A stretch of DNA of 44,903 bases from Candidatus Daviesbacteria bacterium (GCA_030648645.1 JAUSHL010000023.1:1-44903), one strand, 5' to 3'; shown: positions 1 to 44,903, counted from the first letter of the stretch. Notes: generated from the sequence alone by a model not told the origin. Translations and numbers: made by a program.

Positions 1-86
1 CCAGCTGGCGGAGAGCGTGGCAATCTCTTAAATAGATAAGATTGCTTCGTCGGGTCGAAAAATCGACCCTCCTCGCAATGACAGAA
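1..86. repeat. Dispersed palindromic repeat, GTCATTGCGAG family, at left edge
   Basis: The segment holds the characteristic blocks GTGGCAATCT, AGATTGCTTCGTCGG and CTCGCAATGAC that recur inside recG and between pheT and pheS. Inner inverted pair GGGTCGA / TCGACCC gives a hairpin. The left end is cut by the window or degenerate. It lies ahead of the pilus operon promoter. The remaining bases to 150 show no gene. Confidence 0.7.
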
Positions 87-151
87 TTTTGTATCATCTG
101 AGACTTCGTTTATGTGTATCTTTTTAGATTTCGTGTAACAATTTTGATGGG

Positions 152-181
152 TTGACAATTTGTTTTGGGTATGACTATCAT
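152..181 (+). promoter_or_regulatory. Sigma70-type promoter of the pilin operon
   Basis: TTGACA at 152-157 and TATCAT at 176-181 are separated by 18 nt. The first prepilin ATG at 191 follows the -10 box by only 9 nt, so the predicted transcript has almost no 5' leader. This is read from consensus matches only. Confidence 0.6.
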
Positions 182-190
182 TAGAAAGAT

Positions 191-772
191 ATGAAAAACC
201 TGCCCACTTCGACTACGCTCAGTGTAAACACTCAAAAATCCTCAAAAGGTTTTACTTTAATAAGTCTACTTTTGTTTCGCAAAAGATCTTGTAAGGGTTT
301 CACCCTTATTGAACTTTTAGTGGCAATTTCTATTGTGGCAATACTAAGCACAATTGGTATGGTTGTTTATGGTGGGGTGCAGGCCAGAAGCAGAGATGCT
401 AAAAGAAGTGGAGATTTAACAGCAATTGCTGATGCTTTGGAAGGTAATAAACAGGCAGGAAGTATTTTTTATACCGCTTTAGCCGGTGCTAATTTTGCCG
501 GAGGGTCTATACCGTCTGATCCCCGTTCTCCTTTAACTCAAAAATATTGTATGTGGGGTGAAACTGATGTTCCTCCGGTTCCCGGTATTGCAAAACCTAC
601 TTCAGCTAATGTTAACTGGACAACTTGTGCAATTACGGGCTCATCACCTGAGTATACTGCTGTAATTGGTGATGGGGTACCGGTAACTGCAACAAAAGTC
701 ACTTCATTTACAATTTGTGCAAAACTTGAAGCAGTAACTGGAGGAGTTGAGTGCAGATCATCCAGATTATAA
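191..772 (+). CDS. Type IV prepilin, pilin paralogue 1
   Basis: A class III prepilin of 193 aa. The mature start is the second of two Gly-Phe-Thr-Leu-Ile copies: cleavage is expected after Gly36, because only that copy is followed by Glu at +5 (FTLIE). The first copy at Gly20 has Ser in that place. The hydrophobic assembly helix runs to about residue 60. It then has the paralogue signature QARSRDAKR and a C-terminal TICAKLE...EC segment that probably forms a disulfide. The leader is unusually long: it holds a copy of the dispersed CTTCGACTACGCTCAGTG sequence and an insertion with a CTTTTG/CAAAAG hairpin that duplicated the cleavage motif. First gene of the operon. It is the subunit of a pilus or pseudopilus; major or minor status cannot be told. 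Confidence 0.85.
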   Translation: MKNLPTSTTLSVNTQKSSKGFTLISLLLFRKRSCKGFTLIELLVAISIVAILSTIGMVVYGGVQARSRDAKRSGDLTAIADALEGNKQAGSIFYTALAGANFAGGSIPSDPRSPLTQKYCMWGETDVPPVPGIAKPTSANVNWTTCAITGSSPEYTAVIGDGVPVTATKVTSFTICAKLEAVTGGVECRSSRL

Positions 773-776
773 AAAT

Positions 777-1223
777 ATGAGAAAAAGTAAAGGTTTTACC
801 CGAACAAATTTTAGAAATATTAAGAAAAATTTGCGCGGGTTTACCCTTATAGAATTATTAGTCGCAATCAGTATAGTTGCAGTGTTGGCAACTATTGGTT
901 TTACTCTTTTCCAAGGTGCTCAGGCTACAGCCAGAGATGGTAAAAGAAGAGCTGATGTTCAGTCTATGGCGACTGCCTTAGAGACTCATTTTGATGCTGT
1001 GACAGGGATTTATGCTCCATTAGTTGCTACATGGTTTTCTGATAAAATTGTTCCGGTTGATCCTCTAAATGCCAGTGGATATGTTTATTCAATAGTTATT
1101 CCTGAAGGAAGTGCTACTTATGTAGCCTGTGCTAAATTGGAAAAAGGTGGAGGGAACTTTACTGATGCCGGTACTACCCCAGGCTCCGGAGATTATTATT
1201 GCAAACTCAACCAACAACAATAA
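777..1223 (+). CDS. Type IV prepilin, pilin paralogue 2
   Basis: Prepilin of 148 aa, starting 4 nt after the previous stop; an earlier in-frame TTG would overlap the previous gene and is less likely. The leader contains GFT-RTNF...NLR-GFTLIELL: an incomplete motif at Gly6 and the functional one at Gly21 with Glu at +5. The 15-residue spacer is encoded by a palindromic element also found in paralogue 5 and in the gene at 6448. After the helix comes AQATARDGKRRADVQ, shared with neighbouring paralogues, and a C-terminal ACAKLE...YYC pair of cysteines. Translation is probably coupled to the first gene. Confidence 0.85.
   Translation: MRKSKGFTRTNFRNIKKNLRGFTLIELLVAISIVAVLATIGFTLFQGAQATARDGKRRADVQSMATALETHFDAVTGIYAPLVATWFSDKIVPVDPLNASGYVYSIVIPEGSATYVACAKLEKGGGNFTDAGTTPGSGDYYCKLNQQQ
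798..845. repeat. CCCGAACAAATTTT element in prepilin leader, copy 1
   Basis: Near-palindrome CCCGAACAAATTTT...AAAATTTGCGCGGG inserted between two copies of GGNTTTACC; encodes RTNFRNIKKNLR. Confidence 0.9.
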
Positions 1224-1225
1224 AA

Positions 1226-1738
1226 ATGAAAAGATTATCCGCAGGTTTTACACTCGTTGAACTTATGGTTGTGATCTCCATCATCGCCATTTTAGCAAGT
1301 GTTTCTATAGTTCTTTTTACTTCTTCTCAAGCTAGTGCGAGGGATGCTAAAAGAAGAATTGAACTTTCTGCATTGGCAAAATCAATTGAAGCTTCAAGAG
1401 ATATGGGAAATGGTAGTTATTACTATGAAAGTACAAGAATGAATGCAGATTTCCCTACTATTGGATTGTATAATGATCCCAAAGGTCATGCTTATTGTAT
1501 ATACACATCTACTTCTGTAGGTGCACCAGGAGCTATGACCTCAGCCCAAAATAATAATTCAGTGAGTTGTAATGTTAATAATGGTAATTATATAGATTTG
1601 ACTACTTCAGTGAATCCTAGTCCACCTACAACTGCTAACAGATTAGGCAATAATATTTTTGATGTAAAAGGATGGACTTTGTGTGCATTAATGGAAAGAG
1701 GAACTGCTCCTTTTTGTATATCTAGTATTGCTAGGTAA
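1226..1738 (+). CDS. Type IV prepilin, pilin paralogue 3
   Basis: Prepilin of 170 aa with a short normal leader: cleavage after Gly7 (AGFTLVELMVV, Glu at +5). The ATG lies 2 nt after the preceding stop; an in-frame upstream TTG lies inside the previous gene. The signature SQASARDAKRRIEL and the C-terminal TLCALMER...FC cysteine pair place it in the same family as paralogues 1, 2 and 4. The soluble part is rich in Asn, Ser and Thr and has no recognised enzymatic motif. Confidence 0.85.
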   Translation: MKRLSAGFTLVELMVVISIIAILASVSIVLFTSSQASARDAKRRIELSALAKSIEASRDMGNGSYYYESTRMNADFPTIGLYNDPKGHAYCIYTSTSVGAPGAMTSAQNNNSVSCNVNNGNYIDLTTSVNPSPPTTANRLGNNIFDVKGWTLCALMERGTAPFCISSIAR

Positions 1739-1761
1739 TTTTGTTTGATTCCTTACATTTT

Positions 1762-2253
1762 ATGAAAAGTCTCGAACAATTTACTCAAGGTTTCACCATT
1801 ATTGAATTATTAATATCAATATCAATAATTGCAATATTGGCCACAATTGCTTCTGTTCTTTATATTAGTACTCAAGCAACCGCTCGGGATTCCCGCCGAA
1901 TTACTGAAATAATTAATATTTCTCAAGCGATTGAGTTTAACCGTGATGTAAATTCTAAATTTTATACTTATAATACAACTTCTGCTAATAGAGATTTTGT
2001 TGGTGGATTACCTCAAGATCCTTTAGATAATAGAAAATATTGTGTTAGTCTTAACAGTAGTAACTCTACACCTCCCAATGCATGTGATATTAATTGGCAA
2101 ACTAATTGTTTAAACTCATGCAATGGGGCAAATTACATAACTTTGGATGATGCCTTAACTATTCTTGCTACGAATTCAATTCAGAGTTGGACTATTTGTA
2201 CCTCTATGGAAAGAGCAAATAAACCTTTTTGTAGACAGAATATTCATCGTTAA
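1762..2253 (+). CDS. Type IV prepilin, pilin paralogue 4
   Basis: Prepilin of 163 aa; cleavage expected after Gly10 (QGFTIIELL, Glu at +5). ATG chosen over an in-frame TTG 21 nt upstream because it gives a leader of normal length. It shares TQATARDSRR and a C-terminal TICTSMER...FC with paralogue 3, to which it looks closest. There are extra cysteine pairs in the middle (CDINWQTNCLNSC), suggesting a disulfide-stabilised soluble domain. Confidence 0.85.
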   Translation: MKSLEQFTQGFTIIELLISISIIAILATIASVLYISTQATARDSRRITEIINISQAIEFNRDVNSKFYTYNTTSANRDFVGGLPQDPLDNRKYCVSLNSSNSTPPNACDINWQTNCLNSCNGANYITLDDALTILATNSIQSWTICTSMERANKPFCRQNIHR

Positions 2254-2262
2254 TTAGATATA

Positions 2263-2271
2263 TGATAGACT
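2263..2271 (+). promoter_or_regulatory. Candidate extended -10 promoter before pilin paralogue 5
   Basis: TG-A-TAGACT ends 6 nt before the ATG at 2278. No convincing -35 box is visible. The spacing equals that at several other starts in this window, which supports an internal leaderless start, but the match could be chance in AT-rich DNA. Confidence 0.4.
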
Positions 2272-2277
2272 GGATAT

Positions 2278-2805
2278 ATGAAGAATAATAAGCATAACAT
2301 GCGTGGGTTTACCCGAACAAATTTTAATAATTTTAAACAAAATTTGAACGGGTTTACCTTAGTTGAACTTTTAGTGGTTATTGCCATTATTGCTATATTA
2401 GTTTCAATTTCTATTGGTGTTTTTGCCGGTTTACAAAAAAGTGGCAGGGATGCTAAAAGAAAATCTGATTTGGCTACCATTCAATCAGCCCTTGAACAAT
2501 ATCATGCTGATCAAAATGTATATCCTGCAAATGTCGTTACAGCGGGTACTTCTCTAACAAACCGAATGGGAATTAATCCTACTCCTGTAACTACCAAAAC
2601 ATATTTGGCAACAATGCCCAAAGAAGTTAACCCCACTCCTTATGTATATGAAAAAAATCCTACATCTTGTGATAATACAATGAGTGATTCTTCTAAATAT
2701 TGTACTAAGTATTGCCTCTATGCCACATTAGAAAATCCGGGACCTACTCCTGTTGCCCCATGTAATACTGCAGGTTCAGGAAATTATTCAGTCTCAGCAC
2801 CATGA
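2278..2805 (+). CDS. Type IV prepilin, pilin paralogue 5 with palindrome in leader
   Basis: Prepilin of 175 aa. The leader holds GFT-RTNF...NLN-GFTLVELL, with the functional cleavage after Gly25 (Glu at +5) and an incomplete motif at Gly10. The 45-bp spacer is a second copy of the palindromic element seen in paralogue 2. The mature part has LQKSGRDAKRKSDL and EQYHADQNVYP, the usual alpha-C helix and loop of major-type pilins, and several cysteines near the C terminus. An extended -10 box ends 6 nt before the ATG, so an internal leaderless start is possible. Its stop overlaps the next start by 4 nt. Confidence 0.87.
   Translation: MKNNKHNMRGFTRTNFNNFKQNLNGFTLVELLVVIAIIAILVSISIGVFAGLQKSGRDAKRKSDLATIQSALEQYHADQNVYPANVVTAGTSLTNRMGINPTPVTTKTYLATMPKEVNPTPYVYEKNPTSCDNTMSDSSKYCTKYCLYATLENPGPTPVAPCNTAGSGNYSVSAP
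2311..2358. repeat. CCCGAACAAATTTT element in prepilin leader, copy 2
   Basis: Arms CCCGAACAAATTTT and AAAATTTGAACGGG, flanked by GGGTTTACC on both sides; encodes RTNFNNFKQNLN. Confidence 0.9.
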
Positions 2806-3227
2806 ATAAAAGAGGCTTTACTTTGATTGAGATATTAGTTGTAATTTCTATTATTGCTATTTTAGGGGCAGTGAGTTTTGGTATTTTTAGTACTCTGCAA
2901 AAAAATAACCGTGATCAGATAAGAATCAGAGATTTACAGGGTATTAAACAGGCTTTGGAACTTTATAGGAGTGATAATGGCAATTACCCTGATGATGTTC
3001 TGCCTACTGGCTCTCCTGATTATATTCCAGATGATATTATAACTGAATACCTAAATGTTTGGCCCTCAGATCCTGTAAGTGGTCAATTTTATGCCTATGC
3101 TAAAACTGCCACAGGATTTGTTGTTTGTGCTAAAAAAGAAGGGAATATTACTATTTCTCCCCCACCAGAGTGTACCATGAACTGTAAAACAGGAGTACAG
3201 TGTGATTTGGGCTTCCAGTCAGACTGA
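2802..3227 (+). CDS. Type IV prepilin, pilin paralogue 6
   Basis: Prepilin of 141 aa with the shortest leader of the set (MNKRG, cleavage after Gly5, Glu at +5). The mature chain has LQKNNRDQIRIRDLQ and ELYRSDNGNYPDD, typical of G-type pilins and pseudopilins, then WPSDPVSGQFYAY and VVCAKKE...C. Overlap of 4 nt with the preceding gene indicates coupled translation. It ends with TGA, confirming that TGA is a stop here. Confidence 0.88.
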   Translation: MNKRGFTLIEILVVISIIAILGAVSFGIFSTLQKNNRDQIRIRDLQGIKQALELYRSDNGNYPDDVLPTGSPDYIPDDIITEYLNVWPSDPVSGQFYAYAKTATGFVVCAKKEGNITISPPPECTMNCKTGVQCDLGFQSD

Positions 3228-3266
3228 TCAGTTGCAAAATAGGATCAAAATTAGTATGGTTAAGGT

Positions 3267-3899
3267 ATGTCAAAGAACTTCTCACTTCGTTCGAAGAATA
3301 AGCAAAGCTTGAACTTCTCACTTCGTTCGAAGAATAAGCAAAGCTTGCGACCTAATGGTCTTAAGGGTTTCACCCTTATAGAGCTTTTAGTAGTAATAGC
3401 GATAATTGGTACATTGGTTGCTGTTTTACTTCCCCAATTAAGTAATTTTAACCGTGAACAGGTATTAAAAAATTCAGCTTCTGATCTTAGATCCAATATC
3501 AGAAAAACTCAAAACAATGCCAGTAGTGGATTGAATTGTAATAGTGATGGACTTTCTACTTCGAAATGGACGATTAAATTTACCAAGTTTTCTTCTGATT
3601 ACATTATCACTGCCACCTGTTCTGATGGTAGCCAAATTCCCGTGTCTTACTTTTTGCCTGCAGGAATCACAATTAGTAGAATTCAATTGGATAGTTGTAT
3701 ATTAGGCAATTTTAGTCCTCGTATTCCTGGTGTTGCTAAAGTGATTTTTAGTAATATCTCTTCTGCAATAAGTTATGATGTTGATGGATCGTTGGGATGT
3801 ATGCCTATAAATAATAAAGCACTTACAACCACCTTAAAAGACGAAAATACTAATACCACGAAAGATGTGGTAATTGAGAAAGGTGGAAATGTTTACTAG
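3267..3899 (+). CDS. GspH/FimT-like prepilin with repeated leader
   Basis: Minor-type prepilin of 210 aa. Cleavage is expected after Gly34 (KGFTLIELLVVIAII, Glu at +5), which leaves a 34-residue leader, several times the usual length. The leader is made of two identical 12-residue units (NFSLRSKNKQSL) encoded by a perfect 36-bp tandem duplication, then a segment shared with the leader of the gene at 5091. After the helix, SASDLRSNIRKTQNNASSG resembles the alpha-helix of GspH/FimT initiators. It opens the minor-pilin half of the operon. Whether the long leader is tolerated by the peptidase is unknown; an alternative internal start is not obvious. Confidence 0.75.
   Translation: MSKNFSLRSKNKQSLNFSLRSKNKQSLRPNGLKGFTLIELLVVIAIIGTLVAVLLPQLSNFNREQVLKNSASDLRSNIRKTQNNASSGLNCNSDGLSTSKWTIKFTKFSSDYIITATCSDGSQIPVSYFLPAGITISRIQLDSCILGNFSPRIPGVAKVIFSNISSAISYDVDGSLGCMPINNKALTTTLKDENTNTTKDVVIEKGGNVY
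3275..3346. repeat. Perfect 36-bp tandem duplication in a prepilin leader
   Basis: Two identical units beginning GAACTTCTCACTTCG and ending AGCAAAGCTT, each 12 codons (NFSLRSKNKQSL). The unit contains the small hairpin CTTCG/CGAAG. Confidence 0.95.
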
Positions 3900-4428
3900 A
3901 CAAAAAGGCCCTGCCTGCCGGCAGGCAGGACAAAGTTTAATTGAGGTTTTAATTGCTTTAACTGTTACTGTGGTTATGATTGTTGCTTTAATTGCCTTTG
4001 TTTTATCCGGTTTAAAAAATGCTCAGTTTGCTCAAAAACAATCAAAAGCTACTAAACTTGCGGTTGAAACTATGGAACAAATTAAAACTATTAGGGATAG
4101 AAATGGAGCAATATATTTTTCTTATAAAGATGTAACGGTTCCTAAAACAGCAACAATATTTCCTGAACTTTGGCAAATCAGTATGTCCGGTCAGGATTCA
4201 TGTATAAGTAGTAAATGTTATTTTAATATCCAATCAAATACTTTAATTGAAGGAAGTGGGGCTTCAGCAATAAATATAGGTGATGGGTTTACAAGACAAA
4301 TTATTTTTGAGGATAATTCTCCTCTCGTTTATTCCAAAGAAAAAAGAGTCACAGTAAATATTTTTTGGACAGATTCAAGCGGTGATCATAATTCAAATAT
4401 TCAGACAATATTAAGTCCGGCTATATGA
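3889..4428 (+). CDS. PilV/GspI-like minor prepilin with 20-bp palindrome at the cleavage site
   Basis: Minor prepilin of 179 aa. The ATG at 3889 overlaps the end of the previous gene by 11 nt and is preceded by GAAAGGTGG; an in-frame TTG five codons earlier is less likely. The expected cleavage is Gly14|Gln15 (AGQSLIEVLIALT) with Glu at +5. The residues before it, PACRQA and part of the Gly codon, are encoded by a perfect 20-bp palindrome. After the helix, KLAVETMEQIKTIRDRN resembles PilV/GspI proteins. The position after the GspH-like gene and before the GspJ-like gene matches the usual H-I-J order of minor pseudopilins. Confidence 0.8.
   Translation: MFTRQKGPACRQAGQSLIEVLIALTVTVVMIVALIAFVLSGLKNAQFAQKQSKATKLAVETMEQIKTIRDRNGAIYFSYKDVTVPKTATIFPELWQISMSGQDSCISSKCYFNIQSNTLIEGSGASAINIGDGFTRQIIFEDNSPLVYSKEKRVTVNIFWTDSSGDHNSNIQTILSPAI
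3910..3929. repeat. Perfect 20-bp palindrome at a prepilin cleavage site
   Basis: CCTGCCTGCC/GGCAGGCAGG, encoding PACRQA and two bases of the cleavage-site Gly codon. Confidence 0.95.
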
Positions 4429-5087
4429 AAAACACAAAGGGATTCACCCTTATTGAAATCTTGGTAGTAATAGTTTTATTAGGTATTTTGGGTGTTATTT
4501 TAACTAATATTTTATCACAAGTACTTCGGGGACAAAATAAAATTAATACGGTAAATTTAGTCAAACAAAACGGTCAGGTAATTTTGGATCAACTTTCTCA
4601 TGAAATCAGATCTGCTGAAAAAGTTATTTGCATAGGTCAAGCTACTACTTATTTAAGATCTTCTATTTCGAGTTATCCCAGTGGAACGATTGTGATTTTT
4701 AGAAATGGTAATTTTATTCGTTTCAGATTGATTCCACCTTGGCCCGTTGCTAATCCAACCACTAATGGATTTATTCAAAAAGAAATTTTTACAATCGATG
4801 ATATTCCAGATGCAACAACAGATGAGATGCTTTGTACTGAATCAATGGAGTACACTAGAGGACAGCAAAGTTTTTTTACGAATAACATTAATAGCATTTC
4901 CTTAAATTATGATGGTTCTAATCCAATTTTTAGTTTTGATACACTAACACCTCAACCAGGTTTGCCTAATCTTGTTTTAATTAGATTTAGAGGTTTTCAG
5001 GATGTAAAATCTAAAACTGCTGAATCAACAGTATCTGATGAAGGTGTTTTATTTTCGACAGCAGTATCTGTGAGAGGAGGGAAATAA
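4425..5087 (+). CDS. PilW/GspJ-like minor prepilin
   Basis: Prepilin of 220 aa, cleavage after Gly6 (KGFTLIEILVVIVLLG, Glu at +5). The region NGQVILDQLSHEIRSAEKV is characteristic of GspJ/PilW/ComGF minor pilins. It overlaps the previous gene by 4 nt. With its neighbours it probably forms the tip complex that starts pilus assembly. The leader is free of repeats. Confidence 0.8.
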   Translation: MKNTKGFTLIEILVVIVLLGILGVILTNILSQVLRGQNKINTVNLVKQNGQVILDQLSHEIRSAEKVICIGQATTYLRSSISSYPSGTIVIFRNGNFIRFRLIPPWPVANPTTNGFIQKEIFTIDDIPDATTDEMLCTESMEYTRGQQSFFTNNINSISLNYDGSNPIFSFDTLTPQPGLPNLVLIRFRGFQDVKSKTAESTVSDEGVLFSTAVSVRGGK

Positions 5088-5090
5088 ATT

Positions 5091-6050
5091 ATGAATCATG
5101 AATTAAGAATAAGCAAAGCTTGCGATCTGACGATCTTTAAGAATCAAGCGGGACAGGTGGTTATTATTTTGCTTTTGGTAATGGTGGTGTCTTTGGCAAT
5201 TGGTTTATCAGTAGTGGGAAGAAGTATGACAGAAATTTCTACTGCCACTAATTCTGAAAATTCTTCCCGGGCTTTTTCAGCAGCTGAAGCAGGAATAGAA
5301 AATATTTTATACGACAGTTCTTTACCGGGCTTTGTTAATTATGCAGGTAATCGAAGTATTGATAATACAAAATTAACTAATGATTCTGCAGCTCAAATTA
5401 ATTGGGATACAAAAATGCCACCCACAGGAACACCAAATGGTGTGGCTTTAGAGTATCCGCCTTTTGGGAAAGAATCATTTGCCCAATTTTGGCTGGCTAA
5501 TCCTTGTAGTAATCCTCCTACATGTAGTAATCCTCCTGCAAGGTTTTATACTAAAACCAATTTTGATCTATATTTTGGAGATCCAACTTATCAATATACT
5601 GGTAATACTGATCCTAATTATCCGGCAGTAGAGGTTAAAGTTATTAATTCAGATAATACCAGTATTTTAAAAGTTTTTGATGCTTCGCCAGTTAATACAA
5701 CTCGTTCAGGTTTTTCGGGTTGTGCTGGAAGAGATCAAACAATAAAAACAAACAATAGTTCCACTGCCTCAAGCAAATTTCTCTGTAAAGTAAATGTGTC
5801 CGGCTATTCGAATTCAGCTTCTTCTTATCCGGTTATGGTCAGGGTAAGAATACTTTTTACCAGTCTTCCTCATCCTGTGGCTTTACAGCCATTATCAGAT
5901 AATTTACCCTATCAGGCTAAAATTTTTAATTCAAAAGGCATGTCCGGTAATGTCCAAAGAAATATGAAAGTTTTTCAGGAGATATTTGTGATGCCTCATA
6001 TTTTTGATTATGCTATCTTTTCTTTGGGTGAATTAAATAAATCACCATGA
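5091..6050 (+). CDS. PilX/GspK-like minor pilin
   Basis: 319 aa. The N-terminal region ends in NQAGQVVIILLLVMVVSLAIG, a prepilin-like segment with Gly-Gln instead of Gly-Phe and without Glu at +5, as in GspK/PilX proteins that cap the tip. It continues with SSRAFSAAEAGIENILYD, the AEAG(I) motif typical of PilX. The leader contains AAGAATAAGCAAAGCTTGCGA, shared with the long leader at 3267 (21 bases apart from small changes thereafter). The mid-part has a small tandem repeat, CSNPP twice, encoded by an 18-bp direct repeat near 5503-5538. Confidence 0.75.
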   Translation: MNHELRISKACDLTIFKNQAGQVVIILLLVMVVSLAIGLSVVGRSMTEISTATNSENSSRAFSAAEAGIENILYDSSLPGFVNYAGNRSIDNTKLTNDSAAQINWDTKMPPTGTPNGVALEYPPFGKESFAQFWLANPCSNPPTCSNPPARFYTKTNFDLYFGDPTYQYTGNTDPNYPAVEVKVINSDNTSILKVFDASPVNTTRSGFSGCAGRDQTIKTNNSSTASSKFLCKVNVSGYSNSASSYPVMVRVRILFTSLPHPVALQPLSDNLPYQAKIFNSKGMSGNVQRNMKVFQEIFVMPHIFDYAIFSLGELNKSP

Positions 6051-6451
6051 GTATAAAAGAAAAAGGAATATCTTTAATAGAAATTATTTTAGTTGCAGCG
6101 GTAGTAATGGTTTTGACTTTACTTTTAGGAACAGTACCTTCTGCTATGTCTTCAATCAATAAAAGCCGTCATAACTCTATTGCCAGAGAAATAGCTGCTA
6201 AACAAATTGAATATCTTAAAAGACAGCCGTATATTAACCTTGCAGAAGGAGTAAATTCTTTTGCTGATATCAATTTAGATAAACTTTCAGGAAGCAGTTC
6301 TTCTTATGAAATAAAAGCTTGTTCTGCCAGTGTTTGTACCAATGGGGAAGATGTTAAAGAAGTAAAAGTGTCTGTTTTCTGGAATGAAGTTAAAGAACCA
6401 TCAAAAGTAGAGTTTACTACTTTAATTTATGCCGGAGGGATTGGTCAATGA
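6047..6451 (+). CDS. PilV-like minor prepilin
   Basis: 134 aa. Leader MSIKEKG, cleavage after Gly7 (GISLIEIILVAAVV, Glu at +5). SIAREIAAKQIEYLKRQPYINL resembles the helix of PilV/GspI proteins. It overlaps both neighbours by 4 nt. With the next two genes it forms a second V/W/X-like set, as though the minor-pilin module had been duplicated. Confidence 0.75.
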   Translation: MSIKEKGISLIEIILVAAVVMVLTLLLGTVPSAMSSINKSRHNSIAREIAAKQIEYLKRQPYINLAEGVNSFADINLDKLSGSSSSYEIKACSASVCTNGEDVKEVKVSVFWNEVKEPSKVEFTTLIYAGGIGQ

Positions 6452-7041
6452 AAATTTTTCGTCATGGTTTTACCCGAACAAATTTTGCAAAGCAAAATTT
6501 GAACGGGTTTACTTTAGTTGAGATATTGATTGCCATAGCAGTTGCCTCCATTGTTGGGTTGTTTTTGATGAGTATTTTGATTAATAATAATGGGGTATTT
6601 TATAAACAAAGCTCTTTGGTAAATACAGGTTTGAGTTCCAATGATGTAATGAGTGAAATTGATAAAAATATTCGTCAGGCCACTAATGTTGTAGATACTT
6701 CCGATTCCAACACAATGATTTTAAAATTACCTGCTTTAGGAGAAAATGGAATGATAGATAATGTTTATGATTTTGTAATTATTGCTAAAGATGCCAATAA
6801 AAATAACATCTTAAGAAAGAAAGTTTTGCCTGATTCTTTAAGTATTAGAAAATCTGAAGATTTAGTGATGACAACTATTTTAAATTCAATAAATTTTATT
6901 TATCTTGATAAATCTGGATCTATTGTTAATCCTCAATCTGCTACTTCAGTCAAAACATTGCTTGTAGTCAAGTCTAGTTTTGGTGCAACAACTTCCAGTG
7001 GATCATCATCAGCAATTACTACTTTAAAAAATGCTTTATGA
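6448..7041 (+). CDS. PilW-like minor prepilin with palindrome in leader
   Basis: 197 aa. The leader has GFT-RTNF...NLN-GFTLVEILIA; the functional cleavage is after Gly20 (Glu at +5) and an incomplete copy lies at Gly7. The spacer is the third and shortest copy (39 bp) of the palindromic element found in paralogues 2 and 5. The mature region has NDVMSEIDKNIRQATNVV, as in GspJ/PilW pilins. It is the W-like member of the second minor-pilin set. It overlaps the next gene at ATGA. Confidence 0.8.
   Translation: MKIFRHGFTRTNFAKQNLNGFTLVEILIAIAVASIVGLFLMSILINNNGVFYKQSSLVNTGLSSNDVMSEIDKNIRQATNVVDTSDSNTMILKLPALGENGMIDNVYDFVIIAKDANKNNILRKKVLPDSLSIRKSEDLVMTTILNSINFIYLDKSGSIVNPQSATSVKTLLVVKSSFGATTSSGSSSAITTLKNAL
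6472..6512. repeat. CCCGAACAAATTTT element in prepilin leader, copy 3
   Basis: Shortest copy, with arms meeting at TTTTGCAAAGCAAAA; encodes RTNFAKQNLN and again duplicates the GFT codons. Confidence 0.9.
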
Positions 7042-8816
7042 CAATGAATAATCAGACAGGTCAGATGTTAATATTAGCAATTATAGTAGTGGTTCTGGTG
7101 CTCATTAATGTTCTGGCAATTATTAGTGGTGCTCAATTATTTTCTCAAAATACAAATTACACTAATCAGTCTGCTGCAGTACTTAATTTAGCAGAAGCAG
7201 GGATAGATAAAGCATTAGCCTCGTTAAATATCACTGGAGGTAGTTATACCGGTGAAACTGAAACTGTCTTAGGATCAGGTTCTTTTTCAGTGAGCATTAC
7301 CAGTTCGACTCCAAATACCAAGATAATTGAATCAACAGGTTATATACCTTCCAAAGAAAACGCTAAAGTTAAAAAAACTGTCAGGATGTCGGTTGCTAAA
7401 GGTGTCGGAGTTGCTTTTAATTATGGGATTCAGGCTGGTGAGGGCGGTCTGCAGATGGAGGAAAACAGCCGTATTAACGGGTCTGTTTATTCAAACGGCA
7501 ATATTAAAATGCAGAATAATTCTGCAATAACAGGTGATGCTTGGGTGGCAGCGGGAATTGAGGGTGTGCCGGCGGTGCAAAATGATTGTTCTACTTCTTG
7601 CGGGGATTTTATTTTCGGTAAGGTGGTTAATGGTCAAGCGCGTTTTGATGTAGCCCAGAGTTTTTTTCTAAGTTCTGTAAGTAGCGTCAATAAAGTGGCT
7701 ATTAAGCTTAAGAAAATCAATAACCCGGCAGACATAACAGTAAGAATCCTTGGTAACAGCAGCAGGGAAGGTCGTTTTAACAGGCCAAATAGACAACAGG
7801 TTTTTGCTACAGGGATTTTGTATTCCGGCTTAGTAACTTCCTCCTATAGTTTTGTGGAGGTTGCGTTCCCAAACCCCCCGCAGTTATCAGCGAATGAGCG
7901 TTACTGGTTATTACTGGATACGACTGGCAACTCTGATTACTGGTCTTGGTCTAATGGTTTCGAAGCGCCGAATGAAGAAGCCAAGTATACTCATGATTGG
8001 TACACTATAAAGCCCGAAGACTGGAAAGGGCTCAGCGGTCATTTGGATCTTAAGGTTTATGTGGGTGGAGTTGCCAGTTCGATTGAAGGCTTATCAGGCG
8101 CTAATATTGGTGGTGATGCTCATGCTAATACCTTGAAAAACCTGACTATTACCAAAGGAGCTTATTATCAGGTTAAAGAAAATGTAACTGCCGCAAGTTA
8201 TCATCCCAATTCCCCTGATCCGCCGGCTAAAGTTATGCCTATTTCCGAAGGAAATATCGCTGAATGGAAAAGTTCTGCCGAAGCGGCAGGTGTCTATACA
8301 GGGAATATTTCATCGTGCCGGAGTGAACTTGGGCCGGGAAAATATGTAGGTAATATATCATTTTCCAACAACTGTACGGTTACCATAAAAGGTACGGTTT
8401 GGATTATTGGTAATTTAAATCTTGATAATAATGTAACTTTAAAGCTGGATCCGTCGTTTGGGACGGCATCGGGAGTAATTATAGTGGATGGACAAGTGGA
8501 TTTATCAAATAATGTTAAATTGCAGGGGTCAGGAACTGATGGTAGCTTTTTAATGACCCTTTCCACTTATAATTCACAAACTTCCGGTTTACCGGCAATT
8601 GATGTTAAAAATGGCGGCAACAGTGGAATCTTATATGCATCCTCTGGTATCGCTAAGATAGAAAATAATAATCATTTAAATGAACTGACAGCCTGGAAAA
8701 TTGACCTTGAAAATGGGGTTACGGTTGATTATGATTCAGGTTTAGCATCTTCCTTTTTTACAAGCGGACCATCAGGATCATATTCACTAATTAAAGGTAC
8801 TTATCAAATTAAATAA
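7038..8816 (+). CDS. Large PilX-like pilin with adhesin-type domains
   Basis: 592 aa. Residues 1-40 are prepilin-like (TGQMLILAIIVVVLVLINVLA) followed by AVLNLAEAGIDKALASLN, the PilX motif. Residues about 140-170 are a short beta-helix-like polymer (ENSRINGSVYSNGNIKMQNNS). Residues about 190-345 look like a choice-of-anchor R-type beta-sandwich (ANERYWLLLDTTGNSDYW). The C-terminal part again alternates NN and G-rich beta strands, as in polymer-forming or polymorphic-adhesin folds. DNA from about 7400 to 8330 is visibly richer in G and C than the flanking pilin genes. Best guess: a tip-located adhesin of the pilus. Start at 7038 gives the ATGA overlap; ATG at 7044 is also possible. Confidence 0.7.
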   Translation: MTMNNQTGQMLILAIIVVVLVLINVLAIISGAQLFSQNTNYTNQSAAVLNLAEAGIDKALASLNITGGSYTGETETVLGSGSFSVSITSSTPNTKIIESTGYIPSKENAKVKKTVRMSVAKGVGVAFNYGIQAGEGGLQMEENSRINGSVYSNGNIKMQNNSAITGDAWVAAGIEGVPAVQNDCSTSCGDFIFGKVVNGQARFDVAQSFFLSSVSSVNKVAIKLKKINNPADITVRILGNSSREGRFNRPNRQQVFATGILYSGLVTSSYSFVEVAFPNPPQLSANERYWLLLDTTGNSDYWSWSNGFEAPNEEAKYTHDWYTIKPEDWKGLSGHLDLKVYVGGVASSIEGLSGANIGGDAHANTLKNLTITKGAYYQVKENVTAASYHPNSPDPPAKVMPISEGNIAEWKSSAEAAGVYTGNISSCRSELGPGKYVGNISFSNNCTVTIKGTVWIIGNLNLDNNVTLKLDPSFGTASGVIIVDGQVDLSNNVKLQGSGTDGSFLMTLSTYNSQTSGLPAIDVKNGGNSGILYASSGIAKIENNNHLNELTAWKIDLENGVTVDYDSGLASSFFTSGPSGSYSLIKGTYQIK

Positions 8817-8822
8817 TAATTA

Positions 8823-8831
8823 TGATACTAT
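8823..8831 (+). promoter_or_regulatory. Candidate extended -10 promoter before pilM
   Basis: TG-A-TACTAT ends 6 nt before the pilM ATG. No -35 match. The spacing matches other predicted leaderless starts in the window. Confidence 0.45.
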
Positions 8832-8837
8832 AAATAT

Positions 8838-9872
8838 ATGGCTGCAGAATATGTAACTGGTTTAGATATTGGTTCTTTTTCCATTAAAGCCGTGGTATTG
8901 TCTCACAAGGGAAAAGTGCCTAAATTATTTTCTTTTGGTTCAATTGTCGCTCCCCAACCGGGAATATTTTCTGATGCAGAGCCGGATTTGGAAATAGCAG
9001 CTAAGGCAATTAAAAATTTATTAATCTCAATAAAAGTACCCAGTGGATCGTCAATTGTAATTGCTTTACCGGAATCAAAAATTTTTACCAGAGTAATTAC
9101 TGATTTACCGTTTTTAACTGATGAAGAATTGGTTTCAGCGATCCATTATAGTGCAGAAGAATTTGTTCCCTTGCCAGTTGATCAGGTAAATTTATATTGG
9201 CAGGTAATTTCGAGGTCTAAACAACATAACAATACTCAAGTGTTTGTGGTAGCTTCTCCAAAAAACACTGTGAACAAATATTTAAAAACTTTAGCATATG
9301 TTGATCTTCACCCTTCAGCTTTAGAAACAGAGTTAATCGCTGATGCCAGAGCATTGGTTGGAAACAATCCTTTTACTCCAACTACTTTAATTATACAGCT
9401 TGGAGCTACTTCTTCTGATTATGCAGTTGTTTCAAAAGGGGTGATTTTACTTACCAGATCAATTGCAACAGGAGGAATGGCTTTGACCCGATCAATTTGC
9501 CAGTATTTAAATTTTGAGCCAACTCAGGCCGAAGAATATAAGAAAGCCTATGGATTATTGGAAGATCAACTTGGGGGAAAAATTTATCAGGCTTTAAAGC
9601 CTTTAGTAGATATTATTATTTCTGAAGCCTCCCGTGTCATTCAATCATTTCAAACTCAGAACCCACAAAATCATATCAAAAGAGTGGTTTTAACCGGTGG
9701 CGGTGCTAAATTACCGGGAGTTGTTGGTTATTTTGCCAATACCTTGGGACTGGAAGTTCAGGAAGCTGATCCTTGGCAATTTATTGAAAAGGATAGCAAT
9801 GTTTCCCCGAAGCTATTGGAAAATGGTATGCATTACACAGTAGCTGTTGGTTTAGCTTTAAGACAAGAATGA
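8838..9872 (+). CDS. pilM: Type IV pilus assembly protein PilM
   Basis: 344 aa, the usual PilM length. It is an actin-like ATPase that binds the N terminus of PilN on the cytoplasmic face of the membrane. Visible motifs are the phosphate-1 loop VTGLDIGSFSIKAVVL near the N terminus, LIIQLGATSSDYAVV (phosphate 2) near residue 185, and VVLTGGGAKLPGV (adenosine motif) near residue 282. LPFLTDEELVSAIHYSAEEFVPLP is typical of the family. Followed after 9 nt by pilN. Confidence 0.95.
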   Translation: MAAEYVTGLDIGSFSIKAVVLSHKGKVPKLFSFGSIVAPQPGIFSDAEPDLEIAAKAIKNLLISIKVPSGSSIVIALPESKIFTRVITDLPFLTDEELVSAIHYSAEEFVPLPVDQVNLYWQVISRSKQHNNTQVFVVASPKNTVNKYLKTLAYVDLHPSALETELIADARALVGNNPFTPTTLIIQLGATSSDYAVVSKGVILLTRSIATGGMALTRSICQYLNFEPTQAEEYKKAYGLLEDQLGGKIYQALKPLVDIIISEASRVIQSFQTQNPQNHIKRVVLTGGGAKLPGVVGYFANTLGLEVQEADPWQFIEKDSNVSPKLLENGMHYTVAVGLALRQE

Positions 9873-9881
9873 TATTTATTT

Positions 9882-10493
9882 ATGTTGAAACCAAAGATTT
9901 TAAATAGTACGAAACAAAAAGAAATTCCTGAGGAATCTAAGCAATCAGATAATCATTTAATGATTAATTTATTGCCTCAGGATATAATTTTGAAAAGAAA
10001 ACAACATTCAAAATTTGCGCTTATCAGTAAAATCAGTATTGCAGTTTTGGTTGTATTGGTTTTTTTAACTTCTACCACTCTTGCTTTAAGATTTTCTCAA
10101 GCATTAAAACTTAAAGAAACAGAACAGGGATTAGTAGTTGCAGAAGGAAAAATAAATTCTATGACAGATAAAGAAGGACAATTAATAGCTTTAAAAAAAC
10201 GCTTAGATTCTATTTCCAGTATTTTGGGTGGAGATAGTAAGAGAAAGTCTATTTTCAATATGGTAGTTTATTTAATTCCACCGGATATTCAGGTACTTGA
10301 ATTAAGTGTAGATAAAAGCGGAAATATGATTATTTCTCTAAACAGTTCTTCATTACTGTCGATTCAAACATTATTCAGTGATTTAGGTGAAAAGGAAAAA
10401 AATTCAGATTTAATTTCTAAAGTGAATCTTGAAGGTTTATCTATGGGTAGAAATGCCGTCTATACTTTTTCATTAAAAATTACGCCTAAATAA
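9882..10493 (+). CDS. pilN: Type IV pilus assembly protein PilN
   Basis: 203 aa inner-membrane protein. The cytoplasmic N terminus contains MINLLPQDIILKRK, the INLLP motif that binds PilM. It is followed by one membrane segment (about residues 47-67) and a coiled-coil plus ferredoxin-like periplasmic domain. The N-terminal extension before the INLLP motif is about 28 residues, longer than usual. Lies between pilM and pilO. Confidence 0.92.
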   Translation: MLKPKILNSTKQKEIPEESKQSDNHLMINLLPQDIILKRKQHSKFALISKISIAVLVVLVFLTSTTLALRFSQALKLKETEQGLVVAEGKINSMTDKEGQLIALKKRLDSISSILGGDSKRKSIFNMVVYLIPPDIQVLELSVDKSGNMIISLNSSSLLSIQTLFSDLGEKEKNSDLISKVNLEGLSMGRNAVYTFSLKITPK

Positions 10494-10510
10494 AATGCCT
10501 AAATAAAATA

Positions 10511-11221
10511 ATGAATAAATCTGAAATTTTTTTAAAATATAAATTCTTTGTTTGGCCGATAATAGTAGGTATTTCTTCAATTGTTGTATTGGTACTAGTT
10601 ATTATCCCTCAACTGCTAACTTATCTTAATATTAATGAAAAAATTAATCAGGTTCAAAATCGTTCCAATACCTTAGAGACTAAGGCTGTAGCACTTGAAA
10701 ACGTTGATAATTTATTAACTCAAAAAGATTTAAAAGTGGTTTTTTCGGTACTGCCCGTAGATCAGGATGTTCCTCAGGCTATGGTTGTACTGCAGGATAT
10801 GGTTGCCAAAAGCGGATTGGAACTTAAAAGCACTTCTTTTGGCTCTTCTGGCTTGCCTCAAAAAGGTGCGGGCAATAGTAGTTTTAGATTAAATATTGCT
10901 GTTTCCGGTCAGGTAAATGTATTAAGGGATTTTTTAGTACAACTGCAAAATTTACCGAGGCTTTTTCAGGTTGATTCAATCGGTGTTCAATTTCAGAAAG
11001 ATAAAGGGGTAATTGAGGCAGAAATACCTTTGTCTGTTTTTTATAATCCAACACTTGGAGAAATGGGAACTGTAGATGATCCATTACCTCAAATTAATGA
11101 TAAAGATAAAGAACTTTTGGCTAAACTTACTCAAGTAGTAGGTCAGGGAAATAATTCCTGGGCAAGTCAAGAAGCAACTTCTGCCTCTACCCCTCTGGGT
11201 AAATCCGACCCTTTTGAATAA
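10511..11221 (+). CDS. pilO: Type IV pilus assembly protein PilO
   Basis: 236 aa. A short cytoplasmic start, one membrane helix (about residues 14-36), a coiled coil with NTLETKAVALENVDNLL, and a ferredoxin-like domain including LRDFLVQLQNLPRLFQVDSIG, which is typical of PilO. Forms the inner-membrane alignment complex with PilM and PilN. The operon ends here; no pilB, pilT, pilC, pilD, pilP or pilQ is in the window. The last 30 residues are a polar, Ser/Gln-rich tail. Confidence 0.88.
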   Translation: MNKSEIFLKYKFFVWPIIVGISSIVVLVLVIIPQLLTYLNINEKINQVQNRSNTLETKAVALENVDNLLTQKDLKVVFSVLPVDQDVPQAMVVLQDMVAKSGLELKSTSFGSSGLPQKGAGNSSFRLNIAVSGQVNVLRDFLVQLQNLPRLFQVDSIGVQFQKDKGVIEAEIPLSVFYNPTLGEMGTVDDPLPQINDKDKELLAKLTQVVGQGNNSWASQEATSASTPLGKSDPFE

Positions 11222-11236
11222 TCTCCCATAAATCAT

Positions 11237-11264
11237 TTTGTTATTTGTTATTTGTTATTTGTTA
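11237..11264. repeat. Heptanucleotide tandem array (TTTGTTA)4
   Basis: Four perfect 7-nt units lie directly after pilO in non-coding DNA. It is one of four perfect four-unit heptamer arrays in the window; the other three are inside coding genes. Confidence 0.95.
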
Positions 11265-11290
11265 TTCAGGATGTCGAAATCTTTTATACA

Positions 11291-11322
11291 TCACAAAATT
11301 ATGATATATCACAAAATTGTGC
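11291..11322. promoter_or_regulatory. Tandem 18-bp palindromes, 3' side of the PaaX-like gene
   Basis: Two inverted repeats, TCACAAAATTATGA and TCACAAAATTGTGC, start 18 bp apart. The same sequence occurs twice, with the same 18-bp period, on the other side of the gene. This looks like an operator pair for the enclosed regulator, though its place between two converging gene ends is unusual. Confidence 0.6.
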
Positions 11323-11347
11323 GGTGTTCAAAAGTCAAATAATGTAA

Positions 11348-11983
11348 TTAAAGACCAAAATAAGTTTTATAGATTTTTTCATTTTCCAATTTTGCCACTA
11401 CTAAATATAAAACCTCTTCACTCAAGTCATAATATTGTCTTAAAAATTCAATTTGTTTATCGCATGGATAAGGAGCAAGATAAACACTTTTTTGTAGTTT
11501 TAAACACTCAATCTTTTTAAGGAGGCGTCTAAAATTTTCTGCAAAAATTCTCTTTCCTTTGGGAACGTCATAAATTATTAATCTCCATTTTCCATCCCAT
11601 TTTGGGGGATGATCAATCATAATTTCTTCCAGTTTATACCTTAAGAATTTTGTCTGCCCTTTCGAAGAAAGTTTTATAGAGTATTCTCCATTTTCTTCTA
11701 TAATTTCTACAACTTTTTGAGCATATAATCTTTTTAATGTTTGATGTAGTCTCCATTGATTAAATCGATCTAGTTTTTTTTGTTCTTTTTCTCGTTGTTT
11801 CTTTTTGTATAGATCAATGATTGGTTTAGATGCCATTGGTAAAGTAGGTATTATTAAACTTGCAGCAACAAATGTGCCAACTCCTAAAAGTAGAAGCACA
11901 TTTTTTACTGTAGGATTTTCCAAAGCTTCTCTAACCTTTTCAATATTATTTTTTCTATTACCATTTCTAGTAGGTTTTTGCAT
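11348..11983 (-). CDS. PaaX/Cas2-like winged-helix regulator, membrane-anchored
   Basis: 211 aa. Residues about 30-55 are a hydrophobic segment (NVLLLLGVGTFVAASLIIPTL). Residues about 75-120 look like a winged helix (LHQTLKRLYAQKVVEIIEENGEYSIKLSSKG is the helix and wing region). Residues about 130-211 match the PaaX C-terminal domain with a Cas2-like ferredoxin fold: WDGKWRLIIYDVPKGKR, FRRLLKKIECLKLQKSVYLAPY, then a YDLSEEVLYLVVAKLEN end. The gene stands alone, convergent with pilO, and is flanked on both sides by paired 18-bp palindromes, which suggests autoregulation. No CRISPR array or other cas gene is present, so a role in adaptation is unlikely. Family assignment is by pattern, not search. 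Confidence 0.7.
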   Translation of the reverse strand: MQKPTRNGNRKNNIEKVREALENPTVKNVLLLLGVGTFVAASLIIPTLPMASKPIIDLYKKKQREKEQKKLDRFNQWRLHQTLKRLYAQKVVEIIEENGEYSIKLSSKGQTKFLRYKLEEIMIDHPPKWDGKWRLIIYDVPKGKRIFAENFRRLLKKIECLKLQKSVYLAPYPCDKQIEFLRQYYDLSEEVLYLVVAKLENEKIYKTYFGL

Positions 11984-12026
11984 TTTTTTATCTTTATTTT
12001 TTTATATCTACCTTATTTTTAATGTA

Positions 12027-12058
12027 TCACAAAATTGTGACATATCGCAAATCTGTGA
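12027..12058. promoter_or_regulatory. Tandem 18-bp palindromes upstream of the PaaX-like gene
   Basis: A perfect palindrome, TCACAAAATTGTGA, and a variant, TCGCAAATCTGTGA, start 18 bp apart, about 45-75 bp upstream of the regulator start at 11983. Two near-identical sites lie beyond the gene's 3' end. The rest of the space to 12240 is AT-rich without a supported gene. Confidence 0.65.
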
Positions 12059-12240
12059 GGTGGTATAAATGATATGAGTATTGTAATCTACTTGTTGTGT
12101 TTGAAACTAGAATAATGCGACTAAAAGAGTAATCTTAATCTATAAACTAATTTAACTCGTCTACCAATGGCGGACTTGTTAAATATTTTGAACCCAAAAT
12201 TTTGATTAAAAATTGCAAATTAGAGTATTTTGGGTATAAA

Positions 12241-12834
12241 TTACTTTTCCAATATTTTATTTATTTCTTCTAATAATTTTTCAAATTTCAGGTATCCAGC
12301 TTTTGCGTTGAAGTGTCCTGCATTTGGTACAAAATTAAGTTTAACTCCAAGATGCTCTGATAATTGCTGTCCGTTTGTCAAACCAACATAAGGATCAGTA
12401 TCAGATTGAAAAACTACAAAATGCTGTGCTTTCTTTTTTATAGATTCCCAATCAAAGGAAAAACCGCTAAAATTGTTGTCCCGGTCATAATTTAAAATAG
12501 GACGAACTCCAATAGGTGTTCCAATAAAGAAAACTGCCTTAACTGGATATTTCAACTGTTCTAATATTCGAAGTGTAAAAATTCCACCTAAACTGTGGCC
12601 TATGAGTATAGTATTTTCGTCTATATGCTGTTCATAATCTTTCAAAACATCAAACCATTCAGCAATCTTTACTGGGACTATTGGTGGCGTTGAAAATTGT
12701 GGAACAAAGACGTTATACCCTGTTTTCTCCAACTTTTGTTTTAACCATGGAAACCAATTTTCTTCTGGATAACCTTCTGTTCCATGGAATATAAACAAAT
12801 TTTTTATTGATGTATTGGAAATTTCAGATTTCAT
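12241..12834 (-). CDS. RBBP9/YdeN-type serine hydrolase
   Basis: 197 aa alpha/beta hydrolase. Motifs in order: FIFHGTEGYPEENWFPWL near residue 16, the nucleophile elbow IGHSLGG near residue 80 (Ser), SDTDPYV with the acid near residue 146, and PNAGHFN with the catalytic His near residue 175. The length fits the RBBP9/YdeN family, which hydrolyses small esters; the substrate here is unknown. Its start overlaps the trmD stop by 4 nt, so it is the last gene of the recG-trmD operon. Confidence 0.85.
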   Translation of the reverse strand: MKSEISNTSIKNLFIFHGTEGYPEENWFPWLKQKLEKTGYNVFVPQFSTPPIVPVKIAEWFDVLKDYEQHIDENTILIGHSLGGIFTLRILEQLKYPVKAVFFIGTPIGVRPILNYDRDNNFSGFSFDWESIKKKAQHFVVFQSDTDPYVGLTNGQQLSEHLGVKLNFVPNAGHFNAKAGYLKFEKLLEEINKILEK

Positions 12835-13523
12835 TTTATCAAATCAGGTCTTTGAGTTTTAGTTTTGTTTAAAGTTTGTTCTTTTTGCCATTTGGCAATT
12901 TCTTGATGATTTCCGGAAAGTAAAATTGATGGAACTTTTTCCCCTTCAAAAGTTTCCGGTCTGGTGTATTGTGGATATTCCAACATTCCTTCTAATTTTT
13001 CCGAAAAACTTTCATTTTGTGAAGCTTCATCTTTTTTTAAAACTCCCGGTATTAATCTGACAGTAGCTTCAATTATTGTCAATGCCGGAATTTCTCCCCC
13101 TGTTAAGACATAATCTCCAATAGAAATTTCTTCATCAACATATTTATCAATAAATCTTTGATCAACTCCTTCATATTTTCCACAAATAATAATTAAATGA
13201 TCCAACTCAGAAAATTCCTGTACCATTTTTTGTTTTAAAATTTTTCCTGATGCGGACATCAAAATAGCTTTTTGCTTTTTGCTTTTTGCTTTTTGCTTGA
13301 CTGATTTTAAGGCTTTAGTTAAAACGTCTGCCCTTAAAATCATTCCTGCTCCTCCACCGTATGGTCTGTCATCAACTGACTGATGAGTGCCTTCGCCAAA
13401 TTTTCTAATATCTACTAAATTATATTCAATTAATTTTTTTTCTCTAGCTCGATCTAAAATGGAAGTATTGAGGAATGATTCAAACAAGTTGGGAAACAAA
13501 GAAATAACTGTAATTTTTTTCAT
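12831..13523 (-). CDS. trmD: tRNA (guanine37-N1)-methyltransferase
   Basis: 230 aa. Makes m1G37 next to the anticodon using S-adenosylmethionine. Motifs: ITVISLFPNLFESF at the start, RKFGEGTHQSVDDRPYGGGAGM near residue 45, IICGKYEGVDQRFID near residue 112, and the knot SIGDYVLTGGEIPAL near residue 133. Catalytic Asp is in the DEASQNESF region. Residues 77-86 (AKSKKQKA) are encoded by four perfect GCTTTTT units on the plus strand, an in-frame heptamer array in a surface segment. Sits after khpA in the rpsP-khpA-trmD order common in bacteria. Confidence 0.95.
   Translation of the reverse strand: MKKITVISLFPNLFESFLNTSILDRAREKKLIEYNLVDIRKFGEGTHQSVDDRPYGGGAGMILRADVLTKALKSVKQKAKSKKQKAILMSASGKILKQKMVQEFSELDHLIIICGKYEGVDQRFIDKYVDEEISIGDYVLTGGEIPALTIIEATVRLIPGVLKKDEASQNESFSEKLEGMLEYPQYTRPETFEGEKVPSILLSGNHQEIAKWQKEQTLNKTKTQRPDLIK
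13267..13294. repeat. Heptanucleotide tandem array (GCTTTTT)4 inside trmD
   Basis: Four perfect units plus a partial fifth (GCTT). Because 7 is not a multiple of 3, gain or loss of one unit would shift the trmD reading frame. Confidence 0.95.
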
Positions 13524-13536
13524 GAAAAAAATTAAC

Positions 13537-13776
13537 TCAAACTTCCTGAATATTTACATTTACTCTGATACCTTGATTTTCAGCAATTGCGCGGGATACC
13601 AAAAGTCTGCGGATTGCTTTAATGGTTTGACCTGATTTTCCAATGATCATACCAATATCTTCCTTTGCAGATTTGATAGCAAAATTTACCATATTCTCGG
13701 CATTGCTTTCAATAATTTCCACTTCTTCCGGTTTTGATACTAAATTCTTAACAATGTATTCGAGTAATTCTTTCAT
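13537..13776 (-). CDS. khpA: KH-domain RNA-binding protein KhpA
   Basis: 79 aa, a single type II KH domain. The GxxG loop is IGKSGQTIKAIRRLL near residue 45, in the middle of IGMIIGKSGQ. The position between rpsP and trmD is the classic one for KhpA (YlqC/UPF0109). Known KhpA proteins bind RNA with KhpB and affect cell division and elongation; KhpB is not in the window. Confidence 0.92.
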   Translation of the reverse strand: MKELLEYIVKNLVSKPEEVEIIESNAENMVNFAIKSAKEDIGMIIGKSGQTIKAIRRLLVSRAIAENQGIRVNVNIQEV

Positions 13777-13782
13777 AAGTAG

Positions 13783-14178
13783 TTATTGACTAGTTGGTTC
13801 TTCTGATTTTTCTTCTGCTTTTATTTCTACAACTTCCTCTGGTACTTCTTCTGTCTCCTTTGGTTCTTCTGTTTCTTTTGGTGCATCTTTAATTTTAATT
13901 TCTTTTACCTCTTTCTCTTTTTTAGGCTTTCTTGGTGGTTTTTGGACATTTTGTTTAGTAATTCTTAAATATCCATCAGAAAGTAATGCTCCTTGTTTTA
14001 TCCAATAATCAATTCGGTCCTTTTTTAATATAATTTCTTTTGGTTCTGTTAAAGGGTTATAAGTTCCCAGAAGTTCTAAATATTTACCATTTCTTTTGCT
14101 TCTTTCGGCAACAGCCACAACCCTATAAAAAGGGCGTTTTTTGGCTCCTATTCTCATTAATCTAATTTTGACTGCCAT
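13783..14178 (-). CDS. rpsP: 30S ribosomal protein bS16 with acidic tail
   Basis: 131 aa. Residues 1-80 are a normal bS16 (VKIRLMRIGAKKRPFYRVVAVAERSKRNGKYLE, LGTYNPLTEP, IDYWIKQGALLSD). The remaining 45 residues form a Lys-rich stretch followed by a Glu-rich low-complexity tail (KETEEPKETEEVPEEVVEI) not needed by the core fold. TATACT at 14186-14191 ends 7 nt before the ATG, so an internal leaderless start is possible in addition to read-through from rnc. Confidence 0.95.
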   Translation of the reverse strand: MAVKIRLMRIGAKKRPFYRVVAVAERSKRNGKYLELLGTYNPLTEPKEIILKKDRIDYWIKQGALLSDGYLRITKQNVQKPPRKPKKEKEVKEIKIKDAPKETEEPKETEEVPEEVVEIKAEEKSEEPTSQ

Positions 14179-14193
14179 GAGGGAAAGTATACC

Positions 14194-14880
14194 TTAAATA
14201 CTTAATTTAAGCAACGCTTCTTTTGCTGATTGTTCTTCTGCCAATTGTTTTGATGAGCCCTGACCCTCCCCAATTTGTTTACCATTTAAAAAAACTCCGA
14301 CTGAAAACTGTTTAGCATGGTCCGGTCCTGTCGTTAACAATATTTTATATTTTGGGGAAGATTGAAATTTACTTTGGACGACTTCCTGAAGTTGGCTTTT
14401 AGGATCACGGGGCGGTCCTTTTTCTATTTCACCGGCAAACATAGGAATAAGTGTGCTGTGTACAAATTTTGTAGCGCCGTCAATTCCCAGATCTAAAAAA
14501 ATAGCTCCTAAAACTGCCTCATAAGTATTGGCCAAAATTTGCTCATTTTCACGACCGGAAGAAACCTCTTCTCCTTTGGATAATCTGAGATATTTTCCAA
14601 GATCAAGGCTTTTGGCAACTTTAGCCAATGAATCAGTTTTAACAATAAAAGCCCGTAAATTTGTTAAATCCCCTTCTGCATCATCAGGTCTAAGTTTAAA
14701 CAAGAAAGAAGATATAACAAAAGAAAGAACGGAGTCCCCTAAAAACTCCATTCTTTCATTGGATTCAGTAATAATTTTAGTTTCATTCAGGTATGACCTG
14801 TGGGTAAATGCGGTTTGGTAATAGTTTTTGTTTTTTATACTTAAATCAAATTTTTTTAAAATTTTTTCAAATTCCTGCAT
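14194..14880 (-). CDS. rnc: Ribonuclease III
   Basis: 228 aa; endonuclease domain then dsRNA-binding domain (from about residue 155, DPKSQLQEVVQSKFQ to GEGQGSSKQLAEEQSAKEAL). The signature NERMEFLGDSVL carries the Glu and Asp of the metal site. In the second catalytic segment, ILANTYEAVLGAIFLDLG, the Glu is present but the usual Asp three residues before it is Asn. AGGAG lies 4 nt before the ATG at 14880, a clear Shine-Dalgarno. It follows the acyl-carrier-like gene, as in many bacteria. Confidence 0.95.
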   Translation of the reverse strand: MQEFEKILKKFDLSIKNKNYYQTAFTHRSYLNETKIITESNERMEFLGDSVLSFVISSFLFKLRPDDAEGDLTNLRAFIVKTDSLAKVAKSLDLGKYLRLSKGEEVSSGRENEQILANTYEAVLGAIFLDLGIDGATKFVHSTLIPMFAGEIEKGPPRDPKSQLQEVVQSKFQSSPKYKILLTTGPDHAKQFSVGVFLNGKQIGEGQGSSKQLAEEQSAKEALLKLSI

Positions 14881-14919
14881 ACTACTCCTACTCTAAAAGC
14901 TTATTGCGTTAGCATCAAG

Positions 14920-15156
14920 CTATTCCAATAGCTTATCTTCTGTTAAATCCACTAAATCTCCCACAGTTTTAACTTGTGACACTTCTGCCGAGTCAAAAAT
15001 AATACCGAAATTTTGCGATAAATGATCCAGTAAATCGGAAATTTCTGCTAAGTTTAATCCAAGATCATCAATTAAATGAGCATCAGGATCTAAATCTGCT
15101 GCTTGCAGAGATAAATATTCAGCTATTTTTTCAGTAATTTTCTTTTGATCAGACAT
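14920..15156 (-). CDS. Acyl-carrier-protein-like protein lacking the phosphopantetheine serine
   Basis: 78 aa with the ACP four-helix pattern: AHLIDDLGLNLAEISDLLDHL aligns with the family's ...DDLGADSLDTVELV... without gaps, which puts Leu where the Ser that carries phosphopantetheine should be. The rest (NFGIIFDSAEV, TVGDLVDL) is typical. The ATG at 15156 follows the nusB stop by 1 nt; an earlier in-frame start would run into nusB. Gene order next to rnc is as for a true acpP. It probably cannot carry acyl groups; a protein-partner role is an inference. No other fatty-acid gene is near. Confidence 0.75.
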   Translation of the reverse strand: MSDQKKITEKIAEYLSLQAADLDPDAHLIDDLGLNLAEISDLLDHLSQNFGIIFDSAEVSQVKTVGDLVDLTEDKLLE

Positions 15157-15157
15157 A

Positions 15158-15517
15158 TTATTCTTTATTTTTGTAGACACTTCCTAAAACTCCATTGATA
15201 AAACTTGGGCTGGATTCGTTTCCATACTCCTTGCCTAGTTCTATTGCCTCATCAATAATAGTTTTGTAAGGTGCTTCTTTTACTATTATTAACTCAAAAA
15301 CTGCTAAACGCAAGATAGCTAAATCAAGTTGATTGATTTGGTCAATTGGCCATTCTGGAGCAGATTTTTTAATTTCACTATCAATTAAATCAATTTGATT
15401 GACGATTCTAGTAGTTTCCGGATAATTTAATTTAATTGTTTTCTGAAAATCCCAGGCAAACAGTTCCTTCATAATACGGGCGCGTCTTTTGTGTCTGGGA
15501 TCATTGGCAGTTTTCAT
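15158..15517 (-). CDS. nusB: Transcription antitermination factor NusB
   Basis: 119 aa, slightly shorter than typical. All-helical: RHKRRARIMKELFAWDFQ at the start, WPIDQINQLDLAILRLAVFEL in the middle and the strongly conserved PYKTIIDEAIELGKEYG...FINGVLGSVYK at the end. Binds boxA RNA with S10 for rRNA antitermination. Lies between rpmF and the ACP-like gene. Confidence 0.93.
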   Translation of the reverse strand: MKTANDPRHKRRARIMKELFAWDFQKTIKLNYPETTRIVNQIDLIDSEIKKSAPEWPIDQINQLDLAILRLAVFELIIVKEAPYKTIIDEAIELGKEYGNESSPSFINGVLGSVYKNKE

Positions 15518-15529
15518 AGGATGGAGTCT

Positions 15530-15730
15530 TCAAGCTTTGACAACTTTAACTGCGGTCTTACTTTTTACCTGTTTTCCGGAATAAAAACCACACTCTCTGC
15601 AAACTTGATGTGGAATGGTAGGTTTTTGACAATTTGAACATTTTACCAAGCCGACTTCTTCCAACTTAATGGATGCTCGTCTTGTTCTCTTTCTTCCTTT
15701 ACTATGTTTTTTCTTTGGTTCTTGTGGCAT
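15530..15730 (-). CDS. rpmF: 50S ribosomal protein bL32
   Basis: 66 aa. N-terminal PKKKHSKGRKRTRRAS is the bL32 signature. It is a zinc-ribbon version: CSNCQKP (CxxC) and CRECGFY (CxxC) near residues 32-50. Second gene of the recG operon, 9 nt after the recG stop. Confidence 0.95.
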   Translation of the reverse strand: MPQEPKKKHSKGRKRTRRASIKLEEVGLVKCSNCQKPTIPHQVCRECGFYSGKQVKSKTAVKVVKA

Positions 15731-15739
15731 ATATCTTTC

Positions 15740-17881
15740 TTAGTCCGGCATTATTCTTTGCTCCAGATTAGACAATTTTGCACGAAGTACAGGGTATTTG
15801 TCAAGTTCTAAACTTTCCGACAGAATTTTAGATACTGCTGTTTTGGTTTTTTCTATTAAATTTAAATCAGAAAAAGAAGCTATTTTTAATTCCCATCTAC
15901 CACTTTGCAGTGTGCTAAAAATTTCTCCTCCACCCCTAATTTTTAAATCCAGTTCAGCCAGTTTTAAGCCACTGTATATTTTTTCCAGATGTTTGATTCG
16001 GGAAACGATACTTGATTGTTCAGATTCGGTAAATAGGAAAGCATAAGATTGCTTGTCCGATCTGCCGACTCTGCCCCGAAGTTGGTGTAGCTGAGATAAT
16101 CCAAATCTTTCTGCTCCTTCAATTACCATAACAGCGGCATTAGGAATATCCATGCCTACTTCAACCACAGATGTAGAAACTAAAATATCAATTTCATGAT
16201 TTTTAAATTGTAAGATAACTGCATCTTTTTCTTTTGGTTTTAATCTGCCGTGTAAAAGACCAAGTCTTAATTTGGGAAAAATATCTTTTTTTAATCTTTC
16301 AAATTCAACTTTGACCGCCTTTGCAGAAGTCATAGTTTCCGATAGTTCAATTAAAGGAGTGATGATATAAATTTGTTGTCCATCTTTGACAATTTTTTCC
16401 ATAAATTTATAAGCATCAGCTCTCTTTTTTTGGGGTACAAAATGTGTTCGAACAACTTTTCTACCCACCGGCATTTCATCGATTACTGATAAATCTAAAT
16501 CTCCGTATAAAGTTAAGGCCACAGTTCGGGGAATGGGAGTGGCGGTCATGGTTAAAAAATGTGGACTTCTTGCTTTGGCTCGAAGTAAAGATCTTTGACT
16601 TACTCCAAATCTTTGTTGTTCATCAATAATAATTAATCCGACATTTTCCGGTTGTAATTTTTTTGACAAGAGGGCATGAGTTCCCACAATAACATCAGGT
16701 TGAGAGTTGTCATTGCGAGGGACGCACCGGACGGTGCATCCCGTGGCAATCTGTTTTTGAGTAGATTGCTTCCCCGGCTTATGCCGGATCGCAATGACAT
16801 AGTTTTGTTTTGTAAATTTCTTAGAGCCGGTATAAATCCCTACTTCTATCCCATATGGTTCTAAAAATTTTTTTAGGGTTTCAAAGTGTTGGAAAGCAAG
16901 AATTTCTGTAGGAGCCATAATAATTGTTTTTAAATTATTTTGATGAGTGATAAAAGCAGAAATGGCAGCAATAATTGTTTTGCCGGATCCTACATCTCCC
17001 TGTAATAATCTATTCATTGGAGTAGTTTTTTGCAGATCAATTTTTATTTCTTCAACAACTTTTTCCTGAGCCTTGGTTAATTTAAAAGGTAATGAATTTA
17101 TAAATTCAGTTAATTTTTGTTCATCAATTGATAATTTTTCTGTCTTTTCTTTTTTTTGCCACTCCCCTCTTGTTTTTTGAGAAGATAGCTGAATATAAAA
17201 TAATTCATCGAAAGCTAATCTGTCACGGGCTTTTTTGGCTTTATCTAAATCATCCGGAAAATGAATTTGTTTTAAAGCATCTTTCAGTGGTAATAAATCC
17301 TGTGAGATAAAATCCGGCATTGGATCTTCAATTTTTTCTAAAATATTTGGCAGAATTTTAGAAATCTTATATCTTAACCATTTGGAGGATAAACCATAAG
17401 TTTCCGGATAAATTGGTATCAATCCTCCGGTATGGATTCCCAACCCCCGAGGTTTTAGTACTCCAACTCCAACCTCGGGGGTTGACCTTTCCCAAACCGG
17501 TGAGACTAAAGTAGTTTTATTCCCCTTTCTATTAATTTTACCTGAAACCTGTAACCTGTCCCCTGCTTTAATATTTTTAGTAAGCCAAGGCTGGTTAAAC
17601 CAGATTATTTCTAAAGTTCCGGATCCGTCATTAAAAATTGCCTGAGTTAAAACTTTACCGTATCTGGTATAGATGTTTTTGATTGACCAAATTTCCCCTT
17701 TTAAGGTGACTGTCTCCCCTATTTGTGTTTGGGAAATATCCTGATTTTTAGAAAAATCATCATATCGGAAAGGATAATGATTAATTAAATCTTCAACAGT
17801 TTTTAAATTTAAATTTTTCAATCTGGAGGAAAATGCCGGTCCAATTCCAGCAAGAGAAACCAAAGGTGTTTTTAAATCCAT
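15740..17881 (-). CDS. recG: ATP-dependent DNA helicase RecG with two repeat-derived insertions
   Basis: 713 aa. Reverses stalled replication forks and branch-migrates junctions. It has the wedge/OB domain (GETVTLKGEIWSIK, DRLQVSGKINRKG), then helicase motifs GDVGSGKT (I), MAPTEILAFQH (Ia), IIIDEQQRFG (II), MTATPIPRT (III), and QLRGRVGR (VI). Two in-frame repeats are present: residues about 133-147 come from an inverted-repeat element and residues about 362-391 from a 90-bp palindromic repeat just before PDVIVGTHALL. Neither seems to break a motif. The ATG at 17881 is chosen because TATAAT lies exactly 6 nt upstream; the longer start uses the promoter bases themselves. Heads the operon to trmD. 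Confidence 0.95.
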   Translation of the reverse strand: MDLKTPLVSLAGIGPAFSSRLKNLNLKTVEDLINHYPFRYDDFSKNQDISQTQIGETVTLKGEIWSIKNIYTRYGKVLTQAIFNDGSGTLEIIWFNQPWLTKNIKAGDRLQVSGKINRKGNKTTLVSPVWERSTPEVGVGVLKPRGLGIHTGGLIPIYPETYGLSSKWLRYKISKILPNILEKIEDPMPDFISQDLLPLKDALKQIHFPDDLDKAKKARDRLAFDELFYIQLSSQKTRGEWQKKEKTEKLSIDEQKLTEFINSLPFKLTKAQEKVVEEIKIDLQKTTPMNRLLQGDVGSGKTIIAAISAFITHQNNLKTIIMAPTEILAFQHFETLKKFLEPYGIEVGIYTGSKKFTKQNYVIAIRHKPGKQSTQKQIATGCTVRCVPRNDNSQPDVIVGTHALLSKKLQPENVGLIIIDEQQRFGVSQRSLLRAKARSPHFLTMTATPIPRTVALTLYGDLDLSVIDEMPVGRKVVRTHFVPQKKRADAYKFMEKIVKDGQQIYIITPLIELSETMTSAKAVKVEFERLKKDIFPKLRLGLLHGRLKPKEKDAVILQFKNHEIDILVSTSVVEVGMDIPNAAVMVIEGAERFGLSQLHQLRGRVGRSDKQSYAFLFTESEQSSIVSRIKHLEKIYSGLKLAELDLKIRGGGEIFSTLQSGRWELKIASFSDLNLIEKTKTAVSKILSESLELDKYPVLRAKLSNLEQRIMPD
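16709..16798. repeat. 90-bp palindromic repeat (GTCATTGCGAG family) in recG
   Basis: Begins GTCATTGCGAG and ends TCGCAATGAC, with inner hairpins such as GCACCGGACGGTGC and CCGGCTTATGCCGG. It is exactly 30 codons long, without stops in the recG frame, between helicase motifs Ia and II. Related copies lie at 1-86 and 34385-34503. Confidence 0.9.
17441..17484. repeat. Inverted repeat CAACCCCCGAGGTT / AACCTCGGGGGTTG in recG
   Basis: Two 14-bp arms separated by 16 nt inside the recG wedge region, in frame. The same arm occurs in murT at 43174-43187 within TCCAACCCCCGAGGTTGGA. Confidence 0.9.
17543..17570. repeat. Degenerate heptamer array in recG (ACCTGAA-like units)
   Basis: Period-7 run ACCTGAA, ACCTGTA, ACCTGTC, CCCTGCT, encoding the AGDRLQVSG stretch of RecG. 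Its reverse complement resembles the GTTACAG units in murT. Because the encoded residues are plausible for an OB fold, the repeat character could be partly chance. Confidence 0.5.
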
Positions 17882-17887
17882 GAAGCA

Positions 17888-17893
17888 ATTATA
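17888..17893 (-). promoter_or_regulatory. -10 box of the recG operon
   Basis: Perfect TATAAT ending 6 nt before the recG ATG. No good -35 box is seen at 16-18 nt. It implies an mRNA that begins at or next to the start codon. Confidence 0.6.
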
Positions 17894-17919
17894 CAACAGA
17901 GAAGAGTTTTATTAGCGAT

Positions 17920-18321
17920 TTACTCGGTTACTTTTTTAGCCATCTCTTCATCATAAACATTCATGATTGTAGAAATCTGTTCTTTTAATTCAAGCTTGTA
18001 ATTACGTATTTCCTCAGTAGCAATAAAATCCAAGTTTGGTGTTAGTCCGATTAAATATCCAGCCACAGCCTCGTCAGCATTTGGTCTTTTTTCTAAATCA
18101 GCCAACGTTTTTTTATCATCTTCTGTTAAACCCGGTTCAATTCTTTGAAAAATTCTTTCCATTACGGTATCAATCATTGTATCCAGCATTTCTGATTTTT
18201 TATCTTTAGGCAGATTCTGCAAACCCAACTCAGTAAAAACTGCCTGCGCATCTTCCAATGATATCAGAGATTTTGGTTTTGCACTGGAATTAGTTTGTTG
18301 GTTGGCAATATTTGTATCCAT
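17920..18321 (-). CDS. Small acidic helical protein, DUF5663-like
   Basis: 133 aa, soluble and helical, with no catalytic motif visible. SLEDAQAVFTELGLQNLPKDKKSEMLDTMIDTVMERIFQRI and LEKRPNADEAVAGYLIGLTPNLDFIATEEIRNYK resemble proteins annotated DUF5663 in Patescibacteria; this is recalled, not searched. TAGTCT ends 6 nt before the ATG, a weak -10 candidate. It lies downstream of the 742-aa gene on the same strand and ends just ahead of the recG promoter. Confidence 0.6.
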   Translation of the reverse strand: MDTNIANQQTNSSAKPKSLISLEDAQAVFTELGLQNLPKDKKSEMLDTMIDTVMERIFQRIEPGLTEDDKKTLADLEKRPNADEAVAGYLIGLTPNLDFIATEEIRNYKLELKEQISTIMNVYDEEMAKKVTE

Positions 18322-18370
18322 ATATTTAGACTATTCTATCTTTATCTTTTTGTAAAGCACTCAAAATTTC

Positions 18371-20599
18371 TTAAATTACTCTCATTGCACCACTGGTTAA
18401 ACTGGGCCAATTTGGTGTAAGTGTAGTTACTAAAGAGTTGACAGTTCCGGTATTGTCAAAAAAAGCTTTTAAATTGCCTGGACGTAAAATATTTACCCCA
18501 TGATTTATAAAGTCACCATTAATTACCCCAACTGGTGAATTTACTCTAACCCAATTGGTGTAATTTGTTAATCCTCTTAAAATAGATTCTTTATCTGGTC
18601 CTTGTAATATAAGTCTGAATTTATCAACATCAGCTGCAATATTAGGATCAAGTCCATGTGAACTCATATACGCAGCTTCAGCTTGTCCCCAGAGACTTGA
18701 TACATTAGGGTTGCCTAATATATTCGGATCTCCATAATAATTATCAGGAGTCTGATAATTAATTACTTCTGTTTCCGGTAAAGTAAAGAGTGTTAAGGCA
18801 GTTGAGAGGGCTACAGCTAATCCTCCACGGATTCCTCTGGCTCTTCTTTCATATCTCATGCTGGCTTGTTTTTCCTGATTGGATGTTTCGCTTGCCAACT
18901 GACCAGTGCCAGCGGGTACGGGTGCAGTTCTGCCTGCAGGAGCTCCAGCAGGAGTACCAAGTAGGATATCATAAACCATAATCGCCTGATCTTCTGTTAA
19001 ATTATTAGCTTCTGTTCTCAATCTGGTCATTTCCTGATCTGCAAGATAGGCTTCATGATCATACCTTTGGGCTTCACCCGTTGCGGTATTAATAATAGTT
19101 CTTTGATTTGTAATAATGGTTTGCGCGTTGGTAATATCATTATTAAGACGAGTTATTTCCTGATCTGCATCGTGCGCAACATTTTGCAGGCGAGTTATCT
19201 CAGTTACTGCGTTTAGTCTTGCAGTTTCTGCAGTAGTTTTATCCCTAAAGGCATCAATGGCCCGAGTAATATCAGCGGGTGTATGACCTATATAAAGCAT
19301 GTCTTCTAAGGTATTTACAATTTCTGCATCTTTTTGAATTTGAGCGGTAGCTTTTTGGGTAGCAGTGTATATACCGGTTGCATCGTTGATGATACCATCA
19401 AAACCTAAAATTAATCGACAACTACTTTCTAATGCAGGTAGTGCTATCCCAGCTCTTAAAATTCCAATGGGATTACCAGCAGTTCTTTCATCTAATACTA
19501 AATTTGATCCATTTATTTGATTTAAAGCATTAAGTCGAATTGTTTCTTGATTGGGTATCCCATCAATGGCATTTTGTTTATCGATATCCAGGTTATTAAT
19601 TCGACCTTCTGCTGTATTAATCAAAGCATTTCTCCTTCTTGTCTCAGTATTGGCATTAAAAATATTTTGATTTTGCTCTAAAGAGTTATTAATAGCCTCA
19701 TTGCGTATGTTGTCTTGGTCTCCAATTCTGTTTCTTGCTTCTGCTTGAACTCTTTTCCAATTCTCAACTGCAACAGGAGGAGCTCCAGCAGGACTGACAT
19801 TATCAAGCTTGGCTTTGACTTGAACTCTGATTAATTCCGCATATCGATTCATAAGTCTGCCTTCTGTATCGCTTTCTCCTTGGCGGCGTTCTAATATTCT
19901 TGATTCAGAAAATGAAGCAATTCGGCGTCTTACCTCATCAATATTCATGGCACCAACTTGGGTTGCGCTTTGTTCAGATCTTGCACCGCGTCCTTTTGAA
20001 GCAAGATTTTGAATTCCGTGCATTGCTCCCTCCATACCAATTGCTCCAAAACCAACTCTGGCTCCGATTAAGGCCATGGTTAAAGGAAGTGCTCCGGTTA
20101 CAGCTGAAGCGCCAATTGCAAGATTGAGTCCGAGACCAATTGCCATTCTGGCCATTGGGTTTCTTTGTAGTAAGCCACGTGCCCGATCTAAAATTGTTTC
20201 TCTTTTATTGGCAATTTCATCAGTTTGTAATTTGCGCATTTCACTAATCACTTGTGTGGCAACATTTTCTGCTAAGCGTTGACGGAATATTTCACTACTA
20301 TCAGCTTCATTGGTGCTTGCGTCAGTATCTACTCTTGCCTGAAGTTGGATAAAGCGGTTCCGATCATTCTCATATGCTACTCTGGCGGTTTCCATTCTTT
20401 GGGTTGGAGTAGTACCTCTCCTCGTTAACATAACACCAAAACTTTCACGGGCATTTCGCCAAAATCCACGGGCTTGATTTTTTGCGTGTATATAAACATC
20501 ACGGGATGTAGCCAATTGGCCTACTCCACCGGCATTTTCCAGAGTGTCTCTCTGGGCTGTTAAAACTATATTATCATGAGATGATCTTTCCGGATTCAT
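18371..20599 (-). CDS. Large coiled-coil membrane protein, unrecognised
   Basis: 742 aa. Residues about 100-150 are Arg/Gln-rich helices. A hydrophobic pair of segments lies at about 155-190 (MARMAIGLGLNLAIGASAVTG, LPLTMALIGARVGFGAIG), followed by a long coiled-coil zone rich in Asn, Gln, Glu and Arg (about 220-560, for example TRLNNDITNAQTIITNQRTI). Then come an Ala/Pro/Gly linker, a further membrane segment near 590-608 (GGLAVALSTALTLFTL) and a C-terminal globular domain of about 130 residues. GC content is higher than in neighbouring genes. The promoter is strong and predicts a leaderless mRNA. Function unknown; the layout suggests a structural envelope protein. Confidence 0.75.
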   Translation of the reverse strand: MNPERSSHDNIVLTAQRDTLENAGGVGQLATSRDVYIHAKNQARGFWRNARESFGVMLTRRGTTPTQRMETARVAYENDRNRFIQLQARVDTDASTNEADSSEIFRQRLAENVATQVISEMRKLQTDEIANKRETILDRARGLLQRNPMARMAIGLGLNLAIGASAVTGALPLTMALIGARVGFGAIGMEGAMHGIQNLASKGRGARSEQSATQVGAMNIDEVRRRIASFSESRILERRQGESDTEGRLMNRYAELIRVQVKAKLDNVSPAGAPPVAVENWKRVQAEARNRIGDQDNIRNEAINNSLEQNQNIFNANTETRRRNALINTAEGRINNLDIDKQNAIDGIPNQETIRLNALNQINGSNLVLDERTAGNPIGILRAGIALPALESSCRLILGFDGIINDATGIYTATQKATAQIQKDAEIVNTLEDMLYIGHTPADITRAIDAFRDKTTAETARLNAVTEITRLQNVAHDADQEITRLNNDITNAQTIITNQRTIINTATGEAQRYDHEAYLADQEMTRLRTEANNLTEDQAIMVYDILLGTPAGAPAGRTAPVPAGTGQLASETSNQEKQASMRYERRARGIRGGLAVALSTALTLFTLPETEVINYQTPDNYYGDPNILGNPNVSSLWGQAEAAYMSSHGLDPNIAADVDKFRLILQGPDKESILRGLTNYTNWVRVNSPVGVINGDFINHGVNILRPGNLKAFFDNTGTVNSLVTTLTPNWPSLTSGAMRVI

Positions 20600-20605
20600 A
20601 TATTA

Positions 20606-20634
20606 ATAATCTATTATATGACCGTGGTTGTCAA
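20606..20634 (-). promoter_or_regulatory. Sigma70-type promoter of the 742-aa gene
   Basis: TTGACA at 20629-20634, 17-nt spacer, GATTAT at 20606-20611, then 6 nt and the ATG. This is the clearest case in the window of a complete promoter placed for a leaderless transcript. Confidence 0.7.
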
Positions 20635-20673
20635 TAATGATATAATTATTATTATAAGCCATTGTATCTGAAA

Positions 20674-21204
20674 ATGCAAGTATTTACTCAAATTTTATCA
20701 GCCGGTATGATGGGGGTTCATGTGGGGGAAATTGATGTTTTGCCTTCCATCGAAGATGATGGTGTGCGTTTTGGAATGGTGAAAGTTAATCAAACAGATA
20801 TATTCCGGCAATCAATCATCGGTATAGCTCCTGTAATTTTAGGATTAGGAGTAATTTTTACTATATTTTGGTTATTTCAAATTGGTACTTTAGCTTTTAA
20901 TGCTTTATGGCAGGAAATATTAATTATTTATATTATTTTTAGTATTACCAATACTATGTTTTCCAGTAAGAAAGATATGGAAGAAGCAACCGGATTTTTT
21001 GTGGCAATTTTTCTGGTTTTAATTATTTGTGTAGGTGCCCTTTTGTTTATGGATTATATTTCTTTTTCATCTTTAATGGAAATGTTTAATTCTGAACAAT
21101 TAATTATTTTTTTTCAGAAGATTGATTTATTTTTGTTAATTTTGATTGGAATTGATTTTTTTATTTTAAGTTTGACTAAGCTTCTAAACTTAAAATCCGC
21201 TTAA
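20674..21204 (+). CDS. Membrane protein resembling a metalloprotease family without zinc motif
   Basis: 176 aa from the ATG; an in-frame TTG four codons earlier is possible. The N-terminal SAGMMGVHVGEIDVLPS...FGMVKVNQTDIFRQSIIGIAPVILG resembles the part following HExxH in small integral-membrane metalloprotease-like proteins of this lineage. Here the segment that should hold HExxH is absent. Three to four membrane helices follow (about residues 50-75, 80-95, 115-137, 150-172). It may be a truncated or inactive relative. No ribosome-binding site is clear. Confidence 0.55.
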   Translation: MQVFTQILSAGMMGVHVGEIDVLPSIEDDGVRFGMVKVNQTDIFRQSIIGIAPVILGLGVIFTIFWLFQIGTLAFNALWQEILIIYIIFSITNTMFSSKKDMEEATGFFVAIFLVLIICVGALLFMDYISFSSLMEMFNSEQLIIFFQKIDLFLLILIGIDFFILSLTKLLNLKSA

Positions 21205-21294
21205 AAGTGGCAGGAGGGAGAAAATTAGAATAGCAAACACTGCTACAACTGATAAAATTATCCAAAATATTTTAAATTTTTTTGAGTACATCAT
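21190..21294 (-). CDS. Small single-span membrane protein (34 aa)
   Basis: A short ORF beginning MMYSKKFKIFWII and continuing with a hydrophobic run to LLSGF: a positively charged start, then one membrane helix. It lies downstream of tyrS on the same strand and overlaps the end of the gene at 20674 by 15 nt. No Shine-Dalgarno is visible. The charge pattern favours a real protein, but length makes it uncertain. Confidence 0.35.
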   Translation of the reverse strand: MMYSKKFKIFWIILSVVAVFAILIFSLLPLLSGF

Positions 21295-21297
21295 TTG

Positions 21298-21332
21298 TTA
21301 ATTTTAAATTTTTAATTTTAAATTTTCAATTA
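21298..21332. repeat. Degenerate heptamer array, TTAATTT / TAAATTT alternating
   Basis: Period-7 units TTAATTT, TAAATTT, TTAATTT, TAAATTT, TCAATTA between the small membrane ORF and the tyrS stop. Confidence 0.6.
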
Positions 21333-22433
21333 CTTCTTTGTTAATCTTTCAATTTCTTCCAAAGCTTTCTTTCTTTTGGGATCTTCAAAGTATTTACGGG
21401 CTGGTTCTAATTTCTGAATCAACCATTCAGCTACGGCATTTTTTAAATCCATTGGATGTAATTTTTTTTCAGCATAATCTTTTTCTAAATCTTCATAACT
21501 GGTGTAAGTTATATCTCCTCCAAATTTTTCATCTCTTTTAATTTCTAATTTAGAATCTTTTTCATAAAATATTAAATATTTAGCCCAGTCTAAAATTGGA
21601 TTATATTTTATTTCTCCCTCCGGACAAAAAGCATTACCAATTTTTCTTTTAATTTCTTCTGGTGAGTCAGTCACAAAAATAGCACTATCAGGTTTTGATT
21701 TGCTCATTTTCATTGCTGTTACTATATCTTCCCTATTTTCTTCCGGAATTGGCCAAAGCGGAGGTTTTAAAAGTCCTTGTAATAAATGATGATGAATGGC
21801 AATAGGTTTTAGGTATCCAACTTCTTTGGCACAATCTCTGGCTACCACATGAACATTCCTCTGATCAGTACCTGCATGGGCAATATTTACTCCTAAAGTG
21901 AAAATATCAGCAGTCTGCATAGCTGGGTAAAACAGACTGGCTGTATCTGATGATTGACCTGCAACTCTTCCCATAATGTTGGTTGAACGCATCATGCGGG
22001 AAATAGTTGTGGCTTTTGCTACTTTAATTACATTTGCCCAATATTCATTATTTAATTTTTTATAAAGTTCACTACCTAAAACAAACTCAATTTTTTTAGG
22101 ATCTGCACCGACACACAAAGCTGCAGCTTTTAATCCTTCTTCAAAATATGATCTTGCCATTTTAGAAGCGGTTTCTAAAGTTCCGTCTAATTTTTTATTT
22201 AACCATGTATGCCAATCTGCTAAAAGAATAGTTGTTTCTATTCCGGCATCCTGTAGATTTTTGATTTTTAACATAGTGGCAAGTCCGGTTCCTAAGTGAA
22301 CTTTTCCGGAAATTTCAAACCCAATATAATGTTTCATTGGTTTTCCAGACTTAATTAGATCCTTTAATTCATCAGCAGTTAAGACTTCCTCTAAATTTCT
22401 GGTAATTAAATTAAACTTTTCCTCATTTGTCAT
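21330..22433 (-). CDS. tyrS: Tyrosyl-tRNA synthetase, archaeal/eukaryotic type
   Basis: 367 aa. Class I synthetase. YIGFEISGKVHLGTG holds the HIGH-type motif, ILLADWHTWLNKK follows, TASLFYPAMQTADIFTLGVNIAHAGTDQRNVH shapes the tyrosine pocket, and MKMSKSKPDSAI is KMSKS. The end, FGGDITYTSYEDLE...KLHPMDLKNAVAEWLIQKLEPARK, is the archaeal C-terminal domain; bacterial TyrRS has an S4-like domain instead, which is absent. Start at 22433 because TATAAT ends 6 nt upstream. The window's own tRNA-Tyr has the matching archaeal-type features. Confidence 0.95.
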   Translation of the reverse strand: MTNEEKFNLITRNLEEVLTADELKDLIKSGKPMKHYIGFEISGKVHLGTGLATMLKIKNLQDAGIETTILLADWHTWLNKKLDGTLETASKMARSYFEEGLKAAALCVGADPKKIEFVLGSELYKKLNNEYWANVIKVAKATTISRMMRSTNIMGRVAGQSSDTASLFYPAMQTADIFTLGVNIAHAGTDQRNVHVVARDCAKEVGYLKPIAIHHHLLQGLLKPPLWPIPEENREDIVTAMKMSKSKPDSAIFVTDSPEEIKRKIGNAFCPEGEIKYNPILDWAKYLIFYEKDSKLEIKRDEKFGGDITYTSYEDLEKDYAEKKLHPMDLKNAVAEWLIQKLEPARKYFEDPKRKKALEEIERLTKK

Positions 22434-22439
22434 ATAACT

Positions 22440-22445
22440 ATTATA
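22440..22445 (-). promoter_or_regulatory. -10 box of tyrS
   Basis: Perfect TATAAT ending 6 nt before the tyrS ATG at 22433. No clear -35 box. Divergent from the ABC exporter gene. Confidence 0.55.
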
Positions 22446-22498
22446 CCTAAAGTACAAGCTAAAAAACAGACTTCTTTTATGCTACGATGGAAGTTAAC

Positions 22499-24319
22499 AT
22501 GGCAGAAGAAATGGAAAAGAAAAAAGTAAATCAGATCAAGGATAGTATTTGGGTATCTTATAGATTGCTTAAATTAGTCTGGGGTGTGGATAAAAGATTA
22601 TTTTTAGGAACATTGGTTTCAACTATCATTCCGGCAATAATTCCTTTTATTAATATTTATATCTATAAATTAGTTATTGATTTGGTGGTAAAATCAATCA
22701 CTTCAAATCAAACTCCCGATTATTCATATTTATATTTTTTAATTGCCTTAAGATTAGTAACCTACTTTGTTCAGGAAGCAGCTTTTAGAACTCAAGGGTT
22801 TGTAGAAAGATTATTTTGGACAAAAGTCCCGATTACTTTAAATGAAATGGTGTATAAAAAAACCTCCGGTTTAGATATCCAATATTTTGAGGACAGTCAT
22901 TTTAAGGATTTACTGGAAAAAGTCAGAGATGCTGCCTGGAGGCCACAAGAGTTGGTTATGCATTTATTTATGGGACTGCAAAGCTTTATTCAGGTAATAA
23001 TTGCGACAATTGCAATTGCAGAGTTGAATTTATTTTTGATGGTTTTAGTGCTTTCAGTTTCAATTCCGGAATTTATTATTCAAACCAGATATTCCAAATT
23101 ATCCTATGGAATTTGGTCCAGTAATTCTCCTTACCGAAAAAGATTTTGGTATTTGGCAGGATTGTTGCAACATTATCACACTATGAAAGAAGTTAAGATT
23201 TTTAGATTGGCTAAAAATTTTATGGCTGAAATAAGAGGCATTCAGGAAAAATATTACAAAGAAAATACCAAATTAGCCAAAGAAAATTATTTTTTAAATT
23301 TAATTTTTAATGTTCTTTCAACTTTAGTTTTTGTGGGAGTAGAAGTTTATGTAATTTTGGAAGCTTTGGCCAGAAGGATTACTGTTGGAGACATCAGTTT
23401 TTATACAGGTGTCGTAATGAATTTTCAAAGCGGTCTAGGTGGGCTTTTCCGCAATATGACCGGAATTTTTGATAATAGTCTTTATGTTAAAAGTATCTTT
23501 GAAGTTTTGGATGCGGAAAATGTGATCAAGGAAATAGAAAATCCTGTTAAGATAAATCATAATGAGACTCCTAAAATAGAATTTGTAAATGTTGATTTTG
23601 CTTATCCCGGATCCAAAAAGAAAATTTTAAATAATTTTAATTTAACCATAAATCCCGGAGAAAAAATTGCTTTGGTGGGAGAAAATGGAGCCGGAAAAAC
23701 TACTTTAATTAAATTACTCACCAGATTTTATGATGTAAGTTCGGGAGATATTTTAATTAATGGGGTAAGCATTAAAAATCTGGAATTAGAAAGTTGGTAT
23801 AAATGTTTGGGAGTTTTGTTTCAGGATTTTAATAAATATGAACACACAGTTACTGAAAATATTGGATTTGGTAAAGATTATGAAGAAATAAATATTGAAG
23901 AGATCATAGATGCTGCAACTTCAGCCGGAGCTCATGCCATGATTGAAAAATTGGATAGAGGATACGAACAAATGTTGGGGAAAACTTTTGAAGGAGGTTT
24001 GGAATTATCAGGTGGTCAATGGCAAAAGATTGCTTTGTCCAGGGCATTTTTAAGAAATGCTCCGGTTTTGGTTTTAGATGAACCAACTGCCTCTATAGAT
24101 GCTAAAGCAGAATCAGAAATTTTCAACAGAGTAGAGAAATTATCCAAAGATAAAACAGTAATTATTATTTCTCATAGATTTTCCACAGTGAGAAATGCTG
24201 ATAAAATATATGTGATTGATAAAGGAAGAATTATTGAATCTGGGGATCATAAGGAGTTGATGCAATTAAATGGTCAATATGCCACCCTCTTTAAACTCCA
24301 AGCCAAAGGATATCAATGA
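22499..24319 (+). CDS. ABC exporter, fused permease and ATPase
   Basis: 606 aa half-transporter. Six-helix membrane domain in residues about 25-325, then an ATPase domain: Walker A GENGAGKTTLIKLL near residue 402, Q-loop LFQDFNKYE, signature LSGGQWQKIALSRAF near 502, Walker B VLVLDEPTASID, H-loop SHRFSTV. Resembles MsbA/LmrA-type exporters of lipid, peptide or drug; the substrate cannot be told. GGAAG precedes the ATG at 22499 by 5 nt, which favours it over the ATG 12 nt upstream. The 3' end overlaps the convergent gene by 7 nt. Confidence 0.9.
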   Translation: MAEEMEKKKVNQIKDSIWVSYRLLKLVWGVDKRLFLGTLVSTIIPAIIPFINIYIYKLVIDLVVKSITSNQTPDYSYLYFLIALRLVTYFVQEAAFRTQGFVERLFWTKVPITLNEMVYKKTSGLDIQYFEDSHFKDLLEKVRDAAWRPQELVMHLFMGLQSFIQVIIATIAIAELNLFLMVLVLSVSIPEFIIQTRYSKLSYGIWSSNSPYRKRFWYLAGLLQHYHTMKEVKIFRLAKNFMAEIRGIQEKYYKENTKLAKENYFLNLIFNVLSTLVFVGVEVYVILEALARRITVGDISFYTGVVMNFQSGLGGLFRNMTGIFDNSLYVKSIFEVLDAENVIKEIENPVKINHNETPKIEFVNVDFAYPGSKKKILNNFNLTINPGEKIALVGENGAGKTTLIKLLTRFYDVSSGDILINGVSIKNLELESWYKCLGVLFQDFNKYEHTVTENIGFGKDYEEINIEEIIDAATSAGAHAMIEKLDRGYEQMLGKTFEGGLELSGGQWQKIALSRAFLRNAPVLVLDEPTASIDAKAESEIFNRVEKLSKDKTVIIISHRFSTVRNADKIYVIDKGRIIESGDHKELMQLNGQYATLFKLQAKGYQ

Positions 24320-25017
24320 TTGTGGAATATTATATCCATAATATTTGCAGAATCCCTTATACCCGTTAGTAACACGGTTGCATATATATGTTCAGTTGGA
24401 ATATTAGGAATGGCAAGCTGATTTTCTTTAAAATAATCTTCATGAATATATTGAATTATATCTTTTGGGTTTCTTAGGTCAACAAAATAAAGAGCTCTTC
24501 TTCTGTTCCTGTCCCATATAGGTAATGCACTTAAAGGGGTTAGATAAGATAAAGCATGGTCTAAATTTGCTGTAACCCAAATTTCATTTAATCTATCTGG
24601 ATAGTGAAAACTTCCTGTAAAAACAAAATCTTCTCTTTTACTTTTTGCAAGCAATTTTTTGAGTTGTTCACAAAGCTCAGGTGGTATAACATAGTCTTTA
24701 AAATTGGCAATAGAATATTTTTGGTATTTCCTTATGTAATCAATGATTAATTGAATTTTTTTTGCTTCTTCGCTTGTTTTTAAAGGTTGGCTTAAAAGCA
24801 TTTCTTTAACTTTTACTTCAGATATTGGATAACATAGTTTCCCATACTGTTCTGTAGGAATAAAACTTTTATAGTTGGGAAATTGCACAACTAGATATTC
24901 TCTGCTGTTCTTTGTTTCTATTCCTTGAAATGTGCCTATTAATTGTGATGTCCTTATCAGGTGTGAACCCGGTGTTAACTTTTCAAGAGTAATTTCTGGT
25001 AAACTTTCCTGTATCAT
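24313..25017 (-). CDS. Unrecognised soluble protein (234 aa)
   Basis: No family recognised. The N-terminal segment LTPGSHLIRTSQLIGTFQGIETKNSREYLVVQFPNYKSFI looks like a small beta-barrel; the middle is helical (EEAKKIQLIIDYIRKYQKY), and the C-terminal part contains HYPDRLNEIWVTANLDHAL and RRALYFVDLRNPKDIIQYI. No membrane segment or signal peptide. The ATG at 25017 is preferred to an in-frame start 13 codons earlier because TG-C-TACAAT lies 9 nt upstream of it. Confidence 0.65.
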   Translation of the reverse strand: MIQESLPEITLEKLTPGSHLIRTSQLIGTFQGIETKNSREYLVVQFPNYKSFIPTEQYGKLCYPISEVKVKEMLLSQPLKTSEEAKKIQLIIDYIRKYQKYSIANFKDYVIPPELCEQLKKLLAKSKREDFVFTGSFHYPDRLNEIWVTANLDHALSYLTPLSALPIWDRNRRRALYFVDLRNPKDIIQYIHEDYFKENQLAIPNIPTEHIYATVLLTGIRDSANIMDIIFHNH

Positions 25018-25026
25018 GCTTTTGGG

Positions 25027-25035
25027 ATTGTAGCA
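25027..25035 (-). promoter_or_regulatory. Extended -10 promoter of the 234-aa gene
   Basis: TG-C-TACAAT ends 9 nt before the ATG, the same distance as at pheS and at the first pilin gene. Confidence 0.45.
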
Positions 25036-25080
25036 TAAATTACAAAATCTTCCCATATCTGAAAGAGAATGCTGGAAAAA

Positions 25081-26424
25081 CTATTTCATTGTTTGAGTAT
25101 ATTTCTCATTCCAATCTAAGATACTATCAACTGATTTTTGATTCCATCTCTGCAAAGCTGTTGCCTGATGTTGAGCTATCTTACCGCCCTTTTCTCCTCC
25201 CTGAATAAATCCATATCTGTATTCATCTTTTTTCGTTTCCTCGTTTTTCCATTTGTGTCCAATTGATAGCATTAAGCAGGCAGCAGTCACAGCTTCTAAT
25301 CCATAAGGATTAAATCTAAATCCAATATGTTTCTGGAAAAAATTATTATATTCAATTGCAGTGTCTGGGCGGAATTGAACACTGCCAATATCTCCCGTGT
25401 TTGAACCTGGCATCATTTTATAATTATATTTAACAGAATTAATTGACAGAAACTGACTAAGGTCAATAAATTTATCTTTTGCATCTGAATAGTCGAATGC
25501 GGGTAATGGTCCAATGTTTGCCAAGGCATAAATTTTACCATTTTTGGTAACTTTACTTTCATTCCAGGCAATGCCAATTAAAACTCCAATTGGCAATATA
25601 ATATCTTCCAAAGAGATTAATTTTGGATCAACCAAATCTTCTAAATCAGGTCTAAATTCTTTTATGAAGTTTACTTTGCCTAAATTATTCATTTTCTTTT
25701 GTAGAATATTTTTAGCTTCTAAATATGAGTCTTTGCAAATAGCAATCCATTCTGGGTGAAAGTTATTATTTTTGGCAAACTCTCTTTCTTGCTTTTCTAA
25801 TTTTTTAAGACCAAAAGAACCGCTTTCTCTCATTTTCCATCTTTCTTCTAAGAGTTGAATTCGATTATCAGTATTGGTAATAAACCAAAAAGCTTGATCA
25901 AGGTATTGTAAATTATATGAATTAATAACTTCACTGGTATAGTCAGTTTCAGCCTTTTTACGCTCCGGTGATCCAGGAATGGAATTTAAAATAATATTTG
26001 CTTTTTCTATCTGAAAAATCTTTGCAGAGGATTCTGTATTTTGTTCTGTAGTTTGTTTTTTTGTTGATGTAGTTGCTAATGAGTTTTGAATATTTTTATT
26101 TTGAATATCTACTGCTGTTTTATCTGCATTAAATTTTGCCAAAATACCTAATCCCACAACTCCAAAACCTGTAGATAAACCTCTTAATAAGAAATTTCTT
26201 CTTCCGATTGTTTTATAAAGTGCATTTCTTTCACTAGGTAGCAAATCAGGATTCTGTGATTGAATTTCCTTATAAGTTTTATTATCAGGTAAAAAACGTT
26301 TAAAAAAATCCCGACGAGTGTGTGTCTGTGGTTTTTGCTTTTCTTGAATTGGTACATTTTCAGTGTCAGAAACAGGCATAATTGGCTTATCTTTGATGAT
26401 AAATGAGATTGGCATAGTAAGCAA
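25081..26424 (-). CDS. Secreted lysozyme/transglycosylase-like protein with twin-arginine motif
   Basis: 447 aa. A cytoplasmic N-terminal part precedes IGRRNFLLRGLSTGFGVVGLGILA near residues 74-98, a twin-arginine-type signal or anchor placed unusually far in; TRRDFFKRF is a second RR pair. The exterior part has a charged linker and then a lysozyme-like domain: LPIGVLIGIAWNESKV (Glu as likely catalytic acid, near residue 297), SNTGDIGSVQFRPDTA, and GLEAVTAACLMLSIGHKW. Two methionines lie downstream of the TTG start at 26424 (26415 and 26379). Probably acts on peptidoglycan. It is divergent from the transposase gene and partner-like to the gene at 27311. Confidence 0.65.
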   Translation of the reverse strand: MLTMPISFIIKDKPIMPVSDTENVPIQEKQKPQTHTRRDFFKRFLPDNKTYKEIQSQNPDLLPSERNALYKTIGRRNFLLRGLSTGFGVVGLGILAKFNADKTAVDIQNKNIQNSLATTSTKKQTTEQNTESSAKIFQIEKANIILNSIPGSPERKKAETDYTSEVINSYNLQYLDQAFWFITNTDNRIQLLEERWKMRESGSFGLKKLEKQEREFAKNNNFHPEWIAICKDSYLEAKNILQKKMNNLGKVNFIKEFRPDLEDLVDPKLISLEDIILPIGVLIGIAWNESKVTKNGKIYALANIGPLPAFDYSDAKDKFIDLSQFLSINSVKYNYKMMPGSNTGDIGSVQFRPDTAIEYNNFFQKHIGFRFNPYGLEAVTAACLMLSIGHKWKNEETKKDEYRYGFIQGGEKGGKIAQHQATALQRWNQKSVDSILDWNEKYTQTMK

Positions 26425-26440
26425 TAAGGAGATTATGTTC

Positions 26441-26471
26441 GAGTTCCCACACTCGGTGTGGGAATCTAAGC
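26441..26471. repeat. REP-like palindrome, copy upstream of the transposase
   Basis: GAGTTCCCACACTCGGTGTGGGAA then TCTAAGC: an inverted repeat TTCCCACAC/GTGTGGGAA. Three further copies at 26950, 27176 and 29051. Confidence 0.9.
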
Positions 26472-26502
26472 AAAGTTAATTACATTATGCCATAATAAAA
26501 GT

Positions 26503-27162
26503 GTGAGAGATTTATCCTTTTGTACTGATTGCTATTATCATATTTACAATCGTGGTGTCGAGAAAAGAAAGATTTTTGAGGATAGATTTGACTATTGGCG
26601 ATTCCTAGAAACATTAGGTTTTTATCGTAAATCCCCCATTCCGGTAAAGCTCTCAGATTTTAGAAGAGGTAAGCTTGGAATTAGGAAAATTGAAGCTCAG
26701 ACTGAAATAGTCAAAATATATTGTTTCTGTTTAATGCCTAATCATTTTCATTTGATCGTTCAACAAGTTGCAGAAAATGGCATATCCATATTTATGAGGA
26801 AAATTTCTGATAGTTATACCAAATATTTTAATACAAAACATGAACGAGTTGGTTCTTTATTTCAGGGTCCATTTAAGGCTAAATTAATTGAGACTGATGA
26901 ATATTTGCTTCAACTTTCTAAATATATTCACAGAAATCCAAAAGAGCTTGAGTTCCCACACTCGGTGTGGGAAGCTAAGCAATATCCGTATTCCTCATAC
27001 CAATATTATCTTTCGGGGGAAAAACATTCTTTCTGTGATACAGAGTTTATTCTTTCTTATTTTTCCAAGACAAATCCAAATTCAGATTATCAAAGTTTTG
27101 TAGAGGAATTTGGATTTGAAGACCCATCTTTTTATAGCGTATTTATAGATCCAGAAGATTGA
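26503..27162 (+). mobile_element. REP-associated tyrosine transposase (RAYT, Y1 HUH)
   Basis: 219 aa, GTG start. HUH motif in LMPNHFHLIVQQ (His81 and His83), the usual start YHIYNRGVEKRKIFEDRFDYWRFL, and a catalytic Tyr candidate in ISDSYTKYFN (Tyr105). VGSLFQGPFKAKLIETDEYLLQLSKYIHRNP is typical of the family. RAYTs nick and move single-stranded REP palindromes. Cognate-looking palindromes flank the gene on both sides, and a third copy lies inside it (residues about 150-160, ELEFPHSVWEAK) just before the conserved YPYSSY. CATAAT ends 6 nt before the GTG. Whether it is active cannot be told, but its motifs are intact. Confidence 0.92.
26950..26980. repeat. REP-like palindrome inside the transposase gene
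   Basis: Identical over the 24-bp core to the flanking copies, in frame without a stop, between the conserved RNP and YPYSSY motifs. Confidence 0.9.
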
Positions 27163-27175
27163 AATGAAATAATTC

Positions 27176-27206
27176 GAGTTCCCACACTCGGTGTGGGAAG
27201 CTAAGC
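27176..27206. repeat. REP-like palindrome downstream of the transposase
   Basis: GAGTTCCCACACTCGGTGTGGGAA then GCTAAGC, same orientation as the two preceding copies. Confidence 0.9.
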
Positions 27207-27275
27207 GCAATTTAAAGTTAAAACGAGACATTGATTAATATAAACTTATGGGTGTATTCAGTAAGTATCCCATAG

Positions 27276-27304
27276 TTGCATTTTAGATCGCTTTGTTATA
27301 GAAT
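27276..27304 (+). promoter_or_regulatory. Promoter of the 375-aa transglycosylase
   Basis: TTGCAT, 17-nt spacer, TAGAAT, then 6 nt to the ATG at 27311. A leaderless mRNA is predicted. Confidence 0.6.
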
Positions 27305-27310
27305 AGCCTT

Positions 27311-28438
27311 ATGAATAATGAAGTTAGAATAAGTAGGCGCGATCTTTTAAGATGGGGTATTGCTGGTGCTGTTGTGGGTTTTTTAGGTAGGTCTTATGTT
27401 GAAGATCAATTTAATCGGTTAACGTCGAGTTATAATGATTTGTTATTAAATATTCCCGATAGTGTTAATAACACAGATCAAGAAAATACAAATTCTTTTT
27501 ATGAGCCTTTTGCTGGAAAAGAAGCTAATGAAATTGCTAAAGAAATGGGAGTTACAGCTGGTACCTTTTTCGTCGTTCCAAGTGAAATAATGCCTAAATT
27601 ACAAGGTTTTTGGGGCAATGAATTATTCCCGATTTATACACCAGCAGTTTTAGAGTGGAAGAATTTAATCTACAAATATGCAGAATTAAATAATATCCCC
27701 CCAAATATTTTAGCAATGGTGATGACTATTGAATCTGCTGGACGGCAAGATGCGGTGTCTGGTGCTGGTGCACAAAGTTTAATGCAAGTTATGCCTAATA
27801 ATTTTCCAAGTAATTTAAGAACTGTAAAAAGTATGCAAGATCCTGATACTAATATGAAATACGGAACGGAAGTTTTTAAATATTTCCTAAATTATGCAAG
27901 GATTTTCTATTCTAATTCTTTACTTCCGGAAAATGATCCAAGAATTATTGCAAGAGCTTTAATGGGCTATAATGGAGGTAGTGCTGCAGTAGAAGGTTCA
28001 GTCGTGCCAACGGTTACTGGTGGTACTTTAGCTCCAGACGAGTCTGCTTTTTATGGTGATCATATTATTAGGTTTGTTTTAACGTCTGAAATAGCTTCAA
28101 GATTAAGAAATAAGGGGTTTGCGGATTCGGAAATAATTAAGCAAATTCAATCGGAGGAAGTTAATGGACGGGCCTATGTATTAAAAAAATCTGGATATAA
28201 TAATTATAGTGATTATGCTAATGTAATTAAGGAGTTATCCAAACCTGTTTTAGAGAATCATTCGTTAATACAATTTATCAACACATATAAAAATGATAAA
28301 AATTTGCATTTTGATTATCCTACTTCCCCAGCTTTGATGATATGGATGCGACTTGGTGGTGCTTTTTTAGTTTCTCAAGAGAAATTATATACTCAAAATA
28401 TAGATAATTGGTATAAAATGAATTCCCAAAAACAGTAA
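27311..28438 (+). CDS. Tat-type secreted SLT lytic transglycosylase
   Basis: 375 aa. N terminus RISRRDLLRWGIAGAVVGFLG is a good twin-arginine signal (SRRDLLR) with a hydrophobic core. The catalytic domain (about residues 110-240) has the SLT pattern: NIPPNILAMVMTIESAGRQDAVSGAGAQSLMQVMP with the catalytic Glu near residue 140, then DPDTNMKYGTEVFKYFL and ALMGYNGG. Such enzymes cleave the glycan between MurNAc and GlcNAc. The C-terminal 140 residues are of unknown type. Tat components are not in the window. Confidence 0.88.
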   Translation: MNNEVRISRRDLLRWGIAGAVVGFLGRSYVEDQFNRLTSSYNDLLLNIPDSVNNTDQENTNSFYEPFAGKEANEIAKEMGVTAGTFFVVPSEIMPKLQGFWGNELFPIYTPAVLEWKNLIYKYAELNNIPPNILAMVMTIESAGRQDAVSGAGAQSLMQVMPNNFPSNLRTVKSMQDPDTNMKYGTEVFKYFLNYARIFYSNSLLPENDPRIIARALMGYNGGSAAVEGSVVPTVTGGTLAPDESAFYGDHIIRFVLTSEIASRLRNKGFADSEIIKQIQSEEVNGRAYVLKKSGYNNYSDYANVIKELSKPVLENHSLIQFINTYKNDKNLHFDYPTSPALMIWMRLGGAFLVSQEKLYTQNIDNWYKMNSQKQ

Positions 28439-28752
28439 TTGCGTTTTTAAATTCTTAAAACATTCTCAAAAACAAAAAGAAAGCCATTGTTCGAGTTCTC
28501 GAACTCAATAAATAAAATCCACCTGGGGGGTGGATTAGATAGGACTCCTAGGGATACCAATGTATATACAGATTCTACAATACAATATTCCTGTTTGGAA
28601 TAAGTACAAGATATCTCATGGGTATATTAAGTACAGGATTTGGCTTCATTTAAGAGGAGATAAAAGTATCTTTGGAATTTATGTGTAGGATTATTTACAG
28701 ATTTAGATTGAAGGTATAAAAGTATCAGAATTGAAATGCCTTATTACAAACT
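28439..28752. other. Intergenic stretch with two palindromes, no gene seen
   Basis: Holds GAGTTC-TC-GAACTC near 28494 and the CCACCTGGGGGGTGG element at 28517-28556. The rest is AT-rich with short direct repeats (AAGTACA twice, ATAAAAGTATC twice). No coding frame is supported. Confidence 0.6.
28517..28556. repeat. CCACCTGGGGGGTGG element, intergenic copy
   Basis: Palindrome AATCCACC/GGTGGATT followed by TAG, GG and CCTAGGGAT. A second copy with the same layout lies inside gatD at 42291-42330. Confidence 0.85.
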
Positions 28753-29013
28753 TTAATTATTTAATTTTAATTCTTCTTCAATGATTTCCTTTACAGTCAT
28801 CATTCGATTAAAAGTTTGAGAATATAAAGCAATTGCAATATCGATTTTAGAAAATACATGCATATTACCTTTATGGGAACCCGCTTTTACATCAGGTTTA
28901 AGAAGATCTCTTCCTATCATTCCGTTTATTATTGTTATTGTTGTAAGATTATTAAAAACTCGTGTTAAAGTCGCACCACTCCATCTGGGGTCCTTTCCAC
29001 TTAGCTTCCCCAC
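28753..29013 (-). CDS. Small protein with MerR-like helix-turn-helix features
   Basis: 86 aa, GTG start. IGRDLLKPDVKAGSHKGNMHVFSKIDIAIALYSQTFNRMMTVKEIIEEEL resembles the wing and second helix of a MerR-type DNA-binding domain. The GTG and the first codons (GKLS) are part of a degenerate REP-like sequence (GTGGGGAAGCTAAG), and a stop lies two codons upstream, so the original N terminus may have been replaced. Functional status uncertain. Confidence 0.45.
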   Translation of the reverse strand: MGKLSGKDPRWSGATLTRVFNNLTTITIINGMIGRDLLKPDVKAGSHKGNMHVFSKIDIAIALYSQTFNRMMTVKEIIEEELKLNN

Positions 29014-29081
29014 ATGTCAAGTGGGAGCACACATGTTGAGTTCCTACATTGAGTTCCCACACCGAGTGTGGGAAGCTAATG
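29003..29081. repeat. REP-like palindromes, inverted degenerate copy and intact copy
   Basis: GAGTTCCCACACCGAGTGTGGGAAGC at 29051-29076 is close to the transposase-linked palindromes, with CTCGG changed to CCGAG in the loop. AGCTTCCCCACATG...AAGTGGGAG at 29003-29028 is a degenerate copy in the opposite orientation. Confidence 0.75.
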
Positions 29082-29109
29082 TTTGAGCCAAGGGGTAGCA
29101 AATTACTGT

Positions 29110-29382
29110 TTATTTTGATAATGCATCCAAACTTTCTCTAATTATTAATTTTAGCCCCTTTTTACCTGAAGTGGTTTTTAGGTATTTTTCTCTTCTTAGA
29201 GCATCAGATTTGGATAGAAAATATTCACAAAAGATTAAATCGAATGGCCTTCTTGGTGCCGTTGCAGCAGATTCACCATTAAAATGAGAAGTTAATCTTT
29301 GTTTAAGGTTAGAAGTATAGCCAATGTAAAATTTATTATCCTTTTTACTTAGAAGCACATAAATACAAAACTGGAGTTTCAT
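29110..29382 (-). CDS. GIY-YIG endonuclease-like protein
   Basis: 90 aa. CIYVLLSKKDNKFYIGYTSNLKQRLTSHFNG carries the paired YV...YIG motif and the Arg of the family, then RRPFDLIFCEYFLSKSDALRREKYLK with the conserved Glu. Size matches the UPF0213/YhbQ group of stand-alone GIY-YIG proteins. An in-frame ATG seven codons upstream is possible. Found beside the REP palindromes; cellular role unknown. Confidence 0.85.
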   Translation of the reverse strand: MKLQFCIYVLLSKKDNKFYIGYTSNLKQRLTSHFNGESAATAPRRPFDLIFCEYFLSKSDALRREKYLKTTSGKKGLKLIIRESLDALSK

Positions 29383-29408
29383 TTTTAAGTCTGAAAGAAA
29401 CATTAAGA

Positions 29409-29469
29409 GCTGTGAAGTAGATCAAAGATCACTTCACAGCCATGAAGCGAACTTTGTTCTGCTTCATGG
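29409..29469. repeat. Two adjacent hairpins 3' of tRNA-Tyr
   Basis: Stem 1 GCTGTGAAGT/ACTTCACAGC with loop AGATCAAAGATC; stem 2 CATGAAGC/GCTTCATG with loop GAACTTTGTTCT. The loops are complementary to each other at 10 of 12 positions. Stem 2 includes part of the encoded CCA end of the tRNA. Confidence 0.8.
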
Positions 29470-29542
29470 TCCTGAGGGTAGGAGTTGAACCCACCTAGTA
29501 CAGATTTACAGTCTGTTGCATAAACCGCTCTGCCACCTCAGG
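29467..29542 (-). tRNA. tRNA-Tyr (GUA), short variable loop, C1:G72
   Basis: Acceptor CCTGAGG pairs perfectly with CCTCAGG, giving C1:G72. Anticodon arm ACAGA-CTGTAAA-TCTGT has anticodon GTA. The variable region is five bases (ACTAG), T arm GTGGG-TTCAACT-CCTAC. A73 and CCA are encoded. Normal bacterial tRNA-Tyr is class II with a long variable arm and G1:C72; C1:G72 and a short loop are archaeal/eukaryotic features and agree with the archaeal-type TyrRS at 21330. Confidence 0.95.
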
Positions 29543-29562
29543 CTGATAAGTATTATAACAAT

Positions 29563-29591
29563 TTGAGTATGAATAGAGCAACTGATATACT
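29563..29591 (+). promoter_or_regulatory. Promoter of the class A PBP gene
   Basis: TTGAGT, 17-nt spacer, TATACT, then 6 nt to the ATG at 29598. Predicts a leaderless mRNA. Confidence 0.65.
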
Positions 29592-29597
29592 AAACAC

Positions 29598-32162
29598 ATG
29601 GTATTTAAACGTTTGAGAAGAGTTTCTTCTAACCAATCTTTTGGTAGAGCAAAATTTTTATCCAAATTTTCTAATGTTTTAATAACCTTAATCTTGGGTG
29701 GGATTTTTTTGGTTATTGCAATTGTTTTAATTTTTATTACCCAAGTTCCCTCTCCTGAACAATTATCCAGTAGAGATGTAGCTACAGCTACTAAAATTTA
29801 CGACCGGAATGGCGAGCTTTTATATGATATTTATAAAAATGAAAATAGAACTCCCGTTAAGTTAACCGAAATTCCCGAAGTAGTAAAACAGGCAACTATT
29901 TCTATTGAAGATAAGGATTTTTATAAGCATCAGGGTTTTGCTCCTTTGGGGATTATAAGATCAATTTTTGAGTTGGTTGTTTATCGTCAGATTGAGGGAG
30001 GTGGATCTACCTTAACCCAACAACTGGTAAAAAATGCTTTACTTTCTCCGGAAAGAACTGCTATCAGGAAATTAAAAGAATTTATTTTGGCAATTCAGGT
30101 AGAACGTGCTTACACCAAAGATCAAATTCTGGAAATGTATTTGAATGAAATTCCGTATGGTGGTACAGCTTATGGGATCGAAGCGGCAGCTAATTTATAT
30201 TTTGGTAAGCACGCAAAAGATTTAGATTTGGCAGAGGCTTCACTACTTGCAGGACTTCCACAAAGACCATCTGTTTACTCTCCTTATGGAACTCATCCGG
30301 AACTGGCAAAGGAGCGACAAGCAGAGGTTTTAAGAAGGATGGTAGAAGATGGTTATATAATCCGCGATCAGGCTGATCAGGCTAAAAAAGAAGAATTATC
30401 TTACCGGACTGCTCAAAACGAACTTGGTTTTAAAGCTCCTCATTTTGTTTTATATGTCAAACAAAAATTGATTGAGCAATATGGAGATAAGATGGTGGAA
30501 CAAGGTGGATTAAAAGTGACCACTACTTTAGACAATAAATTGCAGGAAGAAACCCAAAAAATTGTTAAAGATGAAGTAGATAAATTGGGAAGTTATAAAG
30601 TTGGTAATGGTGCGGCTATAATATTAGATCCTAAAACCGGTCAGATTTTAACAATGGTGGGAAGCAAAGATTATTTTGCCAAATCATTACCCGAAGGATG
30701 TATTGAAGGTAAGACTTGTACTTTTGAACCGAATGTTAATGCATCACTCTCTCTTCGACAGCCGGGTTCTGCTACTAAGCCGATGACTTACTCTGCAGCA
30801 TTGCAAAAAGGTTATACTGCTTCATCTGTTTTAATGGATGTAAAAACTGATTTTCCTGGTGGCGATCAGCCCACTTATACTCCGGTAAATTATGACGGAC
30901 AATGGCATGGTCCGGTGCAGGTAAGATATGCTTTGGGAAATTCTTTTAATATTCCGGCTGTCAAAACCTTAGCATTAGTGGGAGTCAAAAATGTCATGGA
31001 TTTAGGATACAGAATGGGGCTTTCAACTTGGGAGCCAACTCAAGAAAATATCGATAATGCCGGACTTTCTTTAACTTTGGGAGGAAGAGAAGTAAGGCTT
31101 TTAGATTTAACCTCAGCTTTTGGAGTATTAGCAAACAAAGGAATAAAACAAGAACCTGTTTCCATTTTAAAAGTTGAAGATAGTAAAGGAAAAACTTTAT
31201 ATGAATATAAAGAATCTGATGGTGTAAACATTTTGGATGAAGGAATAGCTTTTATTATTTCTAATATTTTAGCAGATAACGGTGCAAGATCAACCGCTTT
31301 TGGATCAAACTCTATTTTAAATATTCCCGGAAAAACTGTGTCTGTAAAAACAGGAACAACTGATGAGAAAAGAGATAATTGGACAATTGGCTATACTCCT
31401 TCATTCGTCGTTGGAGTGTGGGTGGGAAATAATAATAATGAAAAAATGAATCCGGCAATTGCTTCAGGAGTGACAGGTGCATCCCCAATTTGGCAAAAAA
31501 TTATGAAAATTGCTTTAAAAGAAAAAAGTGATGAAAAGATTGATCAGCCGGGCAATGTTTCTTATACAGATGTCGATGGAGTAATGGGAGGTAAACCCAA
31601 GGATGGTTCTCCTGTAAGAAAAGAATATTATGTTAAAGGTACAGAGCCAAGTAGCGTCTCTTCTGCTTATCAAAATCAAAAGGTTTGTAAAACAAATATT
31701 CACCGGCTTGCCAATGATGGTGAAGATTCTGATCAAAAAGATGTAATTGTTTTGCAGGAAAATGATCCAACCGGAGCGAATAAATGGCAAACAGGAATTG
31801 ATACTTGGGTTTTAACTGCTCCTGATCAAAGATTTGTTGGAGCAACTAAAGGTTGTTCTGGAGTTCCCGGTTTTACCGATGCCGGAAATCAGGGGGGTGT
31901 AATTTCTATTGTTAATGTCGGAAATGGAGCAAATGTACCCCGGGTGTTTGATGTTTTGGCAAAAACTAACTCTCCTTTTGGAGTGAAAAAAGTTACTTGG
32001 AGTATTGATGGAAGTCAAAAAAATGTCCAAACTTCAGAGCCTTATGCTCAACATGTTGAGTTTCCGGTAGGTGATAAGGGATCACATACAATATCTGTAA
32101 CTTTGGAAGATAACAATGGTGGATCTTTTACTACTTCAATTGGGGTAACTGCATTACTGTAA
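29598..32162 (+). CDS. Class A penicillin-binding protein (PBP1A-type)
   Basis: 854 aa bifunctional glycosyltransferase/transpeptidase. Membrane anchor at about residues 26-50. GT51 domain: SIEDKDFYKHQGF (catalytic Glu104), GGSTLTQQLVKN, EMYLNEIPYGGTAYGIEAAA. Transpeptidase: SATK nucleophile at Ser391, SFN at 449-451, KTGT from Lys584. The C-terminal 150 residues contain an Ig/Big-like domain (VPRVFDVLAKTNSPFGVKKVTWSIDG...HTISVTLEDNNGG), probably for wall contact. Polymerises and cross-links peptidoglycan at the outer face of the membrane. Followed by an unrelated small gene; monocistronic as far as seen. Confidence 0.96.
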   Translation: MVFKRLRRVSSNQSFGRAKFLSKFSNVLITLILGGIFLVIAIVLIFITQVPSPEQLSSRDVATATKIYDRNGELLYDIYKNENRTPVKLTEIPEVVKQATISIEDKDFYKHQGFAPLGIIRSIFELVVYRQIEGGGSTLTQQLVKNALLSPERTAIRKLKEFILAIQVERAYTKDQILEMYLNEIPYGGTAYGIEAAANLYFGKHAKDLDLAEASLLAGLPQRPSVYSPYGTHPELAKERQAEVLRRMVEDGYIIRDQADQAKKEELSYRTAQNELGFKAPHFVLYVKQKLIEQYGDKMVEQGGLKVTTTLDNKLQEETQKIVKDEVDKLGSYKVGNGAAIILDPKTGQILTMVGSKDYFAKSLPEGCIEGKTCTFEPNVNASLSLRQPGSATKPMTYSAALQKGYTASSVLMDVKTDFPGGDQPTYTPVNYDGQWHGPVQVRYALGNSFNIPAVKTLALVGVKNVMDLGYRMGLSTWEPTQENIDNAGLSLTLGGREVRLLDLTSAFGVLANKGIKQEPVSILKVEDSKGKTLYEYKESDGVNILDEGIAFIISNILADNGARSTAFGSNSILNIPGKTVSVKTGTTDEKRDNWTIGYTPSFVVGVWVGNNNNEKMNPAIASGVTGASPIWQKIMKIALKEKSDEKIDQPGNVSYTDVDGVMGGKPKDGSPVRKEYYVKGTEPSSVSSAYQNQKVCKTNIHRLANDGEDSDQKDVIVLQENDPTGANKWQTGIDTWVLTAPDQRFVGATKGCSGVPGFTDAGNQGGVISIVNVGNGANVPRVFDVLAKTNSPFGVKKVTWSIDGSQKNVQTSEPYAQHVEFPVGDKGSHTISVTLEDNNGGSFTTSIGVTALL

Positions 32163-32171
32163 ATTCCCTCT

Positions 32172-32200
32172 TGCATTTGTTTTTTACTTTTGTTAGTATG
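32172..32200 (+). promoter_or_regulatory. Promoter of the 143-aa gene
   Basis: TTGCAT, 17-nt spacer, TAGTAT; leaves a leader of about 19 nt before the ATG at 32226, unlike the leaderless layout seen elsewhere. Confidence 0.5.
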
Positions 32201-32225
32201 CCTCTAGTCTTTCTGCCTAATAATT

Positions 32226-32657
32226 ATGAATGAAAGATTATCTAAGGGCGTAAGAAAACATTTCAGAAATGAATTAGCAGATATTAGAGATTCTGGTTCT
32301 ACAGTTGAAATCAAAAGAGTGGAAGGGGATGTTGCTGTAACTCGATTATCTTTTCATTATTCACCGCACTTAAAAGAACTCAAAGACGAGATTGACAAAT
32401 ATCCAACAGGTTCTGCTGAAGGGATAGAATTAAATGTCAAAAGATTTTGGATTGAATATAAGATATCAGATCCAATAACTAGACAATCGAAATTAAGGGA
32501 AATAGATAATTATTTAACATCTGTCGAGAAGAACTATCCTCAAGTATATGCAACTTTAATTCAAGAAGTTTCAAAAGATACAAAAGGTAATGTTGTTACC
32601 AGAATGATAGAGATTCGCAATCAAGTCATGTCTACTGAAGAGTTTAAGAAAAAATAG
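32226..32657 (+). CDS. Hypothetical protein (143 aa)
   Basis: Not recognised. A small soluble alpha/beta protein: RNELADIRDSGSTVEIKRVEGDVAVTRLSF starts with a helix and two strands, and the rest is charged helices (LKELKDEIDKYPTG, KRFWIEYKISD). No signal peptide or membrane segment. Convergent with pheT, with 3 nt between the two stops. Confidence 0.65.
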   Translation: MNERLSKGVRKHFRNELADIRDSGSTVEIKRVEGDVAVTRLSFHYSPHLKELKDEIDKYPTGSAEGIELNVKRFWIEYKISDPITRQSKLREIDNYLTSVEKNYPQVYATLIQEVSKDTKGNVVTRMIEIRNQVMSTEEFKKK

Positions 32658-32660
32658 ATT

Positions 32661-34373
32661 CTATCCAATTTTTATCTCTAAAATAGCTACTCTTTTTTCT
32701 AATCCAAATTTATCTGTTATTCTTAGATGCACTTCCCCTATTTTGCCCACTGGTTTATTACCATCGGTTACATAAAAATAACGCATCGGATGAAATCTCC
32801 CATCGCTTTCTCCAATTGGATCACCGAGTTTGAATATTTCCATGGTTTTTAGAATTTGGTAAAGTTCCTGAGTAGGATTATCAGAGCCATTCAAAAGTGC
32901 AATGCAAAGTTTATATTCTTCCTGAATTTCTCCTGATTTAGTAATTTGATAAGTTTTGCCAATTTCAAAAATGGCAATGTCCTTGTACCCTTGTTTGTAA
33001 TTTTTAGCAACAACTTCCACTAAATTTGGCCAAAGATGAGTTCTCATGTATTCTGTTTCAGAAGACATTGGATTGAGAATTTTTATTAAATTCGAAATTC
33101 GAAATTCGAAATTCGAAATTATTGAAGTTGAATAAAATGAATAAGTTTGCACTTCACTTAAACCAATTTTTACCAAATTTTCTTTTAAATCAAAAATTTT
33201 CTCAAACAATGATTGATCAATTTTTTCAGGAAGTGTTCCTGCTAATTCTTTGGAGGGTAATTTTTCATAGCCATACATTCTGGTAATTTCTTCAATAACA
33301 TCAGCTTCAATACTAATATCTAATCTATAATATGGAGGTTTTACTTCCCAGGCACGTAGGGCGTCCCCTCTTCGAGCCTGAGCAATGGCCTCAGAGCCGA
33401 AGGCCTGCGTGCGTATGATTTTGAAGTTTAGTTTCTGGAGATAATTTTCAACATCTTCTTCTTTCATTTCTATGCCAATTAAAGAATCCATTTGTGATTT
33501 TCTTAAAGTGATAGTTTTTTCTGTATCTTCCAAATCACCAACAATGGAAATAGCTGTTAATTTACCACCCAAACTTGCATACATTTTTATTGCAGAATCC
33601 AAGGCTTGCAAACATCTTTTTTTAGTTAAACCATGCTGAAATCTTTTAGAAGCTTCTGATTGCAATCCTAATCTAGTGACGGTTTTACGAATAGTAATTG
33701 GGTCAAAAATTGCTGCTTCAAATAGAATATCTACTGTTTTTTCTGAAATTTCACTATTTTTCCCACCCATTACACCAGCAATTCCTAAAACTTTTTTAGG
33801 ATCTGTAATTACCAAATCACTTGTCACGAGTTTTCTTGTTTTTTCATCCAGAGTTGTTAGCTCTTCTCCATCTTTTGCATGACGGGCAATTAAGGTTTCA
33901 TCTGCTACAATTTTTGCATCAAAGGCATGCATTGGTTGACCATATTCCAACATTACTAAATTGGTAACATCAGTAATGCAATCAATTGATCTCACACCAG
34001 AGGCTTCTAATTTTTCAACCCATTCTTTGGAAGATTTTTCAACTTTTAGTCCTTCAATTTTAGCAATACAATAAACAGGAATATCTTTTTTATCTTCAAC
34101 CTCAATTATGGTTTTTGGCAAGATTGAATCTTCCCAAATAAATTTATTAGCTTCTTTAAAAGTTACAGAAGAATCTGTAATCGCAGCAATTTCTAGAGCC
34201 ACACCACGCATGGATAAAAGGTCAGCTCTGTTATAACCTTTCATATCCAATTCAATAAAATCATCTGTAATTTCTTTAGTTCCAATAGTGCGAAGAGGCA
34301 ATAGGCGTTCTACCTCTGTAAAAGACACTTTTAAATCGACTAATTCTTTTAACCAATTTTTGCTTACTTTCAT
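32661..34373 (-). CDS. pheT: Phenylalanyl-tRNA synthetase beta chain, reduced
   Basis: 570 aa against about 800 in typical bacteria. It starts directly with MKVSKNWLKELVDL and then the B3/B4 editing-like region (GVRSIDCITDVTNLVMLEYGQPMHAFDA); the EMAP tRNA-binding insertion is missing. B5 and the catalytic-like core are present (IEADVIEEITRMYGYEKLPS, SFYSTS, LNPMSSETEYMRTHLWPNL, IFEIGKTY). It ends at GEVHLRITDKFGLEKRVAILEIKIG, so the C-terminal FDX-ACB domain is also absent. Two repeat-derived insertions: residues about 320-341 (palindromic element) and 420-429 (heptamer array, NFEFRISN). Partner of pheS, separated from it by a palindromic repeat. Confidence 0.93.
   Translation of the reverse strand: MKVSKNWLKELVDLKVSFTEVERLLPLRTIGTKEITDDFIELDMKGYNRADLLSMRGVALEIAAITDSSVTFKEANKFIWEDSILPKTIIEVEDKKDIPVYCIAKIEGLKVEKSSKEWVEKLEASGVRSIDCITDVTNLVMLEYGQPMHAFDAKIVADETLIARHAKDGEELTTLDEKTRKLVTSDLVITDPKKVLGIAGVMGGKNSEISEKTVDILFEAAIFDPITIRKTVTRLGLQSEASKRFQHGLTKKRCLQALDSAIKMYASLGGKLTAISIVGDLEDTEKTITLRKSQMDSLIGIEMKEEDVENYLQKLNFKIIRTQAFGSEAIAQARRGDALRAWEVKPPYYRLDISIEADVIEEITRMYGYEKLPSKELAGTLPEKIDQSLFEKIFDLKENLVKIGLSEVQTYSFYSTSIISNFEFRISNLIKILNPMSSETEYMRTHLWPNLVEVVAKNYKQGYKDIAIFEIGKTYQITKSGEIQEEYKLCIALLNGSDNPTQELYQILKTMEIFKLGDPIGESDGRFHPMRYFYVTDGNKPVGKIGEVHLRITDKFGLEKRVAILEIKIG
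33088..33115. repeat. Heptanucleotide tandem array (AAATTCG)4 inside pheT
   Basis: Four perfect units plus AAATT. Encodes SNFEFRISNL on the minus strand. A change by one unit would shift the pheT frame. Confidence 0.95.
33350..33415. repeat. Palindromic element inside pheT sharing 17 bp with thrS
   Basis: Ends are roughly inverted (GGCACGTAGG / CCTGCGTGC), length about 66 bp, in frame, encoding QAFGSEAIAQARRGDALRAW. GCACGTAGGGCGTCCCC at 33352-33368 recurs in thrS at 38515-38531, encoding GDALRA in both. Confidence 0.85.
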
Positions 34374-34384
34374 ATTTTTATCCT

Positions 34385-34503
34385 GTCATTGCGAGCGAAC
34401 ATAGTGAGCGCGGCAATCTCGAATAAGGTTGCTTCGTTCCGACGAATTTCATTCGTCGAGAATCCTCGATTGTAATCGGGATCGCTTCGCTTCTCGCAAT
34501 GAC
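34385..34503. repeat. Palindromic repeat (GTCATTGCGAG family) between pheS and pheT
   Basis: About 119 bp, filling the gap between the two genes. It starts GTCATTGCGAG and ends CTCGCAATGAC, with internal hairpins CGACGAAT/ATTCGTCG and CGATTGTAATCG. It occupies the pheT leader region, so pheT translation must start from within or after it. Confidence 0.9.
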
Positions 34504-34504
34504 A

Positions 34505-35563
34505 CTAAAATTTCTCCAAAAATCTTAAATCTCCACTCAAAAATAATCTAATATCACTGATTCCATGTTTTAACATCATCATTCTTCCAACTCCGGGACC
34601 CCAGGCAATTCCAGAATATATATTAGGATCAACATTGCCGTTTTTGAGCACTTGAGGATGTATCATGCCAGCTCCTCCAATTTCCAGCCAACCTGTTCCA
34701 CTGCAGACTTTACATTCCTTTCCATCTTGTAAATGCGCCTCTCCATTACAAAACATGCACATTGCATCAATTCCAACGCCTGGTTCTACAAATGGGTAAT
34801 ATTTTGGTCTCAATCTGGCTTTGATATTTTTTCCCACGATTGCTTTTAAGAAATATTCAGAAAGATATAGTAAGTTTGCCATACTCAAACCCTTATCCAC
34901 ATAAATTAGTTCAAATTGTTCAAAAGTGTGTTCGTGTCTGGCATCGATGTTTTCGTATCGGAAGCATCTTCCCAAACTCATCATCCGAAAAGGAGGTTTA
35001 TATTTTTCCATGATTCTAATCTGAGAATTTGAGGTATGGGTTCGCAAAAGCAGTTTTTGTTTACTGGATTCTTGTTTTTGATCTATGTAAATTGTGTCCC
35101 AGAGATCACGTGCTGGATGCTCTTGGGGGATATTCAAAGCTTCAAAATTATAAAAATCAGAATCAATTTGTGGTGCATCAAATTGTTGAAAGCCAATTTT
35201 TTTAAATAATTCTACAGTTTCCTGAATGAATTGAGTTGTAGGATGAAGATGTCCTTGTCTTTTTTTGATTTCTACTGCAGAAAGATCAGTTTTTTCATCA
35301 ACTAAATTTTTATATTTTTCTTCCCTAACTTCTTCTCTTCTTTTTTCTATAGCTTCCTCTAAATTCTGCTTTGTAGAATTAAATAAGGGTCCAATTTTTT
35401 GCAAGTTCTCTTTTTCTAATTTAGGAAATTCTTTTGGAGCTCCCGTTATTTCTCCATTTTTACCAAATAAAGCCAAAAAAATCTCATCAAGTTCTTTTAA
35501 ACTTTCAGCTTGCTCAATCTTTTTTAAATATTGTTTTTGGATAGTTTTTAATTTTTCTTCCAT
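34505..35563 (-). CDS. pheS: Phenylalanyl-tRNA synthetase alpha chain
   Basis: 352 aa. N-terminal coiled coil, then class II motifs: GHLHPTTQFIQETVELFKKIGF (motif 1 region), RTHTSNSQIRIMEKYKPPFRMMSLGRCFRYENIDARHEHTFEQFE (motif 2), and GIAWGPGVGRMMMLKHGISDIRLFLSGDLRF (motif 3). It contains a zinc-like CMFCNGEAHLQDGKECKVCSGTGW insertion with two CxxC pairs, unusual compared with E. coli PheS but known from other bacteria. Extended -10 TG-A-TAAAAT ends 9 nt before the ATG. Confidence 0.95.
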   Translation of the reverse strand: MEEKLKTIQKQYLKKIEQAESLKELDEIFLALFGKNGEITGAPKEFPKLEKENLQKIGPLFNSTKQNLEEAIEKRREEVREEKYKNLVDEKTDLSAVEIKKRQGHLHPTTQFIQETVELFKKIGFQQFDAPQIDSDFYNFEALNIPQEHPARDLWDTIYIDQKQESSKQKLLLRTHTSNSQIRIMEKYKPPFRMMSLGRCFRYENIDARHEHTFEQFELIYVDKGLSMANLLYLSEYFLKAIVGKNIKARLRPKYYPFVEPGVGIDAMCMFCNGEAHLQDGKECKVCSGTGWLEIGGAGMIHPQVLKNGNVDPNIYSGIAWGPGVGRMMMLKHGISDIRLFLSGDLRFLEKF

Positions 35564-35572
35564 AGTCTTTTG

Positions 35573-35581
35573 ATTTTATCA
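35573..35581 (-). promoter_or_regulatory. Extended -10 promoter of pheS
   Basis: TG-A-TAAAAT, ending 9 nt before the pheS ATG. The 143-nt gap from rplT shows no other clear signal. Confidence 0.45.
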
Positions 35582-35706
35582 CAAGTTGTTTCCAAATATA
35601 TTTTTAAAATTCTTCAATACTTTAGAACCACCGTAAATGTATGGAAGTGTTACTGATGTATCTCAGCCTACTCATGGTTATTAATTATGGTTTTGGATTA
35701 AAAAGT

Positions 35707-36054
35707 TTATTGTGTGGCTTCGGAGACAACTGTTTTGAAAACTTCCATATCATTGATTGCCAATTCTGCCAACATTTTTCTATTCAATAAAATATTTTTT
35801 GTTTTTAAAACTCCCATGAATTTGGAATAAGAAAGTCCTTCATTTTCCAAAGCAATATTTGTTTGGATAATCCAAAGTTTTCTCATATCTCTTCTTCTTT
35901 GTCTTCTTCCGGCAAAAGCATATTGGCCAGCGTGAAGTGCTGCTTCTTTGGCTTGTCTCACTAACTTACTTCTACCAAATTGGTAGCCTTTATTTAGCTT
36001 TTGTAATTTATTATGTCTGCTTCTTGAGGTTGTACCTCTTTTAACTCTTGCCAT
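35707..36054 (-). CDS. rplT: 50S ribosomal protein bL20
   Basis: 115 aa. MARVKRGTTSRSRHNKLQKLNKGYQFGRSKLVRQAKEAALHAGQYAFAGRRQRRRDMRKLWIIQ is the long basic bL20 N-terminal arm, followed by the globular domain (NIALENEGLSYSKFMGVLKTKNILLNRKMLAELAI). Binds 23S rRNA early in assembly. Last gene of the infC-rpmI-rplT group before pheS. Confidence 0.96.
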   Translation of the reverse strand: MARVKRGTTSRSRHNKLQKLNKGYQFGRSKLVRQAKEAALHAGQYAFAGRRQRRRDMRKLWIIQTNIALENEGLSYSKFMGVLKTKNILLNRKMLAELAINDMEVFKTVVSEATQ

Positions 36055-36061
36055 TTTGTTT

Positions 36062-36131
36062 TAGCGTTTAGTAAATTAGCATTTAGCGTTTAGTTTTATT
36101 AACTAGACGCTAGTGACTAGAAGCTAGACGC
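36062..36131. repeat. Degenerate heptamer arrays before rplT
   Basis: Two runs with 7-nt period: TTAGCGT-TTAGTAA-ATTAGCA-TTTAGCG-TTTAGTT and then CTAGACG-CTAGTGA-CTAGAAG-CTAGACG. The second run includes the end of the small ORF upstream of rplT. Confidence 0.7.
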
Positions 36132-36279
36132 TTACTCCTCCTTTTCCTCTTCTTGTTACCAAGTTGCTTATTTTACCATACCAAGACCCCATTCTGTTAA
36201 TCTTGGCATAATTTTGGGCTCCCTGTGACCCAGACAATGATCTTTTTGATTGTCTAAAGTTTTTAGTATTTGCTCCCAT
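36124..36279 (-). CDS. Small basic protein (51 aa) between rpmI and rplT
   Basis: Begins MGANTKNFRQSKRSLSGSQ and continues NYAKINRMGSWYGKISNLV, ending TRRGKGGVSV. Strongly basic with no hydrophobic core, like a ribosomal or RNA-binding peptide. Its ATG lies 1 nt after the rpmI stop, so translation is likely coupled. The last codons run into a heptamer repeat. It matches no ribosomal protein I recognise. The gene order infC-rpmI-rplT normally has nothing here. Confidence 0.5.
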   Translation of the reverse strand: MGANTKNFRQSKRSLSGSQGAQNYAKINRMGSWYGKISNLVTRRGKGGVSV

Positions 36280-36280
36280 T

Positions 36281-36478
36281 TTAAATACCTAGCATTCTTC
36301 TAATATTTTTTTCTAGAGATTTATGTACAGCTACTGGTTTATGGTATCGTCTTAAAGCTTCTTTGCTTTTATTTCTTCGTAAATGTCCGGTACGGTTTTG
36401 ATGAGAACGGAAAAGTTTACCACCTCTGGTAATTTTTATTCTTTTTAGCAATGCTTTTTTTGTTTTTATTTTTGGCAT
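36281..36478 (-). CDS. rpmI: 50S ribosomal protein bL35
   Basis: 65 aa. MPKIKTKKALLKRIKITRGGKLFRSHQNRTGHLRRNKS is the family's basic signature. Located between infC and rplT as usual. The 84-nt space to infC is a run of AAAATTT-like heptamer repeats. Confidence 0.95.
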   Translation of the reverse strand: MPKIKTKKALLKRIKITRGGKLFRSHQNRTGHLRRNKSKEALRRYHKPVAVHKSLEKNIRRMLGI

Positions 36479-36483
36479 ATATT

Positions 36484-36550
36484 TATAATTTTAAAATCCA
36501 AAATTCAAATTTTAAACCAATTTTAAAATTTAAAATTAAAAATTTAAAAT
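36484..36550. repeat. Degenerate AT-rich heptamer array between infC and rpmI
   Basis: Period-7 series such as AAAATCC, AAAATTC, AAATTTT, ATTTAAA, ATTAAAA, ATTTAAA. Fills most of the intergenic space. Confidence 0.5.
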
Positions 36551-36562
36551 TATGTTATCTTT

Positions 36563-37072
36563 TTATTTTCTAGGTCCGACTATTGTTGTCAAATTTCTTC
36601 CTTCAAACTTCGTTTCTCTCTCGATTGTTATTCTGTCTCCAAAGTAGTCGAGTACTTTATTTACTACCTGATGACCTGTTTCCGGATGAGCCATCTCTCT
36701 GCCTTTAAATTTAATAGTTAATTTTACTTTGTCACCCCTTTTTAAAAAGTTATCAGCTTTTTTAAGTCTTGTCTCTAAATCATGTTGAGCAATTCTTGGT
36801 GAAAGCCATATTTCTTTCAACTCAACATCTTTTGAATGTTTTCTGGCAGCTTGCTCTTTCTTTTCTTCTTGATATCTAAATTTTTCAAAATCAACAATTT
36901 TTGCAACAGGTGGATTAATATTTGGTGCTACTTCCACCAAATCCAAATCCTGAGCATAAGCTTTTTTTAAAGCTTCATCCCGGTTTAGAACTCCAAGTTG
37001 TTCTCCATTGGCATCGATTACTCGAAGCTCCCGAGCTTGAATTCTATCATTAACTCTAAAATATTTAGCTAT
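36563..37072 (-). CDS. infC: Translation initiation factor IF-3, apparent AUA start
   Basis: 169 aa. N domain: FRVNDRIQARELRVIDANGEQLGVL...EALKKAYAQDLDLVEVAPNINPPVAKI; C domain: ELKEIWLSPRIAQHDLETRLKKADNFLKRGDKVKLTIKFKGREMAHPETG. The conserved N-terminal sequence continues upstream of any ATG, GTG or TTG, back to an in-frame stop. The only codon with a good context is ATA at 37070-37072, placed 7 nt after the Shine-Dalgarno GGGAGG. A non-canonical start in infC is the known basis of IF3 self-regulation (AUU in E. coli), so AUA here fits. Confidence 0.93.
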   Translation of the reverse strand: MAKYFRVNDRIQARELRVIDANGEQLGVLNRDEALKKAYAQDLDLVEVAPNINPPVAKIVDFEKFRYQEEKKEQAARKHSKDVELKEIWLSPRIAQHDLETRLKKADNFLKRGDKVKLTIKFKGREMAHPETGHQVVNKVLDYFGDRITIERETKFEGRNLTTIVGPRK

Positions 37073-37079
37073 TAAATTT

Positions 37080-37085
37080 CCTCCC
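37080..37085 (-). promoter_or_regulatory. Strong Shine-Dalgarno of infC
   Basis: GGGAGG, 7 nt before the AUA codon. It decides the start and is one of the few strong Shine-Dalgarno sites in the window. Confidence 0.75.
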
Positions 37086-37115
37086 TAAAAAACATCTGTT
37101 GAAATTTTAGCATAT

Positions 37116-38837
37116 TTAGGAGCGTTGCGCAATCTCATCTCTAATTTTTTTAGTAAACTCTTCCAAGGAGATAGCTCCTAAATCTTTTCCATCGCGGGTT
37201 CTGACAGCAACTTTATTTTCTTTTTCTTCTCTGTCACCAATTATTAACATATATGGAATTTTTTGCAATTGAGCATCTCTAATTTTTCCCTGCATTTTTT
37301 CTCCCCGATCATCCATTTCTGCTCTAATATTTGAGGACTTTAAGTGTTCGAGTACATTTTGTCCATATTCATTATTTCTATCAGTAATGGGTACAATTTG
37401 TACCTGAACTGGGGATAGCCAAGTCGGAAACGCTCCACCAAAATGCTCAATTAGTATTCCTACAAATCTTTCTAATGATCCATAAATTACTCTGTGGATT
37501 ACAATTGGCATTTTTTTCTTACCATCTGCATCTGTATATTCCAACCCAAAGTTTTTTGGAATCTGGAAATCTAATTGGATCGTTCCCATCTGCCATTCTC
37601 TTCCCAAAGCATCTTTCATTAAAATATCAATTTTAGGTCCGTAGAATGCTCCGTCCCCTTCGAGAATAAAGTGTTCTTTCCCACTTTCTTTTAAGATATT
37701 TTTTAATATTTCTTCTGCTTTATTCCAAGTTTCTATATCACCCATGGATTTTTCTGGTCTGGTACCTAACCTAAATGAATATTTTAGATTAAAAATGGAA
37801 TAGAACTTTTCCACTATTTCAAAAATATTTAAGTATTCTTCTTTAATCTGATCTTCTTTTACAAAAATATGGGCATCATCTTGGCTAAATTCTCTAACTC
37901 TGAGCAAACCATTTAAGGTTCCTGATCTTTCATAACGATGTAAAGTATCTGTATCACTTAATCTAAGAGGAAGATCTTTATAAGAGTGTAAATTGGAATC
38001 GTAAACCACCATTGCATTTGGACAGTTCATTGGTTTTACTCCATATTCTTCTCCCTCTTCTGTTTTAGCTATAAACATATTTTCTTTGTAATGTTCCCAA
38101 TGACCGGAAGTCACATAAAGTTCTTTTTTATTCATCAATGGTGATTTAATTTCCTGATATCCACGTTTTTCGTGTTCTTCCCGCCAAAATTTAACTAATT
38201 CATTAATAATTATGGTGCCTTTTGGAAGCCAATATGGCATACCGGGGGATGTTTGATGAAACATAAAAATGCCAAGTTGTGGACCCAATTTTTTATGATC
38301 TCTCTTCTTGGCCTCTTCTAGCATATTTAAATAATCATCTAATTCTTTTTGGGTTGGGAAACAAGTTCCATAAATTCTAGTGAGCATTTTATTTTTTTCG
38401 CTCCCTCTCCAGTAAGCTCCAGCTATTGAAAGTAATTTGAAGGCTTTAATTTCTTTAGCGGGATTTTCTACATGTCCACCTTTACAAAGATCTTCAAATT
38501 CTCCGGTTTTATACGCACGTAGGGCGTCCCCCTGTGTGGCTAGTTCCTCAATAAGTTCTAATTTATAAGGATTATCAGCAAAGATTTTTTTTGCCTCTTC
38601 TAGTGATATTTCTTTTTTCTCAACATCATTCCAGCTTTTAACGATTTCTGCCATTTCTTTTTCAATTTTAGGTAAATCTTCTTCAGAAATAGATTCTGAA
38701 AAATCAAAATCATAATAGAAACCATTTTCAATTACCGGACCAATAGTAGGTTTTGCTTTAGGGTAAAGTTTTATAACAGCAGCAGCCAAGAGATGAGCTG
38801 CACTGTGTCGTAAGTTTTCTAAATTATTTTGTGCCAT
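37116..38837 (-). CDS. thrS: Threonyl-tRNA synthetase without TGS domain
   Basis: 573 aa against about 640. It begins at the editing domain (LRHSAAHLLAAAVIKLYP, the HxxxH site); the N-terminal TGS domain is missing. Editing motifs continue with GEFEDLCKGGHV. The class II core follows: FMFHQTSPGMPYWLPKGTII, MNKKELYVTSGHWEHYKENMF, PMNCPNAM, RVREFSQDDAHIF, and VIHRVIYGSLERFVGILIEHFGGAFPTWLSP. The anticodon domain is complete. Residues about 103-108 (GDALRA) derive from a 17-bp sequence shared with a palindromic element in pheT. Upstream partner of infC. Confidence 0.95.
   Translation of the reverse strand: MAQNNLENLRHSAAHLLAAAVIKLYPKAKPTIGPVIENGFYYDFDFSESISEEDLPKIEKEMAEIVKSWNDVEKKEISLEEAKKIFADNPYKLELIEELATQGDALRAYKTGEFEDLCKGGHVENPAKEIKAFKLLSIAGAYWRGSEKNKMLTRIYGTCFPTQKELDDYLNMLEEAKKRDHKKLGPQLGIFMFHQTSPGMPYWLPKGTIIINELVKFWREEHEKRGYQEIKSPLMNKKELYVTSGHWEHYKENMFIAKTEEGEEYGVKPMNCPNAMVVYDSNLHSYKDLPLRLSDTDTLHRYERSGTLNGLLRVREFSQDDAHIFVKEDQIKEEYLNIFEIVEKFYSIFNLKYSFRLGTRPEKSMGDIETWNKAEEILKNILKESGKEHFILEGDGAFYGPKIDILMKDALGREWQMGTIQLDFQIPKNFGLEYTDADGKKKMPIVIHRVIYGSLERFVGILIEHFGGAFPTWLSPVQVQIVPITDRNNEYGQNVLEHLKSSNIRAEMDDRGEKMQGKIRDAQLQKIPYMLIIGDREEKENKVAVRTRDGKDLGAISLEEFTKKIRDEIAQRS
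38515..38531. repeat. GDALRA-coding repeat fragment in thrS
   Basis: GCACGTAGGGCGTCCCC, identical to the arm of the element inside pheT at 33352-33368, in the same orientation and same reading frame. Confidence 0.85.
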
Positions 38838-38880
38838 AGATGTGGCTTGATTTTACTTCCTCCAGGTCTTATTTGTAAAG

Positions 38881-39093
38881 TTATGGTTGTACTGTAAATT
38901 GTTGGAAAAATTGACCAAGGGCAGAAAAAACTCCCAAACCTTTTAAAATATATCCCACAACTGTTACCACCACTGTGGCTCCAATTACTGACCCAACCCC
39001 CCAAGCCAATCCTCCAAAAAAATTATTTATCATTAGATGTTTTTTACTTAAAATCATATTTGCGGATAAATGTTCTTCAATTTGCGGTGTCAT
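38881..39093 (-). CDS. Small membrane protein, DUF5665-like
   Basis: 70 aa. NNFFGGLAWGVGSVIGATVVVTVVGYILKGLG is a glycine-patterned membrane helix similar to proteins annotated DUF5665, recalled and not searched. Charged N terminus, short C-terminal tail. The promoter TTGACA-18-CATTAT ends 7 nt before the ATG. An overlapping out-of-frame ORF on the same strand is disregarded. Confidence 0.65.
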   Translation of the reverse strand: MTPQIEEHLSANMILSKKHLMINNFFGGLAWGVGSVIGATVVVTVVGYILKGLGVFSALGQFFQQFTVQP

Positions 39094-39100
39094 TACTTCT

Positions 39101-39130
39101 ATAATGCTCAGAACTTGAGGTTGATGTCAA
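39101..39130 (-). promoter_or_regulatory. Promoter of the DUF5665-like gene
   Basis: TTGACA at 39125-39130, 18-nt spacer, CATTAT at 39101-39106, 7 nt to the ATG. Leaderless mRNA predicted. Confidence 0.55.
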
Positions 39131-39196
39131 GAGATGTTAATATTAGTTTGAATTTTGGGCGGTATTAGATAGTTACACGCTGGTCGGAACTATCGC

Positions 39197-39225
39197 AACT
39201 GCCCTGAACGAAGTGAAGGGCAGTT
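39197..39225. repeat. Inverted repeat overlapping the 5' end of tRNA-Val
   Basis: AACTGCCC and GGGCAGTT around CTTCGTTCA-type sequence (TGAACGAAGTGAA). The right arm is the 5' acceptor strand of tRNA-Val; the left arm copies the tRNA's own 3' acceptor strand. Confidence 0.85.
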
Positions 39226-39290
39226 AGCTCAGTTGGTAGAGCGTTTCTTTGACGTAGAAAAGGTCATAGGTTCGAATCCTATACTGCCCA
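39218..39290 (+). tRNA. tRNA-Val (GAC)
   Basis: Acceptor GGGCAGT/ACTGCCC, D arm TAGCTCAGTTGGTAGAGC, anticodon arm TTTCT-TTGACGT-AGAAA with anticodon GAC, T arm ATAGG-TTCGAAT-CCTAT, discriminator A. CCA is not encoded. Confidence 0.96.
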
Positions 39291-39295
39291 CAATA

Positions 39296-40000
39296 TTAAC
39301 CAGTAGCTTTAGAGAAATGACCGAAATTTTCTCCACCTTTAAGCATTTCATCCTTACCCATAGAGAAACCTGTTTTTGTTTTTCCAACTTGGATGGGAGA
39401 TTCTGTTTTTTTGGCTATTTTTGTTTCATCAGTTTCAGTTGCTCTAATCTCTACTAATTCATGAAGAGACAACTTATATCTACTTCCTCCAGTAAAGGAA
39501 GTATTTCTTTTTAATTTTTGATTTGCCTCTTCTACAGAAATTCTTCTACCAAGTAATCTTTCTGCTTCACTGTCAGATTTGTGCATTTCTTGCTGAGCGC
39601 TTGATATTCGGGCATTTTCTATTACTTCCAGAGCTTGTCTTAAAGCTAAACCATCTTCCATTTTTTTCTTCTCTTCCGGTTTTGGCTGTGTTTTAGGTTT
39701 CTCTGAAACAAAGACTTCTTTTGCCAAGCTTTTTAGACTTCCGCCAACTTCTTTAATACCTTCTCCGACTGCTATAGTTGTCCATTTTCCGGCTTCAAAT
39801 AAAGTGGAGGTAACCTGTGTGGGTAGTTTTGAATCAAGATGAAATTCAATTTTTCCAATTGCTGATAGGCAATTTTTTACAATGGATCCTAATTCTGGTT
39901 CTTTTTCTTCAAAAAAGCCGAATGGTCCTCCTATCGGCGTTGGTCGAGTATTTGTTTCCCCTTTATTCGAAATTTGGGTACTATTTTTTGGATCCAGCAT
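39296..40000 (-). CDS. Hypothetical soluble protein (234 aa)
   Basis: Not recognised. Polar, low-complexity ends with a helical middle (SIVKNCLSAIGKIEFHLDSKLPTQVTSTLFEAGKWTTIAVGEGIKEVGGSLKSLAKEVF, DGLALRQALEVIENARISSAQQEMHKSDSEAERLLGRRI). No membrane segment. The ATG at 40000 has AAAGGA 6 nt upstream and is preferred over a GTG 14 codons earlier, which lies at the -10 box. Confidence 0.55.
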   Translation of the reverse strand: MLDPKNSTQISNKGETNTRPTPIGGPFGFFEEKEPELGSIVKNCLSAIGKIEFHLDSKLPTQVTSTLFEAGKWTTIAVGEGIKEVGGSLKSLAKEVFVSEKPKTQPKPEEKKKMEDGLALRQALEVIENARISSAQQEMHKSDSEAERLLGRRISVEEANQKLKRNTSFTGGSRYKLSLHELVEIRATETDETKIAKKTESPIQVGKTKTGFSMGKDEMLKGGENFGHFSKATG

Positions 40001-40042
40001 TTTATCCTTTCGGACAGATGAGCTAGTTCTCTTACGCCTCAC

Positions 40043-40070
40043 AGTGTAGCACTTTTAAGACAGATGTCAA
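40043..40070 (-). promoter_or_regulatory. Promoter of the 234-aa hypothetical at 39296
   Basis: TTGACA at 40065-40070, 16-nt spacer, TACACT at 40043-40048, preceded by TGC. Leaves a normal leader of about 36 nt with a Shine-Dalgarno. Confidence 0.6.
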
Positions 40071-40246
40071 TGAACCTGATTAAAAGTGCCGAGGACGGAA
40101 TTTAGGCTGAGATTAAAAATATCCTTCTGACTCTATCCAAGTCTTTGGTTTGTAAATTATTAAAATTCCATCCCTTTAGATTTTTTTTAGTTATAATACA
40201 AATGCCATGAAAATTGCTTTGTAAAATAGTATATACTAAATTATAA

Positions 40247-41425
40247 ATGAACTTACAAATCGCCTGCCATCAATTATTTTTAGAAAATCGGCGGCATAAA
40301 GGAGACTTTCAGTACACTGTTCCTTCCCCAACCACTTATCCACATCAATGGCTCTGGGATTCGTGCTTTCACGCAATTATTCTTAGCCATTCCAATACCG
40401 AAGATGCCAAAAAAGAAATTTTGTCTCTTTTATCCAAACAATTTACCAATGGTTTAATCCCTCATATGATTTTTTGGAATCCTAATAATCAAAAAAATTC
40501 TAAGTTTTGGGGACAAAACGGTACCAGTTCCATCACCCAACCTCCAATTGTAGCCTACGCAGTTTGGGAAATCTTTAAAAAAGACAAAGATATTAAGTTT
40601 TTAGAAAAAATCTATCCAAATCTATACCACTTTTACCGGTACCTACTTAATGAAAGAGACCCTCATGATAAACACTTAATTGGAATTTTAAACCCTGATG
40701 AATCAGGAGAAGATGATTCTCCCCGCTTTGATGCTCTTTTGGGATTAAAATCTAAACATTCTTTTAAAACCAACTTAAATAAAAGGTTTGAATTGGTTAA
40801 AAAAAATATTGATTGTAAATTTGATGCTCCTTTTTGTATGAGAAACCTTTTTTGGGTCAAAGATGTACCTTTTAATTCTATTATGGCAGAAAATTTAAAA
40901 ATACTTGCCGATATAGCTAAAAAATTGGATTTTGATGATGATGCTAATTATTTCGTAAAACAAAGTGAACATATTATTTGGGCCATGAGAGACTTAATGC
41001 TGGAAGATGGTTTATTTTGGTCAACTTATGGTGAGGACTACAAAAAAATTAAAATTAAAACCTGGGCTATTTTTACTCCCCTTTTTGCCAACATCTTAAC
41101 CCACAAAGAAGCAGAAATATTAGTAGAAAAACATCTGCTTAACTCTAAAGAATTTTGGACTAAATACCCTATACCAACAGTTTCCTTAAAAGAGCGTTCT
41201 TTTTCTGATTTTTTCTGGCGAGGTCCTACCTGGATAGGCGCTAATTGGTTTATTTACAAAGGTTTATTAAATTATGGATTTACAGATGTTGCCAAAGATA
41301 TTAAAAATTCTTCCATACGATTGATAGAAAAATCAGGTTTTAGAGAATATTTTAACTGCCAAACAGGAGAAGGTTTAGGAGCTAAAAATTTTACCTGGGG
41401 TGGATTAGTAGTTGATATGAACTAA
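40247..41425 (+). CDS. GH63/MGH-type glycoside hydrolase
   Basis: 392 aa (alpha/alpha)6-barrel enzyme. TYPHQWLWDSCFHAIILSH is the family's opening motif with the conserved Trp and Asp. FWGQNGTSSITQPPIVAYAVWEIF, LIGILNPDESGEDDSPRFD and FFWRGPTWIGANWFIYKGLLNYGF follow, and FNCQTGEGLGAKNFTWGGLVVDM holds the probable catalytic acid (Glu in QTGEGLGA). Resembles mannosylglycerate hydrolases and GH63 glucosidases. No signal peptide, so it acts on a cytoplasmic sugar or glycoside; the substrate is unknown. TATACT lies 9 nt before the ATG. Confidence 0.82.
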   Translation: MNLQIACHQLFLENRRHKGDFQYTVPSPTTYPHQWLWDSCFHAIILSHSNTEDAKKEILSLLSKQFTNGLIPHMIFWNPNNQKNSKFWGQNGTSSITQPPIVAYAVWEIFKKDKDIKFLEKIYPNLYHFYRYLLNERDPHDKHLIGILNPDESGEDDSPRFDALLGLKSKHSFKTNLNKRFELVKKNIDCKFDAPFCMRNLFWVKDVPFNSIMAENLKILADIAKKLDFDDDANYFVKQSEHIIWAMRDLMLEDGLFWSTYGEDYKKIKIKTWAIFTPLFANILTHKEAEILVEKHLLNSKEFWTKYPIPTVSLKERSFSDFFWRGPTWIGANWFIYKGLLNYGFTDVAKDIKNSSIRLIEKSGFREYFNCQTGEGLGAKNFTWGGLVVDMN

Positions 41426-41517
41426 CAATTGACTATATGTCGGTCAATTTCATCAATCCGTCTAATTGCCTCAACCATAGCCTCTAAATTACCTGGTTCA
41501 ACAACGTCCCCTTGATT
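41422..41517 (-). pseudogene. C-terminal remnant of a family 4 glycosyltransferase
   Basis: The minus-strand frame ends NQGDVVEPGNLEAMVEAIRR followed by IDEIDRH and a stop. GDVVEPGNLEAMVEAI is the typical end of GT4 (glycosyltransferase group 1) proteins. No start or catalytic domain exists upstream, where tRNA-Leu lies. The stop overlaps that of the glycosidase gene by 3 nt. Confidence 0.5.
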
Positions 41518-41560
41518 TTTAGGGTGGCACTGCGTGTTGCCCTGCCTACTCGAGACTATG

Positions 41561-41643
41561 TGCCCGGGAGAGGAGTTGAACCTCCACGCTCTTACGAGTA
41601 ATAGGTCCTAAACCTATCGTGTATACCATTTCACCACCCGGGC
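41561..41643 (-). tRNA. tRNA-Leu (UAG)
   Basis: Acceptor GCCCGGG/CCCGGGC, anticodon arm ATAGG-TTTAGGA-CCTAT with anticodon TAG, long variable arm with CTCGT..GAG pairing, T arm GGAGG-TTCAACT-CCTCT, discriminator A. CCA is not encoded. Confidence 0.95.
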
Positions 41644-41654
41644 ATGAGTGTATT

Positions 41655-42449
41655 TTAACAAATTTTGGAAATTACTGCCTTGTGAGCTTGATTTTCCAAA
41701 GTATCGTCAAGAGGTTCAAGTTTAATCTCTTTGCCATATTTTACTTCCAGAGCTTTTTGTAAAAGCCAATCAACAAGTTTTGGATTTTTAGGTAAAAGTG
41801 ATCCGTGCATATAAGTCCCAATGGCATTTTTGTAAATACAACCTTCAGTCTGATCTTCTCCATTATTGCCAAAACCTTTAATAACTTTTCCAAGTGATGT
41901 TGCCTCATTTTTCAAATAAGTTTTCCCTGAATGGTTTTCAAATCCAACTAAATAGTCATCAGTCTTCAGTATCGCTTCGCTGTCAGCTTTCAGACTTTCT
42001 GACGACTGACGACTGACGACTGACGACTTAACTACAATATTTCCAATCATGCGATCATGACTGGCAATTGTGTAAGCTGGAAATAATCCTACTCCATGTA
42101 ATTTCGGTTTATTGTGTGGTTGATAATATGCCCCTAAAAGTTGATAGCCTCCACAAATTGCTAATAATGGGACTCCCCTCTCTACTTCTGATTTAATAAT
42201 TTTTCCCTTACCACTAGAAACAAGGTCGGAAGCCACGAGCTCTTGTGCCTGATCTTGTCCTCCACCAAAAAAGAAAATATCTACTGCTATCCCACCTGGG
42301 GGGTGGTCTAGCTTGGCACCTAGGGAAATATTGATGACATCGACTTCAATTCCTCTCCACTGGGCTCTTTTTTGCAATGCAATAATATTTCCTGTATCAC
42401 CATAAATATTCATTAAATCCGGATATAAATAACCTATTATTATTTTCAT
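41655..42449 (-). CDS. gatD: Lipid II isoglutaminyl synthase, glutaminase subunit GatD
   Basis: 264 aa. Class I amidotransferase that provides ammonia to MurT for amidating D-Glu in the peptidoglycan stem. Starts IIIGYLYPDLMNIYGDTGNIIAL; the nucleophile is Cys in LLAICGGYQLLG (near residue 95), the His in YMHGSLLPKNP. FENHSGKTYL is typical. Start at 42449 chosen over an upstream in-frame codon because it opens the conserved sequence. Two repeat insertions: residues about 41-53 (HPPGG, CCACCTGG element) and 141-150 (SSVVSRQSS, heptamer array). Lies 3' of murT. Confidence 0.92.
   Translation of the reverse strand: MKIIIGYLYPDLMNIYGDTGNIIALQKRAQWRGIEVDVINISLGAKLDHPPGGIAVDIFFFGGGQDQAQELVASDLVSSGKGKIIKSEVERGVPLLAICGGYQLLGAYYQPHNKPKLHGVGLFPAYTIASHDRMIGNIVVKSSVVSRQSSESLKADSEAILKTDDYLVGFENHSGKTYLKNEATSLGKVIKGFGNNGEDQTEGCIYKNAIGTYMHGSLLPKNPKLVDWLLQKALEVKYGKEIKLEPLDDTLENQAHKAVISKIC
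42001..42028. repeat. Heptanucleotide tandem array (GACGACT)4 inside gatD
   Basis: Four perfect units, encoding VVSRQSS on the minus strand; loss or gain of one unit would frameshift gatD. Confidence 0.95.
42291..42330. repeat. CCACCTGGGGGGTGG element inside gatD
   Basis: Same layout as the intergenic copy at 28517-28556: CCACCTGGGGGGTGG, TAG, GG, CCTAGGGA. Encodes LGAKLDHPPGGI just before DIFFFGGGQDQ. Confidence 0.88.
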
Positions 42450-42517
42450 ATTTCTAGAGTAACTTCTCGTCACCTTGTTCCTCGAAGAATATTATTGTTC
42501 GAGTGATTAGCGAGAAC

Positions 42518-43852
42518 TTACTTATTTTCCTCCCAATAATTATTTTTTAATCCTTGCTTTGTTAAAATGCTTTGTAATTCAAGAAGAGCTGTATAGGTTG
42601 GTAAGATGAAAAGGGAGCCTTTTAAGCCTGTTTGAGCTTCTTTAAAGGCCTTTTCCAGAATGTTTTCGACAATAATTGAATTAGAATCAAAACCAGCATA
42701 TTTGAGTCTCAAAGCGAGATCTTGAGCACGAGTGCCAGAAACTATTATGTCATTCCCGCGAAAGCGGGAATCTAGTTTATTGTGTTCTGGATCCCGCATT
42801 AAGTGCGGGATGACAGGTGGCTTTAAATGCAGAATTTCAAAATTTACATCCCAGATCCAGGAAACGTCGGTTCCGTCAGCAAAATTATCATTTAAAGCCA
42901 ATAGCAATCTATCCTGAGATTTTATTTCCGGAGCCACGGTTTGTAAAACCTGAGTTGCTCCTGCCGGATTTTTGATCAGAAAAATGCAACCGAATTCGAA
43001 CTTTTCTACTCTACCAAAAGCCGGTGAGAAATTTTGTAAAGCTGTTTTCATAGTAGATTCTGGGATTTGTAAATAATCTGCTACAGCATATGATGCTAAA
43101 AAATTATAAACGTTGTAGATCCCCGGAACTGGTAGAGAAAAACTTTCAGAATTAATCTTGAATTCTATTTTATCCAACCCCCGAGGTTGGATATTGGTAG
43201 CCTCAAAATTTAATTTTTCATTTTCTTTTTGGTGAATTATTTTTTCTCCGGAAATTTTGCAATCTTTAACACCAAAAATCCGGATTTTCCCTTTAAAACA
43301 TTTTTTTAATTCCAATAGATTATGATCATCCCCATTGATTAAAATTTCTGTTTTATGATCAATTTTAGTTAAAGTTTGACACCATTTGGAAATTACCGAA
43401 TCTACTTCTCCATACCTATCCAATTGATCTCTAAAAGCATTCAAAAAAACAATCATATTTGGATTTAGTTTTAAGGCTACATTATTAAAAGCAGCTTCAT
43501 CCAATTCCCAGATGGCTAAGTCTAGGTTACAGGTTCTAGGGAACAGGTTACAGTTAGCAATTAGTGTAGAGGCGATGCCACGCTCAAGATTTGAACCTGT
43601 GGAATTCCTGATAATTTTTAGGCCATGTGCAATGGCCACTTGAGCTATCATTCTGGCAGTGGTTGTTTTACCATTTGTGCCTGTGATAATAATTGTCTGA
43701 GGAATTTTGGATGCTAAATCCTTAACTAAATTGGGATAAATTTTTAAAGCATAATATCCGGGAGCAGCTGAACCTCCTCCAATTTTTAGAATTTGTGTGA
43801 TATAGAAAATGATTTTACCCAATAAAATAGCAGCAATTAATTTAATTGACAT
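42518..43852 (-). CDS. murT: Lipid II isoglutaminyl synthase, Mur-ligase subunit MurT
   Basis: 444 aa. Mur ligase-like ATPase that amidates D-Glu with GatD. P-loop TGTNGKTTTARMIAQ near residue 58, STGSNLERGIASTL, WELDEAAFNN and VVFLNAFRDQLDRYGE follow, then VPGIYNVYNFLASYAVADYL. The Cys4 zinc ribbon usual in MurT is not visible: the middle part has only isolated cysteines. Three repeat-derived tracts: a heptamer-like tract (CNLFPRTCNLDLA), TCCAACCCCCGAGGTTGGA (QPRGLD), and a 66-bp palindrome near residue 347 (HLMRDP...LDSRFRGND). Followed by gatD. Confidence 0.93.
   Translation of the reverse strand: MSIKLIAAILLGKIIFYITQILKIGGGSAAPGYYALKIYPNLVKDLASKIPQTIIITGTNGKTTTARMIAQVAIAHGLKIIRNSTGSNLERGIASTLIANCNLFPRTCNLDLAIWELDEAAFNNVALKLNPNMIVFLNAFRDQLDRYGEVDSVISKWCQTLTKIDHKTEILINGDDHNLLELKKCFKGKIRIFGVKDCKISGEKIIHQKENEKLNFEATNIQPRGLDKIEFKINSESFSLPVPGIYNVYNFLASYAVADYLQIPESTMKTALQNFSPAFGRVEKFEFGCIFLIKNPAGATQVLQTVAPEIKSQDRLLLALNDNFADGTDVSWIWDVNFEILHLKPPVIPHLMRDPEHNKLDSRFRGNDIIVSGTRAQDLALRLKYAGFDSNSIIVENILEKAFKEAQTGLKGSLFILPTYTALLELQSILTKQGLKNNYWEENK
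42749..42814. repeat. 66-bp palindromic repeat inside murT
   Basis: GTCATTCCCGCGAAAGCGGGAAT, then a spacer, then ATCCCGCATTAAGTGCGGGAT and GAC. 66 bp is exactly 22 codons, in frame. The core ATTCCC-N8-GGGAAT has the form of the neisserial dRS3 repeat; relation is not implied. Confidence 0.9.
43173..43191. repeat. TCCAACCCCCGAGGTTGGA palindrome inside murT
   Basis: Shares CAACCCCCGAGGTT with the inverted pair in recG at 17441-17484. Encodes IQPRGLD in frame. Confidence 0.85.
43517..43566. repeat. Degenerate heptamer array inside murT
   Basis: Period-7 units GTCTAGG, TTACAGG, TTCTAGG, GAACAGG, TTACAGT, TAGCAAT encode ANCNLFPRTCNLDLA. Similar units (reverse complement) lie in recG. Confidence 0.75.
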
Positions 43853-43888
43853 AAAATTCTTCTATAAAGAATTGTAGCAATTTGAAGC

Positions 43889-44506
43889 TTAGTTGTCGAT
43901 GGAAGTTAATTTGAAAGCTAAATTAGCAGATGTACCTGCAACCGGAGCAAGGAATTTATTAGTATAACTTAGAGTGGTATTGGTTTCATAATCTTTTTGA
44001 AATTTGGCTATCTCATTTAAAAAGAAACTAACATGAGATCCCCAAGTTGGTGAGGCAGCATAAACCTTATTAATAGCATAAGGATCGTTTAATCCTTTGT
44101 TTAGATAGTTTTTTCGAAGTCCTTCGGAAACTGTAAAAATTCCGTCTCTCCAAGAATCAAAGTAAATGGCTTGTGTACCATAAACTCCCCATCCCCAGGC
44201 ATTATAGGAGTTATAAGGAACATGTTGTCCAAAGTAAGATTCAACGCCTGCAATTGCGGCAACCAGCTTCCAGTCAAGATTGTACTTGTCTGCAATTCTT
44301 ACAAAATCATCTGCATTGTCAGCCATAGGACTGTTATAAGACGTAAGGATCTTTTTAAGATTTTGGGCACGGTTATCCGGTAATTTTTCTGCCTGAATAC
44401 TGGCTAAAACCGCAGAGGCTCCGGCTGCCTTCTCCGCAGCATATGCGGTCGTTCTTGTCTGCAAAATTATTAACAATAGGATAACTATAAAGATTAACTT
44501 TTTCAT
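43889..44506 (-). CDS. Secreted glucosaminidase/lysozyme-like protein
   Basis: 205 aa. Signal peptide KKLIFIVILLLIILQTRTTAYAA. Domain: DNADDFVRIADKYNLDWKLVAAIAGVESYFGQHVP with the likely catalytic Glu, YNSYNAWGWGVYG, SWRDGIFTVSEGLRKNYL. This is the lysozyme-like fold of GlcNAcase/transglycosylase type. ATG at 44506 starts the signal peptide; the longer in-frame start would add 16 non-signal residues. A promoter and a hairpin with a U-run precede it. Paralogous to the partial gene at the right edge. Confidence 0.82.
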   Translation of the reverse strand: MKKLIFIVILLLIILQTRTTAYAAEKAAGASAVLASIQAEKLPDNRAQNLKKILTSYNSPMADNADDFVRIADKYNLDWKLVAAIAGVESYFGQHVPYNSYNAWGWGVYGTQAIYFDSWRDGIFTVSEGLRKNYLNKGLNDPYAINKVYAASPTWGSHVSFFLNEIAKFQKDYETNTTLSYTNKFLAPVAGTSANLAFKLTSIDN

Positions 44507-44531
44507 GGATATAGGCCGAGGGTTTGGCCCA

Positions 44532-44580
44532 TAAAAAAATCCTAACGTACGCATTGGAAAGAATGACGTACCTTAGGATC
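44532..44580 (-). terminator. Hairpin with U-run at the 5' end of the transcript (attenuator candidate)
   Basis: ATCCTAA-G-GTACG pairs with CGTAC-G-TTAGGAT (one internal mismatch), followed by TTTTTTT in the minus-strand sense: an intrinsic terminator. It begins within a few nt of the predicted transcription start, before the hydrolase gene at 44506. Confidence 0.65.
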
Positions 44581-44587
44581 TGGGGAA

Positions 44588-44616
44588 ATTATATACTAAA
44601 CTATAGGGTTTGTCAA
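44588..44616 (-). promoter_or_regulatory. Perfect sigma70 promoter of the glucosaminidase-like gene
   Basis: TTGACA, 17-nt spacer, TATAAT, all perfect. Predicted start near 44581, just before the hairpin. Confidence 0.85.
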
Positions 44617-44630
44617 GTACTGACTATGGG

Positions 44631-44903
44631 CTACTGCAGCTGTTCCATGAAGTGAGTTACCGAGGCTGCCCAGGCTCCAGTGTTGCTGGGGGTATATACC
44701 TTCATTATCTCTTCCGGTGTATCCAGACCGCGCGCAATATAGTTTTGAGCCAGGCCTCTCGTTACCGTGTCTATTGCTTCTTCGTAATTTGCAAATGTTT
44801 TGACTGTCCCCCCATATATACCAAAGCCCCAGCAGTTATTTGAGCCAGCTGGAGTTTTTAGACAAAGGTTCGATTCCTGCATGCCAATTGCCGGTAAAAG
44901 TTT
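44631..44903 (-). CDS. Glucosaminidase/lysozyme-like protein, partial (5' end beyond the window)
   Basis: The last 90 residues are visible. KLLPAIGMQESNLCLK holds the likely catalytic Glu; GSNNCWGFGIYG, FANYEEAIDTVTRGLAQNYI and TGAWAASVTHFMEQLQ align with the neighbouring gene at 43889 almost throughout, so the two are paralogues. The frame is open to the window edge. Confidence 0.8.
   Translation of the reverse strand, partial: KLLPAIGMQESNLCLKTPAGSNNCWGFGIYGGTVKTFANYEEAIDTVTRGLAQNYIARGLDTPEEIMKVYTPSNTGAWAASVTHFMEQLQ

Follow-up and report, generated by a model that had tools for sequence, protein, structure and literature searches.

The 44,903-nucleotide stretch of DNA analyzed here (the window) corresponds to contig C18 in a draft genome of Daviesbacteria type (Microgenomates; 962 kb, 45 contigs, 95% complete) from a tiny groundwater bacterium. 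An earlier note on this DNA had drawn attention to an archaeal-type tyrosyl-tRNA synthetase (TyrRS) and, 7 kb away, a tRNA-Tyr with C1:G72 and a short variable loop. That observation is confirmed: the window carries an archaeal-type TyrRS and a tRNA-Tyr of archaeal identity (Table 1).

Table 1. Positions of the tyrosine genes and their neighbors in the window
Feature	Position	Strand	Remarks
TyrRS gene, 366 aa	21330–22430	-	Archaeal/eukaryal type; the genome's sole TyrRS
KLHPMDLKNAVAE block of TyrRS	21426–21464	-	Aligned to M. jannaschii TyrRS (1j1u) residues 281–293
tRNA-Tyr(GUA), encoded CCA	29467–29542	-	No variable arm (V-arm); the genome's sole tRNA-Tyr; ARAGORN and Rfam
C1 of the C1:G72 identity pair	29542	-	G72 at 29471, A73 at 29470
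Variable loop ACTAG, 5 nt, positions 44–48	29495–29499	-	G48 (29495) opposes G15 (29528)
Penicillin-binding protein (PBP) gene	29598–32162	+	tRNA-Tyr neighbor in relatives with and without a V-arm (tblastn synteny)
pheT (32661–34373) and pheS (34505–35563)	32661–35563	-	Conserved neighbors; used in the locus tree

What type of enzyme does the TyrRS gene encode? Its open reading frame spans 21330–22457, with a likely ATG start at 22430. The protein scores 443 bits against the archaeal TyrRS model NF006330 (cut-off 220), and among 14 named control genomes just 4 pass this model. Pfam finds PF00579, the catalytic/anticodon domain, alone; S4 and SYY_C domains were looked for in the protein and neither was found, in keeping with the earlier claim that it lacks the S4-like tail of bacterial enzymes. 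Among bacterial-type TyrRS controls, SYY_C scored above its Pfam cut-off in genomes G164 and G057, as did S4 in G057. The nearest solved structure is 2cyc, followed by other archaeal TyrRS chains; we take 2cyc to be the P. horikoshii enzyme and 1j1u that of M. jannaschii. The KLHPMDLKNAVAE block, read in the earlier note as an archaeal ending, is indeed there, and a column check of the 1j1u alignment places it at the anticodon-reading end of the M. jannaschii enzyme, where D286 is presumably the reader of G34. A TyrRS tree, the check that had been proposed for this assignment, groups the window enzyme with the archaeal 2cyc and 7fg6 (support 98); the tree holds archaeal-type sequences only, and bacterial-type TyrRS score far under the NF006330 cut-off. 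The class has two separate archaeal-type clades in this tree. The TyrRS of the window family (36 sequences) group as a single clade (support 98) within the archaeal-type clade near 2cyc, and the closest named relatives of the window enzyme are Candidatus Daviesbacteria.

The tRNA-Tyr scores 56.7 bits against the Rfam tRNA covariance model (gathering score 29), and ARAGORN reads its anticodon as GTA. Parsed by position, it runs CCTGAGG-TG-GCA-GAGCGGTTTA-TGC-A-ACAGA-CTGTAAA-TCTGT-ACTAG-GTGGG-TTCAACT-CCTAC-CCTCAGG-A-CCA, with all four stems completely paired (7/7, 3/3, 5/5, and 5/5), and the parse bears out both C1:G72 and the five-base variable loop. Because the minimum-energy RNA fold is not the cloverleaf, energy folding was not counted as evidence. 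Tyrosine identity in archaea and eukaryotes follows from C1:G72, A73, and a GUA anticodon (PMC9976931), and the window tRNA has all three; in place of the long variable arm and G1:C72 of a bacterial class II tRNA-Tyr, it has a 5-nt loop and C1:G72. Its D-arm is of class II type (3 bp, G13.A22), and the gene has no intron. As the earlier note remarked, this is the only tRNA gene of the window to encode CCA (those for Val and Leu do not); the feature is not a special sign, since further tRNA genes of the genome, including those for Arg, Asn, Gln, Ile, Pro, and Ser, encode CCA.

Are these the genome's only tyrosine genes? A second TyrRS and a second tRNA-Tyr were sought across the whole draft assembly and not found. 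It holds two PF00579 genes, one the window TyrRS and the other a bacterial-type TrpRS, and a single GTA anticodon among 38 tRNA hits, all of them typed. Thus, neither of the findings that the earlier note had named as counterevidence—a tree placing the window TyrRS inside the bacterial type or a second, class II tRNA-Tyr with G1:C72—applies to this assembly.

Descent of the tRNA-Tyr

Did the tRNA arrive from archaea together with the enzyme? The earlier note had left co-transfer and co-evolution of the pair side by side, and C1:G72 with a short variable loop does appear archaeal at first glance. However, the marks of archaeal descent—a class I D-arm with a 13:22 pair, R15:Y48, and an archaeal closest relative—are absent from the window tRNA, as judged with a single archaeal reference. 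That reference, a tRNA-Tyr of Pacearchaeota, contains an intron and pairs C13:G22 and G15:C48, and 42 of 60 aligned bases are the same as in the window's. The window tRNA has instead the class-II-type D-arm with G13.A22, a G15.G48 core, no intron, a bacterial locus, and a bacterial tRNA-Tyr as its closest match. On core features, locus, and similarity we reject co-transfer, which we consider very unlikely.

In nearly all members of the window family, with or without a V-arm, the tRNA-Tyr adjoins the same PBP gene, and pheT and pheS are usually next. A locus tree built from PBP, PheT, and PheS places the window genome as sister to G001 (support 98), whose tRNA-Tyr has both a V-arm and C1:G72. 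When stem and anticodon-loop positions are compared, this sister sequence is the best match to the window tRNA (44/47, 94%), better than every V-arm-less tRNA, and overall the two match at 62 of 74 positions. The shared locus, the 44/47 match, and the differing Pacearchaeota tRNA lead us to conclude that, to judge from its sequence, the window tRNA-Tyr is bacterial by descent and archaeal in identity only. What stands of the earlier interpretation is therefore an archaeal-type enzyme with an archaeal-identity tRNA in a CPR lineage; co-transfer lacks support from the D-arm, the locus, or the similarity to G001, and of the two alternatives in that proposal co-evolution fits better, a 2017 study having already reported it in CPR bacteria.

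Two other origins were weighed. The gene could have begun as a different tRNA of this genome and been remoulded; the genome's own tRNA-Ser(GGA) agrees with it at 54 of 68 aligned bases. However, the V-arm tRNA-Tyr of G001 agrees better, both overall and on the stems, and the anticodon arm is entirely that of a tRNA-Tyr, leaving remoulding unsupported and, in our estimate, extremely improbable. An archaeal contig might also have been misassembled or misbinned into a bacterial genome, given a draft of 45 contigs. But the window's neighboring genes match the synteny of the family, and this rules out a stray piece of archaeal DNA; dozens of independent relatives share the neighborhood, in some cases in single-contig genomes or on contigs hundreds of kb long. 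We reject an artefact of this kind and see practically no chance of it.

Patchy distribution of the V-arm and a homopurine core

How widespread is the archaeal-type pair among relatives? The enzyme is encoded by 33 of the 34 genomes of the window family (the exception is 84% complete), and class-wide 79 of 281 genomes pass the NF006330 cut-off. Among the matches listed, G72 is found by hand count in all of the ~75 archaeal-type-TyrRS genomes with a recovered tRNA-Tyr, and C72 in nearly all bacterial-type-TyrRS genomes. Three genomes (G164, G076, and G057) combine a C1:G72 V-arm tRNA-Tyr with a bacterial-type TyrRS; thus, C1:G72 is not strictly bound to the archaeal enzyme, and in these genomes either the 1:72 flip may have preceded the enzyme swap or a bacterial TyrRS may have come back. 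G281 has a G1:C72 V-arm tRNA-Tyr, though its family is otherwise V-arm-less. Some genomes (G204, G236, and G286) have two tRNA-Tyr genes, which in G204 are one C1:G72 and one G1:C72.

Within the window family, C1:G72 is universal and the absence of the V-arm is patchy (15 tRNA-Tyr without it and 20 with it, among those recovered), so the two changes were not simultaneous. A search of the TyrRS alignment found no column that distinguishes species with a V-arm from those without it. The V-arm state changes 7 times on the locus tree, with at least 5 of these changes imposed by well-supported branches, and 11 times on the enzyme tree. When loop columns are included, the tRNA tree unites the V-arm-less tRNAs in one group (support 89). 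With the 47 stem columns only, a single V-arm-less origin appears in no bootstrap tree and is not rejected (p-AU 0.37); these columns give little resolution.

Does the rest of the molecule change with the arm? G15:C48 is present in 37 of 37 V-arm tRNA-Tyr relatives, and 33 of 34 distinct V-arm-less sequences carry the same purine at both positions, A.A or G.G, in covariation. No shuffle in 20,000 matched this covariation (the shuffles ignore relatedness), and the tRNA tree contains at least four switches between A.A and G.G. Position 59 is C in 35 of 36 V-arm-less sequences and A in 37 of 37 with the arm, and the V-arm-less D-loop is one or two bases shorter. Within the window genome, a homopurine 15.48 (G.G) occurs in tRNA-Tyr only, the other tRNAs having A:U, G:C, U:A, U:G, or C:A; in one other family, G8.G14 replaces U8.A14 in most members. 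The results and discussion of the 2017 description of such CPR pairs (PMC5370408) do not mention 15.48, and this rebuilding of the V-arm-less core appears to be undescribed so far.

Was the arm lost in the window lineage itself? One V-arm-less CPR tRNA-Tyr could instead have spread by exchange, or two copies could have been differentially lost, in which case the window's was not shortened locally. Several observations agree with such a single origin: the shortened D-loop, homopurine 15.48, and C59 common to the V-arm-less tRNAs of two families and G135; the five or more state changes required by the locus tree; the coexistence of two tRNA-Tyr genes in three genomes; and the case of G135, where a TyrRS and a V-arm-less tRNA share a single 4.7-kb contig in a genome that also has a bacterial TyrRS. 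However, the stem columns put the window tRNA nearest its V-arm sister and recover one origin in no bootstrap tree, the PBP-adjacent locus is unchanged between V-arm and V-arm-less genomes, and the loop features in common may be forced by loss of the arm. We regard a single origin with spread as a real but lesser possibility, and infer that the V-arm was lost in place rather than by import. A broader generalization is offered tentatively: CPR tRNA-Tyr might record a natural conversion from class II to class I that followed an enzyme swap in which the reader of the V-arm was lost; the conversion would need homopurine 15.48 (A.A or G.G), and the converted tRNA might also have moved between CPR families as a ready-made orthogonal partner for archaeal-type TyrRS.

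A proposed identity switch and its known counterparts

How could such a pair have come about? The V-arm of bacterial tRNA-Tyr is read by an extra C-terminal domain of the bacterial TyrRS. We think it highly probable that the window records a complete tyrosine identity switch, with an enzyme of archaeal origin, a flip to C1:G72 in the resident bacterial tRNA, and a later loss of the V-arm. The ancestor of the family would have acquired an archaeal-type TyrRS gene and lost the bacterial one. The resident tRNA-Tyr, which would already have had A73 and GUA, would then have changed from G1:C72 to C1:G72, the pair read by archaeal TyrRS. Once the C-terminal domain of the bacterial enzyme had gone, the V-arm would have been left without a reader; in the window lineage it would have been deleted and the core repacked, with G15.G48 replacing G15:C48. 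The probable order is thus enzyme gain, 1:72 flip, and V-arm loss. By the published identity rules (PMC9976931 and the results and discussion of PMC5370408), an archaeal-type TyrRS would read C1:G72, A73, and the anticodon, would ignore the V-arm, and would leave ordinary bacterial tRNA-Tyr uncharged; the window TyrRS is predicted to charge the window tRNA-Tyr.

Given such a switch, tRNA identity would not be tied to one domain of life, and a swap could be completed through adaptation of the resident tRNA, with no need to import another. Because V-arm and V-arm-less forms occupy one locus in the family, the order of the switch is testable. These predicted, naturally orthogonal tyrosine pairs, working in a bacterial cell, could also be useful for genetic-code expansion.

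The closest known system is that of Mukai, Reynolds, Crnkovic, and Soll (2017, Life; PMC5370408), whose results and discussion describe archaeal/eukaryal TyrRS with C1:G72 tRNA-Tyr in Parcubacteria, Microgenomates, Dojkabacteria, and Katanobacteria, and name a Daviesbacteria TyrRS. Retention of the V-arm marks many of those CPR tRNAs as descendants of bacterial tRNA-Tyr, one Roizmanbacteria genome holds both V-arm and V-arm-less forms, and DPANN archaea were proposed as the transfer source. The window shares with that system an archaeal-type TyrRS and a C1:G72 tRNA-Tyr in a CPR genome, and our search of later literature on CPR archaeal-identity tyrosine pairs found nothing closer. The identity swap itself is thus already published; beyond the account given there, the present analysis contributes a further genome, a locus tree that traces V-arm state, the finding that genes with and without the arm occupy one locus, and the homopurine 15.48 core. 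What is still of interest is the mosaic loss of the V-arm, together with the homopurine tertiary pair.

With the archaeal pairs (M. jannaschii, 1j1u; P. horikoshii, 2cyc) the window has in common the enzyme family, the HPMDLK anticodon-reading block, C1:G72, A73, and a short variable loop. Unlike an archaeal tRNA-Tyr, the window tRNA has a core that is bacterial in descent (G13.A22, G15.G48, A37, and no intron). Human mitochondrial tRNA-Tyr is also without a V-arm (discussion of PMC5370408); however, human mitochondrial TyrRS keeps an S4-like domain and does not discriminate 1:72, whereas the window enzyme is of archaeal type. The same atypical G15-G48 tertiary pair is found in a tRNA for another amino acid, E. 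coli tRNA-Cys, where this Levitt pair is a charging determinant (PMC9976931). Unlike tRNA-Cys, V-arm-less CPR tRNA-Tyr alternates between A.A and G.G, a pairing that arises with loss of the V-arm.

Tyrosine systems in related genomes

In three genomes (G164, G076, and G057; loci L233, L235, and L228), we found a tRNA-Tyr carrying both C1:G72 and a variable arm together with a bacterial-type TyrRS—a mixed pair that may mark either a halfway stage in the identity switch or its undoing. Genome bin G135 contains both a bacterial-type and an archaeal-type TyrRS, the latter sharing a single short contig (C27; L346, 4674 bp) with a C1:G72 tRNA-Tyr that lacks the variable arm. The TyrRS and tRNA-Tyr on this contig may be a mobile pair or a binning error. 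Contig C19 of G204 (L345) bears an archaeal-type TyrRS as well as one C1:G72 and one G1:C72 tRNA-Tyr gene, ~1.6 kb apart. The TyrRS match on contig C34 of G029 (L053) is read through one in-frame TGA.

Tertiary pairs also varied. The U8.A14 pair is near-universal in tRNA; in the tRNA-Tyr of most members of one genome family (f28; e.g., loci L163, L167, and L176), it is replaced by G8.G14. In the window's own genome (G000), several tRNAs carry unusual 15:48 combinations: U15:A48 (Pro, Gly), C15.A48 (Ala, Gly), and U15.G48 (Ala, Pro).

Hairpins near the window tRNA-Tyr

The second of two perfect hairpins downstream of tRNA-Tyr, CCATGAAGC/GCTTCATGG, takes in the encoded CCA of the tRNA. Copies of another hairpin lie inside and around a likely REP-associated transposase ORF, an arrangement similar to the REP/RAYT system.

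Features near tRNA-Tyr in the window
Feature	Position	Remark
TTCCCACAC/GTGTGGGAA hairpin, 4 copies	26444-26464, 26946-26980, 27179-27199, 29046-29082	
REP-associated transposase ORF (likely)	26503-27162	
GIY-YIG nuclease ORF	29110-29403	next after the two perfect hairpins
Two perfect hairpins	29409-29440, 29440-29469	immediately downstream of tRNA-Tyr

Tryptophan loci

A TrpRS-like protein of ~390 aa adjoins another trpS in genomes G141 and G281 (L249:1270-2433 and L248). Its nearest NCBIfam entries are the PRK12285 models, with scores under their cut-offs, and TIGR00233 gives 202 bits.

On contig C35 of G000 (2722-5309; L339:223-2810), a second tRNA-Trp(CCA) with A73 and G1.U72 is followed by a 456-aa ORF and then by the genome's sole trpS, which is of bacterial type; the other tRNA-Trp has G73. 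The ORF contains zero tryptophan residues and had no match in Pfam or NCBIfam. This locus is similar to the tRNA-Trp(A73)-ORF1-TrpRS-A operon described in Mukai 2017 (PMC5370408) but is missing TrpRS-A.
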